Below, piece after piece: positions 1 to 64,000 of a stretch of DNA of 64,000 nt; within the stretch, counting starts at the first letter, position 1; each line of letters starts with the position of its first letter. Source of the stretch: Ignavibacteriales bacterium (GTDB taxonomy: Bacteria > Bacteroidota > Ignavibacteria > Ignavibacteriales > Melioribacteraceae). The notes under the pieces were generated by a model. That model was not told the origin of the DNA, did no database searches, and saw nothing but the letters and a program-made list of their open reading frames with translations. Position numbers and translations under genes: made by a program. The stretch lies in the NCBI GenBank assembly GCA_026390795.1, contig JAPLFG010000003.1:1922001-1986000 (forward strand), read 5' to 3'.

Positions 1-905
1 ACTAAGACATTAATTTGAGTAAGTAAATAATCTTTTCTTGAGATTTCATCTGTTTCTGAAGGTAAACCAAAAATTAGAATTGCGATTATTACAAAAATGA
101 TAAATATTGATATTAGTGGTAATACTACTTTCCAGTTAATTCTTTTCTCTTTATTCCTGAAGAAAAGAATTTCATAAATAATAATTGTTGCGGGAATAGT
201 AAGGACAATTTGCTTACTTCCCATCCCCATGAATGCTGAAATAATTGAAAAGATAAAAAGAATCGTGACTTTAAGATACTTTTTGGTTGATTTAACAGGA
301 CTGCTTAAATAAATCGATCTGGCTTTAATGTAAATGCATAATGATGCTAAATAACACATAGTGGCTAAAGAAGTCATCCTTTGAATAACATAAGTAACTG
401 CTTGTGTTTGAACTGGATGAGAAATGAAAATTAATCCTACAATCAGGATAAATGCAGTTTTATCTTTATTACTGAAAATCTCACGCAATTTGGAAGTATT
501 TAGAGTAAGCGAGGTTAACATCATTACTAATAATGAGTTGACGAGGTGAATGGCAATATTTACAATATGATAACCGGTAACATTTATTCCATCAAAATGA
601 AAGTTTAGTGCAAAAGTTAAACTGGATAAATACCGGGCATGTATGAAATCGTAAAAGCTTGGAAATCGAAAAAAGTTATCAAGATTCTTAATTAGTGGAT
701 CGCCGACTATGGAGTCATAATCATCGTAATAAAATGGCACTTTAAATGTATTTGAGTATAATATAACTCCTACTGCAATTACAGCAAGAATTAAGATCCA
801 ATTTGGCAGATTTAAAACAAGGAAATCTTTTTCGTTTTTGACATGAAGAGTTTTATCTTTATTTACTTTTTTAATGTTATTTTTTAATTCTCTACTTTTG
901 CTCAT
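1..905 (-). CDS. TMTC-like membrane glycosyltransferase, partial (C-terminus outside window)
   Basis: An uninterrupted 301-codon frame starts at the ATG at 905-903 and runs off the left edge. The first membrane segment (about residues 35-52) is followed by a Y-Y-D-D-Y-D-S-I-V motif (Asp61/Asp62), the acidic pair placed just after TM1 in GT-C enzymes. Further on are G-Y-H-I-V-N (111-116) and H-P-V-Q-T-Q-A-V-T-Y (from 163), followed by more membrane helices. This layout matches the TMTC/PMT-like family, which transfers sugars from lipid-linked donors outside the membrane and often carries C-terminal TPR repeats; that part is not visible here. It is divergent from the glycosyltransferase at 945 across 39 bp, so the two share a promoter region. 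Confidence 0.75.
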   Translation of the reverse strand, partial: MSKSRELKNNIKKVNKDKTLHVKNEKDFLVLNLPNWILILAVIAVGVILYSNTFKVPFYYDDYDSIVGDPLIKNLDNFFRFPSFYDFIHARYLSSLTFALNFHFDGINVTGYHIVNIAIHLVNSLLVMMLTSLTLNTSKLREIFSNKDKTAFILIVGLIFISHPVQTQAVTYVIQRMTSLATMCYLASLCIYIKARSIYLSSPVKSTKKYLKVTILFIFSIISAFMGMGSKQIVLTIPATIIIYEILFFRNKEKRINWKVVLPLISIFIIFVIIAILIFGLPSETDEISRKDYLLTQINVL

Positions 906-944
906 AGCCTAAGTATTTATTCATTTGTGGGATATTTATAATCT

Positions 945-1994
945 ATGATTTGTATTAATGCCCGTTTTCTTACAAGAACCATAACTGGAATTGAAAGATA
1001 CGCTACTGAAATTTCCTATGCACTAAAAAAAATCGACAGCGATATTTTATTATTATGTCCTGCCAATTTATCCAACCCACAATTGGAAAAAGAATTAATT
1101 CCCAAAAGGATCGGCATATTTAGAGACCATCTCTGGGAACAAATAAGTTTACCCCTCTATTTAATAAAGAACAAGAAACCGTTTCTAATTAACCTGACAA
1201 ACACTGCTCCTATTTTTTATAAAAATCAGGTTTTAGTAATTCATGATTTAGCCTTTCTTCATCAGCCCAACTGGTACACAAGAAAGGCCGCCATTTCTTT
1301 CCGTCTATTTGTAAGTAAATCAGCGAATGCTTCAAAAGCAATTATTACAATGAGCAATTTTACAAAGCAGGAGATTATTAAATATCTAAATGTTCCAGCA
1401 GAAAAAATTACAGTAATCCCATCAGCCATCCCTTCTTTCGTCAAGAAATATTATAATAATGAGTATGAAAACAAGTATGGTGAATATATCTTGACTGTTT
1501 CATCAATAGAACCCCGAAAAAATATAACAAACTTGGTTGAGGCTTTTATTAAGCTCGATAGACCTAATTTAAAACTACTTATTGTTGGAAAAATACACCC
1601 GAGGGTTTTCAGGAAAGTCAGGCTTGATTTCACTAAAAATAAAAACATCCTTATGCTTGGTTACGTTTCGGATCAAGAATTGGTCGGTTTGTATAAAAAT
1701 GCAAAGCTTTTTGCTTATCTTTCATATTACGAAGGATTTGGTTTTCCACCAATCGAGGCGATTTTTTGTGGATGTACAACCATAGTCTCAAATACAAGTA
1801 GTTTACCTGAAGTTTGCGGTGAATTTGCAAATTATTGTGACGCTTATAGCACAAATGATATTGTCTCTAAATTCGATAAGATCCTAACTGATGACGTTAA
1901 AATTGAGGAAGAAAGGCTAGAGCTTTTCAGACAGAAATTTAGTTGGAATAATAGTGCTAGAATGATGTTGGATTTAATAAATAAAGTCTCATAA
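945..1994 (+). CDS. Glycosyltransferase family 4 (GT-B)
   Basis: This 349-residue protein should transfer a sugar from a nucleotide-sugar donor during polysaccharide assembly at the cytoplasmic face. It has no membrane segment. The N-terminus contains a T-G-I-E-R-Y acceptor-side motif. The C-terminal half contains V-S-S-I-E-P-R-K-N (about residue 182), typical of the GT4 donor domain, and the E-x7-E pair Glu263/Glu271 within Y-E-G-F-G-F-P-P-I-E, which binds the donor nucleotide. Length is normal for the family. It opens a long co-directional run of glycan genes and sits 53 bp before the ABC exporter permease. Donor and acceptor cannot be read from sequence. Confidence 0.9.
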   Translation: MICINARFLTRTITGIERYATEISYALKKIDSDILLLCPANLSNPQLEKELIPKRIGIFRDHLWEQISLPLYLIKNKKPFLINLTNTAPIFYKNQVLVIHDLAFLHQPNWYTRKAAISFRLFVSKSANASKAIITMSNFTKQEIIKYLNVPAEKITVIPSAIPSFVKKYYNNEYENKYGEYILTVSSIEPRKNITNLVEAFIKLDRPNLKLLIVGKIHPRVFRKVRLDFTKNKNILMLGYVSDQELVGLYKNAKLFAYLSYYEGFGFPPIEAIFCGCTTIVSNTSSLPEVCGEFANYCDAYSTNDIVSKFDKILTDDVKIEEERLELFRQKFSWNNSARMMLDLINKVS

Positions 1995-2047
1995 TGGGAA
2001 TTAATTCAAAACATTAAAAACTCGGAATATTAGTTACGCTTCAAAAT

Positions 2048-2872
2048 ATGTATAATATAAGACCAAATTATATCAAGTTATTCACTGGCTTTATCCAAGA
2101 GATCTATTATAAAAAATCAATAATATATGAACTAGCTAAAAGAGATTATCAAGTTCAATATAAAGGATCTTATTTAGGCTTTTTTTGGACCTATATTCAA
2201 CCGCTGTTGTTTATACTTATTATTTGGGGTGTGCTATCGATTGGTTTTAGACTACAAAATATTGAGAACACATCACACGCCTATTGGTTAATTTGTGGAA
2301 TGATCGTCTGGCTCTATTTCTCCGAAGTGTTTATTGCTATGACGAGCGTGATTCAACAATTTAATTTTCTGATAAAAAAAGTAGACTTTAGTCTTGGAAT
2401 ATTGCCGTTGGTCAAGATTTTCAGTGCTTTGATTAATCACTTAGTCTTTATTTTCTTAACAATTGTACTTGGTTGTTTTTACTCTGTTTTCCCAAGCATC
2501 TTTACTCTGCAAATCATCTATTATATTTTCTCAATGGTTGTTCTTCTCATTGGTCTTGGTTGGATAACATCTTCTACTAGTGTATTTGTAAAAGATGTGA
2601 ATAACATAGTCTCAATTTTAATCCAATTTGGATTCTGGTTAACTCCAATCTTCTGGAGTATTTCTATGATCCCACAAAAATATCATTGGATGGTAAAGGT
2701 TAATCCAGTCTATTATATCGTATCTGGCTATCGAGACACGCTCATTTATAAAATTCCATTCTGGGAAAAACCCTTGGAGTTAATCTATTTTTGGGGAACG
2801 GTCTCCATTATTTTAGTAATAGGAGCGATTGTTTTTAGAAGATTAAGACCTCACTTTGCAGAGGTTATATAA
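2048..2872 (+). CDS. wzm: ABC-2 type polysaccharide export permease (Wzm-like)
   Basis: This 274-residue inner-membrane protein has about six hydrophobic segments. It opens with the R-D-Y-Q-V-Q-Y-K-G-S-Y-L-G-F-F-W motif that marks permeases of O-antigen, teichoic acid and capsule ABC exporters (Wzm/TagG/KpsM). It is the channel half of an exporter that moves a lipid-linked glycan across the inner membrane. Its TAA stop shares one base with the ATG of the ATPase gene at 2872, so the two are translationally coupled. Whether the exported glycan is O-antigen or another polymer is not shown. The Wzt-like extension on the partner favours the O-antigen type. Confidence 0.92.
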   Translation: MYNIRPNYIKLFTGFIQEIYYKKSIIYELAKRDYQVQYKGSYLGFFWTYIQPLLFILIIWGVLSIGFRLQNIENTSHAYWLICGMIVWLYFSEVFIAMTSVIQQFNFLIKKVDFSLGILPLVKIFSALINHLVFIFLTIVLGCFYSVFPSIFTLQIIYYIFSMVVLLIGLGWITSSTSVFVKDVNNIVSILIQFGFWLTPIFWSISMIPQKYHWMVKVNPVYYIVSGYRDTLIYKIPFWEKPLELIYFWGTVSIILVIGAIVFRRLRPHFAEVI

Positions 2873-4269
2873 TGGGTAGCAAGACAGTTGTAAAATTAGA
2901 AAATGTTTCAAAATTCTTTAAACTTTATAATTCGCCTCAAGATAGGCTCAAAGAGGCATTGAATCCATTTGGGAAAAGATATCACAAAGAGTTTTATGCG
3001 TTAAAGAATATCAGCTTCGAATTAAGACAGGGAGAATGTCTTGGTATAATTGGTAAGAACGGTATGGGCAAATCTACTTTGCTTAAAATAATTGCTAATG
3101 TCATTCAAGCCAGCAGTGGAAGTGTTCTTGTTAATGGAACCGTCTCTGCATTATTAGAACTGGGAACAGGATTTAATCCTGAATTTTCCGGTCGTCAGAA
3201 TATTTATTTTTATGGTACAATCCTTGGATTCCAGCGAAATCAAGTTGAGGCAAAGATTAAAGAGATTATCGAATTTGCTGACATCGGAGAATTTATAGAT
3301 CAACCAGTTAAGACATATTCGAGCGGTATGTTTGTAAGGCTTGCATTTAGTGTTCAGACTAGTCTTGAACCGGATATCCTAATTGTAGATGAAGTGTTAA
3401 GTGTTGGAGATATCTTCTTTCAGCAAAAATGCCATTCGCGTATCGAAAAAATGTTGAGTAAAGGTACTTCCTTAGTTATTGTATCTCACGATATGCAATT
3501 GGTTGAAAAATACAGTAAAGAGATAATTGTTTTATCCAATGGTGAATTGTTATTTATTGGAAACCCGCACAAAGCAATTCATAAATATTATAGTCTGGAT
3601 AATAATTATAGGCATGTGGAGCCGAGTACTGATGTTGGAATAAATAGAGAAGATAATTTGATTCAATCAGGAGATGCTTTCAATTTGATTGACAGTTGGC
3701 CAGAACAAGAAAATATGGTTGATCCTGGTAAAGTTGAAATGTATGGAGATAAGAATTTAGCTGTTCTAAAGAAAGTCACTGTATGTAATTCTGGAGGAGA
3801 GATTTCTTCTGATTTTTTGGTTGGTGAAAGAATAAATGTTTTTTACGAATTCCAAATGCTTGGAGATATCCAGATACCGATTGGAGCAGTGGTCTTTAAT
3901 AATTCACTAAATATAGTTATTCATGGGAAAGATACTTTACAATATTCTAAGTCATCAGCTGAACTGATTGATAAAGTTGAAGCAGGAAGAATAATACGAT
4001 TCAAACAGCACTTCATATTAAACATCTCTCCAGGTGAATACACCTTCGCAATTGGACTGGCTACGATTAGGAAAGAAGATTTAGAAAAAGTTAACAAAGT
4101 GGATTTTGAAAAAAGAGATTTGATGATCAAACAAATTCTAAGAATTCCACAAGCTGGAAGAATATTTATACGTCCAGATTCCCGCAACATAATGTTACCA
4201 TTCCATGGGTATGCTGATCTGGGTGGGGATTATCAGATTATGGTATATCCTAAAGGAGTTAATGCTTAA
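2872..4269 (+). CDS. wzt: ABC polysaccharide exporter ATPase with C-terminal carbohydrate-binding domain (Wzt-like)
   Basis: The ATPase domain fills about residues 1-245. Its Walker A is G-K-N-G-M-G-K-S (about 60-67), the signature Y-S-S-G-M is near 149, Walker B I-V-D-E near 170 and the switch histidine in S-H-D near 205. Residues about 285-460 form an extra beta-rich domain ending in F-H-G-Y-A-D-L-G, matching the Wzt C-terminal domain. In O8/O9a-type systems that domain recognises the finished, terminally modified chain before export. The 465-residue length fits this two-domain class rather than the short KpsT/TagH type. The methyltransferase genes just downstream could supply the terminal cap it reads; that is inference. 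The TAATG overlap couples it to the permease gene. Confidence 0.92.
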   Translation: MGSKTVVKLENVSKFFKLYNSPQDRLKEALNPFGKRYHKEFYALKNISFELRQGECLGIIGKNGMGKSTLLKIIANVIQASSGSVLVNGTVSALLELGTGFNPEFSGRQNIYFYGTILGFQRNQVEAKIKEIIEFADIGEFIDQPVKTYSSGMFVRLAFSVQTSLEPDILIVDEVLSVGDIFFQQKCHSRIEKMLSKGTSLVIVSHDMQLVEKYSKEIIVLSNGELLFIGNPHKAIHKYYSLDNNYRHVEPSTDVGINREDNLIQSGDAFNLIDSWPEQENMVDPGKVEMYGDKNLAVLKKVTVCNSGGEISSDFLVGERINVFYEFQMLGDIQIPIGAVVFNNSLNIVIHGKDTLQYSKSSAELIDKVEAGRIIRFKQHFILNISPGEYTFAIGLATIRKEDLEKVNKVDFEKRDLMIKQILRIPQAGRIFIRPDSRNIMLPFHGYADLGGDYQIMVYPKGVNA

Positions 4270-5166
4270 ATGAATGACTCAGCTGAAGGATTTGATAAAG
4301 ATGTTCTTGACTCTCCAGAAAAGACAGATATTTTGAATCTGAATAGCACTATTCAAAAATTACTAACCAATGATAGTACTTTTCTAGATATAGGAGCTTA
4401 TCTCGGCGACTTTACAGAATCATTATTGCAATCAAATCCAAATCTTAAGGGATATATTTTTGAACCAACATCAGAAAATTTTAAAATACTCACCGAAAAA
4501 TTTAAGAATAATTCCAGCATTGAAATATTCAATGTTGCTCTAGATAGTGATGCAGGTGAAAAAGATTTTTTTGTAATTGAAGATGCATCTCAAAATAGTT
4601 TATTGAATTTCGAATCTGCTAATTCGATTTTAACAAAAACAAAAGTGAAAACGGAAACAGTAGATGCTTTTCTGAGTTCACGTAATAATATTTCCAATTT
4701 GGATTTCGTTAAAATTGATACTCAAGGATTAGACTTACGCATTTTGAACGGTGCTGTTGGCACGATTGCTAAATATAGACCAAGTATTTTAACTGAATTC
4801 ATATTTGCACCGTTATACAAAAATCAGGGTTCCTATTTCGAACAATTTGAATTCTTGAAAAGAATGAGCTATTGTTTTGCCGGGATTTATAATACTCATT
4901 ACACCAAAGGTGGCTTGTTAGCTTTTGCCGATATTTTATTCATACATGATTTAAAATACACCAAAGTGATTGAGGTCCTTGATCCATCTACAAATTATCA
5001 ATGCACTGATTATTTCGCATTATTGGAAGAGAACATTAAATTAAAATTGATTTGTGAGGAACGGCTGCAATTAATCAATAGAGTCTCGCATGAGGCAGAA
5101 GAAAGATTGAAAATAATAGAATTATTAGACACTGAATTATCAAGAATAAAAGGTCTTAACAAATAA
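4270..5166 (+). CDS. FkbM family SAM-dependent methyltransferase
   Basis: The 298-residue protein has the class I SAM-binding motif F-L-D-I-G-A-Y-L-G-D-F (about residue 38), the acidic loop I-F-E-P-T and the FkbM hallmark F-V-K-I-D-T-Q-G-L-D near 145. FkbM enzymes O-methylate sugars or related hydroxyl groups. The ATG follows the exporter ATPase stop with no gap, so co-translation is likely, and the adjacent Wzt-like domain makes glycan chain methylation a reasonable role. The last 40 or so residues form a charged, probably helical tail beyond the catalytic core. The exact acceptor is unknown. Confidence 0.85.
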   Translation: MNDSAEGFDKDVLDSPEKTDILNLNSTIQKLLTNDSTFLDIGAYLGDFTESLLQSNPNLKGYIFEPTSENFKILTEKFKNNSSIEIFNVALDSDAGEKDFFVIEDASQNSLLNFESANSILTKTKVKTETVDAFLSSRNNISNLDFVKIDTQGLDLRILNGAVGTIAKYRPSILTEFIFAPLYKNQGSYFEQFEFLKRMSYCFAGIYNTHYTKGGLLAFADILFIHDLKYTKVIEVLDPSTNYQCTDYFALLEENIKLKLICEERLQLINRVSHEAEERLKIIELLDTELSRIKGLNK

Positions 5167-5167
5167 T

Positions 5168-7480
5168 ATGGGTGCAGTAAATTTTTCGTTAGACTTGAAT
5201 CTGGTTAAGAATCTCAAAAAATATCTTCCTCTAGATATCTTTGTTGAAACCGGCACTTTCGAAGGCGATACTATAGAGAACGTTAGAAATCTTTTTGGAG
5301 AAATTCACTCGGTCGAACTTTCCGAAGAATATTACAAACACGTTAAAAATAGGTTTGAGAAACTGGGAACTGTTCATTTATATCTGGATAGTTCCGAAAA
5401 ATTTTTAAAGAAAGTCCATCCAGACTTAAAAGAAAAATCAGTTCTATATTGGCTCGATGCCCACTGGTGTGTAGCGGACAAAACCGCTGGGGAAAAATCA
5501 CAATGCCCATTAATTGAAGAACTAAAATCGATCGAATCACTCAATAACAAAAGCCTGATTATTATTGACGATGCTCGGTTATTTATAGCACCTCCGCCAT
5601 CACCTCATGAAATTACACAATGGCCTGATTTTAATTCTATAATAACATTATTAAGTAGCTTAAGCCGTGCTCACGAAGTAATAATTTTAAACGATACGAT
5701 TATTTATTATCCTAAATCAGTTAAAGAAATAGTACAGGAATATGCCTATAACAATTCTATAAATTGGTTAACGGTATTAGATAAATCCCGAGATTTTGAT
5801 AGTTTGTTGAAACAGCAAGAAGATATGCTGGTTCAACTTAAGGGGAAGGATGAAAAAATAATTGACTTGTCTGATGATTTAGTAGATAAGGACAAGAAAA
5901 TCTTTGAATTATCAGATGATCTTGTAGAAAAGAACGACACCATTCTTACGCTTTCGGATGATTTGGTAGGTAAAGAAAAGGAAATCGATTCATTACTTGT
6001 AAGCATAAATGAAAAAAATCAAACTATAGGTTCATTATCAGATGATCTCGTGGGGAAAGAAAAAGAGATAGATACATTATTAGAAGATCTGGGTGAAAAG
6101 AAAAAAGTAATAATATCTTTATCAGATGATCTTGTTGGGAAAGAAAAAGAGATAGATACATTATTAGAAGACTTGGCAGAAAAGAAAAAAGTAATAATAT
6201 CATTATCTGAAGATCTTGTTGAGAAAGACCAAAAAATATTCGCATTATCAGAAGATTTAGTCATCAAAGAAGAAACTATACATCAAAAGGAATCGGCCAT
6301 CACTTCTCTTTCGAATGAACTTGTGGATAAAGAACAAGAAGTTATTTTCTTATCTGAAAGTTTGAGTATTCTAAAAAAACGTCTATCCACACCAATCTGG
6401 GGTTTAATAACTTTATTCCAATTCCATTTTCCTAAAATATGGAACTATTTATATAACAAAAAGAATAAGGCTGTAAAGGAAGAAAGAGTTGAACATAAAC
6501 AGACTGAATTAGTGCAACCTACTATGCAAGAACTTGAAAAGATTGATGATAAGCCAGATAAACTAGAGCAGGAAAAAATAAAAGTTAAAAAGAATAAACT
6601 AAAATTTCATATCCCGAGATTAGGTCAGCTAAATCATTACGAACCAATTGAATTAATTATTCCTAAAAGATATTCAAATACTAGACAAATAGTTAACCCT
6701 CTTCGATTGTCTATCGTAACACCTTCGTACAATCAATGTGAATTTTTGGAAAGAACTATAAAAAGTGTTCTCGATCAAAAATATCCCAACCTTGAATATA
6801 TTGTTCAGGATGGTGGTTCAAATGATGGCAGCAAAGAAATTCTTAATACATATAGAAAACAACTTAAGTCTGCTAAATCAGAAAAGGATCGAGGCCAAAC
6901 TGATGCAATAAATAAAGGATTTCAATTGACCTCGGGCGACATTATGGCTTGGCTAAACTCTGATGACGTATATCTCCCTGGAACTTTTAATTATGTGATA
7001 AATTATTTTAAACGGCATCCGGAAGTCGATGTTGTATATGGCCACCGTGTTTTGATAAATAATTGTGATGGAGAAATTGGAAGATGGGTTCTTCCTCCCC
7101 ACGATGAAAATGTTTTAATCTGGGCCGATTTTATTCCGCAAGAAACATTATTTTGGCGACGTAGAATTTGGGAAAAAGTTGGAAGCCGTCTGAACGATGA
7201 ATTCGATTTTGCTTTAGACTGGGATTTATTGTTAAGATTTCAGGAGGTTGGGGCAAAATTAGTTCGGCTCCCTCGTTTTTTGGCGGCTTTCAGAGTTCAT
7301 CCAAATCAAAAGACCTCTTCACAAATTTCCTCACTTGGAGAGAAGGAAATGACGAAACTTCGGAGTAAGTACATAGGAGAAAATGTTAGTTACCCTGAGA
7401 TAAATAAGAAAATTTTCAAATATCTTCTAAAATCAGAGATCTATCATAAATTATACAGAGGCGGAATTTTTAGATATTAG
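5168..7480 (+). CDS. Fusion: methyltransferase-like domain, 14-residue-repeat coiled coil, GT2 glycosyltransferase
   Basis: This 770-residue protein has three parts. Residues 1 to about 205 look like a class I SAM fold (F-V-E-T-G-T-F-E-G-D-T near 20, then W-L-D-A-H-W and a buried I-I-I-D-D-A). Residues about 215-405 are a charged coiled coil of 14-residue units of the form L-S-D-D-L-V-x-K-x-x-x-I-x-x. Residues about 513-720 are a GT2 domain (S-I-V-T-P-S-Y-N-Q, D-G-G-S-N-D-G, L-N-S-D-D). It could extend or cap a chain while the coiled coil sets distance, as in chain-length rulers such as WbdD; that is an analogy, not homology. It lies one base after the FkbM gene. Confidence 0.85.
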   Translation: MGAVNFSLDLNLVKNLKKYLPLDIFVETGTFEGDTIENVRNLFGEIHSVELSEEYYKHVKNRFEKLGTVHLYLDSSEKFLKKVHPDLKEKSVLYWLDAHWCVADKTAGEKSQCPLIEELKSIESLNNKSLIIIDDARLFIAPPPSPHEITQWPDFNSIITLLSSLSRAHEVIILNDTIIYYPKSVKEIVQEYAYNNSINWLTVLDKSRDFDSLLKQQEDMLVQLKGKDEKIIDLSDDLVDKDKKIFELSDDLVEKNDTILTLSDDLVGKEKEIDSLLVSINEKNQTIGSLSDDLVGKEKEIDTLLEDLGEKKKVIISLSDDLVGKEKEIDTLLEDLAEKKKVIISLSEDLVEKDQKIFALSEDLVIKEETIHQKESAITSLSNELVDKEQEVIFLSESLSILKKRLSTPIWGLITLFQFHFPKIWNYLYNKKNKAVKEERVEHKQTELVQPTMQELEKIDDKPDKLEQEKIKVKKNKLKFHIPRLGQLNHYEPIELIIPKRYSNTRQIVNPLRLSIVTPSYNQCEFLERTIKSVLDQKYPNLEYIVQDGGSNDGSKEILNTYRKQLKSAKSEKDRGQTDAINKGFQLTSGDIMAWLNSDDVYLPGTFNYVINYFKRHPEVDVVYGHRVLINNCDGEIGRWVLPPHDENVLIWADFIPQETLFWRRRIWEKVGSRLNDEFDFALDWDLLLRFQEVGAKLVRLPRFLAAFRVHPNQKTSSQISSLGEKEMTKLRSKYIGENVSYPEINKKIFKYLLKSEIYHKLYRGGIFRY
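5866..6288 (+). repeat. In-gene tandem repeats, 42-bp units (14 residues), two near-identical 84-bp copies
   Basis: The coding repeat unit begins with Leu-Ser-Asp-Asp-Leu-Val and recurs every 14 residues. Near-identical 84-bp double units start at about 6036 and 6120, with a more diverged third at about 6204. The DNA identity of the first two implies recent duplication. Because the unit is a multiple of 3 and of the heptad, gain or loss of units would change coiled-coil length without breaking the frame. Confidence 0.85.
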
Positions 7481-7510
7481 CCCGTATATATTTACTCATT
7501 CAGAGGTTAA

Positions 7511-8443
7511 ATGCATATGAAAGTTTTGGTTACAGGAGGCGGTGGATTTATAGGCTCACATCTTGCTGAGGAATTTCTAAATAAAGGATTTTCTGTTAGA
7601 ATAATTGATAATTTTTCAACAGGGAATAGAATTAATATTGACAGCTTTAAAAATGATATCGAACTTATTGAAGGAGACATTAGAGATTTTCATACTGTCT
7701 CTAAAGCTGTTCAAGATGTTAATTTCATAATTCATCAAGCTGCTTTGCCCTCAGTCCCCAGGTCTATTGCTGACCCAATAACAACAAATAGTGTGAATAT
7801 TGATGGAACTCTTAACTTATTGTGGGCTGCTGTTGTCAATAAGGTTGATAAATTTTTATTTGCATCATCTTCTTCTATTTATGGTGATACCATAGAATTA
7901 CCTAAACATGAAAGAATGATTCCGAACCCGTTATCCCCCTATGCAGTTTCCAAATTGACAGTTGAATATTATTGTAAAGTCTTTTCGATGACCTACGGGT
8001 TAAATACTGTTTGCCTGAGATATTTCAATGTATTTGGTCCACGACAAGACCCTAACTCCCAATACTCAGCTGTGATTCCTAAATTCATTAATCTAATTAA
8101 TGAAAATAAACAACCAGTAATTTTTGGAGATGGTCTACAATCGCGTGATTTTACGTTTATCAAGAATGTCGTAAAATGTAATATGCTTGCCATCGAACAA
8201 AGTACTGAAAAAAATCTTATTCTCAATTGTGCATGTAATCAACAGATAACTCTTAATAGTCTTATCTTTGAATTAAATAGATTGTTCGGGAAAAATATTC
8301 AACCATTATATGATCCAGAAAGATTAGGTGATATAAAGCATTCTTGTGCTGACATAAGCTTAGCACACGAAAAAATAGGCTATCATCCGGAAATATTCTT
8401 CAATGATGGATTAGAATTAACGGTAAATCACCTGAGTAAATAA
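7511..8443 (+). CDS. NAD-dependent nucleotide-sugar epimerase/dehydratase (SDR family)
   Basis: This 310-residue cytoplasmic enzyme has the NAD-binding G-G-G-G-F-I-G-S-H motif at the N-terminus, a serine-rich F-A-S-S-S-S-I-Y-G-D strand, and the catalytic pair Tyr144/Lys148 in S-P-Y-A-V-S-K. These are the features of the GalE/WbpP branch of extended SDRs, which epimerise UDP-sugars at C4. It probably supplies UDP-Gal, UDP-GalNAc or a uronic acid to this cluster. The start is uncertain: ATG 7511 and ATG 7517 are both near the GAGG at 7503-7506. UDP-sugar specificity cannot be settled by eye. Confidence 0.88.
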   Translation: MHMKVLVTGGGGFIGSHLAEEFLNKGFSVRIIDNFSTGNRINIDSFKNDIELIEGDIRDFHTVSKAVQDVNFIIHQAALPSVPRSIADPITTNSVNIDGTLNLLWAAVVNKVDKFLFASSSSIYGDTIELPKHERMIPNPLSPYAVSKLTVEYYCKVFSMTYGLNTVCLRYFNVFGPRQDPNSQYSAVIPKFINLINENKQPVIFGDGLQSRDFTFIKNVVKCNMLAIEQSTEKNLILNCACNQQITLNSLIFELNRLFGKNIQPLYDPERLGDIKHSCADISLAHEKIGYHPEIFFNDGLELTVNHLSK

Positions 8444-8465
8444 TTTATTAATCGATGAGGAAATT

Positions 8466-9344
8466 TTGAATAAATTGACTGTAATTATCCCTGTATTTAA
8501 TGAAGAAACAGCGATAGAAAATACCCTGAAAGAGCTATTGGTCGGTTCCAGTAAAAATAATTGGGAAATTCTGGTAGTAAATGATGGGTCTACTGATAAC
8601 ACAAAAAATATTCTTAAAAATGCCCCATCCATTAGAGTGGTTAATCATCCGTATAATAAGGGATATGGAGCAGCGCTTAAAACGGGAATCAAAAATTCAA
8701 CAACTGAATTAGTCTGCTTTTATGATGCGGATGGTCAACATAATCCATCAGATATTGAAAATCTCATCAAAAATTTTGATACATATGATATGCTGGTGGG
8801 TGAGCGACAAAAAGATTCTCATCAGGAATGGGTTCGTAAACCCGGGAAATGGTTACTTTCAAGTGTTGCAAATTTTCTTACTGGCAGAAAAATACCTGAT
8901 CTTAATTCAGGTCTAAGGTTAATTAGAAAGGATGTTATAATAAAATTACTTCATTTGTTCCCGGATGGTTTTTCTTTTTCAACAACCAGTACAATTGCTT
9001 TTCTAAATCTTGGATATAATTTAGGCTATTTCCCAATCAAGACTAATAAGAGAATCGGTAAAAGTACTGTTAAACAATTAAAGCATGGATCGAATGTTTT
9101 ACTTTTGATACTTAGGCTCATCATACTTTTTAATCCATTGAAAATATTTGTTCCTGCAAGCATTTTGATATTTATATCTGGAATTATATATGAATTAATT
9201 CAAGGGATAATTTTAATGCCTCCTGGAGCTGCTCGATTGATCCCTGGTGCTTTTTTTCTAATGATCACAGGGATATTGATATTCTTCTTTGGGCTTGTTG
9301 TTGATCAAATAAGTGAAATGAGAAAACACCAATTTCATGATTGA
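8466..9344 (+). CDS. GT2 glycosyltransferase with C-terminal membrane anchor (DPM/ArnC-like)
   Basis: The 292-residue protein starts with a TTG codon preceded by a GATGAGG ribosome site. The N-terminal GT-A domain has V-I-I-P-V-F-N-E-E, V-N-D-G-S-T-D-N-T and the D-A-D-G-Q-H metal-binding motif near residue 86, all typical of polyprenyl-phosphate glycosyltransferases. Two hydrophobic segments follow after about residue 215. Such enzymes load a sugar onto undecaprenyl phosphate, and the lipid-linked sugar is then used by GT-C membrane transferases. Several candidate GT-C proteins lie downstream (12394, 13806, 17992, 32357). Confidence 0.88.
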   Translation: MNKLTVIIPVFNEETAIENTLKELLVGSSKNNWEILVVNDGSTDNTKNILKNAPSIRVVNHPYNKGYGAALKTGIKNSTTELVCFYDADGQHNPSDIENLIKNFDTYDMLVGERQKDSHQEWVRKPGKWLLSSVANFLTGRKIPDLNSGLRLIRKDVIIKLLHLFPDGFSFSTTSTIAFLNLGYNLGYFPIKTNKRIGKSTVKQLKHGSNVLLLILRLIILFNPLKIFVPASILIFISGIIYELIQGIILMPPGAARLIPGAFFLMITGILIFFFGLVVDQISEMRKHQFHD

Positions 9345-9359
9345 TATTTTGATCCAGGA

Positions 9360-10397
9360 ATGAATAAGATGTTAGAGATTCGGGAAATAAACCATAATGA
9401 TAGCAAGCTATGGAATGATTTTGTCATTTCAAATATTCATTCAAATTACTCTCACCTTTATGAATGGAAAGTGATATTTGAGCATTCATACTCACTTAAA
9501 ACAATTTATATAAGCATTTTTGATGATAACGTGTTAATTGCTGCTCTGCCATTATGTTTGATGGATTATCCCACTAAAAAGACATTCGCAATTTCACTCC
9601 CTTATCTAAATTTTACTGGATTAATAAAATCAGATTCTTATGAAGAAAGTACTTTATTGGAATTAATAGAAGTTTATCTTAAAAATAAAGGTTTGTCTTA
9701 TATAGAACTAAGAAGTATTTCACATAAACCTGGTGAATTTGTCTCTGGTATATGTACACTTCAGAGGAAACTTCCACAAGATCATATGCAATTATGGGAT
9801 GAACTTAATGCGAAAGTGAAGAATCAAGTTAGGAAAGCGGAAAAAATCGGGCTCTCTCCAAAATGGGGCAAGAACCAGCTTGACGTTTTCTATTCAATTT
9901 ACGCTAGAAATATGCGCGATTTAGGTACGCCCGTTCACGGCAAAAACTTTTTCGAAAATATTATAAAAATTTTGAATGATTATGTTCAAATTCTTACAAT
10001 ATACAAAGGAGATATAGCTATTGCGGGTATGTTTTTGGTGAAATTTAAAAATAGTTTATCTGATCCCTGGGCATCATCATTAAAAGAGTATTTGGACGAT
10101 TGCCCTAATATGCTGATGTATTGGGAGGCTCTGAAATATGGTTGCGCATTGAACCTTGATGAATTTGATTTCGGTCGTAGTGAGTATAATTCTGGAACTT
10201 TTAAATTTAAGAAGCAATGGGGTGCTTATCCCATTGCTTTGGATTATCGACTGATCAATTATTCGGAGAGAGAGATTAAAACTACTATTTCAACATATAA
10301 TCAAAATAAAGCTGCACATGTTAAAAATATGTGGAAACTCATGCCATATAAGATCTCGTTATGGCTGGGGCCAAAAATAAGAAAATATATACCATGA
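9360..10397 (+). CDS. FemAB-like GNAT acyltransferase, XrtA/PEP-CTERM-associated type
   Basis: This 345-residue protein resembles the FemAB-related proteins found in exosortase (PEP-CTERM/XrtA) loci. Matching features are K-N-Q-V-R-K-A-E-K-I-G-L, N-M-R-D-L-G-T-P-V, D-P-W-A-S-S-L and the C-terminal F-D-F-G-R-S-E-Y-N-S-G-T-F-K-F-K-K-Q-W-G. The fold is a double GNAT domain. A likely role is transfer of an aminoacyl or acyl group to a glycan or lipid, by analogy with peptidoglycan FemXAB; the substrate is unknown. It overlaps the next gene by ATGA. No exosortase is visible in the window, although the DUF3473 deacetylase at 11380 also belongs to XrtA loci. Confidence 0.82.
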   Translation: MNKMLEIREINHNDSKLWNDFVISNIHSNYSHLYEWKVIFEHSYSLKTIYISIFDDNVLIAALPLCLMDYPTKKTFAISLPYLNFTGLIKSDSYEESTLLELIEVYLKNKGLSYIELRSISHKPGEFVSGICTLQRKLPQDHMQLWDELNAKVKNQVRKAEKIGLSPKWGKNQLDVFYSIYARNMRDLGTPVHGKNFFENIIKILNDYVQILTIYKGDIAIAGMFLVKFKNSLSDPWASSLKEYLDDCPNMLMYWEALKYGCALNLDEFDFGRSEYNSGTFKFKKQWGAYPIALDYRLINYSEREIKTTISTYNQNKAAHVKNMWKLMPYKISLWLGPKIRKYIP

Positions 10398-11380
10398 GTA
10401 AGAAGATCAGAGTTCCAAAATATCTATATAAAAATTTTATCAAAATTTTCGGAATCCTTCTTTTCATTTATATTATTACAAAAATTGATATTAGTAAAGT
10501 ATTAACGGAAATAAAAAATTTTAATTTGTGGTGGCTCCTTCTTTATTTGTTTTGCTATGTTTTTATGGTTCTGATGAAGTCGATTAGATGGAGGACGCTT
10601 TTGATTTCACAGGACATATATTTACCCTTGAGTAAAGTTATAAGTATTAATATAATGGCAAATTTTTGGGGAATCGTAACACCTGGAAGAATAGGGGAAC
10701 TTAGCAAGATTGCGTATCTGCAAAAAGATGAATTAACGTTTTCTAAAAGTATTGTAAGCGTAATAATTGATAGATTATATGATATGGCTATGTTGATTCT
10801 CTTTAGTTTCATTGCAATGATTTACTTCGTAAATCATTTTTATATCCAAATGATTGATATATTATTCTCTATAGCTCTTATTGTTGTAGCTGGTATAGTA
10901 ATTTTTTTGTCAAGATATTGGATCTGGTCCTTGTTAATAGCAATACTTAAGAGGTTTACCTCAGATTCAAAATATGTTATTATTCAAAATAATTGGCGAG
11001 AATTTATATCGGAATTTAATAAAATTGCCGCAACAACGATTCCAATTATGACAATATATTCATTCATTATCTATATAACATATTTTTCTATGACGTATAT
11101 AGTTGCTTTGGGATTCAATATTTCTATTTCATTTATTTACTTATCTCTTTGCCTCTCAATATCGGCTTTGATCTCCTTGCTGCCAATTTCAATCGGAGGT
11201 TTTGGGACGCGCGAAGCGATATTTATAATGTTCTTAAGTAAAATATCAATCCCCAAAGAGACAGCGCTCTTAATTCCGTTCATTGATAGTACAGTACTCG
11301 GATTTACAATAGCTAGTTTGTTAGCATTGGGGTATAAATTATTAAATATTCGTTCTGGTAATAAAATGAACATGGGATAA
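10394..11380 (+). CDS. UPF0104/LPG-synthase-TM family membrane protein (flippase-like)
   Basis: This polytopic protein has about eight hydrophobic segments, M-K-S-I-R-W-R after the second one, V-T-P-G-R-I-G-E-L near residue 90 and a late S-I-G-G-F-G-T-R-E motif. These mark the lysylphosphatidylglycerol-synthase transmembrane (UPF0104/AglD-like) family, seen in many polysaccharide loci as a putative lipid or glycolipid flippase. I chose the ATG at 10394, which overlaps the upstream stop as ATGA, over an in-frame ATG at 10361 that would bury 11 codons in the upstream gene. Its stop overlaps the next ATG (TAATG). Substrate unknown. Confidence 0.82.
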   Translation: MSKKIRVPKYLYKNFIKIFGILLFIYIITKIDISKVLTEIKNFNLWWLLLYLFCYVFMVLMKSIRWRTLLISQDIYLPLSKVISINIMANFWGIVTPGRIGELSKIAYLQKDELTFSKSIVSVIIDRLYDMAMLILFSFIAMIYFVNHFYIQMIDILFSIALIVVAGIVIFLSRYWIWSLLIAILKRFTSDSKYVIIQNNWREFISEFNKIAATTIPIMTIYSFIIYITYFSMTYIVALGFNISISFIYLSLCLSISALISLLPISIGGFGTREAIFIMFLSKISIPKETALLIPFIDSTVLGFTIASLLALGYKLLNIRSGNKMNMG

Positions 11381-12252
11381 TGGAAAAGAAGATTGTTAAC
11401 ATACTAAGTTTTGATGTCGAAGATTGGTACCAGGGATTTGTTCATAGAGGCATTGATGGATGGCAAAAATATGGATCGAGAGAGATTAGTAACATTAATA
11501 CTATTTTAGAATTATTAGCTAAATATGATCAGAGTGCAACGTTTTTTATTCTCGGAAGTTTTGCAAATAAAAATCCTGAGATTGTTAAACTGATTCATGA
11601 TGCAAGACATGAAATTGCATCACATAGTTATTCTCATGTTATAATTCCCGAACAAACTCCTGAACAATTTCGAGAGGATACTAAAAAGTCAAAAGATGTT
11701 TTAAATAATATTATTGGTGAAGAAATAATAGGTTTTAGGGCACCCAGATGGTCTTTAGGGGTTAAATATTTTTGGGCATTAGATATTTTAGCCGAAGAAG
11801 GGTTCAAATATGATTCCAGTATATTCCCTTCTAATATTTATCCATTTGGAAATTCCAAATTTAGCAATGAGCCGTGTATTGTCCCGTTAAAAAATAATAG
11901 GTCTATTATTGAATTCCCAGCGCAAGTGTTCTCGGTGGGTAGTATAAGAATTCCGGTTGGTGGTGGCTTTTTTTTCCGAGCTCTCCCATTCTGGTTCACT
12001 AAAGTTGCTCTTTTAAGATCGAACCAAAAGTTTAATTATGGTATGATATATCTTCACCCATTTGAATTTGATATTCAAACCCCGATAATTAATATTAATT
12101 TTGCATTTAACAGGATGAGATATTATCACTTAAATAAAACAGGCGAATATTTGGAAAACGTATTAAAAGAATTTAAGTTCAATTCTATAAATTCACTTTT
12201 TAAAAGTGAAAAAGATTATAGCTCGTTCATTCCTCTTTATTCCCGGGAATAG
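11380..12252 (+). CDS. Polysaccharide deacetylase, DUF3473/XrtA-associated type
   Basis: The 290-residue NodB-like protein has F-D-V-E-D-W-Y (from residue 10), the metal-binding His82 and His86 in A-S-H-S-Y-S-H, and G-F-R-A-P-R-W-S. It also has the DUF3473 tail with P-V-G-G-G-F-F-F-R-A-L-P and Y-L-H-P-F-E-F-D. The family removes N-acetyl groups from polysaccharides, and this subtype is normally encoded in exosortase-associated exopolysaccharide loci. It has no signal peptide, as is common for the subtype. The upstream gene's TAA stop shares its last base with this ATG, so the trio 9360-12252 is a coupled unit. Confidence 0.88.
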   Translation: MEKKIVNILSFDVEDWYQGFVHRGIDGWQKYGSREISNINTILELLAKYDQSATFFILGSFANKNPEIVKLIHDARHEIASHSYSHVIIPEQTPEQFREDTKKSKDVLNNIIGEEIIGFRAPRWSLGVKYFWALDILAEEGFKYDSSIFPSNIYPFGNSKFSNEPCIVPLKNNRSIIEFPAQVFSVGSIRIPVGGGFFFRALPFWFTKVALLRSNQKFNYGMIYLHPFEFDIQTPIININFAFNRMRYYHLNKTGEYLENVLKEFKFNSINSLFKSEKDYSSFIPLYSRE

Positions 12253-12393
12253 AGACTGGTCTTTAATCAAACAAATAAGATGTTCACTGTTTATTTTATA
12301 CCAACTTTTAATGCTAAAAACGGGAATCTTATTTAGCTTTTACTTTAGAACTTTGCAAATATTATTATGATTTATCAACTTGTGTGGAATTGA

Positions 12394-13692
12394 ATGATGA
12401 TCTCCAAAAAATATCTAATCCGGTATCTACTTGTTATTATTGTTCTAGGGCTTAATCTATTCTTATTCCTCTCAAATTGGGGAATTCAAAATGCGGGAAA
12501 TATGTCCGCAAATGAGGATGGCTGGATTAAGACATCACTGCAGTATATCACTCAGTCGAATATGGGCAGTCCAATTAAACATTCGCCTTTATTTCTAGAT
12601 CTTATTTATCCTTTTGTATCGGGAACTTTCATTAATCCGCAAACTGGATTTGTGGTCTGGAAAATTATTCTGGTAGTAATCTCTTCATTACTTTTGTTTC
12701 TGCTGATATCAAAATTGACAAATACATTGTTTGGCCTTTTGTTAACTCTATATTTTCAATATTCAATATATATCTACACAAGTCCAACCTATTCCTTGCT
12801 CGCATTAATTTTCTATCTTCTGGCATTGGTGGTCTTAATAAAAAATCCAAAGTATAGTGGTCTATCCGTTGGAATATTGATATTAGGGGGTCTCGTTCGG
12901 TATGAGTTGTTCTTATTTGCGTTGGTTTTTCTGGTTCTTTTGGTAATATTTTCAAGAGAAATTATAACTGAAAAAAAATTTTACAAGCAATTAATCGTTC
13001 CTTTGCTTCTCTTTATTATTCTAATCTATTGGCATAATAGTAATATAATTCGTTTTTATAAAGATTATTTTACGGGAAGCCAAGAAACCGTAGTATGGTA
13101 TACTGTCGATTTTTTATATGATGAAGGGGCTTTTCATAAGTATACTAATGCCGATAGAAAATCAAAAACTACGGAAGATATTAATAGGGTCTTGTTAGAT
13201 ACTTTTGGCAAAAATCAAGAAGAACTTGTTAAAAACAGTACACTCGTTGATTTGTTTCGAATGAATCCAACAGTAATGAAAAAACATTACGAAACAATCT
13301 TTTCAAAACATTTGCCCGAAGGTCTTGTGCAAACTTTTTTGATATATAATCCTGTTTCAAAGGAAAAAGAATTTCGATTCCTGGCGCTGACCATATTTAT
13401 CGGATTTATTTACATTATCTTTCTAGGATTTTCAAAATTGTTCAAAAAGAATAACAAAACCATCATCGATATTATAAAAACCATCAAGCATGATATTAGC
13501 AAATTTCATTTGCCAACGGAGGTGGCCCTCTTAATTGTATCTTCTGTTATAGGTTTCATTCCATGGTTGCTAACAATGCCAGAACCACAGTATTTAATAC
13601 TTGCAATTCCATTAATCTATGTGTCGGTTGCTATTATATTAAAAAAGACAATTCAAATATTAGGAAAAACATTCCGCTTAGAAAATGATTAG
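12394..13692 (+). CDS. Polytopic membrane protein, GT-C-like, paralogue of 32357
   Basis: This 432-residue protein has about ten hydrophobic segments. After TM1 a loop carries the acidic motif A-N-E-D-G-W-I-K, the position at which GT-C transferases hold catalytic acidic residues. A conserved L-G-G-L-V-R-Y-E follows near residue 165. The same architecture and many identical stretches occur in the first 430 residues of the protein at 32357 (A-D-E-D-Q-W-I-K and L-G-G-L-V-R-F-E), so they are paralogues. A role in transferring sugars from a lipid carrier is inferred from topology and context. I do not recognise a named family. A 141-bp non-coding gap precedes it. Confidence 0.7.
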   Translation: MMISKKYLIRYLLVIIVLGLNLFLFLSNWGIQNAGNMSANEDGWIKTSLQYITQSNMGSPIKHSPLFLDLIYPFVSGTFINPQTGFVVWKIILVVISSLLLFLLISKLTNTLFGLLLTLYFQYSIYIYTSPTYSLLALIFYLLALVVLIKNPKYSGLSVGILILGGLVRYELFLFALVFLVLLVIFSREIITEKKFYKQLIVPLLLFIILIYWHNSNIIRFYKDYFTGSQETVVWYTVDFLYDEGAFHKYTNADRKSKTTEDINRVLLDTFGKNQEELVKNSTLVDLFRMNPTVMKKHYETIFSKHLPEGLVQTFLIYNPVSKEKEFRFLALTIFIGFIYIIFLGFSKLFKKNNKTIIDIIKTIKHDISKFHLPTEVALLIVSSVIGFIPWLLTMPEPQYLILAIPLIYVSVAIILKKTIQILGKTFRLEND

Positions 13693-13805
13693 GTTAGGAT
13701 TAATTTCTATTATAATCTTAAAAGTCATTATCTGTGACAATTTGAATAACCAAGAATATAATTATGTGTTTTATCATTTATTGCTAAAATAATTTGAGAT
13801 AAAAA

Positions 13806-16025
13806 ATGTTAATGTACTTACTAATAATTTATATCTATACAATAATTTCATTCTTTATAGGTTTTCCACTAGCTAGATATTTTTGGAGTGATCGTAAAGT
13901 GAGTGTTGAAGATGGAATATTGCGATATAAAATTATTCTTGCATCACCACTCCTTGGATTTCTGGTATTCAATCTTATCGTATTTACACTTTCCGGACTA
14001 TTGAAAAGCGGTGTAGATAAGCTTGCTTTACCGGTAATGTTAATTCTAGTTCTATTAGTGATTGCTTTTTATGTAAAAAACATGAATGAGATCCAACTTT
14101 TTTTCTCAATAATCAAATCCAATATGTTGCTTCTAATAATTATCGGGGTGATAGTAATTCCTATAGCGATATTCCATATTGTTTTTCCGATGATTAAGTA
14201 TTCATGGTTAATGTCTTATTCTATTGGAAATGATGGATCCAGATATTTGATGATGGTGGATTATTTACAAAAGCAGAGGTTCATGTATGGTGTTACGCTA
14301 AATCAGACATTATTTTACCCCATGGCTAATAGGCCATTGATGCATTACGCAATGGCCATACCGGTTTCACTATTCCATACAAACGGATTTATCTCTTACT
14401 CGGCTGTCTCCTCTATGTTTTCTATTTTCAGTTCATTGTCATTAGGTCTTCTTATCTCATCACTTTTTAATAACAAGGGCGTCATTAGGACTGTTATTTT
14501 ATCCTCTATTGTTTTTGGTACTTTTGGATTTTTCTTGAGATTATATTACGAAGGGTTTGTTGGACAATATTATGCCGCATTTCCTTTTTTATTTATGTTG
14601 AGCATAATTTCAATTGATAAAAAGACGAGCAAACATTTTGTTTTTCTGCTATTTGGGTTTATAGTTAATTCGGCTATGTATTCAACTGGAAATACTGTTT
14701 TGCTCGTTTTATTCATGATTGCGTTAATAATTCCGGAATACATAATCAGAGATAAATCTTATAAACATGCAGCGATTTTTGTTTTAATACTAGCTTTAAC
14801 TTGCTTAATATCACTTTTCATTTTTAGCTATGAACTTCACAAGTATAATCCTTCAGATTTTGTGTCGCAAAGAAATGCTGGATATGATTATGGATTGACA
14901 CTTAGTTTATTGAACCTTAGTGGCTTACTCTCTAAACATTTTCAGATTGCGGATGTTGGAACTCTTACAACCTATATCTATGCGTTTTTTATAATATTTT
15001 TTAGCACATCAGTATACCTAATGCTGAAGGAGAAGAAAAAAGTTATAAGTTTTGCATCTTTATTTATTATTTCGATTATAACAATAATCCTCCTCTATAG
15101 AACATACAATTATTACTTCTTAAATAAAGTTTCAACCCTCTTGATGCCTCTATTTTTTTTAAGTCCAATTTATTTTTTATCGACTATAAATTTTAAAAAA
15201 TTCTCTATCATAAAAGCTATTTTACCTTTCGTTTCATTGTTGATTATAGGATTGTTCGTTTATAGTGGCTATAAAAATCTTCGTCTATTTGCAGAAATTG
15301 CGGACCAACGAAAAACAAATGTTGATAGCGAGATGATCAAAATGAAAGATCATTTATTGATTAATAATCCATTTGAGCGAAAAATATTTGTAATAGACTA
15401 TGGCCTGGAAAGACATTTATTGTTGCGACAGTTTTTCAAAGAATTTCAATGGCAACCAATTAAGGACGAATCATTATGGGCCGAATTCATGTACAAACGA
15501 GATTCATATCCAAAAGAATTCGATGACTATGAGAATAATATTCTGTTAGTTGGTAATGATTTGACCGATCCAGTTGATTATTCAGCGGATAAAGATTATT
15601 TAATTTACTCTAATAATTATTTTAGCATTTATAATAAAACAGCTAGCTACTTTGATTTTGATCTTTCTTGGAAATATCAGTTTTTAGAACGAATACAAAA
15701 AGGTTCAAGCCATGTTGATAAATATTCAAAGACGACTAAAGACACAACGTCTATTATCACTTTTGTGAATAATGGGGAATTTGGAAAACTTCAGGTGGAG
15801 TTTGAGTGTAAGAATCCACTTAATCTTTCAACGGAACCTCTGTTTTCTGTTATGATCGGCAATAAATCAGTTACAAAGGAAAATTTGAAGGTGCTTTCCG
15901 CGGATAATTATTTATTATCGTTTACTAGGAAAAATGATTTTCCAAAGCGTGTGACAACTATTACTTTTAATCAAAAAGCAGGCTCACAAATACTAATTAG
16001 AAATATTCTGTTTGATAGGGAATAA
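13806..16025 (+). CDS. Large polytopic membrane protein, probable GT-C-type glycosyltransferase
   Basis: The 739-residue protein has about 12 hydrophobic segments over residues 1-500 and a soluble C-terminal part (about 500-739), presumably extracytoplasmic. The first large loop carries S-I-G-N-D-G-S-R-Y-L-M, an acidic spot followed by Arg, as in GT-C proteins. The C-terminal region contains V-I-D-Y-G-L-E-R-H and ends in a beta-rich stretch. Position between two glycosyltransferase genes supports a role in glycan assembly or transfer. I do not recognise a named family, and a transporter or polymerase role remains possible. It ends 3 bp before the next gene. Confidence 0.65.
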   Translation: MLMYLLIIYIYTIISFFIGFPLARYFWSDRKVSVEDGILRYKIILASPLLGFLVFNLIVFTLSGLLKSGVDKLALPVMLILVLLVIAFYVKNMNEIQLFFSIIKSNMLLLIIIGVIVIPIAIFHIVFPMIKYSWLMSYSIGNDGSRYLMMVDYLQKQRFMYGVTLNQTLFYPMANRPLMHYAMAIPVSLFHTNGFISYSAVSSMFSIFSSLSLGLLISSLFNNKGVIRTVILSSIVFGTFGFFLRLYYEGFVGQYYAAFPFLFMLSIISIDKKTSKHFVFLLFGFIVNSAMYSTGNTVLLVLFMIALIIPEYIIRDKSYKHAAIFVLILALTCLISLFIFSYELHKYNPSDFVSQRNAGYDYGLTLSLLNLSGLLSKHFQIADVGTLTTYIYAFFIIFFSTSVYLMLKEKKKVISFASLFIISIITIILLYRTYNYYFLNKVSTLLMPLFFLSPIYFLSTINFKKFSIIKAILPFVSLLIIGLFVYSGYKNLRLFAEIADQRKTNVDSEMIKMKDHLLINNPFERKIFVIDYGLERHLLLRQFFKEFQWQPIKDESLWAEFMYKRDSYPKEFDDYENNILLVGNDLTDPVDYSADKDYLIYSNNYFSIYNKTASYFDFDLSWKYQFLERIQKGSSHVDKYSKTTKDTTSIITFVNNGEFGKLQVEFECKNPLNLSTEPLFSVMIGNKSVTKENLKVLSADNYLLSFTRKNDFPKRVTTITFNQKAGSQILIRNILFDRE

Positions 16026-16028
16026 TTC

Positions 16029-17069
16029 ATGTTAGATCAAAACAATCAAATAGTGGTTCTTATCCCAGCTTTTAATCCTAGCGAAAAAATCCTGAAGTTA
16101 GTTCGTGATTTATCCGAATCGATGATTGCGAATATTGTAGTAGTCAACGATGGTAGCAAAAAAGAATTTCAATGTAATTTTGATAAACTGAAATCTATAA
16201 ATAAATGTATCGTAATTGAGCATGCAGTAAATTTAGGAAAAGGTCGTTCCCTTAAAACAGGATTGAACTATATTTATTCGAAATTTAATTATGCCATCGG
16301 TGTTGTTACTGCTGATGCTGATGGACAACATATAGCTCATGATATTCTTAAAGTGGCCGATGAGTTATGCGAGCATTCTGCCAGTCTCATATTGGGTGTA
16401 AGAGAATTCAAAAGAGATGTACCGCTCAGAAGTTTGTTCGGAAATATTGTGACAAAATTTGTGTTTCATTTTTTCGCAGGTTTAAAAATATCCGACACTC
16501 AATCAGGACTAAGGGGAATCCCGAGGTCAATAATTCCCCAACTTTTACCTTTATATGGGGAAGGTTATAATTATGAAACGAATATGTTGCTATCTACACG
16601 TGATATTGGTATAAAGATTATAGAAGTACCCATTCAGACTATTTATTTAGATAACAATGAATCGTCTCATTTTTATCCTATATTGGACTCAATTAGGATC
16701 TATTACATATTTATTAAATATTCGGCATCCTCAATAAGTGCAAGTATTGTTGATTTTATTATCTTCTCTTTGGTCTATTATTCTACTTACAATATTACCG
16801 CAAGCATTTTTATTGCACGGCTTGTTTCGTCCTTAATAAATTTTATGGTAAACAAAACATATGTCTTCTCCATAAAAGGGAATAGCGGAATTACCTTACT
16901 GAAGTATTATTTACTATTACTTGTATCAGCAACTACAGCTTTGCTGGTAATAAAAAATTTATTATTACCAATTGGAATTAATATTATTGTTGCAAAAATA
17001 TTAACAGAAACATTACTGTTCTTTATGAATTATCAGTTACAGAGAAGTATAGTATTTACCAAAAAATAG
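16029..17069 (+). CDS. GT2 glycosyltransferase fused to GtrA-like membrane domain
   Basis: Residues 1 to about 215 form a GT-A domain (L-I-P-A-F-N-P-S, V-V-N-D-G-S, T-A-D-A-D-G-Q-H) of the polyprenyl-phosphate glycosyltransferase type. Residues about 225-346 contain four hydrophobic segments with S-A-S-I-V-D-F and V-N-K-T-Y-V-F matching GtrA/DPMS-type flippase domains. The fusion could both charge undecaprenyl phosphate with a sugar and help move it outward, a combination known from O-antigen modification systems. It sits between a large membrane protein and a methyltransferase gene in the same run. Confidence 0.87.
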   Translation: MLDQNNQIVVLIPAFNPSEKILKLVRDLSESMIANIVVVNDGSKKEFQCNFDKLKSINKCIVIEHAVNLGKGRSLKTGLNYIYSKFNYAIGVVTADADGQHIAHDILKVADELCEHSASLILGVREFKRDVPLRSLFGNIVTKFVFHFFAGLKISDTQSGLRGIPRSIIPQLLPLYGEGYNYETNMLLSTRDIGIKIIEVPIQTIYLDNNESSHFYPILDSIRIYYIFIKYSASSISASIVDFIIFSLVYYSTYNITASIFIARLVSSLINFMVNKTYVFSIKGNSGITLLKYYLLLLVSATTALLVIKNLLLPIGINIIVAKILTETLLFFMNYQLQRSIVFTKK

Positions 17070-17079
17070 AATAATACCT

Positions 17080-17850
17080 ATGAACGAAATTGAAAAAGAA
17101 GACCAATATTTATTTAATACAATCGCAAATAAGTATAGCCGGAAGGATGATGTATTATCGTCAAGCATTGCACGAAGATTCCAATTATTTAGTTTAATGG
17201 AACTTATTAAATCTATCTCCACTAAATCATTTTTTGAAAGAATAATTGAAATAGGTTGTGGCGTAGGTGCATCAAGTAAGTATTTAGACGGATATTACAA
17301 GCAATATGTTGGTATAGATTATTCGAAAGAGATTATCCAGATTGCCAATAAAAGATATAGTAAGGATAATGTTGAATTCATCTGCTCTAATATCAAAGAA
17401 TTTAGAACCACTCAAATACCAAACTTGGTGATTGGAATTGGTATTCTTCACCACATGGTAGATTTAGATACTGCATTAAAAGAATTAAATGAATTTACTA
17501 ATAATGAGACCATTATCGCTTTCATTGAGCCAAATTCCGGAAATCCATTTATTCAACTATTGAGAATGATTCGGAAAATAATTGATAAATCTTATTCAGA
17601 AGATCAATCTTTCTTTTCAAAAAAAGATTTGCTGGATCTGTTTAGTCGAAATGGTTTTGTTGTGGAGGGTGTAAAATATGAGGGATATTTTTCACCACCC
17701 TTTGCCCAAGTTATTATCCAACCACAGTTTATATTTAAATCTATTTCTTATTTGACAACTATGATGGATGGCTTCATCCAAAAGCATTTTAATTTTTATC
17801 TATCTTGGAATATTATGATTGTTGTAAAGAGTAAAACTAATCCAAAATAA
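17080..17850 (+). CDS. Class I SAM-dependent methyltransferase
   Basis: This 256-residue cytoplasmic protein carries the motif I-I-E-I-G-C-G-V-G-A-S-S-K near residue 58, then Y-V-G-I-D-Y-S for ribose binding and V-I-G-I-G-I-L-H-H-M as motif II. It looks like a Methyltransf_11/25-type enzyme acting on a small molecule, sugar or lipid. The only clue to substrate is context: it lies in a glycan operon, 10 bp after the GT2-GtrA fusion. The C-terminal segment has aromatic-rich helices but no clear membrane anchor. An unannotated gap of 141 bp follows. Confidence 0.85.
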   Translation: MNEIEKEDQYLFNTIANKYSRKDDVLSSSIARRFQLFSLMELIKSISTKSFFERIIEIGCGVGASSKYLDGYYKQYVGIDYSKEIIQIANKRYSKDNVEFICSNIKEFRTTQIPNLVIGIGILHHMVDLDTALKELNEFTNNETIIAFIEPNSGNPFIQLLRMIRKIIDKSYSEDQSFFSKKDLLDLFSRNGFVVEGVKYEGYFSPPFAQVIIQPQFIFKSISYLTTMMDGFIQKHFNFYLSWNIMIVVKSKTNPK

Positions 17851-17991
17851 TTTAATAATTTGGCAGGAATAAGATAAAGTGAATAGAATTGTATTTAGTT
17901 GTAGTAAGTGGCTAAACCGATACTAGTGCATATTGCATGTTATCTTTCTTAAAGTTCATTAATAATTTTAACAGATATCTAAAATAAATCC

Positions 17992-20900
17992 ATGTTCATA
18001 CTGTTCAGTGTTTTATTCATACTATTTATTTCATTCATTTTTGGTTATGGAATTCTTCAACTAATTAGTTCGACTGATTCTATAAATAAAAATAATCAAC
18101 ACCTCATCTTCCTTAGCCCATTAGTCGGATATTGCACATCACAGCTACTGTTTTTGTTTATTTATTATATAAAGGAAAATGTTTTGATTTCCTTTTGGGT
18201 AACGATTATTTCTTTATTGTTAATTACAATTACTGTTAATTTATATAATAAATCTAAAAGAGGATATTCCATAGCTTCTGTAAAAGCTATAATAAAAGAA
18301 AATTATAATCTTCTTTTTATATTGATTGCAATTGTGATTTTAAGTTCTTGGCAATATTTAATTGTTGGGCAAGAAAATTATTTGCATTCTGCAAACGAGG
18401 ACTTTTTCGATGCAATAAACGGAGGTAAGAATTATTTTACTAATGTACCGTTAAAATTGATGGAAGAAGATTTTCGAAGCAATTTTCCGTTACAATACAG
18501 CAGCCAAACATTTTGGCATATGTTTTTGAGAAACGACTGGGTAGACGGATTTCTCCAACAATCCATATTAAATCTATTTCTTACCGCTATTGGAGTCTTT
18601 TGGCTTACTAAATATGTATTCAATACCAAACATTATATCGCATTGTTAGCAAGTTTTTGGAGCGTTGCTTCGAATTTTTATCTGACAACTTATTTAAATG
18701 GTCATATCGGCTCATTGATGTATGGCTCTGTGATCCCTTATTTCGTTGGAATTATTTTATTGTGGAGCCAAAATAAGCTAGGCAAAAAATGGTTGATTTT
18801 TCTGATATTTCTGTTCTTATGGATTCACATCACTTATCCCGGCCCCATTTATTTCGTGCTGATTCCTGCGCTCATTATTGTTATCTATGAAAAAATAATT
18901 TTACCATTAGAATTCGACAAAAAATTTCTAAAATTTCTAAAAAATCAATCCAAAAACTCTATTAATGGCCCTCGTTTCAGAGTCAACATTTTACGTGTTT
19001 TGATTTTGTCTGGAATAATTTTGCTCGTTGTAATGTCTATTGCTTTGTGGTCTTATAATTATTTCGAGCCAAGAAGAATAAGTGCAATATTAAGAACAAA
19101 TGTTAGCTGGAAAATATCATTATTCAAAGAAATGCTAATGGTATTCTGGGGTATTTACCCATCCGGCTCTTCTGGGACGCTTTCATTATTGCCGTTATTA
19201 ATCTCTAACGGAACGATTAACGCTCTTTCGCTATTGGGTGCTATAATAGTAACATGCATATCTATTATCGCTGCAATCACTAATTATCATATTAGAAACA
19301 GATCGTACCTGTTAGTTTATTCGATCCTATTCATACCGTTTTTTATAATAATGCGCTACTTTTGGGGTAGCCCGTATTACTTCTACAAATTTTTGTATAC
19401 AAACTACTTCTTAATAGTAATTATTGTTATTATCTGGTTATGTGAGAACAATAAGAGCTATCGTGTCTGGAAGATAAACCCCATTATATATTTGTTCAGT
19501 TTAGTCGGGTTATTGAACATTGCTTGGGATATTTCAATTAGTTATGATTTTTATAGAAGAATATATAATCAAAAAAATGTTATCTCTGATTTCGTTACAC
19601 ATTTATCAGGAAAGGAATATGAAGGCAAAATAAGATTAGATATACCAAGTGATCTTTATAGTAAAGCCTTCCGGTATATATTTAATAAAAATGGAATAGG
19701 AATAGTTCAAGATCGCACTCAAGGTGAATTTGTTGTACAAGTTAAAAATATAGGAGACGTATCATACAATACTGTAGATAAAGACACTATCATATATTCC
19801 AATGATCTCTTGAAATTAATCAAACCAAACATATGCAACAGGATGTCAATAGAAACTCAATATCCGCCTGAATATAATGGGAGCGTGAATATTCATTGGG
19901 TGGGTAACCAACTGAGTTTACAGAGAGGTGTAATCACCAATTCTGTGTTAGAAGTTGCCAATCAAATAAATAAAATGGATATAGGTGGAAAAATATTTGT
20001 CGACATTTTTACCGATGATATCCAAGATTATACTTTTTATATCGTTGATAATATCTTTGTGAATGAGAGGATCAAAGCGCAAAAAGATCCAAATGGTGCA
20101 GATTATTTTCTAAGAGTGAGAGGGGATAAAACCAATTTCAAATCTATCATTCAGAATAATAAGGAAGAACGTATAATATGGCAAAATGATTTTTTTGAAA
20201 TAGTTCTTATTCCAAAAGACAAAAGAACGTTGGCTCACGATATTGTAATGAACATGAATGTCTCAACTTTGGTTTCAAAAATAAAAGAAATCGGTAATAC
20301 TATATATGTTGACACTCCTAGAGAAGATGATGTTTTACAGCTATTTTTTAAACAGAGGGTTGTGCCGCATGGTATCAGAATAGTAAATGATCCTGACAGT
20401 ACAATGTTGTTCTGCAGATATAAATTTTATTCCCCACTGACTAGTCTGTCTAATTACACAATAACATCTTCCAAGGAAAAGTTAATATACAGAACTACAA
20501 ATAATATCGATAAAAACTTTCCCGTAGATTTCGAATTAATACAAATACCTCTCAAAGGTAGAGATACACTTAAAAGAGATGGAAAAAGTTTTTTCAGAGA
20601 CCGGTTCTTATTAGGAAAAAGGAAGGAAGATTTTAAAGTTGTTATTGATAATCCTTCTGAAGCCGTTAAATTTATCCGAATGTTAATCGCTCCCGGCCCA
20701 AGTATCGATTTTAAAGGCTTTAACCTAATTGTAACTTCAAATGATTCATCATTCAATAAAACCTATTTGATTCAGTCACCGGTAACCAAAATAGATATTC
20801 CTATTAATCAATTTACTTTAGACACTCAAACACAAATTCGAATAAATTTAGAAGGAAAGGATTTTAGTGGCAAAAACTTAACTGGGCACTCCTTGCTTCC

Positions 20901-21876
20901 TATTGAGGAAAGGTATTTATTATATAATGTTTTAGCTATGGAACTAACGGATAATATTAATAGCTATTCATCTAATATACTTCGGATATTAAATAGTCAA
21001 CCTCAACCAAGATTTAATCCTATCATCAAAAAATTGTTTAATCTTAAAAAAACTGAAGATATTATCGAAACATCCGACACCAATAAAGTCTTTTTTGGAT
21101 TAGGATGGTATAATCCAGATAAATATAAAGGAGAATTATTCCGCTGGGTTGGTAAAGATACTGCTGAAATTATCTTGAACCATTTCAAGCCGAAAGAAAA
21201 TTCTTTAATTCTTAATCTTGAGCCTGGACCAGGTACAACCGGTTCGCCGCTTGAATTAAATGTTTTGTATAATGGAAATATTTTTCAACAATTTAAGGTG
21301 GAAGGGAAGCGAAACGTTGAAATTTCTTTTCCGAGAGAAACATTTAAAAATTCTCCTGATCAGATTATTCTAAAATTAATCACGAACAGCCAAGATCATA
21401 AAATTGCTTCGGATCCGCGGATTCTAAATTACCGCGTAAATAATATTTCATTGAAGCAAATAGAATTGAAAAAGAACGATATTGTAGAAGCTATTAATAG
21501 AGACGAGATACAAGTTGGTGCGGGCTGGTACACGTATGAAACATATAATAATGAATCATTCCGTTGGGTTGGCAGGGAGCCGGCCGAAATTATGATTTCA
21601 AATCCAGACACGACATTTCATAAAATTAAACTTGATATTGAACCGGGTCCGGGATGTGCTGGAAAACCTTTACGAATAAAAATGTTTTTTGACAATAGAT
21701 TTATCGGAGAAAAAACTGCAGTTGGCAGAGAAAGCTTAATAATAGATCTACCTGAACGTTCAAGAAAATATAAACCGGTTGTTCTAAAACTTCTTCCAGT
21801 GAGTAAGAATTTAGCAATCAAGTCCGACAAAAGAATTTTAAATTTCAGAACATTTAACATAAGTCTGCTCAAATAG
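17992..21876 (+). CDS. Giant GT-C-like membrane protein with twin C-terminal beta domains
   Basis: The 1294-residue protein has about 13 hydrophobic segments in residues 1-510, with N-E-D-F-F-D in the loop after TM4 as possible catalytic acids. A long soluble region follows. The last 260 residues hold two copies of a domain (about 1033-1155 and 1170-1292). Each copy has G-W-Y, F-R-W-V-G-x-x-x-A-E-I, L-x-x-E-P-G-P-G-x-x-G-x-P-L and a closing R-I-L-N-Y/F-R. A third, weaker relative (V-K-F-I-R-M-L-I-A-P-G-P-S) lies near 895. The repeats look like extracytoplasmic carbohydrate-binding or interaction modules; that is inference. I know no characterised protein with this layout. Confidence 0.7.
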   Translation: MFILFSVLFILFISFIFGYGILQLISSTDSINKNNQHLIFLSPLVGYCTSQLLFLFIYYIKENVLISFWVTIISLLLITITVNLYNKSKRGYSIASVKAIIKENYNLLFILIAIVILSSWQYLIVGQENYLHSANEDFFDAINGGKNYFTNVPLKLMEEDFRSNFPLQYSSQTFWHMFLRNDWVDGFLQQSILNLFLTAIGVFWLTKYVFNTKHYIALLASFWSVASNFYLTTYLNGHIGSLMYGSVIPYFVGIILLWSQNKLGKKWLIFLIFLFLWIHITYPGPIYFVLIPALIIVIYEKIILPLEFDKKFLKFLKNQSKNSINGPRFRVNILRVLILSGIILLVVMSIALWSYNYFEPRRISAILRTNVSWKISLFKEMLMVFWGIYPSGSSGTLSLLPLLISNGTINALSLLGAIIVTCISIIAAITNYHIRNRSYLLVYSILFIPFFIIMRYFWGSPYYFYKFLYTNYFLIVIIVIIWLCENNKSYRVWKINPIIYLFSLVGLLNIAWDISISYDFYRRIYNQKNVISDFVTHLSGKEYEGKIRLDIPSDLYSKAFRYIFNKNGIGIVQDRTQGEFVVQVKNIGDVSYNTVDKDTIIYSNDLLKLIKPNICNRMSIETQYPPEYNGSVNIHWVGNQLSLQRGVITNSVLEVANQINKMDIGGKIFVDIFTDDIQDYTFYIVDNIFVNERIKAQKDPNGADYFLRVRGDKTNFKSIIQNNKEERIIWQNDFFEIVLIPKDKRTLAHDIVMNMNVSTLVSKIKEIGNTIYVDTPREDDVLQLFFKQRVVPHGIRIVNDPDSTMLFCRYKFYSPLTSLSNYTITSSKEKLIYRTTNNIDKNFPVDFELIQIPLKGRDTLKRDGKSFFRDRFLLGKRKEDFKVVIDNPSEAVKFIRMLIAPGPSIDFKGFNLIVTSNDSSFNKTYLIQSPVTKIDIPINQFTLDTQTQIRINLEGKDFSGKNLTGHSLLPIEERYLLYNVLAMELTDNINSYSSNILRILNSQPQPRFNPIIKKLFNLKKTEDIIETSDTNKVFFGLGWYNPDKYKGELFRWVGKDTAEIILNHFKPKENSLILNLEPGPGTTGSPLELNVLYNGNIFQQFKVEGKRNVEISFPRETFKNSPDQIILKLITNSQDHKIASDPRILNYRVNNISLKQIELKKNDIVEAINRDEIQVGAGWYTYETYNNESFRWVGREPAEIMISNPDTTFHKIKLDIEPGPGCAGKPLRIKMFFDNRFIGEKTAVGRESLIIDLPERSRKYKPVVLKLLPVSKNLAIKSDKRILNFRTFNISLLK
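21090..21870 (+). repeat. Two tandem copies of an F-R-W-V-G / E-P-G-P-G domain (protein-level repeat)
   Basis: The copies span about 21090-21460 and 21508-21870 inside the preceding gene. They align across F-R-W-V-G, A-E-I, E-P-G-P-G and the terminal R-I-L-N motif. DNA similarity is modest, so the duplication is old. Confidence 0.75.
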
Positions 21877-21899
21877 GATCAACCAAAATTATTTCTTGT

Positions 21900-22748
21900 A
21901 TGATGATAAAAGAAGGCGGAAAAAGAATAAATAATATTTCGAGAATCTCTTCAGAGGAGAATCCGTTAGTCAGCGTTATCACCGTAGTACTAAATGGGGA
22001 AAAATATCTTGAGCAGACAATTAAAAGTGTTCTTGAACAATCGTATGGCAATATAGAGTATATCATAATTGACGGGGGATCAACGGATGGTACTCTTCAA
22101 ATAATTCAAAAATATAATGAATCAATTGATTATTGGATCAGCCGGCCGGACAACGGAATCAGTTCTGCTTTTAATTTTGGCATTGAGAAAGCTAATGGAG
22201 TAATAATTGGGATGATCAATTCCGATGATTGGTATGAACCTGATGCTGTTCTAAAAATGATTAATTCATATAAATCGGTAAATCCGGATTTGATTTGCGG
22301 AGCTGCCCGATTCTGGCAGAAGAATGAAAAAGTAATAATCTCTCATTCGGATATAAAAAAAATAAAAAGAGAGACATCAATTCATCATTCAACGGTCTTC
22401 ATTAAAAAAAATATATATGATGCTTACGGCGGTTTTGATGTTAATTATAAATACGCGATGGATTATGAGTTTCTCTTAAGATTAAAAATGAATGAAGTAA
22501 AATTTTACGCACTTAATGACGTTCTAGCTAATAGCAGACTGGAAGGAATATCTGATAAAAATAATAAATACGCTCTTGAAGAAACTAGGCTTGCAAGATT
22601 GAATCATTTCTCCAGAATTAATGTATGGTCCAATTATGGCTATATTAGAATTAAGAATTACTTAGGCCGATTATTAAAAGAGAGTATTTTTATTTTCGTG
22701 TACAGATCTTATTGGAAGAGAAAAAACAAAAAATTATCTAAAGGCTAA
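21900..22748 (+). CDS. GT2 glycosyltransferase (GT-A)
   Basis: This 282-residue protein has the full GT2 signature: V-S-V-I-T-V-V-L-N-G-E, Y-I-I-I-D-G-G-S-T-D-G-T, S-R-P-D-N-G-I-S and the acidic N-S-D-D-W metal-binding motif, followed by F-D-V-N-Y-K-Y-A-M-D-Y-E near the acceptor site. There is no clear membrane anchor. It should add one sugar to the growing repeat unit. Two ATG codons in a row (21900 and 21903) are both possible starts. It lies 23 bp after the giant membrane protein and 5 bp before a GT4 gene. Confidence 0.9.
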   Translation: MMIKEGGKRINNISRISSEENPLVSVITVVLNGEKYLEQTIKSVLEQSYGNIEYIIIDGGSTDGTLQIIQKYNESIDYWISRPDNGISSAFNFGIEKANGVIIGMINSDDWYEPDAVLKMINSYKSVNPDLICGAARFWQKNEKVIISHSDIKKIKRETSIHHSTVFIKKNIYDAYGGFDVNYKYAMDYEFLLRLKMNEVKFYALNDVLANSRLEGISDKNNKYALEETRLARLNHFSRINVWSNYGYIRIKNYLGRLLKESIFIFVYRSYWKRKNKKLSKG

Positions 22749-22753
22749 TTATT

Positions 22754-23875
22754 TTGAAAATCTGTTTTGTTACCGATTCCTACCCGCCAAACATTGGCGG
22801 TGCCGAAATAGTTATTCAGAATATAGTGGAGGGAGTAGCAAAACATGGAATTGAGACTATAGTAATAACAACCCGTCCCAATGGTCATTTATCATCAGGA
22901 GTCCAATCCGAAGAAAAAAACATTATACGAATCAAAATTCCAAAATTTTTAAGTCGTTTTTGGTTTTTGATTTTTTCTATCTCCCAGATTTTAAGACATG
23001 CCAAAGATGCAGATCTTATTCACGGTACAAGTTACGGCGGTATTATGCCAACATTCATTGCGGGCAAACTATTACATAAACCAATAGTCCTTACTATTCA
23101 CGAATTTATGGGAAATAATTGGTTTAGGTTTGGCAATAATTATTTCTCTGCCTTATTCTATTTTCTTGCCGAAAAAATATTCGCAAGACTTTCATTTTCG
23201 AAATTTGTTGCAGTCTCAAATTATACTGAAAACATTTTGATCAATGCCGGTATTAAGAAAGAGAAAGTAACTCTAATTTATAACGGCGAAAGTTTCAACG
23301 AGATCAAGTTTAGTAAATCTGCTTCTGAAATTAGGAACGAATTAGGTATTCAGCCAAATGATTTGGTGTTCGCTGCATATGGAAGAACAGGTTTAACAAA
23401 GGGCTTTGAATATCTCGTCGACTCTATTCCATTGGTCCTTAATGAAATCAGCAATGCGATCTTTCTATTGATTCTGACCAAGGATGATAAGAAAATATGG
23501 AATAGGATCACTGCAAAAATTAATAGAATAGATAAAAAACGAATTATATTTTTCACATCTTTGCATAAAGGAAAATTATTCGATTATCTAAACGCAGCAG
23601 ATGTAATAATAATTCCTTCTTTGTCAGAAGGATTCGGTTACACAACTCTTGAAGCTGTTAAGATGAATAAGAATATCGTGGCTACAAAGGTTGGTGCAAT
23701 CCCAGAAGTAATAAGCGGAAAGTACATTTTTGTTGAGCCGCAGTCTGCCGAGGCTATTAAATCCGGTTGTATTAAAGCCTTTAAAAACGAATACGTGTAT
23801 AAAGAACCCATAATATTTAAATGGGAAAATTCTATAAATAGTTACGTGAAATTATATAAAGAAATAATAAATTAG
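22754..23875 (+). CDS. Glycosyltransferase family 4 (GT-B)
   Basis: The 373-residue GT4 protein has the N-terminal F-V-T-D-S-Y-P-P-N-I-G-G-A-E motif. In the C-terminal half are A-Y-G-R-T-G-L-T-K-G (donor loop variant) and the E-x7-E pair in S-E-G-F-G-Y-T-T-L-E. It begins with TTG at 22754, 5 bp after the previous stop. Its role is transfer of an NDP-sugar to the glycan intermediate on the cytoplasmic side. Specificity cannot be deduced. Confidence 0.9.
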   Translation: MKICFVTDSYPPNIGGAEIVIQNIVEGVAKHGIETIVITTRPNGHLSSGVQSEEKNIIRIKIPKFLSRFWFLIFSISQILRHAKDADLIHGTSYGGIMPTFIAGKLLHKPIVLTIHEFMGNNWFRFGNNYFSALFYFLAEKIFARLSFSKFVAVSNYTENILINAGIKKEKVTLIYNGESFNEIKFSKSASEIRNELGIQPNDLVFAAYGRTGLTKGFEYLVDSIPLVLNEISNAIFLLILTKDDKKIWNRITAKINRIDKKRIIFFTSLHKGKLFDYLNAADVIIIPSLSEGFGYTTLEAVKMNKNIVATKVGAIPEVISGKYIFVEPQSAEAIKSGCIKAFKNEYVYKEPIIFKWENSINSYVKLYKEIIN

Positions 23876-23907
23876 AGCTGCAAAATTATAATAAATATGG
23901 GTATTGC

Positions 23908-24630
23908 TTGACTAATCGTTACGGGAAAAAATTTTTAATCTTAATCCCTGCTTTCAATGAAGAGGATAGAATAAGCAATGTAATTTGCGAGTGTAGGAAA
24001 TATTTATCAAATGAAACAGATCTGTTAGTAATAAATGATGGCTCGACTGACGGGACACTTTTGGTATGTGAAAAAGAAGGAGTCGATGTTATAAATACTC
24101 CTTTTAATCAAGGGATTGGAAATGCGCTTCAGACAGGATTTCGTTACGCAATTGAGAATAATTATGATTTCTTAATTAATCTAGATGCTGATGGACAACA
24201 TAACCCATCAGACCTCCCAAAATTTATTAAGAAGTTGCATGATGGAGAATATGATATAATAATCGGCTCCCGGTTTCTCGAAAAAAGCAATTACGATGGC
24301 GCAATGGTTAAAGTCCTTGGAATTAAGTTCTTCTCGAAATTAATTTCATTATTGATAAGAGAAAAATTGACCGATGTAACTTCCGGTTTTAGAGGTATGA
24401 ACAGAGCAGTTCTAAATTTTGCACTTATTGACACATTCAACTTCGATTACCCTGATGCCGATTTTCTTTTAACTCTTCATAGAGCTGGTTTTAAATTTTG
24501 TGAAATACCGGTAGTTATGCAGAAACGGTTGGGTGGTAAATCGCAGCACAGAGGACTTAAGCCGCTCTACTATATATTCAAAATGTTACTTTCTATTTTT
24601 ATTATCTTATTAAGAGAAAAAAAACGTTGA
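23908..24630 (+). CDS. GT2 polyprenyl-phosphate glycosyltransferase-like
   Basis: This 240-residue enzyme carries L-I-P-A-F-N-E-E-D, V-I-N-D-G-S-T-D-G-T, N-L-D-A-D-G-Q-H-N-P and I-I-G-S-R-F, typical of dolichyl/undecaprenyl-phosphate glycosyltransferases. A single hydrophobic stretch ends the protein. The start is TTG at 23908; an ATG at 23897 hits a stop after four codons and is not usable. It is followed by a DUF2304 gene, a pairing common in glycan loci, which suggests the two act together to make or move a lipid-linked sugar. Confidence 0.88.
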   Translation: MTNRYGKKFLILIPAFNEEDRISNVICECRKYLSNETDLLVINDGSTDGTLLVCEKEGVDVINTPFNQGIGNALQTGFRYAIENNYDFLINLDADGQHNPSDLPKFIKKLHDGEYDIIIGSRFLEKSNYDGAMVKVLGIKFFSKLISLLIREKLTDVTSGFRGMNRAVLNFALIDTFNFDYPDADFLLTLHRAGFKFCEIPVVMQKRLGGKSQHRGLKPLYYIFKMLLSIFIILLREKKR

Positions 24631-24640
24631 ACAATTTTAG

Positions 24641-24645
24641 AGGAG
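24641..24645 (+). promoter_or_regulatory. Ribosome-binding site implying a non-AUG (ATC) start at 24653
   Basis: An AGGAG lies 7 bp before ATC 24653 and 55 bp before the first conventional start (GTG 24701). The codons in between encode a hydrophobic, family-like N-terminus. This decides the start in favour of a rare initiator or a base error in an original ATG. Confidence 0.5.
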
Positions 24646-24700
24646 AAATTCCATCTCTACGCGATTAAATATTATTGTAATTATAATAGGTGCTATAATT

Positions 24701-25021
24701 GTGGTTGGTATTATAGAACTCGTAAGAAGAAGAAAATTGAACGAGGAATACTCTTTTTTATGGTTGATAATTGGAATTGTTTTATTGTTGATAACTTTTT
24801 TCCCTCAATTAATCTACTATATTTCTAATGCTTTCGGGACCGAATTGCCAATCAACACGTTATTTTTTACAGGTATTGTATTTCTTATGCTCCTTGGTTT
24901 ATTCTTTTCATTGAAGATTTCGATTTTGTCAAATCGGGTAAAAAAACTCTCCCAGAAAATTGCTTTATTAGAATTTGAGATGAAAAAAAATAATAAATCA
25001 GAAGAAGAGAGCAATAGATAA
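24701..25021 (+). CDS. DUF2304 family small membrane protein
   Basis: The coordinates use a GTG at 24701, but the true protein is probably longer. In frame upstream, codons from 24653 read I-S-T-R-L-N-I-I-V-I-I-I-G-A-I-I, which supplies the first half of TM1 and matches how DUF2304 proteins usually begin. An AGGAG at 24641-24645 sits 7 bp before the ATC at 24653. The recognisable core is R-R-R-K-L-N-E-E-Y-S-F-L-W, then two more membrane segments and a basic coiled tail. DUF2304 proteins accompany GT2 genes and may help handle lipid-linked sugars; their biochemical role is not established. Confidence 0.85.
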   Translation: MVGIIELVRRRKLNEEYSFLWLIIGIVLLLITFFPQLIYYISNAFGTELPINTLFFTGIVFLMLLGLFFSLKISILSNRVKKLSQKIALLEFEMKKNNKSEEESNR

Positions 25022-25040
25022 TTATTTTAATAAAATAGAA

Positions 25041-26162
25041 TTAATAGCCACGTTTGAGAACTTTTTCCAAATCCGACTTTATCATAATCTTTACCAAATC
25101 AACAAATTTTGTTTTTGCTTTCCATTCAAGTTCTCTCTTAGCTTTTTCTGCATTCCCGATTAGCAAATCAACTTCTGTAGGTCTGTAATAATTTGAATTA
25201 ATTGAAACAACAACATCGCCGACTTTTACATTATTTGAAAGTGAAAATCTTAGATCTTTTTTATCAACCTCAACTAATTGTTCTGCAGCTGAAAGATCAA
25301 TCTTTTTAATGATTCCTTTTTCGTCTTCTTCCATTCCATTCCATTCTAGCTCAATACCTACTTCGCTGAATGAATTTTCAATGAATTCCCTTACTGTATG
25401 AGTTTCTCCGGTAGCAAGAACAAAGTCGTCGGCTTTTTCATAATGCAATATTCTCCACATACCTTCACAGAATTCAGGTGCATAACCCCAATCTCGTTTG
25501 GAATTTAAATTACCAATCGATAACTCTTTATCAATTCCAGTAATTATACGGGAGACAGCACGTGTTATTTTTCTTGTTACAAAAGTTTCACCGCGTCTAG
25601 GAGATTCATGATTAAATAAAATACCATTTGAAGCGAAAATATTATATGCTTCACGATAATTCACAATTATCCAGTATCCATACAATTTTGCTACACCATA
25701 AGGAGAGCGTGGATAGAATGGAGTCTTTTCGGACTGGGGAACTTCTTGTGCTTTTCCAAATAGTTCACTCGTGGATGCTTGATAGAATTTTACTTTGCGC
25801 AATCCCACCTCTCTGATGGCATCCAAAAATCGTAAAGTGCCTAATGCATCCACTTGTGCAGTATAATCCGGTATTTCAAATGATACTTTTACATGACTTT
25901 GAGCCGCAAGATTATATATTTCATTTGGTTCAATTTTTTCAAGAAGGCGGTTCAGATTACTTGTATCTACTAAATCACCATAATGAAGAAATAATTTCTT
26001 ATTCATTATCTCATGATTATTGTAGAGGTGATCAATTCTGTTTGTGTTGAAAGAACTGCTCCTCCGAATGATACCATGAACTTCATATCCTTTCTCTAAA
26101 AGGATCTCAGTCAGATAACTTCCATCCTGTCCTGTAATTCCGGTTATTAATGCTTTTGGCAA
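25041..26162 (-). CDS. gmd: GDP-mannose 4,6-dehydratase
   Basis: This 373-residue SDR enzyme converts GDP-D-mannose to GDP-4-keto-6-deoxymannose. The NADP-binding motif is T-G-I-T-G-Q-D-G (7-14), followed by the Gmd-specific [14 protein letters not shown]. Catalytic Thr131-Ser132-Glu133 and Tyr155/Lys159 (S-P-Y-G-V-A-K) are present, and [11 protein letters not shown] is intact. It ends 19 bp after the convergent DUF2304 gene. The upstream neighbour at 26170 is the GDP-fucose synthase, so the pair forms the complete two-step GDP-L-fucose route and feeds fucose to the glycosyltransferases here. Confidence 0.96.
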
Positions 26163-26169
26163 ATCTCAC

Positions 26170-27126
26170 CTATAATATTTTTATGTTATTATTTAAGTAC
26201 CACTTATAAGTTAGTTCTATACCGTCTTCTAAAGATGTTTTGTGTTCCCACCCTAATTGATGAAGGCGGGAGACGTCCAACAATTTTTTCGGAGTACCAT
26301 CTGGCTTGGAAGAATCATAATTTATTTCGCCATTGAAGCCGATTATTCTTTTAATCATTTTAGATAATTCTTCAATTGAGATATCTTGACCCGTGCCTAT
26401 ATTTAAATGAGTTAGACTATTATCGTAAAGATCCCTTGCGTTAATTTTATCAAATAGAAAATAAATTGCATCTGCAAGATCATCCACAAACAAAAACTCA
26501 CGGCATGGTTTTCCTGTTCCCCAAATTTGAACTTTATCATTATTATTAATTTTTGCTTCGTGAAATTTTCGCATCAAGGCAGGTAATACATGGGATGATT
26601 CTAAATCGAAATTATCATAGTAGCCGTATAAATTAGTCGGCATAATAGAGTAATAATTACATCCATATTGTTTATAATAACTTTCACAAAGTTTAATACC
26701 AGCAATTTTTGCAATTGCATAAGGTTCGTTGGTGTATTCTAAATAATCAGAAAGAAGATATTCTTCTTTTAAAGGTTGAGGTGCAAGTTTAGGATAAATA
26801 CAAGAACTTCCGAGAAATATTAGTTTCTCAGTTCCATTTTTATATGCTTCATTAATAATATTAGCCTCTATCATCAAATTGTCGTAAAGAAACTCAGCGC
26901 GATATTTGTTATTGGCTAAAATACCGCCAACTTTTGCTGCCGCTATAATTACAACCTCAGGTTTTTCATAGCTAAAAAAACGGTTGGCTTCATTTTGTTG
27001 ACGCAAATCCAATTCTTCTAGAGATCTTAAAACGAAATTGTCAAATCCTGCACTTTTAAATCTTCTTAATATTGCTGAACCGACCATCCCCTTATGACCC
27101 GCTATATATATCTTTTTGTTATTCAT
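26170..27126 (-). CDS. fcl: GDP-L-fucose synthase
   Basis: The 318-residue enzyme epimerises and reduces the Gmd product to GDP-L-fucose. It has the N-terminal nucleotide-binding motif A-G-H-K-G-M-V-G-S (9-17), L-G-S-S-C-I-Y-P, and the catalytic Tyr136/Lys140 in Y-A-I-A-K. The P-T-N-L-Y-G and D-D-L-A-D-A motifs are also typical. Seven bases separate it from gmd, consistent with one transcript. Its presence, with gmd, predicts L-fucose or a fucose-derived sugar in the surface glycan. Confidence 0.95.
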
Positions 27127-27158
27127 AGAACAAGTTCAAATTCACTTTAATTTATCAA

Positions 27159-28502
27159 TCATGATTTATAAATATGAGGACTCTTAATTCCATGACGTTC
27201 AAATGCATTCCGTGTATCAACGATTAGCTTAGAATTTTTAGCAATCAATTCATAATCGAAATTATCGTGGTCTGTACTTAAAAGGACTAGATCATAAGAA
27301 GATAAATTTTTTGCAGAAAGATTGATAGACGGTATGTTATAATCATATTTTCTTGAAGGAGTTAGTTGGGGGGCATAAGGATCGCTAAAATCAACTTTTG
27401 CATCTTTGTTCTGAAATATTTCAATGAGTTTTAGTGATGGCGATTCACGTTTATCGTCGATATTTCTTTTGTATGATACTCCAAGAATAAGAATCTTTGC
27501 ACCCTTGATTGATTTGCAATTTTGATTAAGAACACTAATTACTTTTTCTGCAACATAATATGGCTGATATGTATTGATCTCACCGGCCAATTCTATAAAC
27601 TTTGTACTGATATCATATTCTCGTGCTTTCCATGTTAAGTAAAAAGGATCGATGGGAATGCAATGACCACCAAGGCCTGGGCCAGGATAAAATGCTTGAA
27701 AACCAAATGGTTTAGTCTTCGCGGCTTCAATTACCTCCCAAACGTCTATTTTCATTTTATCAAATACCATTTTGAGTTCGTTCATTAGTGCAATATTTAC
27801 AGAGCGATAAATATTTTCTAATAATTTAGTCGCTTCAGCTACTCTGGTTGATGAAACGGGCACTGTTTTGATAATAATTTGGTCATATAGTAAGCATGCA
27901 ATTTCAAGGCATTTGCTTGTTGTACCCCCAACCACTTTAGGAATCGTTGATGTTGAATAATTCGGATTATTAGGGTCCTCTCTCTCTGGACTGAAAGCTA
28001 AAAAAAAGTCTTCCCCAACTTCAAATTTTTTATTTCCTTCTACTAATCCGCTATCTTCGAATAAAGGAAGTAAAATTTCCTCTGTCGTACCCGGATAGGT
28101 CGAGGATTCCAAAACAACAAGCTGACCTTTTCGCAGAAATTGAGCCACCAATTCAGCGGAATTTTTCACATAAGTGAGATCAGGTTCCCGGTGTTCGTCA
28201 AGTGGAGTTGGAACACATAATAATATTGCATCGGTTTCTTTAATTCTAGAAAAATCTGTGGTTGCTGAAAACAACTGTGATTTAACCGCTAAGGCAATTT
28301 TTTCTGAAGGAATATGTTTAATGTAACTTTGTCCGCTCATTAAAAGGGGAATCTTCCCTTCATCAATGTCAAATCCAATAGTTTTAAAGCCTTTTTTCGA
28401 AAATTCTAAAGCGAGAGGTAAACCAACATATCCAAGGCCTATAACCGCAATTGTAGCAGTTTTAGAGTTAATTTTATATATAAATTGATGATAAGAATTC
28501 AT
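27159..28502 (-). CDS. UDP-HexNAc 6-dehydrogenase (WbpA/WecC/TviB-type nucleotide-sugar dehydrogenase)
   Basis: This 447-residue enzyme oxidises a UDP-sugar at C6 in two NAD-dependent steps. The NAD motif G-L-G-Y-V-G is at 22-27. The catalytic Cys281 lies in G-P-G-L-G-G-H-C-I-P-I-D-P, a form typical of the UDP-N-acetylglucosamine/mannosamine branch rather than UDP-glucose dehydrogenase. The C-terminal domain has G-V-S-Y-K-R-N-I-D-D-K-R-E-S-P. It is the first gene of the minus-strand nucleotide-sugar operon with fcl and gmd. A hexosaminuronic acid is therefore predicted in the glycan; whether GlcNAc or ManNAc is the substrate is open. Confidence 0.92.
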   Translation of the reverse strand: MNSYHQFIYKINSKTATIAVIGLGYVGLPLALEFSKKGFKTIGFDIDEGKIPLLMSGQSYIKHIPSEKIALAVKSQLFSATTDFSRIKETDAILLCVPTPLDEHREPDLTYVKNSAELVAQFLRKGQLVVLESSTYPGTTEEILLPLFEDSGLVEGNKKFEVGEDFFLAFSPEREDPNNPNYSTSTIPKVVGGTTSKCLEIACLLYDQIIIKTVPVSSTRVAEATKLLENIYRSVNIALMNELKMVFDKMKIDVWEVIEAAKTKPFGFQAFYPGPGLGGHCIPIDPFYLTWKAREYDISTKFIELAGEINTYQPYYVAEKVISVLNQNCKSIKGAKILILGVSYKRNIDDKRESPSLKLIEIFQNKDAKVDFSDPYAPQLTPSRKYDYNIPSINLSAKNLSSYDLVLLSTDHDNFDYELIAKNSKLIVDTRNAFERHGIKSPHIYKS

Positions 28503-28766
28503 ATAATTATTACTCTTACTTTAATTAAAAAAATTTTCGACAATTATTAAAAACTGAAAATTTGTCCAATGTTCTCCCACGCTCAATGCTAAAATACAAT
28601 AATTATATTGTTTGAGAAAATGAATATATCCGTTCAAACAATTTTCCCTCTGAATGTGTATAAACAAGTAAATTATAGTAAATTAATTTGTCCTAACTAT
28701 ATTTTATTTTTAAATAAATGATAATAGTATCAATTTTATGAACCGTAGTACAGATTGAGATGATTT

Positions 28767-29253
28767 TTGAATAATGACTTTATTAATTGTCCTATTTGTG
28801 ATGGCATATTAAATAATAATAATGCCGTTGTACGATTGTCTGGAAGTTGTTTGTTAACATGTAATGAATATGGGAGCTGGATTGATTTGACTTGCCAAAA
28901 TATTGTGAACCAGGAACTATTACAGGATAATCAAACCTACTACCATCATCCTTATTTTAAAAAAGAAGACAAACCAATAAAGAAGACAAACCAATAATGT
29001 TAGACTTAATTGCAATCTGATTTTTTCAAACATTTCTCGAGTTATTGATTTAAATAAAATTAAAAAATGAAAGACTATTAGATATAGGATGCGATAAGAA
29101 AGAAATTTTACTTCATGTCCAGAATGTATAAGGAATTATTCCAGTTGGTAGTGATGTTTCATTCCAGACGATCAAAAATACATATAATGGTTATGTGGTA
29201 ATCTGTTATTCCAAGATTGAATATGTACATAAAAAATTGACAGTATTTATTTA
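28767..29253 (+). pseudogene. Decayed zinc-ribbon SAM methyltransferase
   Basis: The opening 76 codons (TTG start) hold C-P-I-C-D-G, a weak second Cys pair, and a Y-Y-H-H-P-Y-F segment like the N-terminus of methyltransferases that begin with a zinc ribbon. After a stop at 28997 and a frame change, codons from about 29065 read N-E-R-L-L-D-I-G-C-D-K-K-E-I-L-L. This is a degraded class I SAM motif with Asp replacing the glycine of G-C-G. It is followed by another stop and V-G-S-D-V-S, the usual motif after it. The order fits a single inactivated gene that has also lost its C-terminal half. The intact FkbM gene at 29263 is not part of it. Confidence 0.5.
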
Positions 29254-29262
29254 ATAACTTAT

Positions 29263-29985
29263 ATGATAGAAAAGTTGTTTTATAGCGTCGTAAATTTTAT
29301 TTATAAGAATTTACCAAATGTTTACCGCATAATATATTTCTATTATAAAAATATCAGCGACCGCAAGAGAATAGAAATATTAAAAAACAATATAAAACCC
29401 GGAGATATTGTTCTTGATATAGGGGGTAATATCGGCTTCTATTCGTCTCTTATGGCTAAACTTGTGGGGGGAAAAGGTGAAGTACATGTCTTTGAACCGG
29501 ATCCGGTAAACTATAAACATTTGGAGCATAATACCCGACGGTTTAAAAATGTAAAAATATATAAACTGGCTGCTGGGCCGAGTAACGGTTTAATAAAATT
29601 ATATTGTTCAAAATATCTAAATGTTGACCACCAGACTTATGACTCTGGAGAAATGAGGGATACTATTGATGTTGAGTGCGTGTCTTTGGATACATTTTTT
29701 GATCCTTACAAGAAAATAAATTTCGTTAAAATTGATGTCCAAGGCTTCGATTACCAAGTTGTTGAAGGTATGAAAAATATTATAACCAATTCAAAAGACG
29801 TTAAGATTTTGGGAGAATTCTGGCCGTTTGGTTTAGCCAAAGCGGGCGTCAAGTCACAACAATACATTAGTTTGTTATCGAGCTTGAAATTTAACATTGA
29901 GTTTATTGATAAATCAAAAGCCACGGCATCGGAAAGTTTCGAAAATGATATAAATTACTATACCGATTTTTGGGCTCATAAATAA
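29263..29985 (+). CDS. FkbM family SAM-dependent methyltransferase
   Basis: The 240-residue protein has V-L-D-I-G-G-N-I-G-F-Y-S near residue 50, V-F-E-P-D-P as the acidic loop and the FkbM motif F-V-K-I-D-V-Q-G-F-D-Y near 150. The N-terminal 30 residues are aromatic and hydrophobic and may associate with the membrane. It probably O-methylates a sugar or other hydroxyl on the glycan. It is a distant relative of the FkbM protein at 4270, not a recent duplicate. It follows a decayed methyltransferase and precedes a methyltransferase-GT2 fusion. Confidence 0.85.
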   Translation: MIEKLFYSVVNFIYKNLPNVYRIIYFYYKNISDRKRIEILKNNIKPGDIVLDIGGNIGFYSSLMAKLVGGKGEVHVFEPDPVNYKHLEHNTRRFKNVKIYKLAAGPSNGLIKLYCSKYLNVDHQTYDSGEMRDTIDVECVSLDTFFDPYKKINFVKIDVQGFDYQVVEGMKNIITNSKDVKILGEFWPFGLAKAGVKSQQYISLLSSLKFNIEFIDKSKATASESFENDINYYTDFWAHK

Positions 29986-30011
29986 TCCGGATAAAAACCA
30001 CAAAAAAATAA

Positions 30012-31442
30012 TTGAACATCATGAACATCGAAAAAAATAATTTAGCTGACTTGATGAATAATGTTGCGAGGGATAGAGATAAATGGATTAAAAAGAACGA
30101 ATATTACTATAAAGATTTAATAAAGTTTTTTAGATACAATATACCGGAAGGAAGTTCGGTACTGGAAGTTGGTTGTGGAACGGGTGAAATTTTAGCAAGT
30201 GTAAAGCCATTGTATGGCGTTGGTATAGATATATCCGCAGCAATGATTGATATTGCTGCGAAGAAATATCCTCGCCTAAAATTTATTCAAATGGATGCGG
30301 AACAAATTATGTTTGAAGATAAATTCGAGTATATTATTATTTCCGATACTCTCGGATATTTTTTTGATATTCAAAAAGTATTCTCTGCACTACATAAAGT
30401 TGCCGATTCATCTACCAGAATAGTAATTACCTACCACAGTTTTTTATGGACACCTTTTCTAAGAATTGCGGAATTGCTGAGGTTAAAAATGCCGCAGAAA
30501 AAATTGAATTGGCTGAACCAAAACGATATAATCGGATTACTTGAATGCGAAGGTTTTGAAATAGTTACTTATGGAAAGAGACTATTATTTCCTAAATATT
30601 TTCCTTTGATTTCAACGATTCTTAACAAATTTATTGCACATTTTCCACTGATAAACAGATTATGTCTTACTGGTTATATCATTTCAAGAATGAAGTTTGA
30701 TCCGTCCGATTATAAGAAATTAAATTCAATAAGTATAATCGTTCCCGCGCGTAATGAGAAAGGAAATATCGAAATAATTGCTAAGAAACTAATTGGTTTA
30801 AAAGAACCGTTGGAAGTTATTTTTGTTGAGGGTAATTCAACTGACGGCACATTAGAAGAAATAAAAAGAGTTTGTGAAAAATATAAAGGTTCGATTGACA
30901 TTAAGTATTTCGTTCAGGGAGGAAAAGGAAAAGGCAATGCTGTCCGGTGTGGTTTTTCAAAAGCCAAAGGAGATATTTTAATAATTCTCGACTCTGATAT
31001 GTCGGTTCCCCCCGAAGAACTTCCCAAATTTTTTAATATAATGCGCAAAGGTGTTGGTGAGTTTGTATACGGCTCCAGGCTGGTTTACCCATTGGAAAAA
31101 GATTCTATGAGAATTCTGAATCTCTTAGCGAATAAATTCTTCTCAATTGTTTTCAGCTGGCTGTTGGGGCAGCGTATTAAAGATACACTTTGCGGCACTA
31201 AAGTTATTACAAAGCAAAACTATGAAAAACTAATTAAGAACAGAAAATATTTTGGCAATTTTGATCCGTTTGGCGATTTTGACTTGATTTTAGGCTCATC
31301 CAAATTGAATCTCAAATTTATTGAAATCCCGATAAGATATTATTCTCGGCAATATGGGCAAACAAATATTTCCAGGTTTCTGCACGGCTGGTTATTGTTA
31401 AAAATGTCTTTCTTTGCTCTATTCAAAATCAAATTCTACTGA
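30012..31442 (+). CDS. Fusion: class I SAM methyltransferase plus GT2 glycosyltransferase
   Basis: Residues 1 to about 225 are a methyltransferase (V-L-E-V-G-C-G-T-G-E-I-L, G-V-G-I-D-I-S, M-D-A-E-Q). Residues about 238-476 are a GT2 domain of the polyprenyl-phosphate type (S-I-I-V-P-A-R-N-E-K-G-N, E-G-N-S-T-D-G-T, L-D-S-D-M-S, G-S-R). Two hydrophobic stretches lie near the C-terminus. Both halves keep their key motifs, so both are probably active, linking methylation and sugar transfer in one polypeptide. The start may be TTG 30012 or ATG 30021; the second removes three residues. Confidence 0.85.
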   Translation: MNIMNIEKNNLADLMNNVARDRDKWIKKNEYYYKDLIKFFRYNIPEGSSVLEVGCGTGEILASVKPLYGVGIDISAAMIDIAAKKYPRLKFIQMDAEQIMFEDKFEYIIISDTLGYFFDIQKVFSALHKVADSSTRIVITYHSFLWTPFLRIAELLRLKMPQKKLNWLNQNDIIGLLECEGFEIVTYGKRLLFPKYFPLISTILNKFIAHFPLINRLCLTGYIISRMKFDPSDYKKLNSISIIVPARNEKGNIEIIAKKLIGLKEPLEVIFVEGNSTDGTLEEIKRVCEKYKGSIDIKYFVQGGKGKGNAVRCGFSKAKGDILIILDSDMSVPPEELPKFFNIMRKGVGEFVYGSRLVYPLEKDSMRILNLLANKFFSIVFSWLLGQRIKDTLCGTKVITKQNYEKLIKNRKYFGNFDPFGDFDLILGSSKLNLKFIEIPIRYYSRQYGQTNISRFLHGWLLLKMSFFALFKIKFY

Positions 31443-31525
31443 AAGTGTTCTTCCACAAGTTGTAAAAGGAGCGATAGATATTTAAAAAATATTTAATTCT
31501 ACATAACTATGGATAGCAGTATTTA

Positions 31526-32251
31526 ATGGATGAGAAAATATTAAGACATAGACAAGTTTGGCAAAGCAAAAAGATACTCAGGGACATATACTTACAGTGG
31601 TATAAATGGATTGAAAACGATTTAAGTGCTATAGAAGGAAAAACACTTGAGATTGGGAGCGGGATTGGTAATTACAAAGAGTTTAAACCGGATATCCTCA
31701 GTTCCGACATCCATGTTAATCCCTGGGTAGATTTAACATTCGATGCACATAGACTTCCTTTTAACTCCTCCACTTTTTCAAATATTGTCTTGGTTGATAC
31801 CATCCATCATTTATATAATCCGATAATGTTTTTAGAAGAAGCTTTAAGGGTACTTAAAGCAGGGGGAAGGCTTATATTGATTGAGCCGTTTCCATCTCCT
31901 TTTTCTCTTCTTATTTATAGAAGGTTTCATCCGGAACCGTTTATTATGGATATAGATTATTACGAAGTGAAAAATCTAGAATCAAAGAAGACATGGGATG
32001 CTAATCAAGCTATTCCATACTTACTTTTTTTTAAAAACAAGAATAGATTTCAAACCAAATTTTTAAATCGACTAAAATTTATTAAAAGAAAAAAAATCAG
32101 TTTTGTTTTATATCCTGCAACAGGGGGATTTGAAAACAAACAGATAATTCTAAATAAGTTGGTTCCAATAATTAAATTCATAGAAAATATTTTAACACCA
32201 TTTAATTGGTTAATGGCATTTAGATGCTACATAGTAATTGAGAAAATTTAA
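31526..32251 (+). CDS. Class I SAM-dependent methyltransferase (Methyltransf_11 type)
   Basis: This 241-residue protein has L-E-I-G-S-G-I-G-N near residue 40, S-S-D-I-H-V as the acidic loop, N-I-V-L-V-D-T-I-H-H-L as motif II and A-L-R-V-L-K-A-G-G-R-L-I-L as motif III. These are the standard elements of small-molecule and quinone/sugar methyltransferases. The C-terminal part is basic and hydrophobic. An 83-bp gap separates it from the upstream fusion gene and 105 bp from the FISUMP fusion gene. The acceptor is unknown. Confidence 0.85.
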   Translation: MDEKILRHRQVWQSKKILRDIYLQWYKWIENDLSAIEGKTLEIGSGIGNYKEFKPDILSSDIHVNPWVDLTFDAHRLPFNSSTFSNIVLVDTIHHLYNPIMFLEEALRVLKAGGRLILIEPFPSPFSLLIYRRFHPEPFIMDIDYYEVKNLESKKTWDANQAIPYLLFFKNKNRFQTKFLNRLKFIKRKKISFVLYPATGGFENKQIILNKLVPIIKFIENILTPFNWLMAFRCYIVIEKI

Positions 32252-32356
32252 TTACTGAATATTTCTGGGTCTTGAGAAAGAATTCTGAATGTTATTTTAA
32301 AATTATATATATATATTCGATATCTCATTTTACATTAAACTAAACTATGTACAAAA

Positions 32357-34765
32357 ATGATTTTAAAGTTTCTATCAAAATTTAAGAAAGACCAAGCGAT
32401 TTATTTACTATTTATTTCTTTAATAGTAACAAATTTTATAGTCTTCGCTATGTCATGGGGTATTAAAAATTTTTATTATATGGGAGCGGATGAAGATCAG
32501 TGGATTAAGTATTCTCTTTATTACATAGGTCAACAACACGCTGGTAGTCCTATATATCATGTTCCGTTATTTTGCGATTTAATTTATCCTTTCATCTCTG
32601 GAATTTTTGTTAATATGCTCACTGGTTATCTTGTTTGGAAAATAATAATTTATATTTTGGCATCAATAACGTTGTTTTTATTGCTATCAAGAGTTAGTAA
32701 TATATGGATAGGGTTCGTATTAACAACCTATTTTCAATATAGTATAAATACATATGCAATTCCGACCTACTCTTATCTCGCAATGCTTTTTTATTTGGTA
32801 TCTTTATTAGTTATTTACTCCCGAACGGAAAGGTCAGGCATTGCGTTTGGTCTACTGTTATTAGGGGGACTGGTTAGATTTGAAATACTGATTATTGCTC
32901 TTGCATTTTTTATCTGTCTCCTTATAAGTTCTTGGAAAATTATTTTTTCGAGAAAATTTGCTAAACAACTTATAATTCCTGTTTTAATTTTTATTTCGCT
33001 AATCTATTGGCACGGTAGTAGTATAACAATGCTTCCGAACGACTTACTTCACAGGGGGCAGACTTCAGTTGTTTGGTATATGTATGATTACTTGTATTAT
33101 GAAGGGGATTTCAAAAAATATACTAATGCAGATAGAGGTTCGATAACAAATGAAGATATTAATAAAGTTCTAATGGAAAATTTCGGAAAAAGTCGGACTG
33201 AGTTAGACAATGGTTCTTTTTTTGATCTTTGGAAAGCAAATCCTCAGCTTATGATGGCCAGATATAAAAAATTGATTTCAGAACTTCCTATTTTACTTAT
33301 AGACCCGTTTAAATTAAGAATTCCTTTCACTGAGCTTGATCAGATTCATCCTCTTTTATGTCTGTTATTAACTATAATACCAGCATTAGTAATTTTACTT
33401 TTTAAATTTATCAAAAATGTTAGAATAAGCAACTTTGGTTGGAGTCTTCAATATTATATTAAAAGTCAGAAAAAATATTTACCTAAGGAGGCTTTAATCC
33501 TGACATGTTGTGTATGTTTTGCTTTTATTCCATGGATGATGACAAAACCACAAGCTCATTATTTAATAATGGCTCTTCCTGCATTTTATATTTTACTTTC
33601 GATATTTTTATCCAAAATTTTCTTATCAATACAGAATATTGTTAGAAATGATGATATGATAAAGCAAGATACTCTAGATGAGCATCCGAAAGACCCATTA
33701 AAAAATAATATTAACTCGTCTGAAGAAATAGTAAAAAAACTTAGAAAAAGCTCTACAATTAATAAGAGAACTTGGGTAGCTTCAGTAAAACATTTTATGA
33801 CGAACCTTGGAATAAATTATGGACTTTCTAAAAAAGACGAAAAATTTATTCGAATAAAAAAAATAATAAAACTTATAAGATATATCTTGAAAAGTCTTGA
33901 AATTAGTTATGATAATGATAATAAAAACGAAAAAATTATACTAAGAAAAGAAATAACGGAAATTTTAAGACATTTTGGAGAAAGTCACAGGATGGGCAAT
34001 AAATCTTCAGCCCACAACAAAAAAATATTCCTCCCGGAAAGAATATGTTTTATAAAACATTTTTTTAATCGTCTTACAAATTACAAACTGATTCTAATCC
34101 TTAAGAAAAAGATTATCGGAAAAGAAAAAGGAAATAATCGAATTAAGTCGGTTACTATTTTCGTCGGAATTATCCTCATTGCAATACTAATTTTTGTTTT
34201 TAATAAAAAACCAACAAATACTAAGACAGTTATTTATAATGGGAAGACATATCATACAGTAGAAATAGGATCCCAAGTTTGGTTAAAAGAAAATCTAGAT
34301 ATCGGAGAGAAGATACCAGGGAATAAAAGTGCAGGCAATAACGGAATAATAGAAAAATATTGTTATGATAATAAACAAGAAAATTGTGATAAATATGGTG
34401 GTTTATACCAATGGGACGAGGCAATGCAGTATTCTAAGACACCCGGTACAAGGGGCATATGCCCGGACGGTTGGCATATACCCGAATTTGCAGAATTGCA
34501 AACATTATCAGCGACAGTAAATAATAAAGGTAATGCATTAAAATTGGAGGGGACAAACAGCGATGGATTTTCTGCATTACTCGCTGGTTATCGTTACACT
34601 AATGGCTATTTTAATTATGATGGAAAGCATACTTATTTCTGGAGTTCTTCAGAAAGTGGTCCTAGGTTTGCGCAAAATCTTGGTCTGAACGGAAATGGTA
34701 ACTATATAAATATGTTCTATGATTATAAAGAAAGTGGTTTCTCTGTTCGTTGTGTTAAAGACTAA
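32357..34765 (+). CDS. GT-C-like membrane protein fused to FISUMP domain
   Basis: Residues 1 to about 430 are polytopic and clearly paralogous to the protein at 12394 (A-D-E-D-Q-W-I-K after TM1, L-G-G-L-V-R-F-E near 175). Residues about 430-597 are a Lys/Arg-rich region with no recognised domain. A further membrane helix (about 598-616) leads into residues 621-802, a FISUMP domain: Y-H-T-V-E-I-G-S-Q-V-W-L-K-E-N-L near the start, G-L-Y-Q-W-D-E-A, C-P-D-G-W-H-I-P, F-S-A-L-L-A-G-Y-R and a closing G-F-S-V-R-C-V-K-D. FISUMP domains are usually on secreted proteins. The fusion suggests an extracytoplasmic binding module tethered to a glycan enzyme. Confidence 0.75.
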   Translation: MILKFLSKFKKDQAIYLLFISLIVTNFIVFAMSWGIKNFYYMGADEDQWIKYSLYYIGQQHAGSPIYHVPLFCDLIYPFISGIFVNMLTGYLVWKIIIYILASITLFLLLSRVSNIWIGFVLTTYFQYSINTYAIPTYSYLAMLFYLVSLLVIYSRTERSGIAFGLLLLGGLVRFEILIIALAFFICLLISSWKIIFSRKFAKQLIIPVLIFISLIYWHGSSITMLPNDLLHRGQTSVVWYMYDYLYYEGDFKKYTNADRGSITNEDINKVLMENFGKSRTELDNGSFFDLWKANPQLMMARYKKLISELPILLIDPFKLRIPFTELDQIHPLLCLLLTIIPALVILLFKFIKNVRISNFGWSLQYYIKSQKKYLPKEALILTCCVCFAFIPWMMTKPQAHYLIMALPAFYILLSIFLSKIFLSIQNIVRNDDMIKQDTLDEHPKDPLKNNINSSEEIVKKLRKSSTINKRTWVASVKHFMTNLGINYGLSKKDEKFIRIKKIIKLIRYILKSLEISYDNDNKNEKIILRKEITEILRHFGESHRMGNKSSAHNKKIFLPERICFIKHFFNRLTNYKLILILKKKIIGKEKGNNRIKSVTIFVGIILIAILIFVFNKKPTNTKTVIYNGKTYHTVEIGSQVWLKENLDIGEKIPGNKSAGNNGIIEKYCYDNKQENCDKYGGLYQWDEAMQYSKTPGTRGICPDGWHIPEFAELQTLSATVNNKGNALKLEGTNSDGFSALLAGYRYTNGYFNYDGKHTYFWSSSESGPRFAQNLGLNGNGNYINMFYDYKESGFSVRCVKD
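34220..34278 (+). repeat. Direct repeat copy 1 (59 bp identical to 35008-35066)
   Basis: The start of the FISUMP coding region is identical over 59 bp to 35008-35066, 788 bp away, and strongly similar for about 140 bp more. This marks tandem duplication or gene conversion between the two FISUMP genes. Confidence 0.9.
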
Positions 34766-34818
34766 TTCAACTGTTTACATTTTGCTGTTTTACAACAAAA
34801 AATTTAAATTATTAAGTT

Positions 34819-35559
34819 ATGTTTGGAAAAAGAAAAAATCAAAATTTAAGTTTAACCGTTTTAATTATTACTAGCATAATAATAATTTTTAATAGTAAAA
34901 AATCAACGGGTACAGAAACTATAATTTACAGGGAAAAGGTGAATTGTACTTTAAAAATAAGTAATCAGGATCAACCCCACGAAATCGTTAAGAAAAAATC
35001 AAAATTTACTAAGACAGTTATTTATAATGGGAAGACATATCATACAGTAGAAATAGGATCCCAAGTATGGCTGAGAGAGAATCTTGATGTTGGAGAGATG
35101 ATACCAGGGAATAAAAGTGCAGGCAATAACGGAATAATTGAAAAATATTGTTATGATAATAAACAAGAGAATTGTGATAAATATGGTGGTTTGTACCAGT
35201 GGGATGAAGCGATGCAATATGGTAAAACACCCGGTGCAAGAGGTATCTGTCCGGAAAGTTGGCATATCCCAACATTTGAAGAATTACAAACATTATTAGC
35301 AGAAGTATATAACAGAGGTACTGCATTAAAATTAGAAGGAACCAACAGTACTGGATTTTCTGCTTTGTTAGCTGGATATCGTCGCAATGATAATGGTACT
35401 TTCCGAAATTTAAGTACAATTGCAAATATTTGGAGTTCGACTGAGAATAATTCATCTGGCGCATATTATCTTTATCTCTTTAAAGAAGAAAGTGCTGCTA
35501 TTGATCTGATTTGGAATAGTAAAGTAAACGGCTTTAGTGTACGTTGTATTAAAGATTAA
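34819..35559 (+). CDS. FISUMP-domain protein with N-terminal membrane anchor
   Basis: The 246-residue protein has a single hydrophobic segment (about residues 11-27), a degenerate repeat of the domain start (T-E-T-I-I-Y near 34), then a complete FISUMP domain from about residue 64. Shared motifs with the upstream fusion are V-W-L-R-E-N-L, G-L-Y-Q-W-D-E-A, C-P-E-S-W-H-I-P, F-S-A-L-L-A-G-Y-R and G-F-S-V-R-C-I-K-D. It is probably anchored in a membrane with the domain outside. It is a partial tandem duplicate of the 3' end of the upstream gene. Its function is unknown. Confidence 0.8.
   Translation: MFGKRKNQNLSLTVLIITSIIIIFNSKKSTGTETIIYREKVNCTLKISNQDQPHEIVKKKSKFTKTVIYNGKTYHTVEIGSQVWLRENLDVGEMIPGNKSAGNNGIIEKYCYDNKQENCDKYGGLYQWDEAMQYGKTPGARGICPESWHIPTFEELQTLLAEVYNRGTALKLEGTNSTGFSALLAGYRRNDNGTFRNLSTIANIWSSTENNSSGAYYLYLFKEESAAIDLIWNSKVNGFSVRCIKD
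35008..35066 (+). repeat. Direct repeat copy 2 (59 bp identical to 34220-34278)
   Basis: This is the second copy of the FISUMP-start sequence. Identity drops sharply on the 5' side and gradually on the 3' side, where most changes are at third codon positions. Confidence 0.9.
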
Positions 35560-36020
35560 TTTACATTGAGAATTGCATAAATTGGTACTCTCCTAACTTG
35601 CCCATCTAATTATGATATGAAGAAAACGTTTTCTTATTGAAATTAAGAGTTGAATTCTTTTTATCAAACAGCAATTACTTTTATGGACAAGATAGATAGT
35701 TTGTGTGAGTAAAAACAGTAAGTTATACTCAGAGTTACTCGGCAAGAGTTTTATATACCTCGAAAGAAGAAAAAATCTCTTTTTATAATCTGATATGGAC
35801 TGAGATAAGATTAAATTATATACGTTGGGTGGAGTGGGTGGTAAAATTTCTTCATGAAAAGATTAAGTGTGAATTAAATTCTAACTAATTGACTAATTAT
35901 CTTTGTAAAAAGAAGTATAAATTAGACTAAAGTTGACAATTATCAGCACTTAAAAGCACCTTTTTTACATTTCTATTCGACTTATAATCCAATTATTTGA
36001 AATAAAAAACTATTATTTTA
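35560..36020. other. Gene-free convergent region (461 bp)
   Basis: This region separates the glycan cluster from a convergent peptidase gene. I see no RNA gene and no convincing terminator. One + strand frame (about 35711-35890) is open for some 58 codons without a usable start and matches nothing I recognise; it may be chance or a remnant. Confidence 0.5.
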
Positions 36021-37481
36021 TTACCGATTACAAATACGTAGTGCTGTTCGAAACGAAAGTTTTGTTATCGCTTCAAATAAATTTTGATTTAGCGTTTCGT
36101 GTTTATCTGATAACATATGCAAATGTTTGTAACTATTTGTCGTAACAAAGTATAAAGTCTGAATCCCTTTTTCAAAAAATGGATCTGCGTCAGCGCCGCC
36201 GCCGTTACCTGTAGCCGGTACTAAAAGTTTGTTATTCTCAAAATCAATTTGTCTTGCGATATTCCATAGTTCCGGTGCGCTTTTCCCTCCGCCGATTTGG
36301 ATGCTGTCCCCGTAACCAACACAATCCATGTTGATCATTGCTTTTACTTTTTCTTTGGGAAAAGGCAAATTATTTGAGAAGAATTTCGCACCGTACAAAC
36401 CTTGTTCTTCACTTGCAAAAAACACGAATGCGATAGATCGTTTTGGTCTAATATTACTTTTTGAAAAAGCTCTTGCAATCTGTAGAAGCGCAGCAGATCC
36501 AGAGGCGTTATCATTTGCACCGGGAAAATAGATTTTACCGGCTTGACTGCCGACATGATCAAGATGAGCTCCGATTATCAGATATTCATTTTTCAACACC
36601 GGATCGCTTCCTTCCAAAATGCCAACAACATTCACGACCTCTTTTTCTTTTTCGTACTTGGTGTGAACCTCAAGATCAACTTTATTTACTAGCGAAACCG
36701 ATAAAGGTTTTTTTGTCGAATCAATTATTGTCTGTAATTTTTTTAGTGTGTAGGAACTTCCACTCATCAATTCATCGGCAACCGGAAGATCAATGTGAAT
36801 TTCCGGGAAATCAGTCATCTGTTCGCCTTCACCGTTGATAACACTTCCGATTGGACTTTGAGGTTCTGCATCATTTGGAAATGAAGTGAATAGAATTCCG
36901 ATTGCACCGTGGTTAGCTGCGACTATTGCTTTCTCGCGCGGGTTGCCGTTCGTAAATGCCTTTTCATCAATATTCCATTTGGGATTATACTTAAAAACCA
37001 TTACTACTTTTCCTTTTACATCGATACCCGAATAATCATCATAACCTTTATCTGGCTGAGCCAATCCGTATCCGCAAAAAACAACAGGCGCAGTTAATTT
37101 ACCAGCGCCGGTGAATCCGCGGTAAACATAATCTCTACCGATTTTGTGATCAATCCGTTTTCCATTTTGAATAACGGCAAAATGTTCGGGAGCGAGAATT
37201 TCATTGTATTCGACTTTAAATTTTTGAAAATAATCTTTGCCATTGACCGGTTTCAGAACTGTTTTATGTAATTCAGCCGAAATGAAATTTGCTGCCTTAG
37301 TATAACCTTTACTTCCAGGAAGTCTACCAGCAAGTTCTTTACTCGCTAGAAACTTCACTGTTTTCATCAATTCACTTTTTGTAATTGAAGCGACGGCACT
37401 ATCTTTTGGTTGAGAGTAAATCAAAGGCGTGAAGAGAACGATTAAAGATAAAACGCAAATAACCCAGCGTCGAATTGCCAT
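36021..37481 (-). CDS. Secreted M28 family zinc aminopeptidase with PA domain
   Basis: The 486-residue protein begins with a signal peptide (M-A-I-R-R-W, hydrophobic core, then Y-S-Q). A protease-associated domain occupies about residues 110-260 (V-F-C-G-Y-G-L, Y-D-D-Y-S-G-I-D-V-K-G-K). The M28 catalytic domain follows with I-I-G-A-H-L-D-H-V-G, P-G-A-N-D-N-A-S-G, F-A-S-E-E-Q-G-L-Y-G, N-M-D-C-V-G-Y-G and the last histidine in S-D-K-H-E-T-L. All zinc ligands and the general-base Glu appear present. It should cleave N-terminal residues from peptides in the periplasm or outside the cell. It stands alone between intergenic gaps. Confidence 0.92.
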   Translation of the reverse strand: MAIRRWVICVLSLIVLFTPLIYSQPKDSAVASITKSELMKTVKFLASKELAGRLPGSKGYTKAANFISAELHKTVLKPVNGKDYFQKFKVEYNEILAPEHFAVIQNGKRIDHKIGRDYVYRGFTGAGKLTAPVVFCGYGLAQPDKGYDDYSGIDVKGKVVMVFKYNPKWNIDEKAFTNGNPREKAIVAANHGAIGILFTSFPNDAEPQSPIGSVINGEGEQMTDFPEIHIDLPVADELMSGSSYTLKKLQTIIDSTKKPLSVSLVNKVDLEVHTKYEKEKEVVNVVGILEGSDPVLKNEYLIIGAHLDHVGSQAGKIYFPGANDNASGSAALLQIARAFSKSNIRPKRSIAFVFFASEEQGLYGAKFFSNNLPFPKEKVKAMINMDCVGYGDSIQIGGGKSAPELWNIARQIDFENNKLLVPATGNGGGADADPFFEKGIQTLYFVTTNSYKHLHMLSDKHETLNQNLFEAITKLSFRTALRICNR

Positions 37482-37764
37482 TTTTTACTCCGGATTTAAT
37501 GTCTGAAAAATTCTATTAAAAATATACAGAAATACTTTTTGATAAAAGTGAAATATAAACCAAAGCTTCAGTCGGTTAATTCAGCACTTTTTGCCTTTTC
37601 ATCAGATTCAGATACCCTCACTTTGTAGTAAAACTAACGAGAATGTATATCTATTCTTTTTAAACTTTTGCCAAATCGATACACCACAGTACTTAATAAT
37701 AGATCTATGTTAGCGAGCGAATTACTTAAAATATTTTTCAAACTTTATTTGATATGGAGTAAAA

Positions 37765-38406
37765 ATGCAACGAAGTAACGGAAGTAAAAAAGCAAACCAA
37801 TCAGACAATTCTAACCTACCAAAACAGAGTGGGGGGAAAAACTCACTGGACCGCAAGGTAAAAAAATCTGAATATATTAAAGTCACAGATCTTGTCTCTG
37901 CCCAGAAGTCTATTCAGAACCAACTCGAAGATCATCAAAATGGACTGATAACAGATCAGCACTTTAAAACTCAAAGTTTTGGCCTTCAGACATGGGCTTC
38001 ATTCGAAAAAATGAAAATCGAAGAGTCAAAAATTGTACCTTTAATAGATATGAGCATGAAAAATTTGCGAGTTGAAATCCACCATAAGTTTATGGCTTTT
38101 GTACAAGCGGTTCGATGGATAATAAATGATGATGAAAAAAATGAGAAGATAAATCAAATATATAATGAGAAATGGAATTCTTCACAATTGAACCTTGAAG
38201 ATGAGAAAGAGAATCTTCTAAAAAAAATTAAAAAGGAGACAGGATTTAGCGTCATCGACAATTCAAGCAAAGAACACGAGATAAACTTTCAGAACATTAA
38301 AAATCTAATTATCAATTTGCCGCCATCGTACGTAGAGAAATTAGAAGAATTTATCAAAAGCAGAAATTATGACATAATCGTACCGGAAGGAAAATCAAAG
38401 TTGTAG
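37765..38406 (+). CDS. Hypothetical protein upstream of terminase
   Basis: I do not recognise this 213-residue protein. The first 35 residues are polar, basic and probably disordered. The rest is charged and helical, with a segment from about 120 to 165 that is coiled-coil-like. There is no signal peptide or membrane helix. A GGAG precedes the ATG at a good distance. It is the first of three small co-directional genes ending at the terminase gene, so a packaging or head-assembly accessory role is possible by position only. Prophage origin of this module is inferred. Confidence 0.6.
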   Translation: MQRSNGSKKANQSDNSNLPKQSGGKNSLDRKVKKSEYIKVTDLVSAQKSIQNQLEDHQNGLITDQHFKTQSFGLQTWASFEKMKIEESKIVPLIDMSMKNLRVEIHHKFMAFVQAVRWIINDDEKNEKINQIYNEKWNSSQLNLEDEKENLLKKIKKETGFSVIDNSSKEHEINFQNIKNLIINLPPSYVEKLEEFIKSRNYDIIVPEGKSKL

Positions 38407-38456
38407 TTTGAATTATTATTCTCAAAGGAATATTTATTTTTTAAACTCATTGAAGA

Positions 38457-38834
38457 TTGGAGGCAATCATGGATATAAAAAAGATTAAGAAATCGTCTAA
38501 ACAACCAAACGCTGGAACAATAGAAACCTTGGAACACGCACACATAAATACCAGGGCCGTTGACCAAATCATATCTAGTTATGTCAATCCACACGCCGGA
38601 CTTAAATATGCAATGGCCACCCTAATCCAAATTGTAGAAGACTCAAAGAATTTTGAAGGAGAAATAGTTGTTTTATTAAAAGAGACGAATGCAATGTTGG
38701 CGAATAATAAAAGGAGGTTCTCCGATGATGAACACCGATATTGGAAAGAAAGAATTGAAAATGCATTAATAATAATTTCAGATCTTCCAAATAAAGTTAA
38801 CCTTACGATACAGGGAATTAAGGGAGTTTTATAA
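38457..38834 (+). CDS. Hypothetical protein, phage-module member
   Basis: The 125-residue protein starts at an ATG with a strong GGAGG 6 bp upstream. It is soluble and helical, without recognisable motifs; I cannot assign a function. Its TAA stop at 38832-38834 is followed in the same frame by 71 more sense codons to 39050, so the two may once have been a single gene or are translationally coupled. The gene order (small acidic proteins, then terminase) resembles a phage packaging region, where the small terminase subunit would be expected. Confidence 0.6.
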   Translation: MEAIMDIKKIKKSSKQPNAGTIETLEHAHINTRAVDQIISSYVNPHAGLKYAMATLIQIVEDSKNFEGEIVVLLKETNAMLANNKRRFSDDEHRYWKERIENALIIISDLPNKVNLTIQGIKGVL

Positions 38835-39050
38835 GTTGTACAAATCGCAATAAAGAACGACGAAGAGGCAAAATATTATCAAGAAGCCGGGATTTTTTTA
38901 GAAGATACTTTTAAGGCTCTAAGCGTACTTGACCATCAGAATTATTACCGATACAAAGAGAAATTATTAGAGTTGCAACCTACAAGTCGTAATTATTTTG
39001 ACTCATTCGAAGAGAAGGGACTAGCGCCCGACATGGAACCAATATCATAA
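38835..39050 (+). pseudogene. Small 71-codon frame without a usable start, between hypothetical gene and terminase
   Basis: The open frame encodes a charged, coding-like peptide (K-N-D-E-E-A-K-Y-Y-Q-E-A-G-I-F-L-E-D-T-F then Y-Y-R-Y-K-E-K-L-L-E-L). It has no ATG, GTG or TTG near its 5' end. An AAGGGAG ends about 10 bp before a TTG at 38836, but that TTG is in another frame and stops after five codons. Adding one A to the AAA at 38842-38844 would join the TTG start to this frame. It is therefore either a real small gene with a one-base deletion (mutation or read error) or the tail of the upstream gene cut by a stop. Confidence 0.5.
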
Positions 39051-39073
39051 CCCAAGAAAACAGCATAATTAAA

Positions 39074-41047
39074 TTGAATATTGCGGTCTTTGATTCACCA
39101 ATTATTATGCGGGAAAGTAATCCGCTTGCTAAGATTAAATTGAAAGCACGCAGAGAATGGTCTGAAGGCAAGTCCGCTAACATCATCACGAGGAGCGACT
39201 TCAAAGTAAAAGAAGTTGCAGACGTCCTATCCTTCCAAAGAGAATTCTTAGGAAGAAACGAGTTAAGCCCGAAACAAGCAGAAGCATATTTAGCCCTTTG
39301 GGGAAAGAAAGGCGGAGAATGGAACACCAAACACCACGAAACAGTATTGCTAATCGGGATGAAAGGCGGAAAAAACTTTTGGGCGGAAGGCGACATAGCA
39401 TATACTTGCTATCTTATCAGTTGCATGAGAGACCCGCACGACTTCTTTAGTAAAATAACGGGCAGACCAGTACCGTACACGATAGAGAAAACATTCGACT
39501 TAGTAAACGTGAGCTCCGTAGATGAAGGGCAAGCGCGACGTTCATTCTTTGATTCAGTTAAGAAGATTCTAAAACTAACCAAAGACCCGCTGAGTAGAGA
39601 AAATTGGTTTGAAAAATACGCCGGACTAGATTTGCGCGAGCAGTTCGGAGACTTTGGAAGGCGAGAGATTATATTCCCTACCGACCAGCACGGAAAAGGC
39701 GGAATAAGACTCTTAAGTTTTAACAGTACCAGCACCGCACCCGAAGGAATCCACATTTTAAGATATTATGCAGATGAATTAAGCCGAGCAAGTAGCAAAA
39801 TGAAACATCACCAAGCCGTCGGTTTGCTGGAATTAGGGCTCAATAACACAAGCGCGAGCTTCCCGAATAGAGTTGGAAAAGTGATTGAATGGAGTTACCC
39901 GAACGATACAGATTTTGACCTCACCTATGAAAGATATGAATTAAGCCACACCGAAGAGAATATTTTAGGTATGAAGTGCCCGACGTTTGAATTCAATCCC
40001 AGTTTAACGCGCGAAATGCTGGAAGATAGATATAGAATCGACCCGAAGAAAGCCCGCAGAGTTTATGAGTGCGAGAAATCCATTTCAAAAGACAACTTCT
40101 TCCAGCCGTATGTTGAGAAGTTAGACCAAATGGTAAACCCAGCCGTCGAAGGCAAACTCATTTATAAGCCGACCATCATAACAAGAAAAACCAACAGACC
40201 GGACGGAACCGACTACCACTTTTCAAGCGTAGAGATATTAGCCCTTAAAGGAGATTTACGTAAGCGCTGTTTTACGCTCGACCCTTCAAAAGTAAGAGAC
40301 AGATTTACAATTTTAGGCGGATACAACGAAAATATAGACCCGCTCAAAATGGATGTTTTTATTGAAGACAAGCCCGAGATAATCGCAACCAATGTAAGAC
40401 CAGTTGTGGATATTGTAATTGTAATCGAGCCTAGCCCAGAAGCGCCTGTAGATTATATCGGAGTTGGAGACATTTTCACCCAGCTAATAAAAGTCTTTCC
40501 GAATACGCAGAGCGTAAACTCCGACCACTTCCAGAATGAAAAGCTCCGCCAAGAAGTTATCGCAAAAGGAGTACAAGCCGAGACGTATTTCTTTTCAAAC
40601 AGTAAACAAGTTCAGCTATACACCTACCTAAGAGCGAATGTGTGGAACAATAACATTGAATTTTATCAAGACCGACACACCTTAAAGTTTGCCAATAAAG
40701 ATATGAACATAACCGAAGCTCTCATTTGGGAAGCTAGAGCGGTATTAAAGGACGGCAACAAAATCGACCATCCGGCATGGGGAAGTAAGGATATTCTTGA
40801 TTCGCTTACAATTCTCAACTGGGATTTAATGCAGCTGGAAGCCAAAGGAAACACTAATGAAGATTTGAAGGATGAAAACTTAATAGCATACCTCAATCAG
40901 TTTGCTAAAGAATACATGAAATTAGAAGAATTCGACTTGCCCTATGAAGAGATATTGAAACGATTAGTAGGAATCATGCATTTATCACAGCACCAAGTTG
41001 ATAGAGTAGCGACCTTATATGCGGAGAAATATGGAATAGATAGATGA
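39074..41047 (+). CDS. Phage terminase large subunit-like protein (TerL)
   Basis: This 657-residue protein has the order of a terminase ATPase plus nuclease. It has a Walker A-like L-I-G-M-K-G-G-K-N-F (Lys100, with Asn where Ser/Thr is usual), V-S-S-V-D-E-G-Q-A-R-R-S-F-F as the adenine/coupling region, and Walker B Y-Y-A-D-E-L (Asp234/Glu235). Then come G-K-V-I-E-W-S-Y-P-N-D-T-D and F-E-F-N-P, and an RNase H-like C-terminal half. Terminases pump and cut phage DNA into capsids. No portal, protease or capsid gene follows, so it is an orphan. By eye it is richer in G+C than its surroundings. The TTG at 39074 lacks a good ribosome site and the frame is open further upstream. Confidence 0.8.
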   Translation: MNIAVFDSPIIMRESNPLAKIKLKARREWSEGKSANIITRSDFKVKEVADVLSFQREFLGRNELSPKQAEAYLALWGKKGGEWNTKHHETVLLIGMKGGKNFWAEGDIAYTCYLISCMRDPHDFFSKITGRPVPYTIEKTFDLVNVSSVDEGQARRSFFDSVKKILKLTKDPLSRENWFEKYAGLDLREQFGDFGRREIIFPTDQHGKGGIRLLSFNSTSTAPEGIHILRYYADELSRASSKMKHHQAVGLLELGLNNTSASFPNRVGKVIEWSYPNDTDFDLTYERYELSHTEENILGMKCPTFEFNPSLTREMLEDRYRIDPKKARRVYECEKSISKDNFFQPYVEKLDQMVNPAVEGKLIYKPTIITRKTNRPDGTDYHFSSVEILALKGDLRKRCFTLDPSKVRDRFTILGGYNENIDPLKMDVFIEDKPEIIATNVRPVVDIVIVIEPSPEAPVDYIGVGDIFTQLIKVFPNTQSVNSDHFQNEKLRQEVIAKGVQAETYFFSNSKQVQLYTYLRANVWNNNIEFYQDRHTLKFANKDMNITEALIWEARAVLKDGNKIDHPAWGSKDILDSLTILNWDLMQLEAKGNTNEDLKDENLIAYLNQFAKEYMKLEEFDLPYEEILKRLVGIMHLSQHQVDRVATLYAEKYGIDR

Positions 41048-41201
41048 AAAAAACATACGAATAAAATACCGCTGGAATATTCATACTAATTTCTGAAGAA
41101 TGATTTTTAAGAAATGTTTCCTCTCATGTCACATTAGTACTTTCATTTTTCTTCGGCCTACTACAAAATTTATAATTTTCCACTCAGACCAAAATTGACA
41201 A

Positions 41202-41665
41202 ATGGAGGTTAGTATAAATTCTACATACAGATTTGTTCAATACACTGAACAACATTGTTCATTTCTAATGAAGAAGGACCTATCTAAAATTGTTTAAGTT
41301 AAGCCAGATGATTTCCAATTGGATTTGTGTTCTTAATTTGAAGAAACAGAGTAAATATTAAAGCATGATGAGTTTGGGCGAGTTAATTTAAGAAGTATAA
41401 AAAAAACGAATCTAGATCAAATTGAAAGATTTATTGTCAGACAAGGTCTTGAATACCTATAGTGCTTCCCATGATTATAGTGATATAATATAGCTACTGT
41501 CTCCGATAAATTTGAAGGAAAACGCTTTTGGGATCGAGAGAAATTAGGAAAATATCTTGTTAAATATTTATTTGATCTCGAAGTCCATCCATTTAAAACA
41601 TAAGATTTTACAGAGGATGACACTTTTGTTAAGGAAATTCTTCGAACGGAACTTAAAATAGTCTA
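41202..41665 (+). pseudogene. Remnant of an unidentified protein gene with stops and frameshifts
   Basis: One frame starts with M-E-V-S-I-N-S-T-Y-R-F-V-Q-Y at an ATG near 41202 and resumes between stops as I-L-K-H-D-E-F-G-R-V-N-L-R-S-I-K-K-T-N-L and D-Q-I-E-R-F-I-V-R-Q-G-L-E-Y-L. After a frame change it continues as V-S-D-K-F-E-G-K-R-F-W-D-R-E-K-L-G-K-Y-L and D-F-T-E-D-D-T-F-V-K-E-I-L-R. The composition is coding-like, but at least three stops and one frameshift break it. I do not recognise the family. Confidence 0.4.
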
Positions 41666-42070
41666 GTTTCTGTATAGTCTTGTTCCTCGTAAAGATTTAC
41701 TGGAAATAACAATAATATTGATTTAAAATTCAAGATTTACCTTTATTGTGTCTTTGATTTAAAGAAACCAAGGCAAAAATAAAGTAGAAATTTAAGCATA
41801 ATGAATTCTTGCATTATAATTTGACGGACAAAAAATAGTGTTTTTATGCTAAAATCATTATTTGAGTTTTGACGAGGCTCTGAATAGCAACATGTTAAAG
41901 TTTATCTTCAAAATATGCTTTGCTCTTTAAATACTGCCCTGTCTCCAATAGAAGATCCAAGTTGAAGTTTATGAATTTGATATATATAATTCATGACCAT
42001 TATTGTGATAGCTGATAAGATTTTGGGTATGACCCCTACAAATGAAGTATACGTACCAAATCATTTCTTC

Positions 42071-42099
42071 TTGTTTATACTTATAAAAGTATGTATAAT
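42071..42099 (+). promoter_or_regulatory. Candidate BrnTA promoter with operator-like inverted repeat
   Basis: A TTGTTT (42071-42076) and TATAAT (42094-42099) are separated by exactly 17 bp. Between them the perfect inverted repeat ATACTT/AAGTAT (42077-42082 and 42087-42092) fills the spacer. BrnA antitoxins are ribbon-helix-helix-like repressors of their own operon, so this is a plausible autoregulatory operator. The TTG start of brnT lies 26 bp beyond the -10 element. Confidence 0.55.
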
Positions 42100-42125
42100 T
42101 GTATGGCTAATTCATAGGACTGTAC

Positions 42126-42410
42126 TTGTTAAATGTTTCTTCCGAATGGGATGAACTAAAAAATCTGCAAAATCAGGAAAAACATTCTATCTCATTCGAA
42201 GATGCTCAGGCCGCATTCTCAGATCCTAAAAGAATTATTGCTGAAGATATAGAGCATAGCCAGAAAGAAAAAAGATATTACTGTTTCGGTCAAATTGAAG
42301 ATGTTAAAGTTACAGTTCGCTTCACTCACAGAGAAAATATTATAAGAATATTTGGCGCCGGTTACTGGCGTAAAGGAAAGCAAATCTATGAAAGAGAAAA
42401 TAAAATATAG
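42126..42410 (+). CDS. brnT: BrnT family toxin
   Basis: The 94-residue protein matches the BrnT pattern: S-E-W-D-E-L-K-N-L-Q-N-Q-E-K-H-S-I-S-F-E-D-A near the start, F-S-D-P-K-R near 32, then strands ending in V-R-F-T-H-R-E-N-I-I-R-I-F-G-A. BrnT is a RelE-like ribonuclease that inhibits translation under stress. Expected catalytic features are retained by eye, although the usual H-G-I-S-F-E motif reads H-S-I-S-F-E. The start is TTG at 42126; the nearby ATG is out of frame. Its 3' end overlaps the antitoxin gene. Confidence 0.85.
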   Translation: MLNVSSEWDELKNLQNQEKHSISFEDAQAAFSDPKRIIAEDIEHSQKEKRYYCFGQIEDVKVTVRFTHRENIIRIFGAGYWRKGKQIYERENKI

Positions 42411-42621
42411 CAATCACAAAATTGGCAAAATCAAAATAATTAAAGACTTTCTGCCTAAACCTGAAGAACTAATCTTCAAAGATGATAGTGTTAAGGTTAC
42501 ACTTAACCTAAGTAAATCGAGCATAGATTTTTTTAAGGGTATAGCAAAAAATAAGGGTAGCAAGTACCAAAAGATAATCCGCAAACTATTGGACTCTTAT
42601 TCTTCTCACTATTCTTCGTGA
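42388..42621 (+). CDS. brnA: BrnA-type / CopG-like antitoxin
   Basis: The antitoxin is best started at ATG 42388 inside the brnT 3' end, giving 77 residues; an upstream in-frame ATG at 42352 would overlap more deeply. The C-terminal half carries V-K-V-T-L-N-L-S-K-S-S-I-D-F-F-K and Y-Q-K-I-I-R-K-L-L-D, the DNA-binding ribbon-helix-helix part found in BrnA/CopG-type antitoxins. The N-terminal half (L-P-K-P-E-E-L) would wrap the toxin. It should neutralise BrnT and repress the promoter at 42071-42099. Confidence 0.8.
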   Translation: MKEKIKYSNHKIGKIKIIKDFLPKPEELIFKDDSVKVTLNLSKSSIDFFKGIAKNKGSKYQKIIRKLLDSYSSHYSS

Positions 42622-42696
42622 TGTCTGTATCCAAAATTCTGTCCGTTTATAAGAAGTAGAGAAATTGTATGATAAATATAAACGTATAGAAAGAAT

Positions 42697-42897
42697 ATGA
42701 GGGATAGTCAATTATTTAAACATACAGAGTTGTTATTGAGAATACTTCCGATTGTAAATCAAGAAAATGTTTTTGCTTTAAAGGGCGGAACTGCAAATAA
42801 TTTTTTTGTTCGTGAATTACTGGGGTTGTCCGTTGATATTGATTTTGTTTATTTCCCGGTAAATAAGAGGTTAGAATCTTTCGAGATGAAGAGATAA
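42697..42897 (+). pseudogene. N-terminal remnant of an AbiEii/AbiGII-type nucleotidyltransferase toxin
   Basis: The 66 codons match the start of AbiEii toxins: F-K-H-T-E-L-L-L-R-I-L-P, then F-A-L-K-G-G-T-A-N-N-F-F-V and the catalytic-type S-V-D-I-D-F-V-Y. Full-length AbiEii is about 300 residues, so most of the protein is missing after a stop at 42897. I see no continuation in any frame before the recombinase gene. The partner AbiEi antitoxin is also absent. The Lys-Gly-Gly-Thr and D-I-D motifs survive, but the fragment is unlikely to be active. Confidence 0.65.
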
Positions 42898-43110
42898 TCT
42901 AATATTTTGTTGATTATCATGTGTCTATTATTCTTGCCAAATGTCAACTATTCTTAACGCTTAGATAAATGAAAAGTTTGGTAAATCCAAAAAAATCAGC
43001 ATTAACCAAGTCCCTTTAGAATTATCTATGATGAAAGGCGTGATTGAAAATCGGCAACAGATCATATCTTTATATCTTATCGGTATTTATTTTTTTTCAG
43101 TTGCTCTGAT

Positions 43111-44154
43111 CTATTCATATCCTCGAAAATTTTTTGTGAATTTCAATGTCTGAACGAATTCCAATGAATGATTAATTGGAAATTTATACTGAACTTCAAT
43201 GTAATCGTTGAAGAGTCTTATACTTTCAATATTATGTAAAATGATTTCCTGAGTTAAAGCTTTTTCGTTCGAATAGGGGAGAACTAATTTCGATTTACTA
43301 TCATTCAATTCGCCAAGGAGCTTAAGTTGTGCGAGCAAATAATTCTGTGCTTGCTCAATTTCAAGATCCAAATGCTCGGCAAAATATTCTCCAAGATTTT
43401 TATATGTCACTCTTGCTTCATCAAGTAATTTATCTTGAAATAATTTTATATACTTATTGATTCTCGAACTGTCAGAGATCCTATCGTGGAGTTCAGTAAT
43501 TACGAAGTGGTCAATTAAATCTTGTTTATGCAACCGAGAATTCTTACAAGTATTTTCGCCGGATGATTGTCTTGAAGTGCAATAATAGTATAAAGTCTTT
43601 TCACTATTTTTAATAGTGACGGATGATTTAACCGGTCCATGACAGTAACCACATTTAAAAATTCCAATAGCACTGAGTAAGTATTTTGTCCGCTCCTTTC
43701 TTTTCGGGGCTACAAATTTTGATAAACTCTCGGCTCTAATTTTCAATAATCTGAAATAGTCAAGTTCTGATAAAAGCGCTTCCCAATCTCCTGGTTTATC
43801 ATGGTTAGTCAGTCCCTGATAAAACTTCAAACGAGCAGGGGAGAGCATGTAACTAACTGTAGTAGCGCTCCATCGCTTTCCCCGTCTTGGCATAAATCCA
43901 ATTGTGTTTAGCTCGTCAGCAATATTTGTTACACCATAATCTCTTTTTGCAAGTTCAAATATTTTCAGGATTACGATTTTTTCATCAGGATTAATAATCA
44001 ATGTTGATGTTTTTTTGTCAAATGAATAGCCAAACGGTTGACCTCCACCTTTCCATTTTCCCATGTATAACTCCAATAAATTCTGTTTGCCAAAGAAAAG
44101 CTTATCAATAACAAAATATAGAGAATAGAGCAATAAATAACAAAAGTACTTCAT
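43111..44154 (-). pseudogene. Large serine recombinase lacking the N-terminal catalytic domain
   Basis: From about residue 31 the protein is the Recombinase domain of a large serine recombinase (G-K-W-K-G-G-G-Q-P-F-G-Y, then the L-N-T-I-G-F-M-P-R-R-G-K-R-W helix-turn region). It is followed by a zinc ribbon (C-G-Y-C-H-G-P-V ... Y-Y-Y-C-T-S-R ... C) and a C-terminal coiled coil. The first about 140 residues, which hold the active-site serine, are missing. They are replaced by about 30 hydrophobic residues unlike any recombinase. Upstream codons to an in-frame stop near 44205 do not supply them. It was probably the integrase of a mobile element, now inactive. Confidence 0.75.
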
Positions 44155-44218
44155 TTGGGTCTTAAATGGCGAATTTTCGAATGAATCATCGCCGACTTCA
44201 TCTATCTATTCTTACGAC

Positions 44219-44277
44219 TTGACAATTAAGTTCTAATTTATTAATCTTGCTAAGTGATAAGGTATATTTAGCAAGAT
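44219..44277 (+). promoter_or_regulatory. TTGACA box and 10-bp perfect inverted repeat upstream of the SbcCD-like operon
   Basis: A TTGACA occurs at 44219-44224, with an AT-rich stretch downstream but no strong -10 at the ideal spacing. ATCTTGCTAA (44244-44253) is perfectly mirrored by TTAGCAAGAT (44268-44277) across a 14-bp loop, 57 bp before the operon's first ATG. It could be an operator or an RNA hairpin in the leader. Confidence 0.45.
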
Positions 44278-44334
44278 AAGCTTGAGCCAATTAAATTGGA
44301 ATAAAATTTAGAACAGTTTAGAAATGGAGAAAAT

Positions 44335-45225
44335 ATGAACATAATGCTCAGAACCAACTTAGAGTTGGAGAATTTTTTAAGTAAGAAAAAAATATCACAG
44401 ATTATACTTATCCCACCAATGCGGCTCTATGATAATGGATTAACTATTTCTATAGTCCCGGTAGAACTTGATACCGAATTTGAGCCGAGCTCAAGCTTTA
44501 ACGGTGATATCTGGAAATTAACCAGTAATAAATTTTCACTCACTCGAAATGCTCTAGACAAAATAGCCACTGCAGCAAGGATTAAATTTTCTAACAGCAG
44601 GATGTTATCAAGAGAAGTCAATGACGATGGAAGAGTAATTTACATCAAGCATCAAATCCAATATGAACTTCTTTGTACCGACGGAAGCAATAGAAGTTCA
44701 TCAACAACCGGTGAATATAACTACCACGAAGATTTATCAAGATTCCGTTTTTTGGAGGACATTATTCATGAGGGTGTAATAATTCATAAAAAGGGAGATC
44801 TAAATATTGAGCTAGTTGAGCGACGCAGAAACAATTCTGGATCTTTTGCAGAAGGAAATGCAAAGTCGAAAGCGCTCGGAGAAGTATTTTCTGAAATTAA
44901 AAAATCGTTCACACTAGAAGAATTACAAATCCCGATTCTTGTCGGGCGGGTCGTTGTAGATATTGAAGACATTCTATTGAAAAATCCAGAATTAAAATCA
45001 CACTATGCAGCAAAACTTCTCGATATCTCTAACCTTGCATATAATCTACCGCTCAATATTAACAATAAAGATTTATTGTCTTCTGCTTCAAACCGTGTAA
45101 ACAATAATGTATCAAATCAAATTCTACTTGCTACTAAAAAAAGAAGTGCAAGAAAAAACTCCAACTCAAAGCAAATAGAATTAATTCATAAAAAAGAAGA
45201 AACAAATCAATCTTTAATTTCGTAG
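44335..45225 (+). CDS. Hypothetical protein, first gene of SbcCD-like operon
   Basis: I do not recognise this 296-residue protein with confidence. It is soluble, with a beta-rich first half (I-I-L-I-P-P-M-R-L-Y, then I-Y-I-K-H-Q-I-Q-Y-E-L), a charged central segment F-A-E-G-N-A-K-S-K-A-L-G-E-V-F, then T-L-E-E-L-Q-I-P-I-L-V-G-R-V-V. The tail is Asn/Ser/Lys-rich. The central segment faintly recalls single-strand-annealing proteins that phages encode next to SbcCD-type nucleases; that is only a hunch. GGAG precedes the ATG. It ends 9 bp before the nuclease gene, so it is almost certainly co-expressed with it. Confidence 0.65.
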   Translation: MNIMLRTNLELENFLSKKKISQIILIPPMRLYDNGLTISIVPVELDTEFEPSSSFNGDIWKLTSNKFSLTRNALDKIATAARIKFSNSRMLSREVNDDGRVIYIKHQIQYELLCTDGSNRSSSTTGEYNYHEDLSRFRFLEDIIHEGVIIHKKGDLNIELVERRRNNSGSFAEGNAKSKALGEVFSEIKKSFTLEELQIPILVGRVVVDIEDILLKNPELKSHYAAKLLDISNLAYNLPLNINNKDLLSSASNRVNNNVSNQILLATKKRSARKNSNSKQIELIHKKEETNQSLIS

Positions 45226-45234
45226 GGAGCTTAA

Positions 45235-46395
45235 ATGAAATTAATTCATACTGCCGACTGGCATTTAGGTTCAGATCCTAAGCAACAATTAAAAGCGAGA
45301 GAGAGCTTAGATCAAATTGTTAAGTATTGCAATGAAGTTGAGATCGATGGAATCATTATTGCAGGTGATCTATGGGATTCAATCCAAAGCTTCGGTAATG
45401 ATACTGGGATAAAAATTGCACTAGAATACTTAAGGATTCTTTCGGATCTAGTAAAATTTATTTTTATAATCAAAGGTAATTCAGCTCATGATGCACGTGA
45501 AAGCATAAAACTTTTAGACCATCTGGAACAAAATATATTTACAATTGAAAATAATGTTGCTCTTGGTTTTAAAATCTTTAATGGGATTACTGCAACCGAT
45601 CTGTTCAAAGAAAAATCTCAAGGACCGATCGACTTATTAATACATGGCATCAGTTATCCGACAAAAGCTAATCTTTTAATTGGTACAGAAATCGATCAGC
45701 AAAATTTCAATTTTATCGAAATATTCTCTCGACTTTTAGGATTGCATGGAGATATAAGTGGCCGATACCCTGAAGTGCCGAAACTTACAGTCTTTCATGG
45801 AAATGTTTCTGGTTGTAAATTGTCTTCGGGGCAAACTCTTGTTGGTCAGGACATAATTATTCCATCCTACGAACTTGAAAAAACCAGAAGCAATTACTAC
45901 GCGCTCGGGCATATACATCTTCCTCAAAATATTAGTCCGATTATGCGTTATTCGGGTTCTCTTTATAATAAAGATTTTGGTGAGATTGAACAAAAGTATT
46001 TTGGTCTGATCGAATTTAATGGTGTTGAATGTTCAGTAACCAATATTCCTCTTCGGTCCAGTAGACCTATGATAATCATTGATGCAGAATTTAAAGGAGG
46101 ACACTTTCATTATAACAAAACAATTCCACATGGGGCCGAAATAAAATTAAGATGTTCGGTTAATGAAGCAGAACGAATCCTTATAACCTCAAGCGATTTG
46201 GATAAACTGAAATCAGAATTAGGAAGTGATCTCAAAATCGAGTTTGATGTTACTCCCACTGTTCGATCCAGCCGTAATGAAAAAATCATGCAATCCAAAA
46301 CTCTCCTTGAAGAGATCCATGAATATGCCAATGTTATAGGTGAGATGGTGCCTGATGGAATAAATGAAAAAATTAAAGATTTAGAATTTATTTAG
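45235..46395 (+). CDS. SbcD/Mre11-like metallophosphoesterase nuclease
   Basis: The 386-residue protein carries the five phosphoesterase motifs of Mre11/SbcD: Asp8/His10 (T-A-D-W-H-L-G), Asp45 (A-G-D-L-W-D), G-N-S-A-H-D (81-86), His188 (V-F-H-G-N) and His226/His228 (G-H-I-H). The third motif is a variant: the usual G-N-H-D is replaced by G-N-S-x-H-D, a spacing that recalls phage-type SbcD proteins. It should form a Mn-dependent nuclease with the ATPase encoded 11 bp downstream, trimming DNA ends and opening hairpins. AGGGAG precedes the start. Confidence 0.88.
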   Translation: MKLIHTADWHLGSDPKQQLKARESLDQIVKYCNEVEIDGIIIAGDLWDSIQSFGNDTGIKIALEYLRILSDLVKFIFIIKGNSAHDARESIKLLDHLEQNIFTIENNVALGFKIFNGITATDLFKEKSQGPIDLLIHGISYPTKANLLIGTEIDQQNFNFIEIFSRLLGLHGDISGRYPEVPKLTVFHGNVSGCKLSSGQTLVGQDIIIPSYELEKTRSNYYALGHIHLPQNISPIMRYSGSLYNKDFGEIEQKYFGLIEFNGVECSVTNIPLRSSRPMIIIDAEFKGGHFHYNKTIPHGAEIKLRCSVNEAERILITSSDLDKLKSELGSDLKIEFDVTPTVRSSRNEKIMQSKTLLEEIHEYANVIGEMVPDGINEKIKDLEFI

Positions 46396-46406
46396 GGGAA
46401 TGAATT

Positions 46407-49133
46407 ATGAAAATATTAAAGCTTGAACTCAGAGGCGCAATTGGAATTCTGAAAGGGATTGGAAGAGAAGAAATTGCAATTGATTTTTCAATTTTTGATA
46501 ATGGATTAATTGCGCTTGTCGGAGAAAACGGGCGAGGGAAAACAACTATAATAGAGAATCTGCATCCCTTTCGAAGACTCATATCGAGAGAAGGAAATCT
46601 TTCTGATCATTTTATCATGAAGGATTCTTTTAGAAAATTAGCATTTGAATTAAATGGTAAAGTTTATAACTCTGAAATCTACATCGACGGAATAACAAAA
46701 AAGATGGAGGCATATCTTAGATGCGATGGGTATGCTCTCAATGATGGAAAGCCGACAAGTTACGACCAGCTCATCGAACGACTTTTAGGAAGTGAGGAAC
46801 TATTTATAAATAGTGTTTTTAGTGCTCAGAAAAGTAGAGGTATATCAAGCCTATCAGCAAATCAAAGGAGGGAACTCTTTTATGAGTTGCTCAGACTCAA
46901 TCAATATGAGGTCTACTGCCAGGAAGCAAAAGTAAAAATAAGATCTATAGAATTAGAACATTCCCTGAAAAAAGGGGAAATCAACCAGCTTGAAAGTCAA
47001 TGTAAAAAATTGAAATCTATTGAAGAGGACTACAATAGAATAGTGATAGAAAATGTAACACTTTCAAATGAAATAATTATTCATGAAGAACAAATTCAAC
47101 TTTGCCGTTCTAATATTGAAGAGATGCACAAAGAGGAAGCTCTACTCAATGAAAAAATCAACCAACAAGCAATTCTTAATGGAAACATCGCTGCCTTATC
47201 GGAAGATCTCATTAACGTGGAAAAAAATATCGAAGATCGACTCAATGCACTCTTTGAGGAGAGGGATGAAGCTCTAAAAAGAGAGAGTGATAAATCAGGG
47301 GCCTCAAATTCATTGAAAGCTGAACGATCGCGCCTCGAATATGAAATACAACAAGTTAATAGTCATGACCATTGGGTAATAATAAAACACGAGATAGAGA
47401 GTCTTCAATTGGAGAATATCAAATTGAAGGAAGAAATCAAACTTCTCCAAGAATATTCAGCTCAAGAAGAAGAAGTCGATCGACTTATCCTCACAAGAGA
47501 TACTTTAAGAGAAGAATCGACGAAGCTGACTGAATCAGAATTATCCTTATCAACAGAATTAACTAGAATACAGCATGAAGAAAAACAAGAAGCTAATTTG
47601 ATTTTACCATTATATGAAGGGATACAAATTGTTAAAAATGAATTAGTGGAATTAACCAATCAATTTAAGATGTTTACTTCAGATAGAGAAAGCCTTATTA
47701 GTACTAATAGAGAAAAATTAGAAAGTATTGAACATGAAATAAAAACTCTTGATTTAGTTCCATGTGAAGAGATGGTTGCTATGAACTGTCCTCTCATAAA
47801 AAATGCATACTTACGTAAAGAATCGATTGAACCCCTAAGAAAGGATTATGAGAAAATACTATCGGCATTTGGAGTTAGACTAAGTAAAACATCTTCCGAG
47901 ATTGATGACCGAAATAATTCATTTAATAGGAAGACCATCGAACTGCAAAATTCAGAAAAAGCTCTAACTATAAAATATCAGCGACTATACGGACAGATAC
48001 AGGCGAAACAAGATCGAATAAAAATCACTAAGAGTTCCAAGCTTAAAGAATTAGAAATACTTGAAGCTTCCAAATTAGATTTTCGTAAAAAAAAGATTGA
48101 TGATTATAAAATTCTTAGCTCTTCCTCGTTAATAAAAATCGAAAATAATGAGAACTTAATATTGGTGAAGATAGATCTGTTAAATGAAATATCGCTGAAA
48201 GAGAATTCAAATCTAGAAGCATTAAATAATAAAATAAAAGATATCATCAATCAGATCGAAAATCTAGAAGCTCAAAAAATTTCTGCCATTGAAAGCCTCA
48301 AGAGTCAATATGTTCAAAAAGAAATTGCACTTAAAAATGAAGAGTTGTTTAGATGTGATCATTTCAACAAACTGATTGCCGAAGCTCAAATTAAATTGGA
48401 CCCGATGTTAAACAACAAACTAATAATACTTAAAGAAAATCTGAGAAAGCTAGAAAACTCAATGCAGCTTCAGTTGACTGAACTGGCAACACTTCAGAAG
48501 AAGATAATGGAGCATCAAGGAAAAATTCTTCTTCATTCTGAGGAACTAAAAAGAAAGGAAGAAATCGAAATCAGTTTGATTAGCTCACATCTTGCTCTCA
48601 AACAACTTGAAAAAGAGCATGCTGACTATCACTTTCTTGAAAGGGCATTCGATAAAACAGGAATACCGGTATTGAAGTTGGAAAATACAGGTTACGAAAT
48701 TACATCCCTCGCGAATGATCTTCTAAAGTATTTTGATAATGATTTTAGAATTGTATTTGAAACTATGCGACCAACTAAGGATAAGAAGAAAATGAAAGAA
48801 GTATTCGACATAAATGTTATTGACTCAGAAGGAATATGCGAATTAAAAAATAAATCAGGTGGTGAGAGAGTATGGATCGAAACTAGCATTCAATTAGCAA
48901 TAGGAATACTTCTTCGACATCAGGGGAAAAATCTTCAGACAAGTTTCTTGGATGAACAGGATGGATCACTTGATATAGAAAACGCACTTAATTATCGTCA
49001 GATGATAGAAAGTGCCCACCGAAGAGCTGATGTCTTCAATACTATTATAATAACACACCGACAAGAATTGCTTGAGCTTATATCTCAAAAAATCCTTTTG
49101 GATGAAGAAGGAATTAGAATAATTCTTAACTGA
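46407..49133 (+). CDS. SbcC/Rad50-like SMC-family ATPase
   Basis: This 908-residue protein has Walker A G-E-N-G-R-G-K-T (39-46), a long two-way coiled coil (about 170-440 and 470-780), the signature S-G-G-E-R from Ser817 and Walker B F-L-D-E-Q-D-G-S-L-D (Asp849/Glu850) with an intact D-loop. It should clamp DNA ends and drive the partner nuclease. Near residue 451 the coil apex has P-C-E-E-M-V-A-M-N-C-P-L, two Cys seven residues apart instead of the C-X-X-C zinc hook. It is shorter than E. coli SbcC (about 1,050). It sits 11 bp after the nuclease gene and 5-17 bp before the TPR gene. Confidence 0.88.
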   Translation: MKILKLELRGAIGILKGIGREEIAIDFSIFDNGLIALVGENGRGKTTIIENLHPFRRLISREGNLSDHFIMKDSFRKLAFELNGKVYNSEIYIDGITKKMEAYLRCDGYALNDGKPTSYDQLIERLLGSEELFINSVFSAQKSRGISSLSANQRRELFYELLRLNQYEVYCQEAKVKIRSIELEHSLKKGEINQLESQCKKLKSIEEDYNRIVIENVTLSNEIIIHEEQIQLCRSNIEEMHKEEALLNEKINQQAILNGNIAALSEDLINVEKNIEDRLNALFEERDEALKRESDKSGASNSLKAERSRLEYEIQQVNSHDHWVIIKHEIESLQLENIKLKEEIKLLQEYSAQEEEVDRLILTRDTLREESTKLTESELSLSTELTRIQHEEKQEANLILPLYEGIQIVKNELVELTNQFKMFTSDRESLISTNREKLESIEHEIKTLDLVPCEEMVAMNCPLIKNAYLRKESIEPLRKDYEKILSAFGVRLSKTSSEIDDRNNSFNRKTIELQNSEKALTIKYQRLYGQIQAKQDRIKITKSSKLKELEILEASKLDFRKKKIDDYKILSSSSLIKIENNENLILVKIDLLNEISLKENSNLEALNNKIKDIINQIENLEAQKISAIESLKSQYVQKEIALKNEELFRCDHFNKLIAEAQIKLDPMLNNKLIILKENLRKLENSMQLQLTELATLQKKIMEHQGKILLHSEELKRKEEIEISLISSHLALKQLEKEHADYHFLERAFDKTGIPVLKLENTGYEITSLANDLLKYFDNDFRIVFETMRPTKDKKKMKEVFDINVIDSEGICELKNKSGGERVWIETSIQLAIGILLRHQGKNLQTSFLDEQDGSLDIENALNYRQMIESAHRRADVFNTIIITHRQELLELISQKILLDEEGIRIILN

Positions 49134-49150
49134 AAATTATGGAGAAGATC

Positions 49151-50311
49151 ATGATTAAATACTATTTCAGAATTACACCCTACATATTGGATTCCAACCA
49201 TAATGTTGTAGATCCATTGTATACGACTTATGAAGATTTACCTATAAATGATGAAATCAAAAATAAAATAAAACTCTGGGTTAAAACGATTAAAAGTTAT
49301 GTTGAAAAACCAAATAGTTATTACAGCATAAAAAGTATTCATTGGTATGCTCTAAAATTAAAAGAAGAGATACAGCAATATTTGGGAGAAGAATGGAAAA
49401 TTATTTGTTGTTCAAAACAAAAGATAATAGGATATCTGTTTGATGAACTTAAAAAAGTAGCTAATTTTCATAAAAAAGAAGGACATTACTTTAAAGCTAT
49501 CGAATACTATAAAGGATCCATTGCATTAAACCCAAGGGATTATGAAGTATTAAATAGTATTGCTTTTTGTTATTATGAATTAGATCTGCTTGAGGATGCA
49601 TGTTACCACTTAAAATTAAATATTGAACAAAGCCCTTTCCACGCTCCTGCCTTTTTCAATTTGGGTCTTTGTTATAGGAAGTCAAATGATTTTGTGGTTG
49701 CCGGAATTTATTTTGAAAAGGCAAAGAATCTTAATCCCGAAAATGTTGACTATATTATTAATTATGCACACAATTTTATCGATTTAAAGTTTTATAAAAT
49801 GGCAATCGAAATTCTACTTGCTGCATCCATTAAAATGAATGGGAATAGAGAAATATTAGAAAAACTTTCTTATGCTTATTTACATGCCGAAGAATATCTA
49901 GAATCAATAAAGTTATTACAAGAGCTTATACTACTTTATCCAGACGACCCTACCCTCATCTTTAAGTTAGGTTTTTGTTTTTCGCTAATTGACGAGAATG
50001 AAAAGTCCACTAAGTGCTATGTAGATGCGCTAAAAATAGATCCGGATTATGGCGAGTGTTATTACAATATCGCACTCAACTATCATTTTCAGGGGCTAGA
50101 TCATTTATCTGTAGACATGTATGTTCGGGCACTTTTACGTAATTCCCAGCATGCAGAACATTTTTGGCAAAGGAATAATTTACTTTTAAATCTAGATATT
50201 CCCGATGATTTCAAAGAAAAGATACTCATTTTCGGTTCAGAGAATGGGGACGAACGTGCAAAAATTATATTAGAAGATTCAAATTTACATCAACAAAATT
50301 CATATCAATAA
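49151..50311 (+). CDS. TPR-repeat protein, last gene of SbcCD-like operon
   Basis: The protein has about 386 residues. I prefer ATG 49151 to the in-frame ATG 49139, because a GGAG at 49141-49144 lies 6 bp before 49151 and would be inside the gene otherwise. The first about 110 residues are not repeats (W-V-K-T-I-K-S-Y, W-Y-A-L-K-L-K-E). About six to seven TPR motifs follow (for example F-K-A-I-E-Y-Y-K-G-S-I-A-L-N-P and F-F-N-L-G-L-C-Y-R-K). There is no signal peptide, so it is cytoplasmic. TPR proteins act as adaptors; partners here are probably the nuclease complex or the unknown first protein, inferred from co-transcription. Confidence 0.8.
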   Translation: MIKYYFRITPYILDSNHNVVDPLYTTYEDLPINDEIKNKIKLWVKTIKSYVEKPNSYYSIKSIHWYALKLKEEIQQYLGEEWKIICCSKQKIIGYLFDELKKVANFHKKEGHYFKAIEYYKGSIALNPRDYEVLNSIAFCYYELDLLEDACYHLKLNIEQSPFHAPAFFNLGLCYRKSNDFVVAGIYFEKAKNLNPENVDYIINYAHNFIDLKFYKMAIEILLAASIKMNGNREILEKLSYAYLHAEEYLESIKLLQELILLYPDDPTLIFKLGFCFSLIDENEKSTKCYVDALKIDPDYGECYYNIALNYHFQGLDHLSVDMYVRALLRNSQHAEHFWQRNNLLLNLDIPDDFKEKILIFGSENGDERAKIILEDSNLHQQNSYQ

Positions 50312-50729
50312 ATTTTATAAAAATCCTTTTAAACTACGAACGTAAATCCAAAGATAATTTGATATATCATTAAAAAAAAACCATCGTCGTAACAATTTAC
50401 TAAGTAAAGAAGATAATGTTACCAAAATCAAAGTGGAATATGAACATCAAAATTTTTTCTCGAGAAGTAAATAGAATACCTTAGGCGATTTTACGACAAA
50501 TTGAACCTAATCTTTGAGACTATATTTAAAGATAGTTCTTTTCCAAAATTTACATTGGTTTTCACTAGATGGTGGTGGGGGGGTATATGAAAATTTTTAC
50601 AAAATCATTGCTTTATAAACCGAAACCACAATATTTAAGAAATTAATACATTCTAAAAGCATCCAAAACCCGGCACCTTTGACAAAAACTAGTGTCTTTT
50701 TGTAAAAAATAGAAATGTAAATTCGTATT
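50312..50729. other. Gene-free convergent region (418 bp)
   Basis: This region lies between the SbcCD-like operon and a convergent core gene, and is probably the right edge of the accessory island. It contains a G-run near 50570-50582 and a weak A/T hairpin (50682-50703). I see no gene, tRNA or attachment-site repeat. Confidence 0.5.
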
Positions 50730-52790
50730 TCAGCTTAGCTGTTTTAACGCTTCATCCAAATCTGTTGTTGGCATGTTACAAGAAAAGTTTTTACACACAT
50801 AAAAGGTTGGTTGAGATTGAATGGTTGTGTATTTATTGAGATAGTTGAATGGGAGACAATGATTCTCATCTTCTTCATCTTCAAAAACAACAACTTTATT
50901 TGGTATAAATGGTTGAGAGAGTCGTGCTAATGTTTTTTTTGTTTTCTCATCATGAAAGTTGCCCGCAACAATAACCTCAAAACTCGGGCCCCAAGCGAAA
51001 TCCAATGAGCAAAGAAGCAGCGTGAATGCCTGCGGGTTTTTGCAAAGTATTGATGAAGCAGAGTCAAAAATTTTATTGGCAAAGGTTTCATATTTAGAGT
51101 CAGCAGTAATTCTTGCAAGGCGCAAAAGATTAGTGGCCAAAACCGAGTTTGCCGAAGGGATTGCACCGTCATAATATTCTTTTGTCCTTGCGATTAACGA
51201 TTCGCCAAAGTCAGGTGTGAAGAAAAAACCACCGTTATTATTATCCCAGAAATGTTTAATAGATAATTCGGTTAATAGAATTGCTTCCTTTATATAATCA
51301 GCTTTGAAAGTTGATTCATACAATTCAAGCAGCGCCCAGATCGTAAATGCATTGTCATCGATATTGGCAGTTAAACTCGATTCACCATTTCTGAATCTGT
51401 GTAATAATCTACCATCTGCGATTGTTAGATGTCTATTTATGAATTCAAGTGCGAGCTCTGCAGTCTTAATATATTTAGAATTATCAAACACACGTCCTGC
51501 TTTTGCTAGTGCAGCAATCATTAAAGCATTCCAATCCGAAAGGATCTTATCATCTTTATAAGGGCGAATTCTATTTTTGCGGTATTCAAAAAGTTTAATC
51601 CGAATTTTTTCCAAACGATTTTCACTAACTAAATTTTCTTTTGAATCGGCAAGATGTAAAATGTTTGAACCTGTATTCTGATTTGTTGATTCTTCTTTGA
51701 AATTACCTTCAGCGCTTATTTTAAATACTTTGAATGCAATGTCAGCATCATCTTTTCCAAGAACATCTATTAATTCTTGTTGATTCCAGATGTAATATTT
51801 GCCTTCAACACCATCACTGTCCGCATCTTCGGCAGAATAAAACCCACCGTCGAGTGAAGTCATATCACGTAAAACGTACGATACAATTTCATCTACAGTT
51901 TCCTTGAATTCGCTAATTCCCGTTGCTTGGTACACTTCAATATAAGCCATTATTAAAAGCGCTTGATCGTATAACATTTTTTCAAAGTGCGGAACAAGCC
52001 ATTTAGCATCAGTTGAATATCTGTGAAAACCAAAACCAATTTGATCAAAAATCCCTCCCTGACGCATCTTGAGCAAAGTTTTGGTTACCATTTCAAGTGC
52101 CTTTTGAGTGCCGGTTCTTTTCCAATAACGGAGAAGAAACATCAAATTGTGGGGTGAAGGAAATTTTGGTGCTGTTCCAAAACCGCCGTGTACAGCATCA
52201 AATCGTTTTTCAAAATTCCTGTATGCATCCTCAAAAATTTCTGTACTTAATTGTTCCGGAGTATTGAAAGAGTATGATTCCTTGAGATAATTTGTAATTT
52301 CTTCCGAACTCTTTACAATCTCATTCCGATTTGTTCTCCATGCTTCATCAATTTTCAAAATTAAATCTTTAAATCCGATTCTTCCGTAGTGGCTTTCCTT
52401 GGGAAAATATGTTCCCGAGAAGAAGGGTTTTTTACCGGGAGTCATGATAATAGTTAAAGGCCAGCCACCGCTGCCGTTCATCATTTGACAGACCATCATA
52501 TAAATGTTATCAATATCAGGACGTTCTTCACGGTCAACTTTTATTGAAATGAAAACTTGATTCATTAGATGTGCTGTTTCTTCATCCTCAAATGATTCAT
52601 GTTCCATCACATGGCACCAATGGCAGGTTGAATATCCAATTGAAAGAAAGACAGGTTTATCCTCGCGCTTTGCTTTCTCAAAAGCTTCGTCACTCCACGG
52701 ATACCAATTAACGGGATTATGTGCATGCTGCAAAAGGTACGGACTTTTTTCGTTGATGAGTCGATTAGAATTTTGGCGAGATTGAATCAT
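50730..52790 (-). CDS. DUF255 / thioredoxin-domain protein (YyaL/SSP411-like)
   Basis: The 686-residue protein begins with [20 protein letters not shown] and a thioredoxin-like domain with the pair Cys56/Cys59 in S-T-C-H-W-C-H-V-M, all typical of the DUF255 family. The remainder is an alpha-toroid resembling six-hairpin glycosidases or epimerases ([24 protein letters not shown]). It has no signal peptide, so it is cytoplasmic. Family members are widespread but their reaction is not well defined. A remnant of a second copy lies at 55586-55681. Confidence 0.92.
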
Positions 52791-53022
52791 TAAATCCTTT
52801 TATATCATAAACGGAATTAAATTTTCCATAGTTCATTTTTGGTAAGTATCGGTAATTCTGCTTTACAAAGTCATATTATCTTGCTATAATCTATTTGAAA
52901 ATCCAGTGTCCTGATTAACTCAATAACGAACATTCCCATTAAACAGTTCAGAACGGTGAGAAAAATGTGTTCATTGGAAAATGAACAATTGAATTTAAGT
53001 TATAAATAAAACGGAGGAATTT

Positions 53023-54516
53023 GTGATGAAGATATTTGCACGTCTTATTCCAATAACTATTTTATTGACTTTAATTATTGTTAACACAAGTTTTTCTCAG
53101 GGATGGATAAAGGTCGGCAAACCTTCAGCGGGTAATGTTTATTGTTTGGCATTAAAGGAATCAACACTTTTTGCGGGAACCCAAAGTGGTATTCATACAT
53201 CAACAGACAATGGTTTAACTTGGGTATTCAGCGGGCTTGTGAATATTACAGTGAATACTATGACGGTCAGTGGTAACTATGTATTTGCCGGAACTAATGA
53301 CGGAGTTTATTTTTCTACAAACAATGGTGGCAGATGGGATATCGTTAACAAAGGAAATAATGGTATGAGCTATACAATAGTTAATGCTCTTGCTGTTGGT
53401 AGTGCCAATATTTTTGCGGGGACCAATGGAGGTGGTGTTTATGCATCTTCTAATAATGCCACTAGCTGGACAAGTGTTAATACCGGATTATCAGATCATA
53501 TCGTTCAGTCATTAGCTGTAATGGGCTCAACCCTCTTTGCCGGAACTTCATCAGGCGGTGTTTTTCAAACTGCCAATGGTGGAACTGTTTGGACAGTTGC
53601 TGGGATATCCGGTTTATCCATTAACACAATAGCTGTTATTGGCACTAATCTATTCGCTGGGACAAATGATGGTGTATATCTTTTCAACACGATATTAGCG
53701 ACTTGGACGTTAGTAAATAATGGACTAACCAGTTTAACAATACCTTCTCTAGTGGTTAGTCAAACAAATCTTTTCGCTGGGATTAATGGTGGAGGTGTCT
53801 ATTTATCAAAAAATAATGGTTCAAATTGGTCTGCTGTAAATACGGGTCTTACTGAATTTAATACAAAATGTATTGCAATAATGGGTTCATATCTATTTCT
53901 TGCTAATGGGAGCGGCAATATATGGCGACGTCCTTTGTCAGAAATGTTAACCAATCTATCTGTTAAAACAACAATTCCAAAACAATGGTTAGTTATATCA
54001 GCTGGGGTAAGGAATATTTCATTAGCAAACACATTCCAAGGCAATGTTGGAACACTATCATTTACTGCTCAATCATCTAATACCTTAGTTGCAAGCGCAT
54101 CTGTAACCGGATCTTCATTAAGCGTTACTCCTCTTTCAATAGGTGATTGTATCATTACTGTCACCGCAATTGATGCGGCTAACAATGACTTTTTAGCAAC
54201 CAGTTTTGATATTAATGTTGGTTTGACAGATGTTACAAGCGATCCGATTCCAAATGAATTTTCACTCTATCAGAATTTTCCGAATCCGTTCAATCCCTCT
54301 ACAAAAATAAAATATGAGCTCCCACAAAATGCGTTTATACAATTAAAAATATTTGATATGCTGGGGCGAGAAGTAAAAACAATTCTAAGTGGAGAACAAA
54401 CAGCAGGCTTTTACGAGATTGAATTTGATGCCAAAGAAATACCAAGCGGAATATATTTTTATAGAATTGAAGCAGGAGAATTTACACAAACAAAGAAAAT
54501 GATCTTGATGAAATAG
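53023..54516 (+). CDS. Secreted beta-propeller-like repeat protein with T9SS type A sorting domain
   Basis: This 497-residue protein has an N-terminal signal peptide (I-P-I-T-I-L-L-T-L-I-I-V then F-S-Q). About six repeats follow, each with L-F-A-G-T-x-x-G-G-V-Y and S-x-N-N-G-x-x-W-x-x-V-N, as in BNR/photosynthesis-stability-type beta-propellers (to about residue 300). A spacer domain precedes the C-terminal sorting domain (about 415-497: Y-Q-N-F-P-N-P-F-N-P-S-T-K-I-K-Y and G-I-Y-F-Y-R-I-E). It is therefore exported by Sec, then by the type IX system, to the surface or medium. GGAGG precedes the GTG-ATG start pair. Ligand unknown. Confidence 0.9.
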   Translation: MMKIFARLIPITILLTLIIVNTSFSQGWIKVGKPSAGNVYCLALKESTLFAGTQSGIHTSTDNGLTWVFSGLVNITVNTMTVSGNYVFAGTNDGVYFSTNNGGRWDIVNKGNNGMSYTIVNALAVGSANIFAGTNGGGVYASSNNATSWTSVNTGLSDHIVQSLAVMGSTLFAGTSSGGVFQTANGGTVWTVAGISGLSINTIAVIGTNLFAGTNDGVYLFNTILATWTLVNNGLTSLTIPSLVVSQTNLFAGINGGGVYLSKNNGSNWSAVNTGLTEFNTKCIAIMGSYLFLANGSGNIWRRPLSEMLTNLSVKTTIPKQWLVISAGVRNISLANTFQGNVGTLSFTAQSSNTLVASASVTGSSLSVTPLSIGDCIITVTAIDAANNDFLATSFDINVGLTDVTSDPIPNEFSLYQNFPNPFNPSTKIKYELPQNAFIQLKIFDMLGREVKTILSGEQTAGFYEIEFDAKEIPSGIYFYRIEAGEFTQTKKMILMK

Positions 54517-54536
54517 TTTTTTAAAATAATTGGAGG

Positions 54537-55475
54537 TTAACTAAAACGTTTCTGTTTTGAGATTAATAGTTTTAGTTTTGTGAAGATGTCGGTACTATAT
54601 AAACTAAAAATTAATATCTGGATTAAAATTAATAACGAACCGCTCAAGTAACTGAGTGTGTAAAAATAACCTCCAAGATCTCTCTCTTGCCAAGATCCTA
54701 CTTTACCCGGAATCCTTTCTAAAAATATTTTAAAAGATTCATGACTGTTAATAATATCAGCTGATGTTACCTCTTTGGGCGGGGATTTCACAATAATACC
54801 AACAACTATTAAAATAAAAAAAACTGTAAAAAATATTATTGTTATTCTAATCTCAAGTGAATTAAAAATCTTCGAAAAAATAATTTTAGTTTCCTCAAAA
54901 TCAGCGAATCCATAATATGTCATCAAGCCAATAGCCGCACCAACTGTGTTCAGTGAAAAATCATTAAAATCCAGATACTGAGTAAACTGCTTTGTCAAAT
55001 AGAAATATTGGTCCATCTCATCAATAATTCCCAAGATTGTAACCCAAAATAAAATACGTCCTAATAAAAATTTTTTCTTTGAGGGATCAACTGATTTTGC
55101 GATCAAAAAGGAAAGTATAGCATATTGGGGATAGTGGACAATCTCAATGGGGGCTGTTATTAAATATCTAAATGACAAGAACACTGAAATAATTACAAAC
55201 AACCAATAGCATGAAGAGATTAACCTTTTTTTGCCTTTGGAAAATTTATAGATGATGGTGAAAAAAAATAAAACCGATATAAGAACTCCCACTTCAATAG
55301 ATGAATCCCGTGGGATAAACTTGCCCCATGGGGTTTCAACCCAATCTGTGAGAAAGTCGGTGACTTTTAGATGCAATGTACTGCATGAAAACCAGTAAGC
55401 TAATGAAAAAACAAAAAGTAAAATATTCATGCTGTTTACATTTTTTACTTTGTATAGTCCAAATATTTTATTCAT
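54537..55475 (-). CDS. VanZ-like membrane protein
   Basis: The 312-residue protein has about eight hydrophobic segments. A VanZ-type core has I-E-I-V-H-Y-P-Q-Y-A-I-L-S-F-L near the middle, then G-I-I-D-E-M-D-Q-Y-F-Y and D-F-N-D-F-S-L-N-T-V-G-A-A-I-G, which are the conserved His, Asp-Glu-x-x-Gln and Asn-x-x-Gly positions of the family. The last helix pair is separated by an extra loop. VanZ proteins influence glycopeptide susceptibility and envelope lipids; this one's role is unknown. Convergent with the T9SS cargo gene. Confidence 0.78.
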   Translation of the reverse strand: MNKIFGLYKVKNVNSMNILLFVFSLAYWFSCSTLHLKVTDFLTDWVETPWGKFIPRDSSIEVGVLISVLFFFTIIYKFSKGKKRLISSCYWLFVIISVFLSFRYLITAPIEIVHYPQYAILSFLIAKSVDPSKKKFLLGRILFWVTILGIIDEMDQYFYLTKQFTQYLDFNDFSLNTVGAAIGLMTYYGFADFEETKIIFSKIFNSLEIRITIIFFTVFFILIVVGIIVKSPPKEVTSADIINSHESFKIFLERIPGKVGSWQERDLGGYFYTLSYLSGSLLILIQILIFSLYSTDIFTKLKLLISKQKRFS

Positions 55476-55585
55476 AATTCTTTGATTTCATTTTGCAATA
55501 ATATTTTTTTAGTAAAAATAAAGATGTAAAAAATATTATTAAGGTGTCTATTATCCTAAGAAATTATTTTATATTAAAACGTATT

Positions 55586-55681
55586 TTATTTGAGTCGCAC
55601 AACAAGGATATGTGCATGCTGTAAAAGGTAAGGACTTTTTTCGTGGATGAGCCGGTTGGGATTTCTGTCCGTTAATGACAT
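55586..55681 (-). pseudogene. N-terminal remnant of a second DUF255 gene
   Basis: The 31-codon frame (ATG at 55681-55679) encodes [19 protein letters not shown], nearly identical to the first 24 residues of the DUF255 protein at 50730. It then diverges and stops. The DNA match is clear over about 60 bp, so it is a remnant of a duplicated or rearranged copy. Confidence 0.75.
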
Positions 55682-55747
55682 TTAATTGGTCTTTCTAATC
55701 TAAAACCAGTCCGGGGTAATGTTAGTTCATAATCTCTCGAAGGAAAA

Positions 55748-56035
55748 TTAATTCGATGGTCGGTTTCTTCCTCTTGTCAACATTCCAACAACGAGAGCAA
55801 AAATAGCCGAGCCGATTATTGACCATACAAATGGAAATTCTCTTCCTTGAACTCGTATTGTATAGAACATCGGCAGATCCAATTCTTTGGCAATTAAAGG
55901 ACCGAGCCACGCGCCTATAAATCCAATAAAAATAGAAACAAAACATCCTCCGAGCGAATAACCTGCAATGCTCTGACCAATTGCGCCGCAGATAGCGGCT
56001 ATAACCAGCAGTAAAAGAAATCCTCCAAGTGACAT
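55748..56035 (-). CDS. GlsB/YeaQ/YmgE-type small membrane protein
   Basis: This 95-residue protein starts best at the ATG at 56035 (M-S-L-G-G-F-L-L-L-L). A longer in-frame start at 56077 would add 14 polar residues unlike the family. It has three membrane segments with glycine-rich turns (G-A-I-G-Q-S-I-A-G-Y, F-I-G-F-I-G-A-W-L-G) as in transglycosylase-associated/GlsB stress proteins. A loop of about 20 residues between TM2 and TM3 (Y-T-I-R-V-Q-G-R-E-F-P) is usual in longer Bacteroidota members. A general stress role is known for the family; the mechanism is not. Confidence 0.82.
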   Translation of the reverse strand: MSLGGFLLLLVIAAICGAIGQSIAGYSLGGCFVSIFIGFIGAWLGPLIAKELDLPMFYTIRVQGREFPFVWSIIGSAIFALVVGMLTRGRNRPSN

Positions 56036-56101
56036 ATCGGTTAACCTATTTTGTTTATGCTGAATTAAACTAAACAAATTTAGCTCAAGAAGAAAGATTG
56101 T

Positions 56102-56938
56102 TTAAATGGAAGATTTACTTGGAATTTGTTTCGAAAGGTTTTTGAAAAGATTTGTACAATTGTAATCATTAATGAATTTGTAGGCATTTATTAGATTATT
56201 AGCAACGCGAGTAATAATCACTTCAGCCGAAACATCATTGTGAATCACATCGATAATGGAATCCACCGGGTAATCAAGTGCTTCATTGATATCACTCTCG
56301 AATATAATTTTTCCTTTGTTGAAACAGTCAATTAAAATAATCTCATCATCAGAATATATCTTGGCTAAAAAATGTCCCGGAAAATTGCAGCCGTGAATAT
56401 CAAATCCGAGGCGATCGCCAATAAGTATGTAGATCAATGAAAGAGTTATTGGAAGGCCCTTTTTCTCTTTGATAGTATAAATTGGATTGCAATTAAACGG
56501 ATTATAATAATCATCTTTTGAGCCGCTCAATTCTTTTTCATGAAATAAAAAATTAGTCAAATCAAGTTCGTCGCCGTACGGTATTTTATTTTTAAATTCA
56601 TTCGATAGTTGGTCGAGCAGTTCTGAAAGTGCGGGAGTAAAATAGATTCCGTAATGAAACCGTGAAATAAGATCGAGAGCGCATTCGATTTTTTCGTGAT
56701 GAGTAGTTTTATTAAACCAGTTCTGCCAATTTTTCTCAAGCCAGTTCATTCTATTAGAAGTAAGGATTGGAGCTAAGTGAATCATCTTATCAGCTACAAC
56801 ATTTGCGGGAAGCTCCTTCAAATCCCTTTCCAAAGTAAAACCGTAATTATTCAATTGCTGCACTATTTCAGCGCGTACCTCTTCGCTCAAGTCATCAACC
56901 AGCTCGATCAAATAATATAATTTATTCTCAGAAGTCAT
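56102..56938 (-). CDS. SirB1/transglutaminase-like family protein
   Basis: The 278-residue protein has the SirB1 core: L-T-N-F-L-F-H-E-K-E, Y-Y-N-P-F-N-C-N-P-I-Y, then K-K-G-L-P-I-T-L-S-L-I-Y and G-C-N-F-P-G-H-F-L-A-K-I. Family members carry a transglutaminase-like fold, and the His in P-G-H-F is the conserved catalytic-type position. Whether it is an enzyme is uncertain. The N-terminal 90 residues are helical and resemble a HEAT-like region. It has no signal peptide. It lies 66 bp upstream of the GlsB-like gene on the same strand. Confidence 0.85.
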   Translation of the reverse strand: MTSENKLYYLIELVDDLSEEVRAEIVQQLNNYGFTLERDLKELPANVVADKMIHLAPILTSNRMNWLEKNWQNWFNKTTHHEKIECALDLISRFHYGIYFTPALSELLDQLSNEFKNKIPYGDELDLTNFLFHEKELSGSKDDYYNPFNCNPIYTIKEKKGLPITLSLIYILIGDRLGFDIHGCNFPGHFLAKIYSDDEIILIDCFNKGKIIFESDINEALDYPVDSIIDVIHNDVSAEVIITRVANNLINAYKFINDYNCTNLFKNLSKQIPSKSSI

Positions 56939-57040
56939 TTGTTTTTGCTCTTTCTAATCCCAAAATAGTATTATTTTTGATCTGAATACTGAAGCGTATT
57001 TAAAAAATGTAAATAAATTTCCAAATCAATCGAGGTTGTC

Positions 57041-57529
57041 ATGAAAAAACTGTTTTTGTCAGGATTGATGGTGTTTGTATTCTTTATGAATATTATGAAT
57101 GCTCAAACCATACAAGAGAAAAGTAGCGCCCCAAAATTCGATCCGTCTAAAAATCCTTTTGAGGATCTTAAGATTGCAGTTGAAGAAGCACAAAAAACAG
57201 ATAAAAGAATTTTACTTGATGTCGGAGGGGAATGGTGCATTTGGTGTCACCGGCTGGATGGATTTTTTGATGCAAATCCGGAATTAAAAAATTATATGCA
57301 CGATAACTTCGTTGTATTAAAAGTAAACTGGAGTCCTGATAACAAGAACGAAAAATTTCTTTCTCAGTACCCAGCAGTTGCCGGCTATCCGCATATTTAT
57401 ATATTAGAGAAAGACGGAAAATTCTTATTCTCTAAGAAAACCGAAGAACTTGAAAAAGAGAAATCTTATGATGCTGAAAAGATCATGACTTTCTTAAAAG
57501 AATGGTCGCCGAAGAAAGAAAAATCATAA
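57041..57529 (+). CDS. Secreted thioredoxin-like protein (CxxC)
   Basis: The 162-residue protein has a signal peptide (K-K-L-F-L-S-G-L-M-V-F-V-F-F, cleavage near N-A-Q at 20-22). A thioredoxin fold follows with redox pair Cys66/Cys69 in G-E-W-C-I-W-C-H and the cis-proline in A-G-Y-P-H-I-Y. The W-C-x-W-C-H form relates it to DsbD gamma and DUF255 thioredoxins. It probably acts in periplasmic disulfide exchange; the partner is unknown. It is convergent with the small membrane protein gene, only 11 bp away. Confidence 0.87.
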   Translation: MKKLFLSGLMVFVFFMNIMNAQTIQEKSSAPKFDPSKNPFEDLKIAVEEAQKTDKRILLDVGGEWCIWCHRLDGFFDANPELKNYMHDNFVVLKVNWSPDNKNEKFLSQYPAVAGYPHIYILEKDGKFLFSKKTEELEKEKSYDAEKIMTFLKEWSPKKEKS

Positions 57530-57540
57530 TGAGCTAATTT

Positions 57541-57729
57541 CTAAATTCCCCGTAGAATTTTTGCGGGGAGTTTAAGTATCGCACCGAGCAAATCGAACAC
57601 ACCATCCACGGCAATGCCAATCATTCTGAACGGCAGCAAAAAGAGCCAGACAATGGGATAGAGGACCAAAACAAATATTGCTAAAGGCGCACAGAAGAAG
57701 AGCAGTACCAGCCATAAAAAAATTTTCAT
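57541..57729 (-). CDS. Small hydrophobic membrane protein
   Basis: This 62-residue protein is almost wholly hydrophobic: one long segment (residues 4-33) and a second amphipathic one (39-57, containing D-G-V-F-D-L-L-G-A-I). It is separated by one base from the DUF3052 gene upstream, consistent with co-expression. I know of no function. Coding is supported by tight spacing and a sensible membrane profile. Confidence 0.6.
   Translation of the reverse strand: MKIFLWLVLLFFCAPLAIFVLVLYPIVWLFLLPFRMIGIAVDGVFDLLGAILKLPAKILRGI
57547..57569. terminator. Weak GC-stem hairpin between convergent genes
   Basis: TCCCCG (57547-57552) pairs with CGGGGA (57564-57569) across an 11-bp loop. It overlaps the last codons of the small membrane protein gene and lies just beyond the thioredoxin gene. 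No long T-run follows, so termination is only possible. Confidence 0.3.
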
Positions 57730-57730
57730 T

Positions 57731-58135
57731 TTATTTCTCTTTTGTTCGGAAAATAAATTTCAATGCAGACCAATTTTCATCAATTGAGCAAACTTTAGAA
57801 TCAATAAGACCATTCATCAAACCGATTTCTCTAACTACATTGTGGTTCAAGTCGGAAATATGATTAGAATTTCTCTTTGGCCATGATACCCAAAAAGCGC
57901 CGTTTTCCTTTAGGTAATTTTTCAATGTCGGAAATTCAACCATTAATTCCTTTTTAGAACGTGTGAAAAGGTGGATCAAATCAACCGGTTCTTTAAGTCT
58001 TTGGTGAAAATGAACCCGGTCGTGCATTCCATTGAATGAATCGATGAAATTTTCTGGTTCATTTATAAGTTTGATCTGAAATCCTTCTTTTATTCCGAGC
58101 TTCTCGTGAAGCTGTCTTCCATTAATCTGTTCCAT
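57731..58135 (-). CDS. DUF3052 family protein
   Basis: The 134-residue protein has the DUF3052 features L-H-E-K-L-G-I-K-E-G-F-Q-I near the start, L-I-H-L-F-T-R-S-K-K-E-L in the middle and G-A-F-W-V-S-W-P-K-R, ending with V-C-S-I-D-E-N-W-S-A-L-K-F. The family is small, cytoplasmic and uncharacterised. ATTTTT-rich sequence precedes the start and the ribosome site is weak. It overlaps no neighbour. Confidence 0.85.
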   Translation of the reverse strand: MEQINGRQLHEKLGIKEGFQIKLINEPENFIDSFNGMHDRVHFHQRLKEPVDLIHLFTRSKKELMVEFPTLKNYLKENGAFWVSWPKRNSNHISDLNHNVVREIGLMNGLIDSKVCSIDENWSALKFIFRTKEK

Positions 58136-58283
58136 TTTATTTTTCCTTTCACATCTTTAGACGAAACATTCACACAAAAGGTTGAAAGGTTTTAAATTAT
58201 TTTTTGGGTAAAAATAAAGCGGCACAAAATAAATTTATGCCGCTGCTGGAAAAATTGATTACAAACAGAATATTTATAGATCG

Positions 58284-59753
58284 TTATCTTAAATCATATT
58301 TTCTAAAAACAAAAAATGCTGCCCCGTATGAAAGAATAGAATATAATATCAACAAACCGATGTCAATAATTGTCGGACTAATAACCTCGGCTAGTGTAAA
58401 ATTTGATGGCGTATATATAGGTACATCTTTAATATCAAGAGTACTTTCATTTCTACCGGTACTAATTTTTACACCACTTTTACTATCGACTGAAATTCTG
58501 AACATCCCAGCCTGATTGCCGCTCTCTTTCTGTTTCTTGGCGGTATAATCAACAAAATTCTTTTTGTAATCCTGAATCTCTTTCTCATAACGGGCTTTCA
58601 AATCAATTCCGGTTGATGATAGATTCATAGACGCAAGTTGAAATGATGAAGCAGGAGAAAACCGTGAAATTGTTAACGCCATTTTTTCAAGAGCGGATTG
58701 TTTATTTCTCAAATCCTCTCCTAATTTTAATGAATAATCGCTAATCTGTTTTTGCATTTCGGTGCGGAGTTTATCTTCTTGTTCAAGCCAAGCGTAACTA
58801 TTATCATCTTGATATGCTTGTTTTTCCGATTCGCTCATTCCCTTCATTTCTGAGTTTCGATTAGCCCAGAGTGTTGATAATTGCTGAAAATGTTGATCCC
58901 ACTTATTTTTTGAATATGCATCTTTCATACTCTCTGCTTCTGCAATCGAGGGCACTTTTATAAATTGTGAGGCTGTCATAACGCCGGCGCGGGGAATAAT
59001 AAAAACAAATAGTATCCAGGCTACAAGCAAAATTAAAAATGAAACTGATGAATATTTTGTAAGTGATGAAATAAAAACTCCGAACGCACTGAAAAATGTT
59101 AGGTAAAGGATTGCCATAAAAATCAGAATTGAAATGCTGATCCAATGAAATGCCGAGAGCGGGATTTTAAATAGAAGCAGCATTAAAAGTCCTATCAGAA
59201 TCGGAATTAGCAGCGGAACTACTAATCCAAGCCAGGAGCCAACAAACTTTGCCGTTATAAATGTTGTGCGGGGAATTGAATTGGAAAAGATCAGCCGCAT
59301 CGTTCCGTCTTCTTTTTCCCCATTTATAGAATTATAGGTAAACAATATTGCAAACAATGAGAATATAACCGTTACAATAAATGTGAAATCAACATAACGA
59401 AAAACCGCGAAGACCGGGTCATCGGAATAATAGCTGTTTTGAAGTTTAACATCTTTAGTGCTATGTACAATTGAGTACCTACCAATATCATTATTAACAC
59501 CGGCAGAGAAGATCTGCATCGGGTCAGGCTGCCTGAATCCTTTTGAAGCCAGTCCAAACCACGAACGCGACTGCGTCATTTCTTGCTTAGACAATTCCTT
59601 TGCTGTGTTAAATTGTTTAACCGAATTATTGTATTCATTTATTCCGATCGCGAAGCTTAAAATAATTAACACGGAACAAGTGATAAACGTAGCCACAAAC
59701 TTTGGGCTTTGTATTATATTTTTTAATTCTTTCTCTACGAGTAATTTAAACAT
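58284..59753 (-). CDS. ABC-2 type transporter permease with large extracytoplasmic loop
   Basis: This 489-residue permease has an N-terminal helix (about 20-40), a large extracytoplasmic loop to about 120 (S-R-S-W-F-G-L-A, P-D-P-M-Q-I-F-S-A-G), a helix bundle with N-G-E-K-E-D-G-T-M-R-L-I-F-S-N-S near 150, and a long helical charged insert (about 270-400) before the last helix. The N-G-E-K-E-x-G-T motif contacts the ATPase in this ABC-2 subgroup. It is homologous to the protein encoded 12 bp upstream (59766), so the pair probably forms a heterodimer. Confidence 0.87.
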   Translation of the reverse strand: MFKLLVEKELKNIIQSPKFVATFITCSVLIILSFAIGINEYNNSVKQFNTAKELSKQEMTQSRSWFGLASKGFRQPDPMQIFSAGVNNDIGRYSIVHSTKDVKLQNSYYSDDPVFAVFRYVDFTFIVTVIFSLFAILFTYNSINGEKEDGTMRLIFSNSIPRTTFITAKFVGSWLGLVVPLLIPILIGLLMLLLFKIPLSAFHWISISILIFMAILYLTFFSAFGVFISSLTKYSSVSFLILLVAWILFVFIIPRAGVMTASQFIKVPSIAEAESMKDAYSKNKWDQHFQQLSTLWANRNSEMKGMSESEKQAYQDDNSYAWLEQEDKLRTEMQKQISDYSLKLGEDLRNKQSALEKMALTISRFSPASSFQLASMNLSSTGIDLKARYEKEIQDYKKNFVDYTAKKQKESGNQAGMFRISVDSKSGVKISTGRNESTLDIKDVPIYTPSNFTLAEVISPTIIDIGLLILYSILSYGAAFFVFRKYDLR

Positions 59754-59765
59754 AGTTCCTCCTGA

Positions 59766-61166
59766 TTAACGCAGATCGAATTTTAGAAATCCCATGTATG
59801 ATGCACCGAAAAAGATAAAATTGAACAGAATCAATAAACCGAAATCGACAAGAGAGGCGGATAGAGATTTGGAAAGCGGCTCGGGTTTAAATTCGAATTG
59901 AGGCAGCTCCGACGGTTTTATTTCCGGTGGTTTATTGTCTCCTTCATTTCTGATTGTAAAAATCATTCCGCTACCGGTTGTACCGCCGGTTTTACTTTTT
60001 TGAAAATTCGCGAAAGTTTTTTGATAATTCTCTGCTTGATCTCGGTAGCTGCGAACAAGATCTAAGGAAGTACCTGCTAAGCTTGCGCTTGCTAATGAAA
60101 AACTAGCCGACGGCGATATTCTGGAAATACCGAACGCAAGATTCTCCTGAAGAATCTGTTTGTTACTTCGTTCTTGATTCACTTTCTCAGTAAATGCTCT
60201 TGTCTTCTCATCTCTCTCATCATTATTCTTCTCCATAAACTTTTGAAATTCCTTCATCACATCGCCGTTGTTCGGAGCGGTGAATTTGCTCATCTTGTTC
60301 ATATATTCTCTTCCAAGCTGCTGGGCAAAAATATTTTTTTTAGAATTGATCTCATCTACAGATGGCACGTTAACCGCACGCCCTGCAATCATAACGGAAA
60401 TTTTAGGAATTACAAGAATGAACATTATCCAAATCACAAGAAGAATAAGAAATGAATTTGACGATCTACGTGTTAACGTTGACAGGAAAACAGAAAGATT
60501 TAAGAAGACTGCAAAAAGAAGAATCCCCGAAAAAATAATCAAAGCTAGTTTGAACCAATCCTCCGCAAACATAGGAATTTTCATAATCATCAATAATAAA
60601 GCGCCGACAAGCATTGGAATTATTAAAGGAGCGACAAGAGCAATGAACGATCCGATTATTTTGCCGAGAATGAATTTATCTTTCGGAAGCGAGTTGGAGA
60701 AAACCAATCTTAAAGTGCCGTTTTCTTTCTCTCCGTTTATCGAATTATAACATAAGAGAATTGCGAATAGGGAAAGGATGATTTGAAATAAAAAATTTAG
60801 ATCAAGAAACCGAAATACTGCGTAGATCGGGTCTTCGTTGAATTTGCTATCTGTTGGTGAGAGTTCCCCTCGTCCGCGTACCTCTATGTTTCTTCCGATA
60901 TCATTCGAGATACCCGAAACAAGCGAGGAAAGAGGCAAAGGCGGTAAAAATATTTTGTGGTTAATCATCCTCCAGTCGGTTATGCCGGACATAGAGCGTA
61001 TATCTTCTGCAACTGCAGCGTCATACTGCTGTTTATTTATTCTGTAGTTTTGAGCTCCGACATAAAAAGTAAGCAGAATCAATACGGCGCAGACAGCAAA
61101 ACTATAAGCAAATTTGGATGAGCCAACAATTTCCTTCAGTTCTTTTTTAATTATAAGTGTAAGCAT
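59766..61166 (-). CDS. ABC-2 type transporter permease, paralogue of 58284
   Basis: The 466-residue permease shares layout with its neighbour: helix near 20-40, extracytoplasmic loop (D-W-R-M-I-N-H-K-I-F-L-P-P-L-P), N-G-E-K-E-N-G-T-L-R-L-V-F-S-N-S near 155, an internal charged insert (about 260-385) and a terminal helix closed by a short basic tail. Both end in F-D-L-R, a shared C-terminal tetrapeptide. Together with the ATPase at 61251 it would form an exporter or extrusion complex; cargo is unknown. Confidence 0.87.
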   Translation of the reverse strand: MLTLIIKKELKEIVGSSKFAYSFAVCAVLILLTFYVGAQNYRINKQQYDAAVAEDIRSMSGITDWRMINHKIFLPPLPLSSLVSGISNDIGRNIEVRGRGELSPTDSKFNEDPIYAVFRFLDLNFLFQIILSLFAILLCYNSINGEKENGTLRLVFSNSLPKDKFILGKIIGSFIALVAPLIIPMLVGALLLMIMKIPMFAEDWFKLALIIFSGILLFAVFLNLSVFLSTLTRRSSNSFLILLVIWIMFILVIPKISVMIAGRAVNVPSVDEINSKKNIFAQQLGREYMNKMSKFTAPNNGDVMKEFQKFMEKNNDERDEKTRAFTEKVNQERSNKQILQENLAFGISRISPSASFSLASASLAGTSLDLVRSYRDQAENYQKTFANFQKSKTGGTTGSGMIFTIRNEGDNKPPEIKPSELPQFEFKPEPLSKSLSASLVDFGLLILFNFIFFGASYMGFLKFDLR

Positions 61167-61250
61167 AATTTTTTTCCTTAATAAGTCATAACGAATTAAA
61201 AACCCGTTTCAAACGGAACAAAGATTTGCTTAAATCAAACCGCCGTTTTG

Positions 61251-62003
61251 TCAAGCAACTTTTTCCATATAGCCTGCCATGTATTCCACATAAAGTTTCT
61301 CAAGATCCTCATGCTTAATTTCATCTCTCGATTTCTGCATTACAATTTTGCCGTCATTCATAATTCCAACTTCATCAGCAAGTTCTTTGGCGCGGAAGAT
61401 ATCGTGAGTTGACATTAAAATTGCTTTTCCTTCGTTTCTCAATTCATCAAGAAGCCGGATCAATTCAAGACCAGCTTTCGGATCGAGACCGCTTGTCGGT
61501 TCGTCGAGTAGAATTGCGGGTGCGTTTTTTAAGATTGCGATTGCGATTCCGCACTTCTGACGCATCCCTTTAGAAAACCCTTTCAACTTCTTATTGAATG
61601 CGTTTTCCTGCAATCCAACTCTCAATAGAACGCGCTTAAAATCATCTTTAGTGTAATTTAATTTTCCGCCAAGCTTTACAAAGAAGTCTAAATTCTGAAT
61701 TGCGGTGAACTCGGGATAGAGCATTACATTTTCCGAAACAAAGGAAACAAACTCTTTTGCTTTAAGGGGATTTTCGTGCGAGACAATGCCGTTAATTTTT
61801 GTATGTCCGCTTGTCGGTTCAATAAGATTAAGAAAAATATTTATTGTAGTTGTTTTGCCGGCTCCGTTTCCCCCGAGCATTGCGTAAACCTGTCCGGTGC
61901 TAACTGTAAAATTGATATCGTCTAAAGCCAACAGCCCGTCTTCATATTTTTTGGTTAGATGTACAGCCTGCAGCATAGGATAATTTCCATTTTGCTCACT
62001 CAT
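61251..62003 (-). CDS. ABC transporter ATP-binding protein
   Basis: The 250-residue ATPase has Walker A G-G-N-G-A-G-K-T (44-51), a Q-loop glutamate variant V-S-E-N-V, signature F-S-K-G-M near 143, Walker B A-I-L-L-D-E-P-T-S-G-L-D and switch His in S-T-H-D. It matches ABC-2 exporter ATPases of the CcmA/NatA type. It lies 84 bp from the first permease gene and 9 bp from the upstream NEW3-type gene, so the five-gene set 58284-63994 is one operon. Confidence 0.93.
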   Translation of the reverse strand: MSEQNGNYPMLQAVHLTKKYEDGLLALDDINFTVSTGQVYAMLGGNGAGKTTTINIFLNLIEPTSGHTKINGIVSHENPLKAKEFVSFVSENVMLYPEFTAIQNLDFFVKLGGKLNYTKDDFKRVLLRVGLQENAFNKKLKGFSKGMRQKCGIAIAILKNAPAILLDEPTSGLDPKAGLELIRLLDELRNEGKAILMSTHDIFRAKELADEVGIMNDGKIVMQKSRDEIKHEDLEKLYVEYMAGYMEKVA

Positions 62004-62012
62004 TTTTCACCT

Positions 62013-63500
62013 CTATTTTCTTGTAAGTTTAATTCCGAATATTACTATTCCAGCAACCAGACCTATAATTAATAATACAATCAAGATGGTCCCGATTACA
62101 TTGTCGGATTGTTTCACTTCAATAGTGATTGTCTTGTCTTCGGCTTTTACTAATTTATCATCTGCCAGACATGTTGTGCGCAGACGGATATCATATTTGC
62201 CGACTGTAACATTGTCCGGGGGTGTTAATGTGAATACGATTCGTTTTTCTTCTCTGATATCAATTGATTCAACAATTTTCGGATTGATCGATTGAGTCCA
62301 ATTCAAAGGAAGATCAAGTTCAAATTCAACATTGTCAAGACGGCGAGTTCCTTCGTTCTTAATATCGATCGGCACTTCAATTTTATTTCCCGGCAGAATC
62401 GAAAAATAGAGTTGTCCCGAGTTTACTTTTAATTCGCCAGTGCCTCGCGGTATGATCTCTAGTTTAAGATAACCTATATCGAGTTTATCTAATTCTTCCT
62501 TTTTCCAAATTCTATCTTCGTTCAAATCGATACTGTTTACTTTGTCATACGGAATTGCCAGAACAAAGAATGAAATCGGTTTATCAATCTGTACTTCACC
62601 GGTTGAACGGTCGGGTAGAAAGACTTGCAAATTTGTTTTACGTGTTTGAGTACTCTCGCCGAATTTGAATTGGCTCAAACGTGCTTGTGTAGCCGGATCA
62701 ACAAAAAATTTATTTATCTGTTTTGGGAGATTAACTGCTTCTAATTTATAAGTGTTTGTAGTCCCGCTGAAAAGTTCTAACGACATTGAAAATGAAGCCG
62801 AGCCGCCAAGATCAACTTCCTGTGAGAATTGATCTGATTGTAGAACAACTTTATTTACAGACTGATCTTTCTGGAGAAAAATTTTGGGCGCTCGTTGTGT
62901 TCCATTACCATAAATTATGTTTACAGTAACTTCATCTAAATCCTGAAGCAGTGTGAAATCAATTGTCTGCGGTTTCCCGTAATGCAACTCATCTATTTTA
63001 GCTTCATACGGTTGGCTTATTATTGAGTTTGATCCGTTCAGAATAGAGACATAAATATTATTAACTACTTCCGGCTGCAGAGATTTGAATAACGCATCTT
63101 CAATGTTAATAAGTTTTTTAAACTCTTCTCCGCCGCTTGAAGCGTTGGCAAGTTTAAGTCTTACATGTTTTTTGCCGTCTTTTGATTGGTATTTTACGGC
63201 TTCGGCAACGGTTACATATTGTTCCTCAAACAAAACTGCGAGCAGCGCCTGGTAATAATTTACTTCGGCGTCGGAGTAAACACTTTTCGATCGTTGTAAT
63301 TCCTGTTGTGAGATCAGTTGTTTACCAAACATTGCCTGTTGACGATCGTAATCGGATTTGGCAACATCATATTGTTCTTTTGCGCGTTTCAATCCGAGCA
63401 AACGGTATTTATCGTCTTTAGGATTGTAATAAGATCCCGAGGATTGAGCACAAAGATCGCCTACTATTAGAATGAATAATAACAGTATCAGTTTTTTCAT
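62013..63500 (-). CDS. Membrane-anchored NEW3/alpha-galactosidase-associated domain protein
   Basis: The 495-residue protein has a signal peptide (K-K-L-I-L-L-L-F-I-L-I-V, then C-A-Q) and, after it, a short helical stretch with Q-L-I-S-Q-Q-E-L-Q-R. Beta-rich extracytoplasmic domains follow; the last (about 360-460) reads I-P-I-D-I-K-N-E-G-T-R-R-L-D-N-V-E-F-E-L-D and resembles the NEW3 fold. A final membrane helix (about 468-490) ends in a basic tail. It may be the extracytoplasmic partner of the ABC complex encoded next to it; function is not known. Confidence 0.75.
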   Translation of the reverse strand: MKKLILLLFILIVGDLCAQSSGSYYNPKDDKYRLLGLKRAKEQYDVAKSDYDRQQAMFGKQLISQQELQRSKSVYSDAEVNYYQALLAVLFEEQYVTVAEAVKYQSKDGKKHVRLKLANASSGGEEFKKLINIEDALFKSLQPEVVNNIYVSILNGSNSIISQPYEAKIDELHYGKPQTIDFTLLQDLDEVTVNIIYGNGTQRAPKIFLQKDQSVNKVVLQSDQFSQEVDLGGSASFSMSLELFSGTTNTYKLEAVNLPKQINKFFVDPATQARLSQFKFGESTQTRKTNLQVFLPDRSTGEVQIDKPISFFVLAIPYDKVNSIDLNEDRIWKKEELDKLDIGYLKLEIIPRGTGELKVNSGQLYFSILPGNKIEVPIDIKNEGTRRLDNVEFELDLPLNWTQSINPKIVESIDIREEKRIVFTLTPPDNVTVGKYDIRLRTTCLADDKLVKAEDKTITIEVKQSDNVIGTILIVLLIIGLVAGIVIFGIKLTRK

Positions 63501-63517
63501 CTGTCCTCTTGGCTAAA

Positions 63518-63994
63518 TTATTTTTTCTTTTCAGATTTGATGATAACATTTCCGCCGGCTTTCTTCAGTGAATCCGGGTCAAGTTTTTTATTCCCTACAA
63601 TAACTTTTCCACTCTCAACTTTCATATTGCCGGTGCCATCACCGCCGATTCTAATAACCTGTTTTCCTCCCATCTCCTGTTTTGCTTTTATAAATGAGAC
63701 AATAAAGCGCTGATCATTTCTCTTTATTCCCAGCTTAACTTCTTTTCCTACTTCAGCAGTGCCGAAATATTTTTTGAAATCACTCATGGTTTTAATTCTG
63801 TTACCGTTTACAAATTGTATTTCATCACCGGTCTGAAGATCGAGCTGCTGATATATTTTTTCCCGCTGATCAGATTCGGGCATTGGACCTAGCACAACCT
63901 TTCCATTTTCGAAGATTGCCATCCCTTTAATCTCCGGAAAAAATTCTGCTGCATCTTTGTTAAAACTAAATGTTTTCATCTGCTGGGCAGACAT
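63518..63994 (-). CDS. PDZ-domain protein, probably partial at the right edge
   Basis: The visible 158 residues hold a PDZ domain (L-Q-T-G-D-E-I-Q-F-V-N-G-N-R-I-K-T, F-K-K-Y-F-G-T-A-E-V-G-K-E-V) and a Gly/Lys-rich tail. The ATG at 63994 is 6 bp from the window end. The first residues (M-S-A-Q-Q-M-K) look like the end of a signal peptide (S-A-Q), and codons continue open beyond the edge, so the real start is likely outside. It is 17 bp upstream of the NEW3-type gene in the same operon and probably sits outside the inner membrane. Confidence 0.75.
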   Translation of the reverse strand: MSAQQMKTFSFNKDAAEFFPEIKGMAIFENGKVVLGPMPESDQREKIYQQLDLQTGDEIQFVNGNRIKTMSDFKKYFGTAEVGKEVKLGIKRNDQRFIVSFIKAKQEMGGKQVIRIGGDGTGNMKVESGKVIVGNKKLDPDSLKKAGGNVIIKSEKKK

Positions 63995-64000
63995 GATATT

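Follow-up and report, generated by a model that had tools for sequence, protein, structure and literature searches.

A predicted phage recombination cassette with an SbcCD-like nuclease in a probable prophage remnant of an Ignavibacteriales bacterium

Genes 1–3 of a four-gene operon in the window (the whole stretch of 64,000 nucleotides that was analysed) are likely to be a phage homologous-recombination cassette within the remains of a prophage, and the TPR gene that follows them is probably unrelated. The ORF list of the window held four intact reading frames at 44335–50311, all on the + strand. Gene 1 (44335..45225, 296 aa) belongs to the phrog_13782 family and is a predicted RAD52-type single-strand annealing protein. 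It is followed by a predicted SbcD-like nuclease with intact phosphoesterase motifs (gene 2, 45235..46395, 386 aa) and a predicted SbcC-like ATPase whose Walker A (K45), signature and Walker B motifs are all preserved (gene 3, 46407..49133, 908 aa). Gene 4, which matched TPR models, has a 390 aa ORF at 49139..50311 and a likely start at 49151. The intergenic gaps were 9, 11 and 5 bp; the third becomes 17 bp if translation of the TPR protein begins at the second ATG (49151), where a GGAG lies six bases 5' of the codon. This start matches the last gap of ‘about 17 bp’ given in an earlier, sequence-only reading of this DNA, which had described a tightly spaced four-gene operon; the frames were confirmed to be open. 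Ribosome sites were alike across the four genes. Predicted promoters (24 vs 29.5 in shuffles) and terminators (2 vs 3.2) were fewer than in shuffled sequence and were uninformative. We concluded that the four-gene operon is real as a gene arrangement, but is not a conserved four-gene system.

An IMG/VR scan, anchored on SbcC and not on gene 1, returned 12 contigs, and all 12 carried gene 1, the SbcD-like gene and the SbcC-like gene in the same order. Three loci in cellular genomes also held the three genes in order. Gene 1 lay directly or closely upstream of sbcD in 15 other loci, and because the order of genes 1–3 recurs in this way it is not due to chance. The cassette-bearing contigs were 31.7–93.1 kb long and may be fragments. 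The cassette sits in phage and prophage early regions, where its neighbours included integrase, repressor, helicase, replication initiation, DNA polymerase exonuclease and SSB genes; from these neighbours we infer a role in phage replication.

The TPR gene did not share this pattern. Within the stretches examined, a TPR relative stood beside none of the 15 other cassettes. Among 394 other genomes, one matched its first 110 aa, at E 5.3e-4 and in a reading frame interrupted by stops. The strongest of the other matches across 79 genomes was 24% identical over residues 102–376, and among the matches listed for these 79 genomes none starts before residue 95. We judged the TPR gene to be unrelated to the conserved cassette. 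The sequence-only reading had correctly named gene 4 a TPR protein, but its four-gene unit and its proposal of the TPR protein as an adaptor or infection sensor were not supported. Its suggestion of a phage module was supported for genes 1–3, but not for gene 4: these three genes recur together in phage and prophage early regions, an outcome that the sequence-only reading had itself given as pointing to a phage module.

The operon lies in an insertion. Flanking it were an M28 peptidase gene on the left (36021–37481, − strand) and a DUF255 gene on the right (50730–52790, − strand), and these two genes were side by side in two congeners, G047 and G176. In G047, 113 bp separated the alignable ends, which correspond to 37554 and 50703 of the window. 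This adjacency indicates that ~13.1 kb (37555–50702, ends approximate) was inserted, in agreement with the ‘accessory island’ of the sequence-only reading. The empty-site comparison rests on these two congeners: the contig of G082 stops after 3.4 kb, and G297 was left out because its stretch held no M28 match. No att-like repeats were recognised at the island ends. The insert is probably a prophage remnant.

Several other genes of the island had been named from sequence. The terminase large subunit (39074..41047, + strand; phrog_17415, E 1.7e-6) was located upstream of the cassette and was identified as such. The ‘recombinase remnant’ that had been described is a recombinase-like protein (43111..44064, − strand, likely start at 44064 in an ORF from 44154; PF07508, PF13408) that lacked the serine catalytic domain. 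It is probably not a truncated form, however, because its phage relatives L074 and L083 share this start and likewise have no N-terminal catalytic part. The claimed toxin remnant was recovered as a 66 aa AbiEii fragment aligning to positions 2–51 of 238. For the supposed toxin–antitoxin pair, the toxin was found (BrnT, E 6e-21), but no antitoxin partner was confirmed in a domain search of the island neighbours.

These neighbours bear on whether the island has a single origin. It is possible, though we lean against it, that the island is a patchwork, with more than one phage or event having contributed the terminase, the recombinase-like gene, the toxin genes and the cassette. The terminase differs in G+C (0.417 vs 0.332–0.346 for the cassette) and lies upstream of the cassette; terminase relatives were absent from nine of the 12 cassette contigs, and one terminase contig, G310, carried no cassette gene, its one SbcC-profile match being at E 0.011. 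Such absences of terminase or cassette genes are weak evidence, because the contig records are fragments. Conversely, five IMG/VR contigs held terminase relatives (52–54% identical), and the gene 1–sbcD–sbcC cassette was present as well in three of the five; of the cassette contigs, none of six in one set and three of six in the other had such a relative. The contig of phage L083 held both the recombinase-like gene and the cassette, and G310 had five proteins in common with the cassette phages, including integrase and repressor.

The naming of gene 2 as an SbcD-like nuclease in the sequence-only reading was borne out in family and motifs. The protein matched PF00149 (phosphoesterase) and SbcD profiles, and all five phosphoesterase motif regions were kept (D8, H10, D45, H188, GHIH). 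We call it SbcD-like because its scores against TIGR00619 (57.1 and 54.8 bits) were under the cut-off of 77.65. The GN-HD motif contained two inserted residues in 8/10 clade members read, including that of the window. At E 1e-15 the SbcD clade was present in only three of 296 genomes of the phylum. In the tree, support of 100/99 divided this clade from four cellular SbcD-like proteins; it covers that division and not the place of the long window branch inside the phage clade. A housekeeping sbcCD was rejected on these grounds (a score below the SbcD cut-off, a position within an insertion, and separation from the four cellular proteins), which upheld the earlier view that this is not a standard sbcDC locus.

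Gene 3 was also as previously described, matching the SbcC-like family phrog_77 at E 9.7e-33. Walker A (GENGRGKT), signature (KSGGE), Walker B (FLDEQD) and ITHR motifs were found at both ends of a long protein, as in the SbcC type. We use ‘SbcC-like’ because the CxxC zinc hook is missing: in the hook region (47757..47789, + strand, residue 451 onward) VPC-x7-C replaces CxxC. None of the 16 SbcC-like proteins read had CxxC, and 14 had VPC followed by a second Cys 7–14 residues on (VPC-x7-14-C).

Gene 1 had a sole profile match, to phrog_13782 (E 4.3e-10), a family listed with ‘unknown function’. Pfam gave no convincing match and no SSAP family, PDB sequences gave none convincing (best E 0.17), and a search of 50,697 deposited phage records did not find the gene. 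Among the first ten members, the window protein had diverged most (29% to that of phage L015) and was without the C-terminal part present in the others. One member, G184, was missed by the phrog_13782 profile and recovered by protein search. A match in G289 (E 9.1e-5) was dropped, as it reads as a response-regulator ORF. A relative in G097, accompanied by an integrase-like ORF and HTH ORFs, was cut at the contig end with no cassette visible and was left out of the cassette count.

The fold of gene 1 was assessed on the better predicted model, that of the L015 member (pLDDT 82, against 70 for the window protein). RAD52 entries, six human and one yeast, filled rows 1–7 of its fold search at Z 8.5 to 6.7, and the next fold scored Z 6.4; with Z 8.5 (2.5 A over 72 residues), the best match lies only slightly above the 7–8 that the tool gives as usual for models lacking a clear match. 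In the viral structure library, 20 of the 50 listed rows were functionally named, all for recombination or repair. The RAD52 superfamily core is described in PMC11783212 as a helix crossing three strands, together with a hairpin; the secondary structure listed for the L015 model has strands at 93–104, 110–122 and 128–138, then a helix at 164–180, with further strands at 46–53, 68–70 and 76–78. The fold matches suggest that gene 1 may be a RAD52-type single-strand annealing protein, at a level near the noise of fold searches. Against this reading, the top PDB row in Foldseek for the window's own model was Cj1090c, its viral list also included a portal protein and DUF7936, and full-length TM-scores of the gene 1 models were low. 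Alternatively, the gene 1 product could serve the SbcCD-like complex as a different kind of subunit, one that binds DNA or RNA and has, for instance, a dsRBD-like fold; we think this unlikely. For the window's own model dsRBD (Z 8.4) and RAD52 (Z 8.2) tie. In the L015 model, however, dsRBD follows RAD52 by about 2 Z units, and both the recombination proteins among the named viral rows and the SSB and replication genes near the cassette argue for an annealase.

We also asked how the operon compares with defence and repair functions. In PADLOC-DB 2.0.0, the SbcC-like protein matched only mad8 (E 8.2e-4) and the TPR protein only PDC-M71B (E 8.5e-4 and 1.1e-3); gene 1, gene 2 and the recombinase-like protein had no match. 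With no TPR linkage and no convincing PADLOC match, a four-gene defence system was rejected, and the anti-phage role proposed earlier was not supported. A related account is that the host kept all four genes after the phage decayed and that, partnered by the TPR protein, they provide its only Mre11–Rad50-type repair complex or a nuclease-based defence. The open frames, intact nuclease and ATPase motifs, tight spacing and similar ribosome sites are consistent with this, as are the nearby BrnT toxin and AbiEii fragment. Likewise, this genome had no SbcD over the TIGR00619 cut-off, the operon copy included; yet an SbcD above this cut-off occurs in only two of 76 genomes of the family, which gives no hint that one is needed. 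Considering also the missing TPR linkage and the weak PADLOC matches, we regard this account as very unlikely. No close copies of the operon genes were found as a basis for a selection estimate.

Because the gene 1 model best matches the RAD52 type, we read the phage cassette as an SbcCD-like end-processing nuclease with an annealase. Judging from the retained motifs, the SbcC-like ATPase and SbcD-like nuclease would bind replicating phage DNA at its ends and trim them. From its predicted fold and gene context, the product of gene 1 may then coat the exposed single strand and anneal it to a complementary strand, and broken or concatemeric phage DNA would thereby be joined ahead of packaging. 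In eukaryotes, Mre11–Rad50 and RAD52 both serve break repair by strand annealing; here a phage recombination cassette is predicted to have a Mre11–Rad50-like nuclease beside a RAD52-like protein, which proposes a function for a phage family listed as unknown. The nuclease–annealase pair might find use in recombineering if it proves to work in E. coli, and the altered SbcC-like hook bears on the dimerisation of Rad50-like proteins. For this genome, the apparent new operon would be explained as phage debris. A more far-reaching reading, very unlikely as a whole, is that phrog_13782 is an unrecognised RAD52-type branch working with a hook-variant SbcCD complex, which would give phages a further kind of nuclease–annealase engine, and that this engine outlived the phage here and, joined by the TPR protein as a new partner, forms the host's only Mre11–Rad50-type complex. 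In the literature covered, with most subscription papers outside its scope, phrog_13782 was named in no paper, and no title dealt with the pairing of SbcCD and a RAD52-like protein in phages.

Among known systems, Lamassu (PMC10586767) shares with this locus a coiled-coil ATPase that is Rad50-like and is encoded in an accessory region. A Lamassu-like identity was rejected: PADLOC gave no Lamassu match, no LmuA or LmuC was seen here, an SbcD-like nuclease is present, and the Walker B glutamate is kept (FLDEQD), whereas LmuB of Lamassu generally has glutamine (PMC10586767). Phage-encoded SbcCD is known from jumbo phages, where PMC7824862 interprets SbcC/SbcD as core recombination apparatus; here the pair lacks the CxxC hook, is linked to a predicted annealing protein, and occurs in contigs of 31.7–93.1 kb. 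In streptococcal phages a recombinase gene, sak4, is accompanied by sbcC (PMC8093625), but Sak4 is grouped with RecA-like proteins, whereas gene 1 is predicted to be RAD52-like and sbcD is also present. The likeness to RecE/RecT and lambda Red exo/beta (PMC8093625) is that a nuclease gene adjoins the gene of a (here predicted) annealing protein in a phage early region. Here, in contrast, the annealing protein would come from a family listed as unknown, and the nuclease is a predicted two-subunit SbcCD-like ATPase–nuclease instead of a RecE/Exo-type exonuclease. The split of labour would thus be analogous to that of Red exo/beta or RecE/RecT, with the SbcCD-like complex as the nuclease.

The sequence-only reading had proposed a four-gene operon, and four ORFs were indeed present on the forward strand at 44335–50311. 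Gene 1 (44335–45225) had no match in Pfam or NCBIfam and a single PHROG match, phrog_13782, annotated ‘unknown function’. Gene 2 (45235–46395) encoded a calcineurin-like phosphoesterase whose resemblance to SbcD fell under NCBI’s curated cut-off, gene 3 (46407–49133) encoded a protein resembling phage SbcC, and gene 4 (49139–50311) a TPR protein. The intergenic gaps were 9, 11 and 5 bp; a second ATG in gene 4 (49151), with GGAG ahead of it, gives a last gap of 17 bp instead of 5 bp, and the 17 bp reported earlier fits this start.

Gene 1 was searched against 296 genomes of the phylum and matched in three others; one of these matches was spurious on inspection. In the other two (G019 and G184), and in loci found by alignment, sbcD and sbcC lay behind gene 1. 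An SbcC-anchored scan of IMG/VR yielded 12 contigs, six of them new, and all 12 carried gene 1, sbcD and sbcC in that order. Together with three loci in cellular genomes (L015, the G019 contig; L016; and L010, in G184), this made 15 cassette loci; the gene 1 match in locus L085 was weak (profile E 3.9e-9), and the window protein alone found none there. A helicase gene separated sbcD from sbcC in L076, L084, L086 and L010, L076 and L086 apparently being close relatives, and small HNH-like ORFs were interposed in L035. SSB genes were present in two cassette contigs (L076 and L084). Of the first nine loci, a set that counts the query’s locus, 9/9 had a relative of one helicase in the stretch available, and 7/9 each had relatives of one integrase, one repressor and one excisionase-like HTH protein. 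PHROG names among ten neighbor proteins were integrase, repressor, helicase, replication initiation and polymerase exonuclease; two of the ten matched nothing. The SbcD clade profile matched 3/296 phylum genomes at 1e-15, and a tree placed the phage SbcD clade apart from four cellular SbcD-like proteins (support 100/99). In 50,697 deposited phage records, gene 1 (three queries) and a cassette-clade SbcD (one query) had no match. We concluded that genes 1–3 are a phage cassette.

The fourth gene behaved otherwise. None of the 15 cassettes was found to have a TPR relative next to it, and a search of eight virus records over their full length, six of which carry the cassette, gave none either. 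Two of three cellular genomes matched, over the repeats only. Matches at 1e-10 occurred in 42 of 79 family genomes; among the matches listed, self excepted, none started before residue 95. The first 110 residues matched in 2/395 genomes, namely the protein itself and one other (E 5.3e-4), whose reading frame contained stops. We judged the TPR gene to lie outside the cassette. The earlier suggestion of a phage module held for three of the four genes.

The window SbcD-like protein retained DxH, GD, GN..HD, H and GHxH, and two residues were inserted between GN and HD of the third motif (45469–45486 region) in 8/10 clade members read, window included. Walker A, signature, Walker B and ITHR were all present in the window SbcC-like protein; the full set of motif patterns was not recovered from some distant members. 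CxxC occurred in 0/16 SbcC-like proteins, and in its place 14/16 had VPC followed 7–14 residues later by another cysteine (window 47757–47789). These sequences therefore suggest that the CxxC zinc hook was lost clade-wide and the hook changed.

Structure prediction was applied to gene 1. The window model (six sequences, pLDDT 70) gave a tie between dsRBD (Z 8.4) and RAD52 (Z 8.2). Foldseek against the PDB placed Cj1090c first, with RAD52 entries next in number. The L015 model (ten sequences, pLDDT 82) had short N-terminal strands, then three long strands followed by a helix, the element order that PMC11783212 gives for the annealase core. The top seven rows were RAD52 entries (six human, one yeast), with Z falling from 8.5 to 6.7 and the best row aligning 72 residues at 2.5 Å; a dsRBD followed (Z 6.4). 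By the search tool’s own warning, models that lack a clear match typically reach a top Z of 7–8. In the viral library, 20 of 50 listed rows were functionally named, and all 20 were Erf, Bet, Rad52, SSAP, recombination or repair proteins; the corresponding list for the window model additionally included a portal protein and DUF7936 rows. Judged from these models, gene 1 quite likely encodes a RAD52-type annealase.

The M28 peptidase and DUF255 genes that flank this region lay side by side in congeners G047 and G176 (two further congeners were uninformative); therefore, the ~13.1 kb at 37555–50702 is an insertion. In G047, 113 bp separated the alignable ends of the two genes, the M28 gene matching in two parts only. 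No att-like repeat was recognized. Besides the operon, the island held a phage terminase (G+C 0.417), a BrnT toxin (42126–42410), an AbiEii fragment (66 aa; 42697–42897) and a recombinase-like gene. Neither of the two ORFs at 37765 and 38457 had a Pfam match, and the former had no PHROG match either. A small ORF (42352–42621) behind the BrnT ORF overlapped it, and domain search did not confirm it as an antitoxin. Congener G297 had a stretch (L030:17200–17388) 67% identical to the AbiEii fragment near its own DUF255 gene. Elsewhere in the window (32357–35559), adjacent proteins of 802 and 246 aa each carried a C-terminal Fib_succ_major domain.

Terminase relatives (52–54% identity) occurred in five IMG/VR contigs, two of which scored identically. 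The cassette was also present in three of these five, and a terminase relative was not seen in nine of the 12 cassette contigs; assembly of the island in more than one event is possible. The recombinase-like protein (43111–44064, minus strand) had no serine catalytic part, and its two phage relatives (L074:14324–15175, plus; L083:1–859, minus) likewise had none and started at the same residue; these serine-recombinase-like proteins keep the Recombinase and zinc-ribbon domains. In L083 the relative lay upstream of the cassette on the opposite strand, the same arrangement as in the window. The other relative, at L074 in the phage contig G310, lay directly ahead of a tyrosine integrase, the two genes sharing four bases where the integrase gene begins. 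The family is possibly an integration or excision helper. The cassette was absent from G310 (one SbcC-profile match, E 0.011), which has five proteins in common with cassette phages, including integrase and repressor. We read the island as the remains of one phage group.

A housekeeping sbcCD, which the sequence-only reading had wanted checked, did not appear: no SbcD in the genome exceeded the family cut-off, and the second SbcD match was, by manual reading, a membrane phosphoesterase. Among 76 family genomes, two had SbcD over the cut-off and 58 had weaker matches. The host cell may thus have no complex of this kind other than the cassette, but relatives seem to do without one.

The locus is of note for its altered hook and for the role proposed for phrog_13782 rather than for defense. 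A literature search of partial coverage turned up no paper that links a phage RAD52-like protein with SbcCD. Jumbo-phage SbcC/SbcD have been described as core recombination apparatus (PMC7824862), annealing-protein genes of Firmicutes phages adjoin nuclease or SSB genes, and sak4 adjoins sbcC in some streptococcal phages (PMC8093625). We read genes 1–3 as a variant of the phage nuclease-annealase recombination cassette, probably present here as prophage debris.
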